From Candidatus Schekmanbacteria bacterium (GTDB lineage: Bacteria > CSSED10-310 > JACPHN01): a stretch of DNA of 29,402 nt. The translations under genes were made by a program, and so were the position numbers. Of the stretch, positions 1 to 29,402 are shown one piece after another (positions within the stretch are counted from its first letter, which is position 1; every line of letters begins with the position of its first letter). The stretch spans positions 1 through 29,402 of the forward strand of contig JACPHN010000093.1 in NCBI GenBank assembly GCA_016188575.1. Direction: 5' to 3'. The notes under the pieces are model-generated. The model was not told the origin of the DNA. It worked only from the letters and a program-made list of their open reading frames with translations, and made no database searches.

Positions 1-16
1 GAGAGAGAGAGAGAGA
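1..16. repeat. (GA)8 dinucleotide microsatellite
   Basis: Eight perfect GA units begin at the first base of the window, so the tract may extend further left. On the minus strand it reads as alternating TCT and CTC codons (Ser-Leu) directly after a start codon, inside the partial gene at 1-34. A change in unit number would shift the frame of that gene. Confidence 0.9.
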
Positions 17-34
17 CATGACGCGCCGCGGCAT
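1..34 (-). CDS. 5' end of a secreted-type protein (partial, runs off left edge)
   Basis: Only eleven codons are visible: ATG at 34-32 and then MPRRVMSLSLS, continuing into the (CT)n tract. A strong Shine-Dalgarno, GGAGGAA (minus strand, 47-41), lies 6 nt before the ATG, and a candidate promoter is at 68-96. The Arg-Arg followed by alternating Leu/Ser looks like the n-region and start of a signal peptide. It resembles the start of the gene at 29018 on the other edge (MTQRVASLSL), with the same RBS spacing and the same CT tract. A second in-frame ATG lies at 19-17, just before the tract. The function is unknown because the body lies outside the window. Confidence 0.6.
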   Translation of the reverse strand, partial: MPRRVMSLSLS

Positions 35-67
35 TTGAACTTCCTCCGATCAGACACGTTGCCCTGG

Positions 68-96
68 ATGCTACCTCGCCCCCGCGAACGACACAA
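68..96 (-). promoter_or_regulatory. Candidate sigma70-type promoter for the left-edge gene
   Basis: On the minus strand TTGTGT (96-91) and TAGCAT (73-68) are separated by 17 nt. This puts a start site near base 61 and leaves about 27 nt before the ATG at 34. The match is moderate (TTG core in the -35, 4 of 6 in the -10). The candidate promoter of the right-edge gene has a similar -35 (TTGTGC) and the same spacing. Confidence 0.4.
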
Positions 97-228
97 GCGG
101 CGAGCCTTGCCCCCCCAGATCCTTCACTCCGCGCGACGGCCACCACGGTCCGCCAGTAGTCCCGAGGTTTTCAGGAGAGGATTCGGGGCGTCGGCCGAAT
201 CTGCTTTACCCCTGAGGCCGCCACGCAG

Positions 229-248
229 GGGCGCGATTTATCGCGCCC
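229..248. repeat. Perfect palindrome, REP-like hairpin
   Basis: GGGCGCGA, loop TTTA, then TCGCGCCC: eight perfect base pairs with a 4-nt loop. It is the only clear structure in the gene-free stretch 97-380 between the left-edge gene and the tRNA promoter. An open frame spanning 35-406 has no family-like sequence and is not called. The hairpin could be a REP-type element or an extragenic transcription barrier; it has no U-run. Confidence 0.55.
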
Positions 249-380
249 GGTCATCGCGGCCGGAAATTGGGGCGGATCATTGTCAGCCCGATGATTCCCG
301 CCCCTCACCGAAGCCTGTGGCGGGAAGAAGTGTAAAGCACGGACCCGGACATTCGGCCCACGCCAGGAAAAGGCCGGGGC

Positions 381-409
381 TTGACACGAATGCGTGCACT
401 CGCTAATCT
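381..409 (+). promoter_or_regulatory. Promoter of the tRNA-Gly/tRNA-Cys unit
   Basis: A consensus -35 TTGACA (381-386) and a -10 TAATCT (404-409) are separated by exactly 17 nt. The predicted start near 416 leaves about 20 nt of leader before tRNA-Gly at 436. This is one of the two best promoters seen in the window, as expected for stable RNA. Confidence 0.8.
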
Positions 410-435
410 ATGCGTGCGTAATCCTCGTGGTTACT

Positions 436-508
436 GCGGGAATAGCTCAGCTGGTAGAGCACAACCTTGCCAAGGTTGGGGCCGCGGGTTCGAATCCCGT
501 TTCCCGCT
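436..508 (+). tRNA. tRNA-Gly (anticodon GCC)
   Basis: Acceptor stem GCGGGAA (436-442) pairs with TTCCCGC (501-507), with discriminator base T508. The anticodon stem CAACC/GGTTG (462-466, 474-478) encloses loop TTGCCAA, giving anticodon GCC at 469-471. The T arm contains the canonical GGTTCGAATCC core. CCA is not encoded, so it must be added by a CCA-adding enzyme. It reads glycine codons GGC and GGU. Confidence 0.96.
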
Positions 509-529
509 CTTTTCGCCTACGCCATTGCC

Positions 530-600
530 GGCGGCATAGCCAAGTGGTAAGGCAGAGGACTGCAAATCCTTCATCCTCGGTTCAAATCCGAGTGCCGCCT
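530..600 (+). tRNA. tRNA-Cys (anticodon GCA)
   Basis: Acceptor GGCGGCA (530-536) pairs with TGCCGCC (593-599), discriminator T600. The anticodon stem GAGGA/TCCTT encloses loop CTGCAAA with anticodon GCA at 562-564. A T-arm GGTTCAAATCC core is present and CCA is not encoded. It lies 21 nt after tRNA-Gly and is probably co-transcribed with it. A run of T at 600-605 follows at once and may help transcription stop. From 601 to 781 no other feature is evident. Confidence 0.95.
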
Positions 601-781
601 TTTTTGTGTACAGATCCCCCCGCCGCGCTCGTCCCGCCGTGAACCTTGCGGGTGCCCTGTTGCGTCGAGAATGGCCGAGGCGCGACGCGGGACTGCCGAT
701 CGTGGTGGGACGAAGCCGGAGGCCGGCTCGGCGCAGCCTGGCGTGAGCTCACGAACACCCATCCAGAAGTAGGGATGTCCG

Positions 782-2395
782 GTGCAGCTCGCCGACCTCA
801 TTGACATCGAATGGCAGCTTCGGCAGGACGAGCAGATGCCGCCCGGCGAGCTGCGCGGGCGAGACCGCGCGATCGGGCTTGCGCTCCGCGATGCAGGGGC
901 CGATTTTACCGATCGCCACGAGCTGGCTTCCGGCTGGCTGCGCAAGGCAGGACCGCCGCCGAGCTTGTCCCCGGGTAGGCGCATCGAAACGGCGCTGCGC
1001 CGAGCTCCCTTGCTCTTGGCGGCCACTGGCGCCGCCGGCGGGTGGAGCGCCGCGACCGTGGCGCTCGCGTACGATGGCAGCTTTCCGGTCAACGTCGTTC
1101 ATTTCCTCTTCGTCTTCGTCTTCCTCCAGCTCCTCGTCCTCGCCCTGTTCGCGGTGAGCACGGCGCTGCGCCGTTCCTTCTCCCTGCTGCCGCACCTCGG
1201 CCCGCTGCAGCGGTCGCTCCGCGGACTGCTCTATCCGACCGGCCGGCTCGCCGCCTGGCTGATCGGCCGCCTTCCCGACGAGAATCGACACGTCTTGATG
1301 GCCCGGCTCGGCCGCTTGCGGGATGCTGCCGGTGAGCGCCCGCGCGGCGCGCTCGGGCTGGGCGACCTCCGCGGCGCGGGAGCGCTCTACGGCGCCATCG
1401 AATCGTGGACGCTCGTGTCCCTGACGCAGTGGTTTGCCGTGGCCTTCAACGCGAGCGCCCTGGCGCGCTGCCTGTACCTGGTCGCCTTCACCGACCTCGC
1501 GTTCTCCTGGAGCACGACGCTCGACGTTTCGGCGGCGCAGTTTCATCGCCTCGTCGAGCTCATCGCCGCGCCCTTCGGGTGGGCACTCCCCGGGGCGGTG
1601 CCATCAGAAGAGCTGGTAGCGTCGAGTCGCTACTTTCGTCTCGATCGGACCTTTGGTGGCGCCGCGGCCGGCGCCGCACAGGCGGCGTGGGTGGCCGAAT
1701 GGTGGCGGTTTCTCGTGGCGTCCTTGCTTACCTACGCGCTCCTACCGCGGCTCCTCCTGCTCCTGGCCGCGTGCTATGGGGCCAGGCGGGCGCTCGCGTC
1801 CGTCTCCCTGGATTCGGCTCGCCTGCTCGCACTTTTCGAACGGCTCCAAACGCCGCTCGTAGATACCCGCGCCGTGACCTCCGAGCCCCTCCCGGCAGGC
1901 GTGGCGGAAGGCAGCGGCGGTGCGATCCCGGACCTCCCCGCGGAGCCCGCCATCGAGGGCGGCGGGCCGCCGCACGAGCGCCCGTGTATCGCGCTGTCGT
2001 GGGGCGAGGACTGGATTGCTCCTCCGGAGCTTGCGAGGCTCATCCAGGGCCGCTTCGGCTGGCGGGTGACGGGCGCCTTTGAGGCCGGGGGCGCTCGCCT
2101 CGAGGACGAGCACGCCGCGGTAGAGGCGGTGCGCGCCGGCCTGGCGCGGCGAGCTCAGCCGATTGTGATCGCGGTGGAGGCGTGGGAGGTGGCGAGCGAG
2201 GAGCTCCTGTCGTTGCTCGGCGCGCTGCGGGCGGCGGCAGGGGAACGCGGCCGCATCATTGTCGGGCTGGTCGCGCACACGGCCGCCGGCGGCTGGCAGG
2301 CGCCCCGCGAGGAGGATCGCAAGGCCTGGATGCGCGCGGTCAATGCGGTGGGCGACCCCTATCTGGCCGTCGAGGTCCTGGCAGAGGCAGCATGA
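782..2395 (+). CDS. DUF2868 family integral membrane protein
   Basis: A 537-residue protein starting at GTG 782; the nearby purine stretch upstream is only a weak RBS. Hydrophobic segments lie at about residues 76-96, 104-127, 212-240 and 308-332, with the family-like FSWSTTL stretch at 241-247. The region after about 340 is hydrophilic and probably cytoplasmic. The length, membrane layout and the DUF3482 GTPase immediately downstream match the DUF2868/DUF3482 pair found in many proteobacteria. The ATGA overlap with the next gene (2392-2395) indicates translational coupling, so the two proteins probably work as a membrane anchor/effector and GTPase switch. The biochemical role of the family is not established. 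Confidence 0.85.
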   Translation: MQLADLIDIEWQLRQDEQMPPGELRGRDRAIGLALRDAGADFTDRHELASGWLRKAGPPPSLSPGRRIETALRRAPLLLAATGAAGGWSAATVALAYDGSFPVNVVHFLFVFVFLQLLVLALFAVSTALRRSFSLLPHLGPLQRSLRGLLYPTGRLAAWLIGRLPDENRHVLMARLGRLRDAAGERPRGALGLGDLRGAGALYGAIESWTLVSLTQWFAVAFNASALARCLYLVAFTDLAFSWSTTLDVSAAQFHRLVELIAAPFGWALPGAVPSEELVASSRYFRLDRTFGGAAAGAAQAAWVAEWWRFLVASLLTYALLPRLLLLLAACYGARRALASVSLDSARLLALFERLQTPLVDTRAVTSEPLPAGVAEGSGGAIPDLPAEPAIEGGGPPHERPCIALSWGEDWIAPPELARLIQGRFGWRVTGAFEAGGARLEDEHAAVEAVRAGLARRAQPIVIAVEAWEVASEELLSLLGALRAAAGERGRIIVGLVAHTAAGGWQAPREEDRKAWMRAVNAVGDPYLAVEVLAEAA

Positions 2396-3795
2396 GCGAC
2401 GCGCCCCCGACGTTCGCCGTCGTCGGTCACACCAACGAAGGCAAGTCCAGCGTGGTTTCGACGCTGGCTGCGGATGATACCGTGCGCATTGCGTCCGCCG
2501 CGCGCACGACCACGGAGTGTCGAGAATACCCGGTGCGCATCGATGGCGAGACCGTATTCAACCTGGTCGATACCCCGGGCTTCGAGAACGCCCGGCAAAT
2601 GTTGGCGTGGCTCACCGCGCGCCAGCCGACAGCGGACAGGCGACCCCAGGCTGTGGCCGACTTTCTCCTGGATCGCCGGGACGATCCGAGCTTTTCGCAC
2701 GAGCACAAACTGCTTGCGCCCATCATGCGCGGCGCGGGAATCCTCTACGTGATCGATGCCAGCCACCCCTTTCGCGCGCGCTATGAAGCAGAAATGGAGA
2801 TCCTGCGGTGGACGGGGCAGCCGCGCCTGGCGCTGATCAACGACAAGGACGCCGGACAATATCTCGAAGACTGGAAGGCGGCGCTCAACCAGTACTTCAG
2901 CCTCGTGCGCTACTTCAACGCTCATCGTTCCACCTTTGATAATCGTATCGCCCTGCTCGAGGCGCTCCGCGAGGTCCGCGACGACTGGCGGGAGGCGATT
3001 GGACGCGCGGTCAGCGCGCTGCGGATGGATTGGGCGCGGCGCCGCCGCGACGCCGCCGCCGTTATTGCCCGCATGCTCGCCGCCGTCTTGACGCACGTGG
3101 AGGACGTGGCGCTGAGCGGCGATGGCGGGGCGCTGCAGGCTGCCGTAGAATCGCGCTTTCATGATGCACTGCGCGATCTGGAGGTGGATGCCCGGCGAAC
3201 GGTCGAACGCCTCTACGGGCACACGCTCCTCGAACGCGACGAAGACCAGTTGGAGCGCCCCATCTTGGAGCGGGACCTGTTTGCGGAGGAGACCTGGAAG
3301 GTGCTCGGCCTTTCGAATCAACAACTGCTGTGGACGGGCGCGCTTGGCGGGGCGGCGGTGGGCGGCAGTCTGGACGCAGTGGTCGGCGGCGCCTCGATGC
3401 TCATGGGCACCGTTCTCGGCACGATGGTCGGCGCTGGGTCGGCCTGGTGGCTGTCGTCGCGACGCTACGCGTCGGCGGTAACCACGTTGCGGGCACTGCG
3501 CGGCGACCGCATTCTGCGCGTGGGACCCCACCGCAATCCCCAGTTGCCGTGGGTAGTTCTCGATCGCGCGCTGCTGCACTACGCGGTCATCGCCAACCGC
3601 GCCCACAGCAACCGCGAGGTGTTGCGAATGCGGAGCGGCGAGGGTACTCTTGGAGTGGTCTCCCGACTCTCGGACGACACGCGCAAGCACCTGGAACGGC
3701 TCTTTCGCGATCTTCGCCGGGCCGGGCCGGGCGGTAGCTCGGAGCTCCGCGATCGGCTGCGAGACGCGATCGATGGCATCATGACGGGAGCGTGA
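2392..3795 (+). CDS. GTPase with C-terminal DUF3482 domain
   Basis: 467 residues. The start is ATG 2392, overlapping the stop of the DUF2868 gene; a longer upstream frame is discarded because only from this Met does the protein look like the family (FAVVGHTNEGKSS). Visible G-protein motifs are the P-loop GHTNEGKSS (residues 12-20), Thr residues of switch I near 39-41, DTPG (60-63) and NDKD (150-153) as the guanine-specificity motif. A long helical region follows. Residues 313-354 are a glycine-rich hydrophobic hairpin, a likely membrane insertion segment. The protein probably hydrolyses GTP at the inner membrane with its partner. The cellular process is not known. Confidence 0.9.
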   Translation: MSDAPPTFAVVGHTNEGKSSVVSTLAADDTVRIASAARTTTECREYPVRIDGETVFNLVDTPGFENARQMLAWLTARQPTADRRPQAVADFLLDRRDDPSFSHEHKLLAPIMRGAGILYVIDASHPFRARYEAEMEILRWTGQPRLALINDKDAGQYLEDWKAALNQYFSLVRYFNAHRSTFDNRIALLEALREVRDDWREAIGRAVSALRMDWARRRRDAAAVIARMLAAVLTHVEDVALSGDGGALQAAVESRFHDALRDLEVDARRTVERLYGHTLLERDEDQLERPILERDLFAEETWKVLGLSNQQLLWTGALGGAAVGGSLDAVVGGASMLMGTVLGTMVGAGSAWWLSSRRYASAVTTLRALRGDRILRVGPHRNPQLPWVVLDRALLHYAVIANRAHSNREVLRMRSGEGTLGVVSRLSDDTRKHLERLFRDLRRAGPGGSSELRDRLRDAIDGIMTGA

Positions 3796-3880
3796 GCAAC
3801 GCCAAGGGGAGCCACGCATTGAGATCGAGGATGAGTACGGCGAGACCGATCATGGGACGCACACGGAGAGGCGATTGACG

Positions 3881-4603
3881 ATGAGCGGAGAAACGGGAAG
3901 CATCGGGTCAGCGGTGCTGGCGGTATTCGCTGCGGCGGTCATCCTGACATTTGCCGGGCTCGTTCTCTTCGACCTGTATTCCCCCGCCACTGTCCCACCC
4001 TCTGCGCCAGGCGATCCGCTCGCGGCCGCGCCGCCCGACGGCCCGCCAGCGGCGAGCCGGGATGGCGCGCCCGACGAGCAGGGCGCTCCCGAAGCGGCTC
4101 CGCAGGAAGCCGGCGACAGCGCGCCTCGCGAAAGCAATGGCGAGGGCGGCGAACCAGGCGAGCAGGGCGAGCGGAGCGACGGTGCGGCGCCGCAAACCGC
4201 GGATCCCGGCGCGCCGTCCGCAGCGTCGACCGCAGAGAACCGCACCGTCTGGCGCGACAAGGATGGAAAGCTTCACTTCGCCAACGCCGCCTCCGGAGAC
4301 GGACCCCGGGTCAGCGTCGCCGCGGGCGACGACGACTACACGACCGGCGCCCGCGGCCACTCCGGGGCACCCGCCAAGGGGCTCAGCGCCAAGGAGCTGA
4401 ACAAGCTCAAAGAAAAGTACGCCAAGGCGAAGGCCCGGGTCACCGTCCTCGCGGAGGCGTATCAGCGCTATCGCGACAGCAAGGCCACCCTCGACGACCT
4501 GACGCGCGCCGAGCGCAAGCTCCGCGAGGCCGAGGAAGCCGTGCAGCGCATCGAGGAGCAGGCGCGCAAGGCCGGTGTGTCCCCTGGGCAATTGCGCGAC
4601 TGA
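3881..4603 (+). CDS. Small membrane-anchored coiled-coil protein, DUF4124-like patch
   Basis: About 240 residues. ATG 3881 is preferred over TTG 3875 because GGAGAGG (3865-3871) sits 9 nt upstream of the ATG. It has one N-terminal transmembrane segment (about residues 8-32), then roughly 90 disordered residues rich in Ala, Pro, Gly and Glu, then a short patch VWRDKDGKLHFANA that resembles the W-x-D-x-x-G-x-x-H-F/Y pattern of DUF4124. The end is a charged helical coiled coil with several LxxAE repeats. It lies 85 nt after the GTPase gene and 68 nt before the acyltransferase gene, in the same direction. Function unknown; probably a periplasmic or envelope scaffold. Confidence 0.7.
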   Translation: MSGETGSIGSAVLAVFAAAVILTFAGLVLFDLYSPATVPPSAPGDPLAAAPPDGPPAASRDGAPDEQGAPEAAPQEAGDSAPRESNGEGGEPGEQGERSDGAAPQTADPGAPSAASTAENRTVWRDKDGKLHFANAASGDGPRVSVAAGDDDYTTGARGHSGAPAKGLSAKELNKLKEKYAKAKARVTVLAEAYQRYRDSKATLDDLTRAERKLREAEEAVQRIEEQARKAGVSPGQLRD

Positions 4604-4671
4604 CCACCCGCGCGCCCGTGGCGACGCCAGAGCAGCAATCCCATCCATCAGGGAGTCGATCGGAGTAGCTC

Positions 4672-5484
4672 ATGTCACAGTTTGTTCCCGTTCGGAATGC
4701 CAGCTCGTTTCGCAAGATGGCCGCGGCGATGTGGCGGCGCCCAAACGACCCCGTGATCTACGGCAGTCTGGACGTGGACGCGAGCGCGGCACTCGCGTTT
4801 CTGGAGCAGGTGCGCGAGAAAACGGGACGGCGCGCAACCCTGACCCACCTTGTCGCCCGCGCCGTCGCCGTGGCGCTGGCGCGCCACTCCGAGCTCAATG
4901 CCAAGGTTCGGTTTTGGGGGCGGCTGGAGCACCGGCGTACGGTTGACCTGTTTCTTCAAGTTTCCACCGACGATGGCCAGGATCTCTCCGGAGCCCGCAT
5001 CGACGCCGCCGACACCAAGTCGCTCGTCGAGATCGCGGACGAAATCGAGCAGAAGGCGAAGACCATTCGCGAGGGCGCCGACGCGACCTATCGCCAGAGT
5101 CGAGACCTGTTTCGACGCATGCCGTGGTGGGCGCTGCGCCCTCTCTTGCGCATCAGCGATTTTCTGGTCAATGAGCTTCATCTCGACCTCGCCAGCCGCG
5201 GCATGCCGCGCGACCCCTTTGGCAGCGCGATGATCACCAGCGTCGGCATGTTCGGCATCGAGACGGGGTTTGCTCCCATGACCCCCGTGGCGCGCTGTAA
5301 CATGATCGTGCTGGTGTCCGCCGTGCGCGAGCGCCCCTGGGTGGTCGACGGACAGCTCGCCGTTCGACCCGTTCTGAGGTTGTGCGCGACGATGGACCAC
5401 CGGGTCATTGACGGCTATCACGCGGGCGTTCTGGCGCGCGAGCTTCGCGGGCTGCTCGAAAACCCGCAAACCCTGGCGGAGTGA
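4672..5484 (+). CDS. Stand-alone 2-oxoacid dehydrogenase E2-type acyltransferase domain
   Basis: 270 residues from ATG 4672, with GGAG (4662-4665) 6 nt upstream. The whole protein corresponds to the catalytic domain of E2 acyltransferases (chloramphenicol acetyltransferase fold). It carries the active-site signature DHRVIDG at residues 242-248, with His243 as general base and Asp247, and an upstream SVGMFGIETG segment that aligns with the NxGMFGxxxF region. The lipoyl and E3-binding domains of true E2 subunits are absent, and no E1 or E3 genes are nearby. It therefore probably transfers an acyl group from CoA in a pathway of its own rather than serving pyruvate dehydrogenase. The substrate cannot be read from the sequence. 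Confidence 0.82.
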   Translation: MSQFVPVRNASSFRKMAAAMWRRPNDPVIYGSLDVDASAALAFLEQVREKTGRRATLTHLVARAVAVALARHSELNAKVRFWGRLEHRRTVDLFLQVSTDDGQDLSGARIDAADTKSLVEIADEIEQKAKTIREGADATYRQSRDLFRRMPWWALRPLLRISDFLVNELHLDLASRGMPRDPFGSAMITSVGMFGIETGFAPMTPVARCNMIVLVSAVRERPWVVDGQLAVRPVLRLCATMDHRVIDGYHAGVLARELRGLLENPQTLAE

Positions 5485-5540
5485 GCGCGCATGCGCGGGC
5501 GTGCTCGGTACCGCGGCGATCAGGAGTGAAGGTGAGAACG

Positions 5541-6818
5541 ATGCGAAAGATGAAGCACCCGTACCTCTGCCGCGCCGTGTGCGGCCTGGCGATGGCGCTC
5601 CTGATGGCGACCTGGGGGTGCGATGACGATCCGGAAAAGGACGAGAACGCGGTCGCGACTCCCTGCACAAATGGTCTTGCCGGAGTATACCCCTGCCGCG
5701 GCGTAGAGCTCCTCGCGCACCTGCCCCTGGAGGCAATCGGCGGCGTCAGCGACGCGATTGCCAACGACGTCTGGGGGTGGACGGACGCGGCTTCGGGGAA
5801 ATCCTTCGCGCTGGTTGGCCTGTCGAACGGCACTGCGTTGGTCGACGTCACCCAGCCAGTGCGCTCGCGTTACGTCGGCCTGCTCCCGACGATGAGTCGG
5901 CTGCGCGGCGGGCGATGCGCGGGGCGCAGCGGCGGCGCCTGCGGTGATTCGACCTGGCGCGGTGTCAAGGCATACGCAGACCACGCCTTCGTGGTGAGCG
6001 AGGAATACGATCACGGCCTGCAGGTGCTCGACCTTCGGCAACTCCTGTCGGTGAGCGGCAAGGCGCAGGTGTTCGCCGAGACAGCGCACTTCGCGGGCTT
6101 CGGATCGGCCCACAACATCGCAGTGAATGAGGAATCGGGCTTCGCCTACGCGGTGGGCAGCGATCGCTGCGCAGGCGGCCTCTTCATGATCGATGTGCGC
6201 GTGCCGGCACAGCCCACCTACGCCGGATGTTATGACGGAGACGGCTACACACACGACGTGCAGTGCGTCATCTATCGGGGGCCGGACGCGCGATACGCCG
6301 GTCGCGAGATTTGCTTCGCGTCCAACGAGGACACGGTGACGATCGTGGACGTAACCGCCAAGGATGCGCCACGCCAGCTCGGTCGCCAAACCTACGAGGG
6401 GGTCGGCTTCGTGCATCAGGGCTGGTTAACGGAAGACCAGCGGTATTTTCTGAGCGACGACGAGCTGGACGAGGTGGACTTCGGGCATCCGACGCGGACC
6501 TACATCTGGGACATGGGAGATCTCGAGCGCCCTGCGATGATCGGCTACTACCAGAGTCAGAGCTCCGCCATCGACCATAACCTGTTCATCCGCGGCAGTC
6601 GCGCCTACGCTGCCAATTACCGGAGCGGGCTACGTGTCTTCGACCTTGCCGGGGTCGCGGCGGCGCGCCTGGAAGAGATCGCCTTCTTCGACATCTATCC
6701 AGCGAGCGATGACGCCGTCTTCAGCGGCGCCTGGAACGTGTACCCCTACTTTCCGGACGGCACGATCGTCGTCAGCGGCATCGAGCAGGGTCTCTTCGTG
6801 CTCGCTCTGGAGCCGTGA
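5541..6818 (+). CDS. Choice-of-anchor B family lipoprotein (LVIVD-type beta-propeller)
   Basis: 425 residues from ATG 5541; an earlier in-frame start at 5481 is rejected because a normal lipoprotein signal begins here and AAGGTG lies 6 nt upstream. The signal peptide ends at a lipobox-like TWGC (Cys27), followed by Asp residues. The body holds repeated short beta units such as TIVDVTAKDAP and the hallmark stretch HDVQCVIYRGP...GREICFASNED of the choice-of-anchor B family. Several conserved Cys probably form disulfides. It is likely an envelope or surface protein. It follows the acyltransferase gene by 56 nt, so it may be in the same transcript. Its ligand is unknown. Confidence 0.87.
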   Translation: MRKMKHPYLCRAVCGLAMALLMATWGCDDDPEKDENAVATPCTNGLAGVYPCRGVELLAHLPLEAIGGVSDAIANDVWGWTDAASGKSFALVGLSNGTALVDVTQPVRSRYVGLLPTMSRLRGGRCAGRSGGACGDSTWRGVKAYADHAFVVSEEYDHGLQVLDLRQLLSVSGKAQVFAETAHFAGFGSAHNIAVNEESGFAYAVGSDRCAGGLFMIDVRVPAQPTYAGCYDGDGYTHDVQCVIYRGPDARYAGREICFASNEDTVTIVDVTAKDAPRQLGRQTYEGVGFVHQGWLTEDQRYFLSDDELDEVDFGHPTRTYIWDMGDLERPAMIGYYQSQSSAIDHNLFIRGSRAYAANYRSGLRVFDLAGVAAARLEEIAFFDIYPASDDAVFSGAWNVYPYFPDGTIVVSGIEQGLFVLALEP

Positions 6819-6835
6819 GGCGCCGCCGTCGCCTC
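6817..6835. terminator. Possible shared hairpin between convergent genes
   Basis: GAGGCG (6817-6822), a 7-nt loop, then CGCCTC (6830-6835), in the 21-nt gap between two convergent genes. The position suits a bidirectional terminator, but there is no T-run on either strand, so this is only a candidate. Confidence 0.3.
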
Positions 6836-6839
6836 CTGC

Positions 6840-7595
6840 TCAGCGCGCCTCGACGACTTTCGAGCCGGCGACGACCGCCTCCGTGCCGTCATCGTCGAAT
6901 CGCACCCAGCACTTGGTTCCGCCATCGTAATCCTCGCCGCGCACAAACAGGGTGGCGGGACGAGCGAAGGCGCGGCAGTGCCCCGGAAGCACGGGATCGC
7001 GACCGCTCCAGGCGCGCGCGAACGCGTTGTGCTCCCACTCCTCGGCAACCGTCGAGGAGCCGGCATGGCCCGGATACACCGCCACGCGCGCCGGCAACGC
7101 GAGCAGCACGTTCACTACGGATTGGCGCAGGTCAGTAACGGTGGTGTGCCCTACCGCCATCGTCCCCCCTACCCCGTGGCGAAAAAGCGTGTCGCCCGTG
7201 AAGACCGCCTCTTCGTCGATCAGGAAGGCGAGCTGACCGGCGGTGTGTCCCGGCACATGCAGGGCGTGGATGGCGAGCTTGCCCGAAGCGAATCGGCTGC
7301 CGTCTGCGAGCGTCTGATCAAGCTGCTCGGGAGCCGGGAAGAACGGGAGCTCGCGCTCGTGGCAGCACACCGATGCCCCAAGGAGATGTCGATAGACTTC
7401 GGCGTGTTGGGAATGGTCCCAGTGATGGTGGGTGAGCAGCACGTGAGTCAAGGAAATCCCGAGTCGCGCGATTTCGTCCAGTATGGGCTCCGGGGGGGCG
7501 CCCGCATCGACGAGAACGCCGTGTCCTCCGGGGCGGTCGCACACCAGGTAGGTGTTCGCCAGCATGGCGTCGAGAGTAAACGTTTTCACAATCAC
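6840..7595 (-). CDS. Metallo-beta-lactamase-fold hydrolase (glyoxalase II-like)
   Basis: 251 residues. GTG at 7595 is chosen over a longer frame because AAGGGAGAG (minus strand, 7609-7601) lies 5 nt upstream and MIVKTFTL is the usual start of the family. Zinc ligands are visible: HHHWDH (residues 56-61), PGHT (His117), TGDT (Asp135) and YPGH (His177). The core resembles hydroxyacylglutathione hydrolase-type thioester hydrolases. A tail of about 50 residues after the last ligand region, with a WVRFDDDG stretch, exceeds the short core. It is monocistronic and divergent from the PLP decarboxylase gene. The real substrate could be glutathione- or CoA-like and is not determined. Confidence 0.88.
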   Translation of the reverse strand: MIVKTFTLDAMLANTYLVCDRPGGHGVLVDAGAPPEPILDEIARLGISLTHVLLTHHHWDHSQHAEVYRHLLGASVCCHERELPFFPAPEQLDQTLADGSRFASGKLAIHALHVPGHTAGQLAFLIDEEAVFTGDTLFRHGVGGTMAVGHTTVTDLRQSVVNVLLALPARVAVYPGHAGSSTVAEEWEHNAFARAWSGRDPVLPGHCRAFARPATLFVRGEDYDGGTKCWVRFDDDGTEAVVAGSKVVEAR

Positions 7596-7770
7596 GCGCG
7601 CTCTCCCTTCTCGCGGCGCAATCCGGCCGGCAATACACGACCGCCCTGAATCCACCCCCCTCCGTCCCTCCTCCCGCCGGCGGGGCTAGGTCAGGTGGGG
7701 CGTCTTCGCAATGCGCATTCCGCGCAGCCTGCAGCCGACCAGGCGGGGGATTCAGGACCGCCGCGACCCA

Positions 7771-7800
7771 TTGATTTATGGGTACCGTTCGCGCTACGTT
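7771..7800 (+). promoter_or_regulatory. Weak candidate promoter of the PLP decarboxylase operon
   Basis: TTGATT (7771-7776) and TACGTT (7795-7800) are 18 nt apart. The predicted start is within about 5 nt of ATG 7812, so the message would be nearly leaderless, which fits the lack of any Shine-Dalgarno. A small dyad (CCCAT/ATGGG, 7767-7782) overlaps the -35. The rest of 7596-7770 shows only a pyrimidine-rich stretch and a palindrome at 7673-7684. Confidence 0.28.
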
Positions 7801-7811
7801 ATGTCGCTATT

Positions 7812-9002
7812 ATGTGGTGGGCGAGAGACGATCTTACATACCATGACGGCGAATTGCACCTCGGCGGTCGCAACCTGAATGCGCTCCTGCATCCAGACGA
7901 CGTTCCGCTGTTCGCCTATCATGCCGGCCGCGTCGCGGACAACCGCAATCGCGTCGTGGCCGCTCTGACCCGTAACGGCGTCCGCCATCGCCTGCTCTAC
8001 GCGCTCAAGGCGAATCGCTTTGTGCCGCTGCTGACGTTCATGAAGCTGCGCGGTCTTTGCGGCATCGACGTGTGCTCTCCCGGAGAGCTGCTCCTCGCGC
8101 TGCAAGTGGGATTCAAAGAAGAGGACATCTCCTGGACGAGCACTTCGCTTGATTCGCGAGATCTCGCATGCCTCGCCGTCCATCCGCGGGTCGCGGTCAA
8201 CTGCGACTCGTTCGACTCCATTCGGCGGCTTGCGGTGGCGTCGCCGAAACGCGCCATCGGCTTGCGCATCAATCCCGACCTTGGCCTCAGCTATCGCAGC
8301 CTCGCCAAGCTTCGCTACTCGGGAAACGCAACCAAGTTCGGTATCTATCAGGATCGCTTCCGTGAGGCGCTGGCGCTTGCCCGCGAGCTCGGGATGACGA
8401 TCGAAGGTCTTCACTTTCACTGCGGGTGCGGATACCTGACACCGCAACTGGAACGATGGCAAGAGATTCTGGAAGCCGCGCAAAGCTTTGTCCGGTCGGC
8501 GGGACCGCTGCGGTACGTCAACGTGGGCGGTGGTCTCGGCGTGCCCATGACTGCTGAGGACGAACCTGTTGATCTGGATCGTTGGGCGGACCTCATTCGG
8601 CGCCATCTCGGAGGTGGAGAAACGGAGGTCTGGGTCGAACCCGGCACGTTTCTCGTCATGGACTCCGGTGTCCTCCTCGTTCGTGTAAGCTCGGTGGAGC
8701 AGCGCTGCGGGACGCGTTTCGCGACCGTCAACGCCGGCTTCAACGTCATGATCGAGCCCGCAATGTATGACATGCCTCCTACCGTCGCCCCGTTGGCTCT
8801 GCCCCGCTCGCACGACCCGTGGGAGCGCGTAACGGTGGCAGGAAACATCAACGAGGCACTTGACGTCTTCGCCGTGGATGTCGAGCTGCCGGCACTCGCT
8901 CCGGGCGATCGCCTCGCCTTGCTCAATGCCGGCGCCTACGCTTCGAGTATGAGCTCCAACCACTGCCTTCGCGGCACTTTTGCAGAGTATTTGATCGCAT
9001 GA
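7812..9002 (+). CDS. Atypical type III PLP-dependent decarboxylase (DAP/ornithine decarboxylase-like)
   Basis: 396 residues from ATG 7812; the 39 in-frame codons upstream look non-coding. The PLP lysine is Lys66 in YALKAN. Also visible are SPGEL (89-93), TKFG (174-177), HFHCGCG (201-207), the phosphate-binding GGGLG (239-243) and a C-terminal GAYASSMSSN, all in LysA order. Key substrate positions differ. The EPGR arginine is Thr (EPGT, 276-279), the RPALY arginine is Glu (EPAMY), and the CESxD cysteine is replaced in GNINEALD (344-351). It is therefore probably not a diaminopimelate decarboxylase but a related enzyme with another substrate, or a decarboxylase with altered chemistry. The ATGA overlap couples it to the methyltransferase. 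Confidence 0.85.
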   Translation: MWWARDDLTYHDGELHLGGRNLNALLHPDDVPLFAYHAGRVADNRNRVVAALTRNGVRHRLLYALKANRFVPLLTFMKLRGLCGIDVCSPGELLLALQVGFKEEDISWTSTSLDSRDLACLAVHPRVAVNCDSFDSIRRLAVASPKRAIGLRINPDLGLSYRSLAKLRYSGNATKFGIYQDRFREALALARELGMTIEGLHFHCGCGYLTPQLERWQEILEAAQSFVRSAGPLRYVNVGGGLGVPMTAEDEPVDLDRWADLIRRHLGGGETEVWVEPGTFLVMDSGVLLVRVSSVEQRCGTRFATVNAGFNVMIEPAMYDMPPTVAPLALPRSHDPWERVTVAGNINEALDVFAVDVELPALAPGDRLALLNAGAYASSMSSNHCLRGTFAEYLIA

Positions 9003-9688
9003 GACCTTTTCACGATGGGACACAGGGTAAACAGGCGAGCTGGTCGTCCTGGGATGATCTTTACCGGGAGCATGGCGGCGCCGTGTGGGGTTACGACGCG
9101 CTCCCTTTTGTCGTTGACTTCGCTGAGCTGATTCGCTCACAGCTTCCCACCAACGCGCGCCTGCTGGATGCGGCCGCGGGTACGGGGAGAAATCTTTCGG
9201 CCCTGCTCTCCTTGCCAGCCGAGCTCGTCGCGAGTGACGGCTCTTCTCATGCGCTGCGGGCTATTCCCGCGGAATCGCTGGCGAGAATCCGCCGGGTTCA
9301 GGCGGACATGACCGAGCTTCCCTTCGACGATGAATCGTTTTCCGCCATCATCGCAACGGACGTGATCGAGACGATCGAGCAGCCGCTCAACGTGCTGCGC
9401 GAGTTGCGACGCGTGCTACGCAAAGATGGTCTGTTGCTGTGCAACGTTCCCGGCGCCGACGATGGGGTCGCCGGCCACGACATGACGCCGCTTGCGGACG
9501 GCGGCTTTGTCTATAGTGATCGCTTCTATTACCACTTCCATTCGCCGGAGGAGGCGTCGATCCTGCTTTCCGAGGCCGGTCTGCGCGTGCTCGAGGCGCG
9601 CCGACGCGTATGGATGGAGGAGGCCCACATGGGGTTTCGTGACTTTCGGCACGAGCATGTGAGCCACGTGTTTCTCGCCGGGCGCTGA
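8999..9688 (+). CDS. Class I SAM-dependent methyltransferase
   Basis: 229 residues; ATG 8999 overlaps the TGA of the decarboxylase gene. The SAM-binding motif I is LLDAAAGTGRN (residues 55-65), followed by an acidic motif II (LVASDGS), the post-II stretch ELPFDDESF and motif VLRKDGLLLCNVPG. This is the Methyltransf_11-type arrangement of small-molecule methyltransferases. Coupling to the decarboxylase suggests both act in one small pathway, for example methylating the amine or amino acid product; that is inference. The acceptor cannot be told from the sequence. Confidence 0.87.
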   Translation: MRPFHDGTQGKQASWSSWDDLYREHGGAVWGYDALPFVVDFAELIRSQLPTNARLLDAAAGTGRNLSALLSLPAELVASDGSSHALRAIPAESLARIRRVQADMTELPFDDESFSAIIATDVIETIEQPLNVLRELRRVLRKDGLLLCNVPGADDGVAGHDMTPLADGGFVYSDRFYYHFHSPEEASILLSEAGLRVLEARRRVWMEEAHMGFRDFRHEHVSHVFLAGR

Positions 9689-9710
9689 GCCGCCCCGGCG
9701 CGCTGTAGCA

Positions 9711-12700
9711 ATGCGGCAGGCTCTCCGACGATTCTTCAAGCTGCACGCCGGAGAGCTTGCCAAAGTCGTCGAGTTCGGATTGCTCGGCGCGTTTCTCCAG
9801 GCGGGCATCGCCGTGGGAATCGCCACGGCCGATGCCCTTTTTTTGACGAATTTGGGCGCCGCTCGCCTGCCCCTCGTCTACTTGCTCCTGGCGCTCGTCA
9901 TGGTCGCGGTCACCCCGTTCCTGTCGCACCTGACCGCGCGGCTCGGCATTGCCCGCGCCATGAGCTTCGCCATCGTCACTTTGGCGCTTGGCGACCTCAT
10001 CGTGCACGCCCTGCTTGTGAGCTTCCCCGCCCCCTGGGTCTTTTTCGCCGCCAAGCTTTTCGCCCTCGGCAGCTACCTATCCGTCTACGCGCTCTACTGG
10101 AACTTCCTCGACGCCTTCTTCTCGATTCTCGACGGCAAGCGACTTTTCGCGTTCTTCAGCGGGGGCTTGGCGTTTGGCGCGATCGCGGGCGGCAGCCTCG
10201 TCAGCGTGCTGGCGCCGCACCTCGCGGTCGCTCAGCTTTTCGTCCTCTCCGCCATCCTCGCCCTGGGTGCCTACCCCGTCTTCATGCGCATCAACAGGCG
10301 CTGGCCGGTTGCTTCCGCTGCCGAGCAGGACGAGGATGTCGGGCTCTTTCAGCAAATGAGCCATGTCTTGTCGAGCCTGCGCCGCTCGCGATACGCTCTT
10401 CTACTAGCAACCTCCTTTGCCCTGCTTGTCGTCGTCTTGACTATGTCAGAATTCCAGTATCTGAACATATTGTCCAAGTCAAGAACAGAAGAGCAAATGG
10501 CGACGCTTTTCGGTAAACTATTTGTATTTGTAAATGCCTTCAATTTCATCGTAAACTTCCTCATATTCAATCGCATCATCCTTTATTTCGGCGTCAGAAA
10601 TGCTGTCCTCATTCAACCTGTCGCCATGATCGCAGTATTCTCTGCTCTCGTCGTCGATGGTGGAGAAGCTGTCGCTATCGCCGGATTTTTTGCGTATCAC
10701 GGACTGCAGATTTCTGTTGACTACAATACGTGGAATTTCCTGGTCAACGCCCTGCCCGCACACGGGCGGCGCGACCTCAGGACCATCATCGAGGCCCTGG
10801 AGGAGCCGCTTGGCATCGCGGCGACCGGGGCATTCCTCCTCTATGCAGCGCCGAAACTCTCTCCGCAGCAGCTCTCGAGCCTCGGCTTGCTGATCGCCCT
10901 GCTGTATCTTCTCGTGTCTTTCTTCGTGCGGCACGACTACGCGTCCTCGCTCATCGGGAACCTGCGGCGGGGATGGCTGGACTTGTCCGCATCCGAAGGC
11001 AGCATCGCTGGCAGCATGGGGCCGGAGACGCTGGTATCGCTGGGAGCGGAGATGCGGCGAGCACCGCCGGCCGAGGCGGCCGCGCTGGGGCGATATCTGC
11101 TCGCGGCGGGTTCCGAACGCGCGCACCAGTGCATCTTGGAGGCGATTTTTCAGCGCCCGCCGAGTGAACGGGAGGCGTTCGCCGCGGTGTTTGGGGAGAT
11201 CGTCGCCGCGGCAAGACCCGAGACCGCCGCGGAGTTGTGGGGCTGGATCGGTCGAGAGCTTGACGCGATCGGCCCGGAATTGCTCGAAGAGCTATGCGCG
11301 CGAAATCTCGTCGCGCGTGACCGCCTCCTGGCGCTGGCACAAGCCGCGGACCCGCGCCTGCGCGCGGCAGCAGCCGTGGCTCTGTGGCGCAGTTGGTGTC
11401 CGGACGATGCACTGGTCGGGGTCCGCGCCCTGCGGGGGCTGCTGCAGGGGGAAGGAGACGAGCTCGTGGCCGGCATTCGCGCGGTGGGTCGGCTCGGCGA
11501 CCCGCGGTATGCACATGCCCTGGTGCCGTTCCTGCAGGCGCCCGGCGAGCAAGTGCGCGCCGCGGCCGTGGAGGCCGCGAGTCGGCTGGTGACGAGTCAG
11601 TCGAGTCGGCTCGTGGGCCCCCTGTTGTCGGCGCTGGAGAATGGGTCCGGAGAAATGCGGCAGGCCAGCATCACGGCACTCGGGGCGATCGGGGATTCCG
11701 CCAGTGTGGTGCCGCTGCTGCACACCAGCGCGGTGCTCAACCCTCGCGAGCGACGGCTGGTGGAAAAGACCATCGACAGCGTCGGGTTGCGCGCAATCCC
11801 TGGCCTCGTATCCGTGCTCCGCGATCTCCGAAACGATTACGAGGCGCGCTCCCTTGCCGCGCGTTCGCTGGGCCGTCTGGCGTTCGGTCAGTTGGATGGC
11901 ATGCTGCCGGGTCTGCTCCGCCCGGAGATCAGGCGGGCGTTCCGCTATCTCAGTCAGGGCGAGACGCTGCGCGAAGCCGCCGGGGCATCCGTAGGGCGGC
12001 GCGTCCTGGCCGCGCACTTTCATAGTGTACACCGCCGTTCGGTCATCTTCGTGCTGGAGCTGCTCGCGCTCGGCGGACGCCTTGGCGACTTCGATCTCGT
12101 CGTCACCTCGCTCCGCAGCGACAATGAGAAAGTGCGGGGCGACGCGCTGGAGACGCTTGAGCAGTTTTGCCCGCGGGCCATTTTTCGGCTTCTTCTGCCT
12201 CTGGTCGACACCCGTCCAGTCGCCGAGAAACTGCTCTCCTACCGGCGGACGTTCGCGCCGCCACCGCGCAGCGCCGCGCAAATCGTCGAGGAATCGCTGC
12301 ACGCGACGCAGTCCCTGGAAGCCGCGGCCGCATGCTTTGCCACCTGGGAGGCGCATCCGGAGGAAGCCCGGGAGCGCCTGGCGGAGCGGCTTCTGGGTGA
12401 GCGCGGCGCGGAGCTCCGGATCGCGCTTTCCGAGCTTCTCGGTGAGAGCGGGGACCGGCCGCTGAACCTGGTCGAGAAGGTCGATCACCTGCTCGGCACG
12501 GAATTTTTCTCGCGCGTCGGCACCTTTGGCCTGGCACGGATCGCCGCCGCGGCAGTCGAGCGGCACGTGGCCTCCGGTGATCTCATTCACGGACGCGGAA
12601 ACGATGCACTCGCCGCCTCGCTGATCCTCGAGGGATCTGCACACGTCGTGGGTCCGGCTGGCGAAAGCGTCGCTGCGCCCGGGACGATCGTCGGCAAGGT

Positions 12701-12878
12701 CGCGCTCCTCGGTCCCGACACGCGCCATGGAGATACCGTCACGTCGCGTGGCGCGCGCATTCTCGCGCTGCAACGCGAAAAGGTCTTCGCGGCCGCCGAG
12801 GTGTCCCCGGAAATCGGCATCGAGCTGCTAAGAAACGCCACGTTGGCCGTGCCGGCGCCGCTCCCCGAGGTGGCGTGA
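9711..12878 (+). CDS. NTT-like nucleotide transporter fused to HEAT repeats and a cyclic-nucleotide-binding-like domain
   Basis: 1055 residues in three parts. Residues 1-410 hold about ten to twelve hydrophobic segments; stretches such as DALFLTNLGAARLP and GKRLFAFFSGGLAFG resemble the ATP/ADP (Npt/TLC) and MFS transporter group. Residues about 545-720 are HEAT-type helical repeats (RAAAVEAASRL, RQASITALGAIGD). Residues about 925-1050 resemble a cNMP-binding CAP_ED beta roll (ASLILEGSAHVVGPAGE, GTIVGKVALL) without a clear phosphate-binding Arg motif. It starts 22 nt after the methyltransferase and its stop overlaps the next start, so it belongs to the same operon. Codons at about 242-336 are unusually AT-rich. 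It may move or sense nucleotides at the membrane; transport is not proven. Confidence 0.8.
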   Translation: MRQALRRFFKLHAGELAKVVEFGLLGAFLQAGIAVGIATADALFLTNLGAARLPLVYLLLALVMVAVTPFLSHLTARLGIARAMSFAIVTLALGDLIVHALLVSFPAPWVFFAAKLFALGSYLSVYALYWNFLDAFFSILDGKRLFAFFSGGLAFGAIAGGSLVSVLAPHLAVAQLFVLSAILALGAYPVFMRINRRWPVASAAEQDEDVGLFQQMSHVLSSLRRSRYALLLATSFALLVVVLTMSEFQYLNILSKSRTEEQMATLFGKLFVFVNAFNFIVNFLIFNRIILYFGVRNAVLIQPVAMIAVFSALVVDGGEAVAIAGFFAYHGLQISVDYNTWNFLVNALPAHGRRDLRTIIEALEEPLGIAATGAFLLYAAPKLSPQQLSSLGLLIALLYLLVSFFVRHDYASSLIGNLRRGWLDLSASEGSIAGSMGPETLVSLGAEMRRAPPAEAAALGRYLLAAGSERAHQCILEAIFQRPPSEREAFAAVFGEIVAAARPETAAELWGWIGRELDAIGPELLEELCARNLVARDRLLALAQAADPRLRAAAAVALWRSWCPDDALVGVRALRGLLQGEGDELVAGIRAVGRLGDPRYAHALVPFLQAPGEQVRAAAVEAASRLVTSQSSRLVGPLLSALENGSGEMRQASITALGAIGDSASVVPLLHTSAVLNPRERRLVEKTIDSVGLRAIPGLVSVLRDLRNDYEARSLAARSLGRLAFGQLDGMLPGLLRPEIRRAFRYLSQGETLREAAGASVGRRVLAAHFHSVHRRSVIFVLELLALGGRLGDFDLVVTSLRSDNEKVRGDALETLEQFCPRAIFRLLLPLVDTRPVAEKLLSYRRTFAPPPRSAAQIVEESLHATQSLEAAAACFATWEAHPEEARERLAERLLGERGAELRIALSELLGESGDRPLNLVEKVDHLLGTEFFSRVGTFGLARIAAAAVERHVASGDLIHGRGNDALAASLILEGSAHVVGPAGESVAAPGTIVGKVALLGPDTRHGDTVTSRGARILALQREKVFAAAEVSPEIGIELLRNATLAVPAPLPEVA

Positions 12879-14440
12879 TGCGCGTGCAGACTCTTATCCT
12901 GGCCATGCTCCTGCCCGTTCTCGGAGTGGGCACGATCGTGGCCGCCTGGGCGAGCTATGGGGCGCTCTACGACGAAATCCTGCACGGCTTCGATCGCAAA
13001 CTATTCGCCATGGCAACCGTGACCGCCGCGTTTGTCGATTCCGGCGAGCATCGCCAGATCATGACGATGCGCGATGAGTCGCATCCGCTCTACAGAAAAT
13101 ACGCGGCACCGATGACGCGGCTCATGGAGCTCAACCAGCTCGCCTACCTGTATACGTTCGTCATGCGAGACAACGGCCGCCTGATCATTTACGTGATCGA
13201 CGGGACCGTCGGCGACGAACATTCGGCAATCGGCGATCAGGATGCTCCTCCGAGCGAGGAGGAAGGCTTGCGGGACGTCTGGTTCCGCGGCGTGACCCAC
13301 CTGACTGGCATCAAGGAGTGGGAGCAGTGGGGACTGCTCAAGTCGGGCTTCGCACCAATTCGCGAGCGCGGCGGCAAGGTCGAGGCCATTGCCGGCGCGG
13401 ATGTGGACGTCACGAGAATCTTGCATCGGTCCCGCGTTGCGCTGCTGCGCGTCGGTCTCATTGGCGCCATCGCCATGGTCTCGGCGAGCTTCTTTGCGTT
13501 TCTTTTGGCCCGCAGACTGGCCAGGCCGATTGCCGCGATGAAGGATGCGGCCCTGCGCGTCGCTGCTGGAGAGTATGGTCACGGGATCGAGATTTCCTCA
13601 CCGCTGGAGCTGCGCCAGCTCGCGCAGACTTTTTCGGCGATGAGCACCACCCTGGCGCGGCACGTTGCCGCGCAAGCGAGCAATCTGACAACGGTTCGTG
13701 TCGCCAGCCGCGCTCAGGATCTCGACCGCCGGCTCGATGTGCCCCTACCCGCGGTGCTCGCGACGCGGGGCGTCGTGGCGGTGTCGGTCACCGGGGCCGG
13801 CACGACCGGAGCCACGCCGGTGTCCGGCTGGCTGTGCGATGACACCGCGATCGTAGCCTGGGCTGGCGACGGCGGCAGCGGCGACGACGACCGGCTCTCC
13901 AGCTTGCTGCGAAGGGACGCCATCGCCCGAGCGGTCGCGGCGATCCTGGACCGACGCAAGCACGCTGGGAGCGCACTTGGCTCGGTCACGAGGAGCTTCC
14001 CGCTTGCTGGAGCTCGCGGCTATGTTGTCATCGACCTTCTGACCGGGCTCGTCTCGCGCTTTGGACCGACGCCGCCGAGCGGTTTTTGGGTCCCCTTGCG
14101 CGCCGGGGCCGCGGGCGAGCCTGTAGAAGTCGGCGCCGCCGAGGCTGCCGACATTGGCAGCGGTTGCTGGGTGTTTGGAGTGGGTGGGGTAACGCCGGAG
14201 CTGCGCACCCTGCTGCTGGAGCCGGCGAACGCGACCTGGCGAAAGAGCGCCCTCAGCGGCCTGGCGCAAGCAGCCCACCTGGCCTCTTCTGACCTCGACC
14301 CTGGACTCGGCAGCCCGTTTCGGCGAGCTGTCGAGCACTTTGCCGGCGGCCTCGCCCGAGCGCTCCCTTACCGGCACTCGCGACCAAGCCCCGAGGCTCC
14401 TCACCTGTTCCCGCAGATGTTCGTCGTGGTGCGTCCATGA
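12878..14440 (+). CDS. HAMP-domain membrane sensor with degenerate SpoIIE-like C-terminus (copy 1)
   Basis: 520 residues from ATG 12878, one base overlapping the previous stop; GTG 12875 is an alternative. TM1 is at about residues 5-26, a periplasmic sensor at 27-187, TM2 at 188-211, HAMP at 208-262 (RPIAAMKDAALRVAAGEYG). The remaining 255 residues are laid out like a SpoIIE/PP2C phosphatase (a YVVIDLLTG strand, a glycine-rich turn, an SFPLAG strand), but the metal-binding Asp-Gly and Asp-hydrophobic-Ser-Gly motifs are not recognisable. It probably receives an external signal and passes it through HAMP to a non-catalytic or divergent output. ATGA overlap with the next gene. Confidence 0.72.
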   Translation: MRVQTLILAMLLPVLGVGTIVAAWASYGALYDEILHGFDRKLFAMATVTAAFVDSGEHRQIMTMRDESHPLYRKYAAPMTRLMELNQLAYLYTFVMRDNGRLIIYVIDGTVGDEHSAIGDQDAPPSEEEGLRDVWFRGVTHLTGIKEWEQWGLLKSGFAPIRERGGKVEAIAGADVDVTRILHRSRVALLRVGLIGAIAMVSASFFAFLLARRLARPIAAMKDAALRVAAGEYGHGIEISSPLELRQLAQTFSAMSTTLARHVAAQASNLTTVRVASRAQDLDRRLDVPLPAVLATRGVVAVSVTGAGTTGATPVSGWLCDDTAIVAWAGDGGSGDDDRLSSLLRRDAIARAVAAILDRRKHAGSALGSVTRSFPLAGARGYVVIDLLTGLVSRFGPTPPSGFWVPLRAGAAGEPVEVGAAEAADIGSGCWVFGVGGVTPELRTLLLEPANATWRKSALSGLAQAAHLASSDLDPGLGSPFRRAVEHFAGGLARALPYRHSRPSPEAPHLFPQMFVVVRP

Positions 14441-14820
14441 ACTTCGCCGAAAAATTGCTGGCGCTCAGCCGCGCAGCGCCGTTTGCTTGCCTCTCCCTGA
14501 GCGAGCTCGCGCCTGTTGCCGAAGTATCGAGACTCGCAGTTTTTCGCCCGGGAGAACCGATAGGCGACGGGACTCGTCCGCTGGGGCGGCTGCTCGTCGT
14601 CGTGGCGGGGGCTGCCGTTGACGCCGAAGATCAACCGTTGCCCCGAGTTCTGGGGGCCTCCTCGGTGCTCTTCGAGCAACCGCTGCCGTGCGCTGTGTTC
14701 GCGTCGCGAAGCGCCGGGGTGAGCTGCCTCGCCTTCAAGAAAGCCCACGTGCTCACCATCCTCAACGAGTGTCCCGGCTTCTCGACGGGGCTGCTGTCCG
14801 TGGTCAGAGGTGGGTGGTAG
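14437..14820 (+). CDS. Small cyclic-nucleotide-binding-like protein
   Basis: 127 residues; ATG 14437 overlaps the previous TGA. The pattern PFACLSLSELAPVAEVSRLAVF, shortened here to its PFACLS-SELAP-FRPGE elements, fits the beginning of a CAP_ED (cNMP-binding) domain. It is followed by LLVVVAGAAVDAED, GASSVLFEQPLPCAVFA and a closing helix. The phosphate-binding cassette (G-E-x-A-L with R) is not clear, so it may be a degenerate or divergent nucleotide sensor. It has no DNA-binding domain. Its position between two HAMP sensors and downstream of a transporter with a similar terminal domain suggests a soluble adaptor for that complex. This is inference. Confidence 0.62.
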   Translation: MNFAEKLLALSRAAPFACLSLSELAPVAEVSRLAVFRPGEPIGDGTRPLGRLLVVVAGAAVDAEDQPLPRVLGASSVLFEQPLPCAVFASRSAGVSCLAFKKAHVLTILNECPGFSTGLLSVVRGGW

Positions 14821-14822
14821 CG

Positions 14823-16226
14823 ATGAGGATTACCACTCACATCCTTATGGGAATCGTGCCCCTGTGCGTCGCGATTGCACTGGTGCTCGGGTACACGAGC
14901 CTTGCCGGGCAGCACCGACAGGTCGAGGAGGACCTGCACGACGAGGCATTCGCACTTGCCTCATCGATTGCGCAATTTCTGTCGCTTCAGGATTTCCAGG
15001 AGCTCGCGAGCAAAGGTGAACGCGCGGAGGCGTACGGTGCGATCCGGACGATCTTGCTCCACGGGCAAGTGAGCTGCGTGATTGGTCTGGCGTCCGACGG
15101 CCGACCCGAGCTGTTTCGCTTCTGTGTCGACGAAGACCAGAGAGCGTTCTTCAAGGTGAAAACTCCGCCGGATCTGCGGGATCGACTCGTCGCCGGCAGT
15201 GGCAACGTGCATGTCGGAGACAGCCAGGCGCATGGAGAGGTCGGCGCGACGATGTGCGCCTTTGGCGGTATCCGTGCGGCCGACGGCGTGCTGGCCGGAA
15301 TTGTCGCTATTGCCGTTCTGACCCGCGACGACGACCTGAGCCACGCCCGGGCCTTTCGCAACAAGCTCGTGTTCCTCGTCGCCTGGGCGATCCTGAGCAG
15401 CCTGATCGTGGGGACGTATCTGGCGCGGGTGCTTCGCCGCCCCATCCGCGCCATGATTGCATCGGCGGCGCGCGTCGCGGATGGTGACTACGAGCAGCAT
15501 GAATCTGGAGGCCGCATTCGCGAGCTCGATGACCTGGCGAGCACCTTCAATACCATGACCAGCCTTCTCGGCGACCTGATCGAAAAGTCCCGGCGCACGC
15601 TGGCAGAAGAGGAGCAGTTCCGCTCCGCCCGCGATGCTGCGCTCCTGCTTCGCGAGATGCGATGGTCTCCGCGCGCGACGGCGATACACGGGATCGAGGT
15701 GATCACCTGCTGCGGCTCGTCGTCCGGAAGCGGCGACCTGGTCTTTGCCGCCGACCTCGGGTCGCTCGGAGTTGCGCTGCTGGCGAGAGTCCGCAAGGGC
15801 GCCGGCGACAACGAGCTGCAAGCCGACCTGCGCGCCGCCGCCGCGCAGGACTGGCTGTTGGAGATGGCGGCGCGGCAGACGGCGGGGCTCGCGGAGGTCG
15901 TCGAGGAGGCAGCGGACCTTTTCGACTTGGAGCTCGCGGAGCTCGCTACCTGGGACGCGAGCGATCGGCCAGTGCGAAGAGTGTCCTGGCAGAGTGGGGC
16001 GCGCGCTGAGGAGCGACCTGATCTACTGGAGGAAAACGCGCTGGTGATCGCTGCCGCGCCCGCTCCGGTGGCCGCTCGAGTCCACGTGCTCGTGCAGGTT
16101 TTCGCTGCGAAATCGGCGCCGGAGCTGCTCGCAGAGATCGAGGGCGAGGTCCGGGAGGTGGCGGCGGCGAGCTTCCTGGTGCTGCGCCGGCAGGCCTCCG
16201 AGCCGGTCTCCGCGGCGGGGCCGTGA
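14823..16226 (+). CDS. HAMP-domain membrane sensor with degenerate SpoIIE-like C-terminus (copy 2)
   Basis: 467 residues from ATG 14823, two bases after the previous stop; an upstream in-frame extension to 14688 overlaps the preceding gene and is discarded. TM1 is at about residues 5-27, a periplasmic region at 28-180, TM2 at 181-202, HAMP at 200-255 (RPIRAMIASAARVADGDYE). After a short helical linker the last 200 residues look like a worn SpoIIE/PP2C domain: GSGDLVFAADLGSLGVALLA sits where a DxxGxG metal motif would be. The architecture parallels copy 1, but the two periplasmic parts differ, so they may sense different signals. Last gene of the block; a candidate terminator overlaps its end. 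Confidence 0.72.
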   Translation: MRITTHILMGIVPLCVAIALVLGYTSLAGQHRQVEEDLHDEAFALASSIAQFLSLQDFQELASKGERAEAYGAIRTILLHGQVSCVIGLASDGRPELFRFCVDEDQRAFFKVKTPPDLRDRLVAGSGNVHVGDSQAHGEVGATMCAFGGIRAADGVLAGIVAIAVLTRDDDLSHARAFRNKLVFLVAWAILSSLIVGTYLARVLRRPIRAMIASAARVADGDYEQHESGGRIRELDDLASTFNTMTSLLGDLIEKSRRTLAEEEQFRSARDAALLLREMRWSPRATAIHGIEVITCCGSSSGSGDLVFAADLGSLGVALLARVRKGAGDNELQADLRAAAAQDWLLEMAARQTAGLAEVVEEAADLFDLELAELATWDASDRPVRRVSWQSGARAEERPDLLEENALVIAAAPAPVAARVHVLVQVFAAKSAPELLAEIEGEVREVAAASFLVLRRQASEPVSAAGP

Positions 16227-16234
16227 GGTTTTTT
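16204..16234 (+). terminator. Candidate rho-independent terminator of the 7812-16226 operon
   Basis: CGGTC (16204-16208) can pair with GGCCG (16219-16223) with one G-T pair, giving a GC-rich hairpin over the stop codon region, followed 5 nt later by six T (16229-16234). The order stem then T-run is right for the plus strand. The stem is short, so this is moderate. Confidence 0.4.
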
Positions 16235-16926
16235 GCGTGCTGGGAAGGCGAACCTGCGAGCACTACCGTACTTGTACACCGCCTCCTCCCGCAAATAGGA
16301 AACTCGAATTGCGAGGTCGTCCGTTTCATCCGACGCGGGTCGGCGGTGCCGGTGTGGAACTGATGAGGAGCCGCCCGGCGCCCATAGCACTAACACCCTC
16401 GGAGGCGCCGGAGGATCGCCCCCTGGCTTCAAAGGCAGACCCAGGCCTGCACACCGATACCTGTCGCGACGACTTCCGACCAAGGCTAGTTCTGATCCGA
16501 AAAAGCTTGACTCGCGCTGCGAACCGCGCTACGAACAGCGCAGAAAGCGAGTTGGGATTCGCGACATCTGTAACCGATTCCGGTCTGGAATACCGGGCTT
16601 GGCCGAGATCGCCCGTGCCTTCGGAAAAGGCATTCGCAATGCGGCCCATGGAGCGATGCCATGATGCCCGAATCGAGCGCGAGTAGATAGCCGTACCTTG
16701 CGGCTGGGGCCACTCGGCGTCTGTTGACCACGCGACACCGAAGCAGGGACATCCGCCAAAGGACGATCCCGGCTTGGACCCTCTCGACCACCGAAAGGCA
16801 AGGCGGATGATGCCACTACCAGGCTGCATTGGGCGAATGCACCGTCGATCGCGCCTCGTCCGGCATTCTGGGCCGACTCCGCCCATTACTATGAGGCGAG
16901 GTGCCGGCGGCACCGCTCGGGGGTGC
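16235..16926. other. Gene-free stretch with possible structured RNA
   Basis: About 690 bases without a convincing gene. Open frames at 16237-16686 (plus) and 16486-16791 or 16326-17042 (minus) have no signal, domain or codon pattern worth calling. Two folds are visible. At 16511-16551 CTCGC-GCTG pairs with CAGC and GCGAG around an internal bulge. At 16581-16597 CCGGT pairs with ACCGG, with ATTCC/GGAAT as an alternative pairing. A weak promoter-like pair TTGACT/TACGAA with 17 nt spacing lies at 16507-16535. It may hold a long leader of the downstream surface-protein gene or a small RNA. Confidence 0.35.
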
Positions 16927-19872
16927 ATGTCCCTGCGCGATACAGATTCAGCCCATCTGGCTTCCGGCGTTACCGGAATCGCGGTCGTGTTCATCGCCCT
17001 CCTGCTGGGGGCGAGCACCCGCTCGACCGCTGCTCCAGTCACTCTGGACAGCTTTTCGACCGCTCAATCGTCACTGAGCCTCGTGTTCCCGCCGGCCGGC
17101 ACATCCACTTCCTCGTCGGTTTCCGGGTCCGGGATCCTGGGCGGCGAGCGGGACCTCCTCTTGAACCTGACCGCTGGCATCATCGCCGGAAACGAGTGCA
17201 GCATGGCGGTCAGCTCGGGGTTCCTGAGCTACAGCCAGGACGCCACGATCGCGGCGCAGGGCACGATTAGCTGGGATGGTCTCGACGGTTCTTCGGTGCT
17301 CGACCCGAGCGGGCTCGGTGGCCTGGACGTCACGGACGGCGGGAAGCTCGACGCTCTGGAGATGGGGGTCATTTTCGACGACCTCCCGGTCAACGTGACT
17401 GTGGAGATCTTCACAGACGCGGGGAACGCGTCGCAGATGACACTCACGCTGCCCGGCCTCATCTTCACCGCGACGAGCTTCATCCTCCCCTTCTCGTCGT
17501 TCACGACGAGCCTTGGCGCCGGGGCGGACTTCACAAGCGTCGGTGCGGTCGTGCTTACGGTCGGCTCTGCCGTGACAGCGCCGGACGTGGTCATCGACTC
17601 CCTCTCGTTCGCGTCGATGCTCGGCGCGACGATGACGGCCTCGCTCCAAGTCGACGTGAATGGAAATACCCAGGCTGATCCCGGTGACACGCTGCGCTAC
17701 GAAGTCGCCATCAGCAACGCCGACGACGACAATGACGGGGCGGCGACGGGTGTGGCGTTCGCCGTCACGCCCGGGGCAAACACCAGCCTGTCGGTCGGGT
17801 CGGTGACGACCACTCAGGGATCGGTGACGGCCGGAAATTCCGGCGGCGACACCACTGTCGCAGTGAACGCCGGCATGATCTCCGACGGCGGATTGGTGAC
17901 GATCACCTTCGACGTCGTAATCGCCGACCCGCTGCCGCTTGGGGTGAGCTCGGTCAGTGCCCAGGGAACGATCACGAGCGATACTCTGACCGGCGGTATT
18001 CCGACCGACGATACCGCGGCGGGAGGCACGGAAGACGCGACCGTGACGTCGGTGAACCCGTCCGACTATGACTTCGGCGACGCTCCGGATCCGACCTACC
18101 CGACCCAGGTGGCGAGCGGCGGCCCCTACCACGCGCTGGGGAGCGGCGTCTTTCTCGGCGCGGCGGTCGATGGCGAGGGAGATGGCCAACCCGACGCGAT
18201 GGCCACGGGCGACGACACGACCGATACGGACGACGAGGACGGCGTGACCTTCGTGGATTCGCTCGTCCCCGGTGAAACGGCAGGCGTGACCGTAATCGCG
18301 AGCAGCGCTTGTACCCTCAGCGGCTGGGTCGACTTCAACGGCGACGGCGACTGGAGCGAAGTGGATGAAGACGCCTTCCCTGGCGGCCTTGCTCTGTCCA
18401 CGGGCAGCAACGACGCGACGATCAGCGTTCCCGCCACTGCGCAGGTGGGGGCCACCTTCGCTCGCTTCCGCTGCACGACGGACGGCGCTGTCAGTTTCAC
18501 CGGCTCGGCGTCGGACGGCGAAGTGGAGGACTACGGTATCGACATCCTGGCGCCCACCCCCACCCCCACCCCCACGCCCACTACCACGCCCATCGCTACG
18601 GCCACGGCGACCGCGACCGCCAGTGCGACTCCGACGGCTACAGCCACCGCGACCGCCAGTGCGACTCCGACGGCTACGACCACCTCGACCGGGACCGCCA
18701 GTGCGACTCCGACGGCTACGGCCACCTCGACCGGGACGGCGACCTCGACCGGGACGGCGACCGCGACCGGGACGGCGACCTCGACCGGGACGGCGACCGC
18801 GACCGGGACGGCGACCGCGACCGGGACGGCGACCTCCAGTGCGACGGCCACGGCCACCGCGACCGGGACCGCGACCGCCAGTGCGACTCCCACGGCTACG
18901 GCCACCTCAACCGGGACCGCGACCGCCAGTGCGACCCCCACGGCTACGGCCACCTCAAGCGGGACGGCGACCGCCAGAGCGACTCCCACGGCTACGGCCA
19001 CCTCACGGGGGACGGCGAGTGCGACTTCGACAGCCACTGCCACCGCGACCGGGACCGCGACCGCCAGTGCGACTCCGACGGCTACGACCACCTCGACCGG
19101 GACCGCGACTGCCAGCGCGACTCCTACGGCGACGGCCGCTTCGACCGGGACCGCGACCGAGACGGCCATCGCCACCGCTACGGCCACGGCCACTGCGACG
19201 GCCACCTCTACCGAGACGGCCACCGGCACGGCCACCCCGATTGCGACAGCCACCGCTTCGGCTACCCCGACCGCGACTCCGACGCCCTCGCCGATCCAGA
19301 TTACCTGGCGCCGGTCCCCGCCATGGACAGGCGACTTCGCAGGGGCTCAGGATGACGCCGGGTTTTTCTTCCACGAACCGAATTTTGACGACAGCTCTTG
19401 GTGGCCGGTGACCCTGCCAGACTATAGCGAGGAACGCCTTGCGGATGTCTTCTACCGCGGCTGGTTCGAGTGGGACGGCAGCTCCGAGGTGTGGCTCGAG
19501 TTCCAGTCGGACGACAGCCTCGATGTCTATAGCAACGGCGATTACCTGGGCGGTTGGGGTTTCGGCTGGCGCTCGTCCGGCTGTGTCAACATCGATGACT
19601 GCGAGCCCAACGTGGTCGTGCCGCCGCAACAGGTTCAGGCTGACCGACTGGTTCGCGGGCGGAATTTGATCGCCTTACGGCTCTCCAACGCCCGGGGCTC
19701 GAGCCACGTCAATCTCACGGCGCTACCGCAACCTCGCGTGCCGGGATCCAGCCGGATCGGCCTGATCTTCCTCAGCCTGGTCATCTCCTGGATGCTGTCT
19801 GTCACCGCTCGGCGTGGCCTCGTCGGTCGTCGGGTCATACCAAGGGCGACGGCAACGCGGACATCGATCTAG
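16927..19872 (+). CDS. Large GEVED-domain surface protein with Thr/Ala repeat linker
   Basis: 981 residues from ATG 16927, chosen because a signal peptide (hydrophobic core at about 14-30, ending STAA) follows at once; starts at 16807 or 16891 are possible. After a beta-rich region there is a DUF11-like repeat (VDVNGNTQADPGDTLRY), then a GEVED domain at about 379-541 (YDFGDAPDPTYPT, WVDFNGDGDW, DGEVEDYG). A low-complexity Thr/Ala/Ser/Gly/Pro linker spans about 543-788. The last part (about 790-940) resembles a PA14 or galactose-binding jelly roll (FDDSSWWPVTLPD, SDDSLDVYSNGDYL). It ends in a transmembrane segment (about 943-965) and an Arg-rich tail, like a sorting or anchor signal. Probably a cell-surface adhesin-like protein. 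Confidence 0.82.
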   Translation: MSLRDTDSAHLASGVTGIAVVFIALLLGASTRSTAAPVTLDSFSTAQSSLSLVFPPAGTSTSSSVSGSGILGGERDLLLNLTAGIIAGNECSMAVSSGFLSYSQDATIAAQGTISWDGLDGSSVLDPSGLGGLDVTDGGKLDALEMGVIFDDLPVNVTVEIFTDAGNASQMTLTLPGLIFTATSFILPFSSFTTSLGAGADFTSVGAVVLTVGSAVTAPDVVIDSLSFASMLGATMTASLQVDVNGNTQADPGDTLRYEVAISNADDDNDGAATGVAFAVTPGANTSLSVGSVTTTQGSVTAGNSGGDTTVAVNAGMISDGGLVTITFDVVIADPLPLGVSSVSAQGTITSDTLTGGIPTDDTAAGGTEDATVTSVNPSDYDFGDAPDPTYPTQVASGGPYHALGSGVFLGAAVDGEGDGQPDAMATGDDTTDTDDEDGVTFVDSLVPGETAGVTVIASSACTLSGWVDFNGDGDWSEVDEDAFPGGLALSTGSNDATISVPATAQVGATFARFRCTTDGAVSFTGSASDGEVEDYGIDILAPTPTPTPTPTTTPIATATATATASATPTATATATASATPTATTTSTGTASATPTATATSTGTATSTGTATATGTATSTGTATATGTATATGTATSSATATATATGTATASATPTATATSTGTATASATPTATATSSGTATARATPTATATSRGTASATSTATATATGTATASATPTATTTSTGTATASATPTATAASTGTATETAIATATATATATATSTETATGTATPIATATASATPTATPTPSPIQITWRRSPPWTGDFAGAQDDAGFFFHEPNFDDSSWWPVTLPDYSEERLADVFYRGWFEWDGSSEVWLEFQSDDSLDVYSNGDYLGGWGFGWRSSGCVNIDDCEPNVVVPPQQVQADRLVRGRNLIALRLSNARGSSHVNLTALPQPRVPGSSRIGLIFLSLVISWMLSVTARRGLVGRRVIPRATATRTSI
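18554..19289 (+). repeat. Intragenic minisatellite encoding a Thr/Ala-rich linker
   Basis: About 735 bp of imperfect repeats inside the GEVED protein gene. It opens with CCCACC units (Pro-Thr) and continues with mixtures of GCGACC, GGGACG, TCGACC and GCCAGTGCGACTCC units, often in periods of 12 to 30 bp. The near-absence of stop codons leaves long open frames in a second plus frame (Arg/Pro-rich) and on the minus strand (Val/Ala-rich); these are artefacts of the repeat. Length variation by slippage or recombination is expected. Confidence 0.9.
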
Positions 19873-19995
19873 CGAAGTTTGAGGTGCGCCTCCGGCTCAG
19901 GAACTATAGTAGCCCTGTCACTGCCGGGTCGCCGCGCGATTCAACCGCCGCCCGAGTCTGGAGAAACAGGAACATCGGAGCAGCCGTGGGCCGGC

Positions 19996-20026
19996 GGACC
20001 AATATGGATGCCGGCCTTTAGCCCGG
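19996..20026 (+). repeat. Dispersed palindromic repeat, copy A
   Basis: A 31-base element with core GACCAATATGGATGCCGGCC. Aligned by hand, 27 of 31 bases match the reverse complement of 28784-28814. Its right half (CCGGCCTTTAGCCCGG) is a partly paired hairpin. It lies in the gap between two convergent genes, typical of extragenic repeats. No other gene is seen in 19873-20078. Confidence 0.75.
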
Positions 20027-20032
20027 CGACAT

Positions 20033-20062
20033 GTTTGGACGGGGTTTGGGCGGGGTCCAAAC
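20033..20062. terminator. Inverted repeat between convergent genes
   Basis: GTTTGGAC (20033-20040) and GTCCAAAC (20055-20062) form eight perfect base pairs around a 14-nt G-rich loop. It lies downstream of the GEVED gene (plus) and of the PhnD-like gene (minus), so it could stop transcription from both. There is no T-run. It directly follows repeat copy A and may be part of the same mobile or extragenic element. Confidence 0.4.
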
Positions 20063-20078
20063 CCGACGGCGCCTGAAT

Positions 20079-21020
20079 CTAGGGCGCGCGGAGATCCTCC
20101 GGGTCGAACAGGTTCTCCCACCTTCCCGGCACGATACGATCCAGGCGCACGTACTCGAGCCACTTTCTGCCTTCGGCGGTCTCGTGCATGCGAGCGCCCT
20201 CGCGCCGCATGTACGCAAGCTGACGCGGCGTCGTCGTCGAGAACGCCACGACCGCGGATATCGGCACATCCCTGGACTGATGGACGATGCGCATGGCGCG
20301 CCACACGGCGCTCGAGTTCTGGCGCATGAGGTTGAACACGCGGCTGGAAGCGAACGCCGCATCGGCGGACCGATATTGCACGCCCATGATCGCCGAAATC
20401 GACGACGGGCTCAGCTCGAGCGACTTCAGCTTCGCGAGCGACACGCGGTCGTCCAGCACCAGCTTCTCAAACCTGCGGACATTTCGGCCCCAGTAGTCCG
20501 GGGCGACGACTACCTGGTTCCGCAAGTCCTCCAGCCGCCGTATCGGGCTGTCCTGGCGAACGATGACGGCGATCGAGTGGCGCGCCTTTCCCTCGGCGCC
20601 GAGCGCATACGCAAAGGCGTCGAGGCCCCACTCCGCGCGTTTTTCGAGTGCCGTCTCGGCATGGAGCGCGCCAAAAATCGGATACGCTCCCGTGCGGCGG
20701 CACTCCTCCATGTAGCTCTCGAGGTCCTTGAGTCGGGAGAAGTACACGACTTTCCCCCTTACGCCGACTTCGGGTGTGGCCACGGCGTCGATCCACGCCT
20801 GGAAGAGCACGACGATCTGGGCGGGGTCGCGTCCGACCGTGTCAGGGAAGTAGTAGATGACGTCGCGCTCGGGCAGCGACGCCAGTGGATCTTCCGCGGC
20901 CCCGGCACGACGCGCGGCCAGCGTTGCACCGCCGCCCGCCAGGCTCGCGAGAAACGCCAGAAGCGCTACGAAGCCTGTGGTACGGAGAGGTCTGTGGCCT
21001 GTGCGCGCTACCCAGAACAT
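20079..21020 (-). CDS. PhnD-like periplasmic substrate-binding protein
   Basis: 313 residues from ATG 21020, chosen because a signal peptide follows (hydrophobic FVALLAFLASLAGGG, then an AxA-type site near residue 42). The mature part matches the phosphate/phosphonate ABC binding-protein (PhnD) pattern: IYYFPDTVGRDPAQ early, GAYPIFGALHAE, a hinge region with VIVRQDSPIRRLEDLRNQ, a conserved VVVAPDYWGRNVRRFE, and C-terminal FSTTTPRQ. No ABC permease or ATPase gene is adjacent, so it is an orphan receptor in this window. The gene is divergent from the kinase at 21241; a leaderless-type promoter is proposed at 21027-21032. Ligand could be an oxyanion or another small molecule. Confidence 0.78.
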   Translation of the reverse strand: MFWVARTGHRPLRTTGFVALLAFLASLAGGGATLAARRAGAAEDPLASLPERDVIYYFPDTVGRDPAQIVVLFQAWIDAVATPEVGVRGKVVYFSRLKDLESYMEECRRTGAYPIFGALHAETALEKRAEWGLDAFAYALGAEGKARHSIAVIVRQDSPIRRLEDLRNQVVVAPDYWGRNVRRFEKLVLDDRVSLAKLKSLELSPSSISAIMGVQYRSADAAFASSRVFNLMRQNSSAVWRAMRIVHQSRDVPISAVVAFSTTTPRQLAYMRREGARMHETAEGRKWLEYVRLDRIVPGRWENLFDPEDLRAP

Positions 21021-21026
21021 GCCGAG

Positions 21027-21032
21027 ACTATA
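21027..21032 (-). promoter_or_regulatory. Candidate -10 element giving a leaderless message
   Basis: TATAGT on the minus strand ends 6 nt before ATG 21020, so transcription would start at the A of the start codon. No Shine-Dalgarno precedes this ATG and no good -35 is seen. The rest of the divergent gap 21033-21240 shows nothing else clear. Confidence 0.35.
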
Positions 21033-21240
21033 TTGCGTAGGCGGCGCCGGCGCCACCATGCCGCGCGGGCGATGGCGCTCCGCGTGGCGCTCGTAGCGAT
21101 GGGCGCTCCGGGGTGATAGCCTGAGCGAAAACATCGGAGGTCCAAGGGTGACGACATGCGGCATTGGTTTCCCCGGGGCGAGCCCGCGCCTGGCGCTGGA
21201 GCAGGAACGGTGACCGCACCGCGAGCAACGGAAGAAGGGC

Positions 21241-22530
21241 ATGATGGACTCCAGTAGCCGGGAGGCTGCTGCCGCGTTCCCGACCGGCCCTCGGCTGGCG
21301 GATCGCTTTACCTGTATCCGCGTGCTCGGGCGAGGGTCGTTCGGCACCGTGTATCTGGCCTGCGACGGCGAGGATCAATCCATGGTTGCGGTGAAGCACC
21401 TGCGCCCGGCGGTCCTCGGGGAGTATCCGGAGGAGGATCGGCGGAGGTTCCTGCGCGAGGCGAAAGCGTTGCGCCAGCTTCGTCATCCGGGCATCGTCAG
21501 ACTGATCGACCTTTTGGAGATCAATGGCCACCTCTACATGATTACCGAGTTTGTCGACGGCACCGGGCTCGATCGCGTGATCGCGGGGCGCGCGCCGCTC
21601 GCCGAACCCGAGGCGTGCCGCATCGCGTACGAAGCGCTCGAGGCCCTGTCCGCGGTTCACGATGCCGGCATGCTGCACCGCGACCTCAAGCCGGCCAATC
21701 TCATGCTCGACAAGTCGGGGCGCGTGCGGCTGTTGGATTTTGGCATGGCCAAGCCATCGGATCGCTCCTGGGCGACGCAGACGGGACAGATCATGGGCAC
21801 TGTCCGCTACATGTCGCCGGAGCGATTTGCGGGCGAGGAAGGCCGCGAGAGCGACATCTTCGGGATGGGCGTCATTCTCTACGAGCTCCTCACGGGCAAG
21901 ACGCCCTTCCAATGCGAGACTCTTGCACAGATGCTGCAGCTCATGGCGACCAATACCCGGGGAACGCTACCCGTTCCGGCACGGCCGCTGTCACCTGGCC
22001 TGTGGCCGACCCTGGATCGGGCGTGCGCGCACCAGGCCCAGAGTCGATTCGCGGACTGCCGTGGCTTCATGGCCGCACTGCGCCCCTACGCGTTCCCGGA
22101 GACGGCGCTGGAGGCGGACAGTTTCGTCGCCGCCGTCGCTGCGGGGCATGTGCAGCCCGGGACAAGGTCCGAGCGCGACGTGGACGATTTGGCGGGCCGA
22201 CAGCTCGCGCTCCTGGTGCTCTTCGAGAGCGCCGCTGCTGCTCCGTGCTGGGCATGTCCACCAGGCCCGGCACTGACCGCTCTCGTCAAGGTCGCGCATC
22301 GCCTCGGTGCCGACCTCATTTCGCTGGGAGGAGCGTTCTTTCTGCTTCGGCTCCCGCAGTCGAAGTACGGACCATCCCTCCGCAACGGGCTGCTCAAGGC
22401 GTTGAGCCCGGCCGGGGCCGCGGCTCTTGAATCGTGGACCGTGCTTCTGGCGGAGGAAAGCGTGGTCCGGACCGAGCCATCGCGGACGATCGCCCGGCGG
22501 CTCCTTGCGAGTCTGTCCCCGCAGGAATGA
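21241..22530 (+). CDS. Soluble Ser/Thr protein kinase (Hanks type)
   Basis: 429 residues; ATG 21241 is preceded by GGAAG (21230-21234) 6 nt upstream, and ATG 21244 is an alternative. All catalytic features are present: glycine loop GRGSFG (30-35), VAVK Lys52, Glu73, HRDLKPAN (146-153), DFG (166-168), MSPER (191-195) and the helix-F Asp205. The kinase domain ends near residue 285. The last 145 residues (a LALLVLFESAAAA stretch, C-x-x-C, then a helical tail) match nothing I recognise. There is no transmembrane segment, so it is cytoplasmic. The substrate is not evident; it is divergent from the PhnD-like gene, which may share its regulatory region. Confidence 0.9.
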   Translation: MMDSSSREAAAAFPTGPRLADRFTCIRVLGRGSFGTVYLACDGEDQSMVAVKHLRPAVLGEYPEEDRRRFLREAKALRQLRHPGIVRLIDLLEINGHLYMITEFVDGTGLDRVIAGRAPLAEPEACRIAYEALEALSAVHDAGMLHRDLKPANLMLDKSGRVRLLDFGMAKPSDRSWATQTGQIMGTVRYMSPERFAGEEGRESDIFGMGVILYELLTGKTPFQCETLAQMLQLMATNTRGTLPVPARPLSPGLWPTLDRACAHQAQSRFADCRGFMAALRPYAFPETALEADSFVAAVAAGHVQPGTRSERDVDDLAGRQLALLVLFESAAAAPCWACPPGPALTALVKVAHRLGADLISLGGAFFLLRLPQSKYGPSLRNGLLKALSPAGAAALESWTVLLAEESVVRTEPSRTIARRLLASLSPQE

Positions 22531-22580
22531 CCTGGCGATTCATCCGTGGTCCGGAATGCGGCGTCCGCGCGGCGCAAGCC

Positions 22581-22609
22581 TGGTCTGGGGGCGGCGAGCA
22601 TGCTAGGCT
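22581..22609 (+). promoter_or_regulatory. Candidate promoter of the TetR-patatin pair
   Basis: TGGTCT (22581-22586) and TAGGCT (22604-22609) lie 17 nt apart, and a TGC just upstream of the -10 gives an extended -10. The start near 22616 leaves about 45 nt of leader. Both boxes match only about half of the consensus. Confidence 0.33.
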
Positions 22610-22661
22610 AAGTTCGAGCCACGACGGAATACGCGACTCGCCGTTCAGGAGGTTTCGGCCC

Positions 22662-23336
22662 ATGGACGCTTCGGTATCGGATGCTCCGCCCCGCCGCCGC
22701 GAGCGGCCGACGCGCGCGGACGGAATGGCGACGCGTGAGCGGGTGCTCAAGGCTGCCGCGGCGCTGTTTGCAGCCGGTGGTTACGAAGCGACGTCGCTTC
22801 GCCAGATTGCCGCGGCCTCGGAGATCGACCTGGCCACCCTCAAGTACCACTTTGGCGACAAGCAGGCGCTTTTCGCCGAGGTCTATCGCCTCGGCCACCA
22901 GGGATTCCTCGCGCTGATCGATCCCTTCATCAAGGAGCTCCGGAGCGTCTCCTCGGCCCTGGAGATGCGCGGCCTGATTCGTTCATTCACGGAGCGACTA
23001 CAGTCGTATCTGTATCAAAGTCTGCCATTCACCCGCATGATGCTCTTTCGGATCCTGGAAAACAGCGCGGACTTCATCGGCCTGGAAGAGGAGCTTCAGG
23101 GCGCGGCGCTCAAGATGTTCGACTCGGCCTTGCGCGAGCTGGCAGCGCGGGGCGTGATTCGGCGCATTGACACGCGCGCGGTGCTGGCGCTGCTCATGAC
23201 CGCCTTGCCGATGTGGGTCGTTACGGGGCAGACCAAGCCGACCTGGCTCGGCCTACCCCGACCCGACAGCGTCGAAGGCAAGGAGCGCGGAGCTCGCTTT
23301 CTTCAGGATGTGCTCGAACGCCTCTTGCTCAAATGA
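22662..23336 (+). CDS. TetR/AcrR family transcriptional regulator
   Basis: 224 residues; ATG 22662 has an excellent AGGAGGT (22647-22653) 8 nt upstream, so longer in-frame extensions are rejected. The N-terminal helix-turn-helix spans about residues 24-70 (TRERVLKAAAALFAAGGYEATSLRQIA), with key pieces LRQIAAASEI and LKYHFGDKQALF; the recognition helix is near 56-65. The C-terminal ligand domain resembles the C-terminal family that follows the AcrR type (FTRMMLFRILENSADFIGL). It is 52 nt upstream of the patatin gene and probably controls it and itself. The inducer is unknown but may be a lipid-like molecule, given its neighbour. Confidence 0.9.
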   Translation: MDASVSDAPPRRRERPTRADGMATRERVLKAAAALFAAGGYEATSLRQIAAASEIDLATLKYHFGDKQALFAEVYRLGHQGFLALIDPFIKELRSVSSALEMRGLIRSFTERLQSYLYQSLPFTRMMLFRILENSADFIGLEEELQGAALKMFDSALRELAARGVIRRIDTRAVLALLMTALPMWVVTGQTKPTWLGLPRPDSVEGKERGARFLQDVLERLLLK

Positions 23337-23388
23337 GCAGGAACGGTGTCCCCGTGCCCCGGCGACGGAGCTGCGGTAAGAAAACGCC

Positions 23389-24603
23389 ATGAAAGTCGCC
23401 TTGGTGTTGTCCGGCGGTGGGGCGCGGGGAGCGTATGAGGCCGGTATCCTGCGATACCTGCTGTGCGACCTGTCTGCCCACCTGGGGGACCGGCTCCGCC
23501 TGGACGTGATCGTGGGGACATCGGTGGGCGCGATCAACGGCATCTGGATCGCGGGTCGAGGTCTCACGTCCGCAAGTGCTCGCCAGCTTTCGGACGTGTG
23601 GTGCGCGCTGCGCAGCGACCAGATATTCCGGTTTGGCGCCCGCGATCTGGTGCGACTGCCGCGCCTGCTCCGGGGTGGCTCGCGGCGCCCGAATGCACGG
23701 CAAGTCTCGCTGCTCGATCCGGCGCCCTTGCGGGAGCTCATTTACCATCGACTGCCGTGGGAAGGCATGCGCCGCCGGCTCTTCACCGGCGAGGTCGAGG
23801 CGATTGTGATCTCGGCCACGGAAATCGCGACGGGGCGCAGCATCCACTTTGTCGACCACCATCGCGGAAGCGTTCCTGGATTCATGCCCTACGACGTCGC
23901 TGACCTCTTGCCGGTGCGGCTGACGCCTTTGCACTGCCTGGCTTCTGCCGCCATACCGTTCTTCTTTCCCCCGGTGGACCTCGGAGGAAACTACTTCGTG
24001 GATGGCGCGCTGCGACAGAACACACCCCTGAGCCCGGCGCTGCGACTCGGAGCCGACCGCGTCCTCGTCATCGGCGTCAAGCGATCGTTCAGAGCTCGCA
24101 GGGACGCCGCGCTCGAAAAGTCGCGCGATCGGCCGCCGAACCTCGTGTTTCTGCTCGGCAAGGCCCTCAATGCGCTCACGCTCGATTCCATCGAAGAACA
24201 CCTCATGCGCCTTGAGCAGTTCAATACGCTCCTTTCCTGGGGCGCCACTGCCTTCGGATCGACTTTCCTGGAGCGCCTCAACGCCGTGATCGCCCCCGTT
24301 CGCGGCGCGCCCTACCGGCACGTGCGAACGTGCTACATGCGGCCCAGTGAAGACATCGGGTGTCTCGCGACGACGTGCTTTCGCAAAAGCAAGGTGCGGG
24401 CGAACTGGTCAACGCGCAAGTTCTACAACATGATTGGCCCCGATCCGGACGAGCTCGAGGCAGACCTGCTCTCGTACCTGCTCTTTGACCGCTGCTACAC
24501 GGCCGAGATCGAGAAACTGGGCTGGGAAGATGCCAGGCGCAATGAAGAAGCCCTGGTGCAGTTCTTCACCGCAGCGGACGACGATCGCAATCACCCGCTG
24601 TAG
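23389..24603 (+). CDS. Patatin-like phospholipase
   Basis: 404 residues from ATG 23389. The patatin signature is complete: oxyanion loop GGGARG (residues 9-14), nucleophile elbow GTSVG with Ser45, and the catalytic Asp205 in DGA. It therefore has the Ser-Asp dyad of bacterial patatins and probably hydrolyses acyl esters of membrane lipids. No signal peptide is seen, so it is probably cytoplasmic or peripheral. The C-terminal 150 residues (TCYMRPSEDIG, CYTAEIEKLGWEDA) extend beyond the minimal domain and match the pattern of larger bacterial family members. It is in the same direction as the TetR gene and convergent with aspS. Confidence 0.92.
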   Translation: MKVALVLSGGGARGAYEAGILRYLLCDLSAHLGDRLRLDVIVGTSVGAINGIWIAGRGLTSASARQLSDVWCALRSDQIFRFGARDLVRLPRLLRGGSRRPNARQVSLLDPAPLRELIYHRLPWEGMRRRLFTGEVEAIVISATEIATGRSIHFVDHHRGSVPGFMPYDVADLLPVRLTPLHCLASAAIPFFFPPVDLGGNYFVDGALRQNTPLSPALRLGADRVLVIGVKRSFRARRDAALEKSRDRPPNLVFLLGKALNALTLDSIEEHLMRLEQFNTLLSWGATAFGSTFLERLNAVIAPVRGAPYRHVRTCYMRPSEDIGCLATTCFRKSKVRANWSTRKFYNMIGPDPDELEADLLSYLLFDRCYTAEIEKLGWEDARRNEEALVQFFTAADDDRNHPL

Positions 24604-24696
24604 CGCTCGAATCCGGCCGACCAGCGCCGCGCGGAGCCGCTCGCTCACCTGGTTTCTGAAGACCATCGGTGGCGATAGCTCCCGCGGCAGAGCGCA

Positions 24697-26562
24697 CTAT
24701 GATGCGCTGGCGGCTTGTGGCGTATGCCCGGGCGAATCCGGCTGGCAACCCCCCGGTGTGGTCGGTGGTTGCGGCGCCGGGGGCCGAGTCACGGCGATAC
24801 CGAGCAGGTCGAGCTGCGCGGTGTCGACGGCAGACGGGGCTTGTGTCAGCAAGCAAACCGCCTGGTTCGTCTTCGGAAACGCAATGACGTCGCGGATCGA
24901 ATCCGCGCCCACCAAGACCATGACGAGGCGATCCATTCCAAGCGCCATGCCGCCGTGCGGCGGCGCTCCAAGCGCCAGCGCGTCGAGGAGGAAACCGAAT
25001 TTCTCGCGTGCCTGGGCGTCCGTCAAGCCGAGCACCGCGAAGATTTTGCCTTGCAGCTCCTGGTCGTGGATTCTGATCGAACCGGAGCCCATCTCGTAGC
25101 CGTTGAGCACGAGATCGTAAGCCGTTGCTCGGATTGCCCCCGGGTCGGTATCCAGAAGCGGGATGTCCTCCTCGCGCAGATTCGTGAATGGATGGTGCGC
25201 GCTCTCCCAACGCTGGTCCGCCTCGGACCATTCAAAGAGCGGAAAGGCGTTCACCCACAGCGGCGCAAAACCCGTGGGCGCCGGAAGATCGCTGGCCGCA
25301 ACCTCGAGGCGTAGCTGCCCAAGGACCTTCGCGACGATGTTTGCGCGGTCCGCGCAGATCAGCACCAGATCCCCCGCCCCGGCTCCGAGTCGCGACAGCA
25401 AGGCCGCGCGCGCTTCGTCGGTAAGCGCTTTCTTCGCCGCGGAGCTGATGTCGCCACCTTCAAGGACCTTGATCCAGAGCAGCCCGCTGGCTCCGAGCGC
25501 GACGGCCCGCTCCGAGAGCAGATCCAGCTCGCGCCGGCTTCTGTTCTTCGCCTGCGGGATCCGCAGCGCCCGCACCACGCCGCGGCGCTGCAGCGCATCC
25601 GAGAAAATGCGATAATCGACATCTCGCGCCCAATCGCTGATGTCGACGATTTCCAACGGGATGCGCAGATCGGGCTTGTCCGATCCGAAGCGCAACATGG
25701 CTTCGTCGTAACTTATGCGCGGAAACGGCGTCGTCACCGTCCCGCCGCCGACCTCGCGAATCAACCTGCCGACCAGCGGCTCGATGAATTCGAAGATGTT
25801 CTCCTCGCGCACAAAAGAGGCCTCGAGGTCGAGCTGGGTGAACTCGGGCTGTCGGTCGCTTCTCAGGTCCTCGTCGCGGAAACACTTCACGATCTGGTAG
25901 TAGCGCTCGAAGCCAGAGATCATCAGGAGCTGCTTGAAGAGCTGCGGCGACTGCGGCAAGGCGAAGAACTTCCCCTGTTGCACCCGGCTCGGGACGAGAT
26001 AGTCGCGCGCCCCTTCGGGAGTGGACTTGGTGAGCACCGGGGTCTCGACATCGACAAAGCCGAGATCGTCGAAGTGGTTGCGAATGATGCGGATGATCTG
26101 GTGCCGCCTGATGAGGTTGCTCTGCATCTCAGGACGCCGGAGATCGAGAAACCGCCACCTGAGCCGCAGCTCCTCGGAGACGCGTCGTCCCGTTTCGATG
26201 GTGTAGGGCAAGGGGCGGGAGCGATTGAGCAGGGCCAGGCGCTCGGCTTTGACCTCGACGAGCCCGGTGGCTATCCCTGGGTTTTCGCTGCCCGCGGGTC
26301 GCTGGCGCAGCGTGCCCCTGACGGCCACAACGTATTCGGGGCGCAGCTCACGAGCCGCCTCGACCAGCTCCGCAGTCTCGAAGACCACCTGAGTGATCCC
26401 GCTCTTGTCCCGCAAGTCGGCAAAAACCAGCCCGCCGTGGTCTCGCGTGCGCTCGATCCAGCCCAGCAACGTCAGCTCGATGCCGACGTCGCTGAGTCTC
26501 GGCGCGCCACATACATGGGTCCGCGACCAATTGGCAAGTGGTTCGATCTGAAGCGTAGCCAT
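24697..26562 (-). CDS. aspS: Aspartyl-tRNA synthetase
   Basis: 621 residues from ATG 26562. It charges tRNA-Asp, and in some bacteria also tRNA-Asn, with aspartate. N-terminal OB-fold anticodon domain (about 1-120), then class II motifs: motif 1 around LGFVDVETP, motif 2 FRDEDLRSDRQPEFTQLD (228-245), the bacterial insertion domain in the middle, and motif 3 near GMALGMDRLVM. In the OB fold, RTRDHGG has His42 where E. coli has Leu, a change associated with non-discriminating enzymes. The C-terminus carries about 30 extra residues rich in Pro and Gln. Last gene of the four-gene minus operon, 31 nt after the sirtuin gene. The Shine-Dalgarno is poor (AAAGGAA 14 nt away). Confidence 0.97.
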   Translation of the reverse strand: MATLQIEPLANWSRTHVCGAPRLSDVGIELTLLGWIERTRDHGGLVFADLRDKSGITQVVFETAELVEAARELRPEYVVAVRGTLRQRPAGSENPGIATGLVEVKAERLALLNRSRPLPYTIETGRRVSEELRLRWRFLDLRRPEMQSNLIRRHQIIRIIRNHFDDLGFVDVETPVLTKSTPEGARDYLVPSRVQQGKFFALPQSPQLFKQLLMISGFERYYQIVKCFRDEDLRSDRQPEFTQLDLEASFVREENIFEFIEPLVGRLIREVGGGTVTTPFPRISYDEAMLRFGSDKPDLRIPLEIVDISDWARDVDYRIFSDALQRRGVVRALRIPQAKNRSRRELDLLSERAVALGASGLLWIKVLEGGDISSAAKKALTDEARAALLSRLGAGAGDLVLICADRANIVAKVLGQLRLEVAASDLPAPTGFAPLWVNAFPLFEWSEADQRWESAHHPFTNLREEDIPLLDTDPGAIRATAYDLVLNGYEMGSGSIRIHDQELQGKIFAVLGLTDAQAREKFGFLLDALALGAPPHGGMALGMDRLVMVLVGADSIRDVIAFPKTNQAVCLLTQAPSAVDTAQLDLLGIAVTRPPAPQPPTTPGGCQPDSPGHTPQAASAS

Positions 26563-26593
26563 GATTCGGCGCTCGATTCCTTTGGTGATGCGG

Positions 26594-27349
26594 TTACTGG
26601 GTGCAGGCGTCGAGGATGATGTCGACCAGCTCGGGAAGCGCTTCTCCAGCGGTGGCGCGGAGAGACAGATGAACGATGGGGGTCAAGATTGTGGGTTCGG
26701 GGTTGATCTCGGCGATGAACGCGCCTTGCGCGAGGGCGAGCCGCGGGAGGTCGGCGGCCGGTGTCACCACGGCGCTGGTTCCGATGACCAGGAACAGGGC
26801 GGCGCCAGTCGCCGCGGCGAATGCTCGATCGAGCAATCCGGGGTCGAGGGATTCACCGAACCACACGATGTCCGGCCGCAACAGCGCTCCGCACTCGCAG
26901 CACGGCGGGAGCTCCGGGAGCTGCTCCATGAGCTCCACACGGTGGTGCTCCCCGGTGCACCGGGTTCGCCAGATATTGCCGTGAAGCTCGAGCACCCGCT
27001 CGGTGCCGGCCCGTTGGTGAAGCCCATCGACGTTTTGGGTGATGAGCTGAAACTGGTCCCCCACCGCCAGCTCGAGGCGGCGCAGGCAGTGATGTCCGGC
27101 GTTGGGCAGCGCCGCGGCGATGATGCCACGGCGCCAGTCGTACCATTCCCAGACGGTGAGAGGATCGGCGGCAAATGCGTACGGCGTCGCCAAGTCCTCG
27201 GCCCGGTAGCGCCGCCACAGGCCATCGGCGCCGCGAAACGTCGGGACCTTGCTTTCCGCCGAAATCCCTGCGCCCGTGAGCGCGACGATGCTCCCGTGGC
27301 TTGCCTGGCGAAGCTGGTGCTCGTGCTCCGCGGATAGCGCCAGGGTCAC
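26594..27349 (-). CDS. Sir2-family NAD-dependent protein deacylase (sirtuin)
   Basis: 251 residues from GTG 27349, overlapping the previous stop by four bases. NAD-binding and catalytic motifs are GAGIS (26-30), PTFRG (36-40), TQNVDGLH (104-111) and catalytic His123. Tyr70 and Arg73 in WYDWRR match the Y-x-x-R pair of class III (SIRT5-like) enzymes that prefer acidic acyl groups such as succinyl. The zinc site looks incomplete: Cys150 and Cys153 are present, and Cys131 begins the first pair, but its partner is not a Cys (CTGEHH). His135 or His136 may replace it. It probably removes acyl groups from lysines of metabolic proteins. Confidence 0.93.
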   Translation of the reverse strand: MTLALSAEHEHQLRQASHGSIVALTGAGISAESKVPTFRGADGLWRRYRAEDLATPYAFAADPLTVWEWYDWRRGIIAAALPNAGHHCLRRLELAVGDQFQLITQNVDGLHQRAGTERVLELHGNIWRTRCTGEHHRVELMEQLPELPPCCECGALLRPDIVWFGESLDPGLLDRAFAAATGAALFLVIGTSAVVTPAADLPRLALAQGAFIAEINPEPTILTPIVHLSLRATAGEALPELVDIILDACTQ

Positions 27350-27909
27350 GACCGTGCCCCCTCTTGCTCCGCGGTGCCGCGCGCGTGTGTCGCCATGGGG
27401 TATTCGAGCAGGTACTCGCGGCTGAGGGATTCATACCGGCGAGCGAGGTCCGCGATCGTGGCAACCTCCTCATCGGTGAGGGGCCGCGTGACCTGAGCCG
27501 GCCGCCCGAGCAGCAGGCTTCCCGGCGGGAAGGTCTTGCCCTGAGAAACGAGCGCGCCGGCGCCCACGATCGAGCGCGAGGCGATCCGAGCGAGATCGAG
27601 CACGATCGCGCCAATGCCGACAAGCACGTCGTCTTCGACCACACAAGCGTGGACGACGGCAGCGTGACCGACGGTTACGCCGTTGCCGATGACAGTCGGC
27701 GGTCCGCCCGTTCGCCCGTGCACTGTGGCGTTGTCTTGAATATTGGTGCGCTCCCCGATCCGGATGGGTGCGACGTCGCCGCGCACGACGACCCCCGGCC
27801 AGATGCTGCTGTGGGCACCGACCACGACGTCACCGATGATCACGGCCGCCGGGTGCACGAATGCCGACGCAGCAATCTGCGGCAGCGCGCCGCGAAATGG
27901 ACCGATCAC
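27346..27909 (-). CDS. Gamma carbonic anhydrase family protein
   Basis: 187 residues from GTG 27909, with GGAG 8 nt upstream. It is a left-handed beta-helix of hexapeptide repeats (IGDVVVGAHSSIWPG, IGNGVTVGH). The three zinc ligands are His64, His82 and His87, the usual spacing of the gamma-CA/YrdA/PaaY group. A C-terminal helix (EEVATIADLARRYESLSREYL) closes the trimer. Many members have little carbonic anhydrase activity, and some act as thioesterases or unknown acyl-related enzymes, so the activity is not certain. The gene overlaps the sirtuin start (GTGA) and follows the chalcone-isomerase-like gene by 32 nt. Confidence 0.9.
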   Translation of the reverse strand: MIGPFRGALPQIAASAFVHPAAVIIGDVVVGAHSSIWPGVVVRGDVAPIRIGERTNIQDNATVHGRTGGPPTVIGNGVTVGHAAVVHACVVEDDVLVGIGAIVLDLARIASRSIVGAGALVSQGKTFPPGSLLLGRPAQVTRPLTDEEVATIADLARRYESLSREYLLEYPMATHARGTAEQEGARS

Positions 27910-27941
27910 AGGAGATTCTCCGGAGCTTTACCCCACCCGGC

Positions 27942-28508
27942 CTACTGGCCGAGCATGCCCGCCTTGAGGTCCTTGTCAGCGGGCACATTTCCGAACCAGA
28001 CGGCCATCAATGCTGCCGCGAAATCCGCTCCCTCGACGGCGCCAGCCTCCTTGCCATTGATCGATACCTTCGTGCCGGAACCCGGCAGATAGGTGACGAC
28101 CGCGCGCTCTCCCTCGTGCATGGTCGCCCACAGACTGCAGAAGCGGTCGAGCCGGTCCTTGAGAGCGCCCATCTTGTCGGCCGAGTTGTTTGCGAACCCA
28201 TCGCGCCAGGCCCCCGTGAGCTTTTCCTGGCTCACCTCATGAAGGAAGTGCATGGTCACGCTCTTGGGAACGTCCGCGGTGATGACGCTGTTGGCGTCGG
28301 TGGTTTTTGCCGGCAGGTACAGTGCGCCGACATACACCTTGACGAACATCTTCGTGCGCAGGCCGAGCCCGTTGAGGACGAGTTTTTGCTCGCCGGCGGT
28401 CGCCGTGTCGTCGAACGTCACTCCGGCGAGCTCGGCAGCTCCTGCGAGGGATCCACCAATCAGTGCGGCAGCGAGTGTCAACACAATCAGACGATAGATT
28501 CGCAACAT
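27942..28508 (-). CDS. Chalcone-isomerase-like periplasmic protein
   Basis: 188 residues from ATG 28508; GGAG lies 9 nt upstream, and a longer frame is rejected. An N-terminal signal peptide (LIVLTLAAALIGGSLAGA, cleavage after about residue 24) is followed by GVTFDDTATAGEQKLVLNGLG, seen in pieces as VKVYVGALYLP and WATMHEGERAVVTYLPG, typical of bacterial CHI-like proteins. These have the chalcone isomerase fold but no flavonoid pathway; some bind fatty acids. First gene of the operon, and the only secreted one, downstream of the promoter at 28570-28598. Confidence 0.83.
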   Translation of the reverse strand: MLRIYRLIVLTLAAALIGGSLAGAAELAGVTFDDTATAGEQKLVLNGLGLRTKMFVKVYVGALYLPAKTTDANSVITADVPKSVTMHFLHEVSQEKLTGAWRDGFANNSADKMGALKDRLDRFCSLWATMHEGERAVVTYLPGSGTKVSINGKEAGAVEGADFAAALMAVWFGNVPADKDLKAGMLGQ

Positions 28509-28569
28509 CGGTGTGATCTCCGGCGAGTCAGGTGCGTGCTGCCCGGAACTCGGGCCACAATCGCCGAAA

Positions 28570-28598
28570 AGTGTATTCGCCGCGTCCCGGCGTGTCAA
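28570..28598 (-). promoter_or_regulatory. Promoter of the CHI-like/gamma-CA/sirtuin/aspS operon
   Basis: Consensus -35 TTGACA (28598-28593) and -10 TACACT (28575-28570) with 17 nt between them on the minus strand. The predicted start near 28563 leaves about 55 nt of leader before ATG 28508. One of the two best promoters seen in the window. Confidence 0.75.
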
Positions 28599-28752
28599 GG
28601 AGACGCCGGCCCTAAATTCCGCAGGTTCTTGGCGCAGCGACACCCCCGGCAGGAAAGCTGGGCGCCGTGGGCGTAGAGTCAGTTCCGCTCCGAGCGGCAC
28701 CAGGCCGTGGGCACCGCTTGCCAGTCATCCATTCGTCAGCCGGTCCGAAACC

Positions 28753-28768
28753 CCGCCCTTCAGGGCGG
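28753..28768. repeat. Palindromic hairpin, REP-like unit 1
   Basis: CCGCCCT, TC, AGGGCGG: seven perfect base pairs (or six with a TTCA loop). It lies 15 bases before the next palindrome. The region 28620-28960 contains no gene but three such palindromes, typical of extragenic repeat clusters. Confidence 0.6.
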
Positions 28769-28783
28769 AATCGCCGCGGAACC

Positions 28784-28814
28784 CCGGCCTGAAGGCCGGC
28801 ATCCTTATTGGTCG
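28784..28814 (-). repeat. Dispersed palindromic repeat, copy B
   Basis: Reverse complement of this element matches copy A at 19996-20026 in 27 of 31 bases by hand alignment. The CCGGCCT/AGGCCGG palindrome (28784-28799) is perfect here and partial in copy A. The conserved flank GGATGCCGGCC plus the ACCAATA side shows that more than the palindrome is shared. Confidence 0.75.
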
Positions 28815-28900
28815 CGGGGACGCCGCGAACCGTCAGCATGCACCAGACAACAGTCTCGAGGCGTCGCTCCAGGACCCCGCCCAGACCTTCCTCCCATCCA

Positions 28901-28924
28901 CGGCCTTGAGGCCGCGGCGTTTTT
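28901..28924 (+). repeat. Palindrome followed by a T-run
   Basis: CGGCCT, TG, AGGCCG (28901-28914), then five T at 28920-28924. The form is that of a terminator, but no plus-strand gene lies upstream within the window, so it is more likely a third REP-like unit or a barrier against read-through into the right-edge gene. Confidence 0.45.
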
Positions 28925-28961
28925 CCGGACGGATGATCCCTGATCAGCCCCGCGGTACGGC

Positions 28962-28990
28962 TTGTGCCGCGCGTGCGGCCGCGGCATACT
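28962..28990 (+). promoter_or_regulatory. Candidate promoter of the right-edge gene
   Basis: TTGTGC (28962-28967) and CATACT (28985-28990) with 17 nt spacing. The start near 28997 leaves about 21 nt before ATG 29018. The -35 resembles that of the left-edge gene (TTGTGT). Confidence 0.38.
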
Positions 28991-29017
28991 GGGTAGTGGG
29001 CGAACCGGAGGATGCCA

Positions 29018-29402
29018 ATGACGCAGCGCGTCGCTTCTCTCTCTCTCTGTGCTCTTACTGGCGGTCGCTACCGTGGCCGCCGCCGCGGGTGACTCCTTCG
29101 AGAGCGGTACCACGACGGCGTTGCCGTGGCACCGCGACCCGCCAGACGGGTGGCGGGTCGAAGCGGGGGACGCCGCCGACGGCGTCTGGGCCGTCCGCAC
29201 CGCGCCGCTCGCCGACGGCGCCTCCGCCATCCTCGAGGTGACGCTGGAGATCGAAACTACCGGCGAGGTGTCGTTCTGGCTGACGACCTCCACCGAGAGC
29301 GACCGCGACGAGCTCGTGTTCTGGATCGTCGGCAGCTCCGGGCAGGCGTACGAGAAGGGCCGCTGGTCGGGGGAGCGCCCATGGGAGCAAGTGGCGTTCC
29401 GG
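29018..29402 (+). CDS. Secreted protein with frame-broken signal peptide (partial, runs off right edge)
   Basis: GGAGG (29007-29011) lies 6 nt before ATG 29018. That frame gives MTQRVASLSL and then leaves the coding frame. From 29049 another frame gives VLLLAVATVAAAAGDSF, a signal peptide end, followed by a beta-rich domain (DSFESG, GEVSFWLTTSTES, LVFWIVGSSG) that continues beyond the window. This resembles the jelly-roll concanavalin-like domains of bacterial exoproteins. The two parts are joined by the (CT)6 tract. One more CT unit would restore a continuous reading frame with a perfect signal peptide. As written the gene is off or the count is an assembly error. The start resembles the left-edge gene. 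Confidence 0.65.
29037..29048 (+). repeat. (CT)6 tract in a signal peptide gene
   Basis: Six CT units, in the codons for the hydrophobic part of the signal peptide. The distance from ATG 29018 to the downstream frame is 3n+1, so gain of one unit (2 nt) puts both parts in one frame. It is the counterpart of the (GA)8 tract at 1-16. Confidence 0.85.

Follow-up and report, generated by a model that had tools for sequence, protein, structure and literature searches.

Whether four tightly packed genes for a transporter-like protein, two HAMP sensors and a small protein similar to a cNMP-binding domain (cNBD) encode the parts of a single machine is the question raised by this locus. The locus lies in a window of 29,402 nucleotides, the whole stretch of DNA that was analysed, from a Candidatus Schekmanbacteria bacterium. 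The GC content of the window is 66%, and its contig comes from a 9.2-Mb assembly in 275 contigs. The proteins encoded by the four genes are termed P1 to P4 in the order of the genes (Table 1). The operon looks like a membrane signalling or uptake machine. We assign a probability of about 0.5 to the reading that the sensors and a cNBD-derived adaptor are docked on an NTT-derived carrier and control or read it, all four proteins forming one membrane module.

The four genes are co-directional. The spacing is −4 bases at P1/P2 (−1 if P2 starts at ATG 12878), −4 bases at P2/P3 and +2 bases at P3/P4, and the gene limits and the gaps of −4 to +2 bases given in the original prediction are recovered. 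ATG 14823 is taken as the start of P4. GTG 14688 was rejected as the start, because the ORF that begins there overlaps P3 and lacks support from the P4 orthologues. The predicted extent of 9711–16226 is correct for the four genes, but it misses two upstream genes that are probably on the same transcript. They encode a decarboxylase and a methyltransferase and share 4 bp, and 22 bp separate the methyltransferase gene from P1. With them, the operon probably comprises more than four genes and spans 7695–16226. A sigma-70-like promoter is not found in a promoter scan. Hairpin patterns are seen 13 times in the region against 7.4 expected, and the hairpin at the end of P4 is one such pattern match.

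Table 1. Positions of the genes and of the terminator-like element in the window
Feature	Position	Strand	Size or match
P1, NTT (ADP/ATP carrier-type MFS) core, HEAT repeats and degenerate cNMP-binding domain	9711..12878	+	1055 aa
P2, sensor 1, TM-Cache/PAS-TM-HAMP-probable pseudo-PP2C	12875..14440	+	521 aa (520 from ATG 12878)
P3, small degenerate cNMP-binding-domain protein with ECP motif kept	14437..14820	+	127 aa
P4, sensor 2, TM-Cache/PAS-TM-HAMP-pseudo-PP2C	14823..16226	+	467 aa
LysA-like PLP decarboxylase	7695..9002	+	Pfam Orn_Arg_deC_N, 1.1e-29
Class I methyltransferase	8999..9688	+	Methyltransf_11, 9.4e-18
Terminator-like hairpin followed by T run, at P4 end	16204..16223	+	pattern match only

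Conservation of the four-gene order

The expectation of the original prediction that homologues of the four genes are neighbours in other genomes is confirmed by whole-genome profile searches. The order is kept in all ten loci of the subfamily (the window and nine others), with one-to-one orthologues of all four genes; a scan of the collection with the P1 alignment gave two loci. The nine other loci belong to Verrucomicrobiota, to Candidatus Cloacimonetes 4572_55 and to another small phylum, and the four-gene operon is present in at least four distant bacterial groups. The Candidatus Cloacimonetes MAG 4572_55 (G247) contains the four genes in order at locus L119 (the same as L144), and their matches to the window are 2e-184 for P1, 2e-57 for P2, 2e-18 for P3 and 2e-23 for P4. 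The corresponding values for locus L121 of genome G150 are 3e-157, 3e-33, 2e-11 and 6e-8. The subfamily profile added locus L145 of an Opitutaceae MAG, locus L155 of genome G390 and five more genomes of the phylum of the Opitutaceae MAG (6 of 387 in all). The gene models of the GC-rich locus L145 and of P4 in L158 were set by homology. Overlaps of 4 bp are found at 17 of the 30 junctions of the ten loci, and the P2–P4 orthologues are 14–35% identical to the window proteins. The arrangement is beyond chance, because the order and the tight spacing recur in ten loci despite this low identity.

P1 belongs to the NTT-HEAT proteins, as described in the next section. Matches to an NTT-HEAT profile are found in 75 of the 386 genomes surveyed, at a threshold that also admits plain NTT, HEAT and cNBD proteins. 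A tree of 49 NTT-HEAT proteins was built by a quick method and contains long branches elsewhere too. In it, a long branch leads to a single group (SH-aLRT 100) of the ten P1s, and the 39 other proteins lie outside this group. Separate cNBD genes are located directly downstream in many NTT-HEAT loci. When 43 other NTT-HEAT loci are searched, relatives of P2 or P4 are not detected at 1e-4, and P3 gives one weak match, in L127. A HAMP profile detects four HAMP proteins in the same 43 loci, and only that of L138 is near and co-directional. This HAMP protein adjoins a homocitrate-synthase-like gene.

Domains and nucleotide-binding residues of P1 and P3

P1 was predicted to be transporter-like, with HEAT repeats and a CAP_ED-like end, and its core is now placed in the NTT family. 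Window P1 contains about 10 hydrophobic segments and matches HEAT_2 (5.7e-12) and, below the Pfam cut-off, cNMP_binding (1.4e-4). When the single window proteins are searched against Pfam and NCBIfam, neither PP2C nor NTT nor a family for P3 is detected. The score for Pfam TLC is below the threshold for window P1 alone and just above it for the L119 orthologue (21.4 versus 21 bits). When 16 NTT cores, including ten from the P1 subfamily, are combined in a profile, it matches the ADP,ATP carrier of PDB 9j3n (2.6e-21, residues 18–495) and the chloroplastic carrier of PDB 9j3j (3.2e-19). P1 is a member of the NTT family by this homology, which extends across the 12-TM carrier, and it has the NTT core, the HEAT repeats and the cNBD in one chain.

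NTT-HEAT fusions, with a cNBD either fused or encoded by the following gene, occur in many bacteria and have no known function (Major et al. 2017, PMC5381601). Proteins of the NTT-HEAT-cNBD type have a wide distribution in bacteria and are found in cyanobacteria, Chlamydia (NTT-HEAT) and oomycetes (PMC5381601). P1 shares with these proteins the domain order and the presence of a small separate cNBD gene nearby. The P1 clade differs from them in that the fused and separate cNBDs occur together, that two Cache-HAMP-pseudo-PP2C sensors are added, and that the ADP-binding lysine is lost.

P3 of the window has no Pfam match by itself, and P3 of L119 has a weak cNMP match (9.5e-4). A profile of ten P3 orthologues matches cGMP-dependent kinases (2e-19 for the whole chain and 2e-6 for the best single domain) and many other cNBDs. 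P3 is placed by this homology in the cNBD fold, in agreement with its prediction as a tiny CAP_ED-like protein. An ECP motif is conserved among the P3 orthologues, and P3 of L157 carries an additional GAF domain.

Major et al. proposed that NTT-HEAT-cNBD proteins are nucleotide carriers tuned by cAMP or cGMP (PMC5381601). According to this proposal, the locus would encode a cAMP/cGMP-tuned ATP/ADP carrier with two extra sensors, and the NTT family match of P1 and the cNBDs of P1 and P3 are consistent with it. The residues involved in nucleotide binding, however, argue against it. In plant NTT1, the K155 mutants do not bind ADP, and ATP binding is weakened or abolished by mutation of K527, K527R binding ATP only above 1 mM (PMC3306366). 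K155, E245, E385 and K527 matter for transport by NTT1 (PMC4256464). In our alignment, the position of K155 is occupied by Ala, Ser, Thr or Val in all ten P1s. Six other NTT or NTT-HEAT cores were compared, and four of them have Arg at this position. The position of E245 is mixed among the ten P1s (D/S/N/E/T), the equivalent of E385 is Glu in all of them, and that of K527 is Arg in all of them (R357 in the window). The conserved K155/E245/E385/K527 set for ATP/ADP exchange is incomplete in the P1 clade. The Glu residue of the phosphate-binding cassette of the P1 cNBD is kept in five of the ten P1s and lost in the other five, including window P1, in which it is replaced by Lys. The cassette Glu and Arg of P3 are not conserved in the ten-row alignment and are absent from window P3. 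Nucleotide sensing by the system, as claimed in the original prediction, is poorly supported, because none of the ten P1s has kept the lysine at the K155 position and the residues that bind phosphate are missing from P3. Judging from these residues, the substrate of P1 is probably not ATP/ADP, and a tuned ATP/ADP carrier is unlikely.

Sensor architecture and C-terminal domains of P2 and P4

P2 and P4 each contain two TM helices, an extracytoplasmic Cache/PAS domain and a HAMP domain (Pfam, 2e-10 for P2 and 1.9e-9 for P4), and the HAMP domain is present in all ten P2 orthologues. The Cache/PAS domain of P2 is well predicted and is similar to those of DctB, CitA and DcuS (Z about 14). The extracytoplasmic part of P4 is similar to the sensor domains of CitA and KinD (Z about 10). 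The P2 orthologues often contain a propeller-like insert (DUF6923/DUF4394 matches) or more Cache domains, which are absent from window P2.

The model of P4 has a mean pLDDT of 76, and its C-terminus has a PP2C fold. This region aligns with RssB (3f79; Z 14.7, rmsd 3.9, 184 aligned), the RsbU domain (3ke6; Z 14.5, rmsd 3.1, 175 aligned), RsbX (3w40; Z 14.3, rmsd 2.9, 166 aligned) and SiaA-PP2C (Z 13.2). The matches to RssB, RsbU and RsbX are tied. The P4 C-termini also match SpoIIE weakly by hhalign (29% probability, E 6e-4). At the motif positions guided by this weak match, the Asp of GDVSGHG is replaced by Arg in six of the ten P4s (Arg322 in the window) and by Thr, Phe, Glu or Gln in the others, and the first metal-binding Asp (GGDxxD) is kept in three and replaced by Glu in two. 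According to the model and these alignments, the C-terminus of P4 has kept the PP2C fold but not the catalytic motifs. The C-terminal model of P2, with pLDDT of 36–69, aligns with SpoIIE/RsbU PP2C (Z 10.6–11.2), and the match to SpoIIE 5ucg has Z 11.2, rmsd 4.0 and 183 aligned residues at low pLDDT. The P2 C-termini give no match to SpoIIE by hhalign. A pseudo-PP2C end of P2, as in P4, is probable; the C-terminus of P2 is poorly predicted. Thus, structure modelling, which was proposed as a check of the original prediction, reveals the PP2C fold in P4 and weakly in P2, and the claim of two pseudo-phosphatase HAMP sensors holds for P4, with its lost Asp motifs, and only probably for P2.

The TM-sensor-TM-HAMP-PP2C layout and the PP2C fold are shared by P4, and probably by P2, with the HAMP-SpoIIE/PP2C sensor phosphatases (Pseudomonas SiaA, RsbU/SpoIIE type). 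P2 and P4 differ from these phosphatases in that the catalytic Asp motifs are lost (the P2 end being probable), the sensors are paired, and they are linked to a transporter. Intact HAMP-SpoIIE proteins (SpoIIE 2e-43 to 1.4e-53), which are similar to P2 and P4 in membrane sensor-HAMP layout, are encoded next to the four-gene clusters of L158, L159 and L160. These neighbours would be explained if the pseudo-PP2C sensors were partner-switching decoys, modulating an active HAMP-SpoIIE phosphatase by sequestration of a partner. However, they are found in only three of the ten loci, a STAS or anti-sigma gene was not identified beside them, and P1 and P3 are left unexplained by such decoys, which we regard as unlikely.

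The PP2C-type domain of RssB functions as an adaptor, for which phosphatase activity is not needed (PMC5468089). The common point with P2 and P4 would be a PP2C fold that serves protein binding instead of catalysis. RssB itself is soluble and, as a response regulator, delivers sigma-S to ClpXP, whereas P2 and P4 are membrane receptors.

Proposed membrane module and the upstream enzymes

In the module that we prefer, with the sensors and the adaptor docked on the carrier, P2 and P4 would read small extracytoplasmic ligands through their Cache/PAS domains. Their HAMP domains would reposition the catalytically dead PP2C domains, which would act as binding modules and not as enzymes, as in RssB. 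The PP2C domains and the P3 adaptor would dock onto the HEAT/cNBD tail of P1, and the docked P2, P3 and P4 would gate transport by P1 or report its state. The composition, the gene order, the single clade, the fold classes (weakly for the PP2C end of P2) and the loss of catalytic and ligand-binding residues are shown by the analysis. We infer the ligands, the substrate, the direction of transport and the output of this module, and also a physical complex of P1–P4, in which contact is deduced from gene order only. The transporter-like core may serve as a receptor or channel, as was originally suggested. A new class of membrane signalling complex, in which nearly all parts are disabled enzyme or ligand-binding domains, is a tentative and rather doubtful possibility. 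It would consist of an NTT-derived receptor or non-nucleotide carrier, two receptors with pseudophosphatase ends and a cNBD adaptor that binds no ligand.

Transporter-coupled sensors are represented by DctA with DcuS and by UhpC with UhpB, in which a carrier or carrier-like protein serves a membrane receptor. These pairs use histidine kinases and are not known to have HEAT/cNBD tails or pseudophosphatases; the link of our locus to DcuS is the similarity of the P2 sensor domain mentioned above. A description of the four-gene set was not found in a limited literature search, in line with the earlier remark that no named system has such a composition. The NTT-HEAT-cNBD part is already known (PMC5381601), but its pairing with two pseudophosphatase sensors appears to be undescribed, and there is a fair chance that the assembled four-gene machine is new. 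In the P1 clade, the NTT-HEAT-cNBD proteins have constant partners that are built like receptors, and the clade reveals which of their residues are dispensable. With these known, the question whether such a protein is a transporter, a transceptor or a receptor therefore becomes testable with four defined genes. If the proposed module is real, it would represent a receptor design in which sensing is coupled to a carrier by pseudophosphatase domains instead of kinases.

The upstream decarboxylase is, like LysA (diaminopimelate decarboxylase), a fold III PLP decarboxylase. It matches PDB 2p3e (3.6e-59) and scores 229.1 bits against TIGR01048 lysA, under the cut-off of 297.9. It differs from LysA in that the catalytic Cys of the CESGD motif is replaced by Asn and SNYNxR is replaced by SNHCxR; the CESGD Cys is present in the ordinary copies of LysA type in G150 and G745. 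Orthologues of this decarboxylase, 46–48% identical, adjoin the four genes in L119, L145, L156 and L158, and the gene is adjacent in five of the ten loci. A sixth genome, G761, has it at an unlinked position, and it is absent from G150, G390, G713 and G745, in which only matches at the level of ordinary LysA are detected. Orthologues of the methyltransferase, 36–45% identical, are found in L145, L156, L157 and L158; the gene is adjacent in five of the ten loci, including the window, and is fused to that of the decarboxylase in L158. It is a reasonable guess, but only a guess, that these two enzymes make a product of the amine or polyamine type.

These genes may indicate co-transcription without one complex, such that an amine made by the upstream enzymes is moved by P1 and the sensors act elsewhere. 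The conservation of the adjacent decarboxylase and methyltransferase across phyla (36–48%) and their fusion in L158 are in favour of such an amine operon, as are an NNMT/PNMT/TEMT-type methyltransferase (2.6e-46) before the cluster and an ABC exporter after it in Cloacimonetes L119, and a solute-binding protein that adjoins the L157 cluster. Nevertheless, we consider it rather unlikely: a recurrent output gene is not found among the loci, and the four genes persist without the operon-type decarboxylase in four of the ten genomes. The four-gene core has its own logic, because it is kept in these four genomes. An amine from the decarboxylase would not be the substrate everywhere, because the decarboxylase is absent from four genomes and unlinked in a fifth. 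In the branch with the decarboxylase and methyltransferase, the substrate of the carrier in the preferred docked module may be a decarboxylated, perhaps methylated, amine from these enzymes. A PrmC-like methyltransferase is adjacent in four loci of the phylum of the Opitutaceae MAG.

Possible additional signal inputs at related loci

In one locus with the four-gene P1-P4 order (L157), a GAF domain is fused onto the N-terminus of the orthologue of P3, the small protein with a degenerate cNMP-binding domain, which suggests a further signal input via P3. At the same locus, the end of the gene for the P4 sensor is overlapped by that for an extracellular solute-binding protein, a possible hint at the ligand. 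The HAMP-SpoIIE proteins adjoining the cluster in three other loci have catalytic motifs that look intact.

Genes flanking P1

The proteins encoded directly upstream of P1 in L121 and L155 are homologous to each other (2e-77), come from genomes of the same phylum, match no Pfam family and look exported and rich in beta-strands. A protein of similar look is encoded near the L119 cluster, but its relatedness to them is not demonstrable. The LysA-like decarboxylase and the methyltransferase, separate genes in the window, form one natural fusion in L158.

Operon flanks and kinases

The GEVED-domain protein starts 547 bp past P4. Kinases resembling that of the window adjoin the NTT-HEAT genes in L112, L114, L066 and L116.

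Features in the window and at other loci
Locus	Coordinates	Feature	Details
Window	5481-6818	Choice-of-anchor B family protein	TIGR04312, 9.5e-137; upstream of operon
Window	6840-7655	ORF	Minus strand; upstream of operon
Window	16774-19872	GEVED-domain protein	Then long Thr/Ala-rich repeat (TATATGTATASATPT-like)
Window	21241-22530	Ser/Thr protein kinase	
L119	12384-13166	Protein near cluster	
L121	10277-11107	Protein upstream of P1	
L155	12722-13558	Protein upstream of P1	
L157	12167-13069	GAF-P3 fusion	GAF, 7.7e-18
L157	14501-15868	Solute-binding protein	SBP_bac_8, 1e-10
L158	5014-7005	Decarboxylase-methyltransferase fusion	
L158	13281-14912	HAMP-SpoIIE protein	
L159	14838-16496	HAMP-SpoIIE protein	
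L160	4020-5681	HAMP-SpoIIE protein
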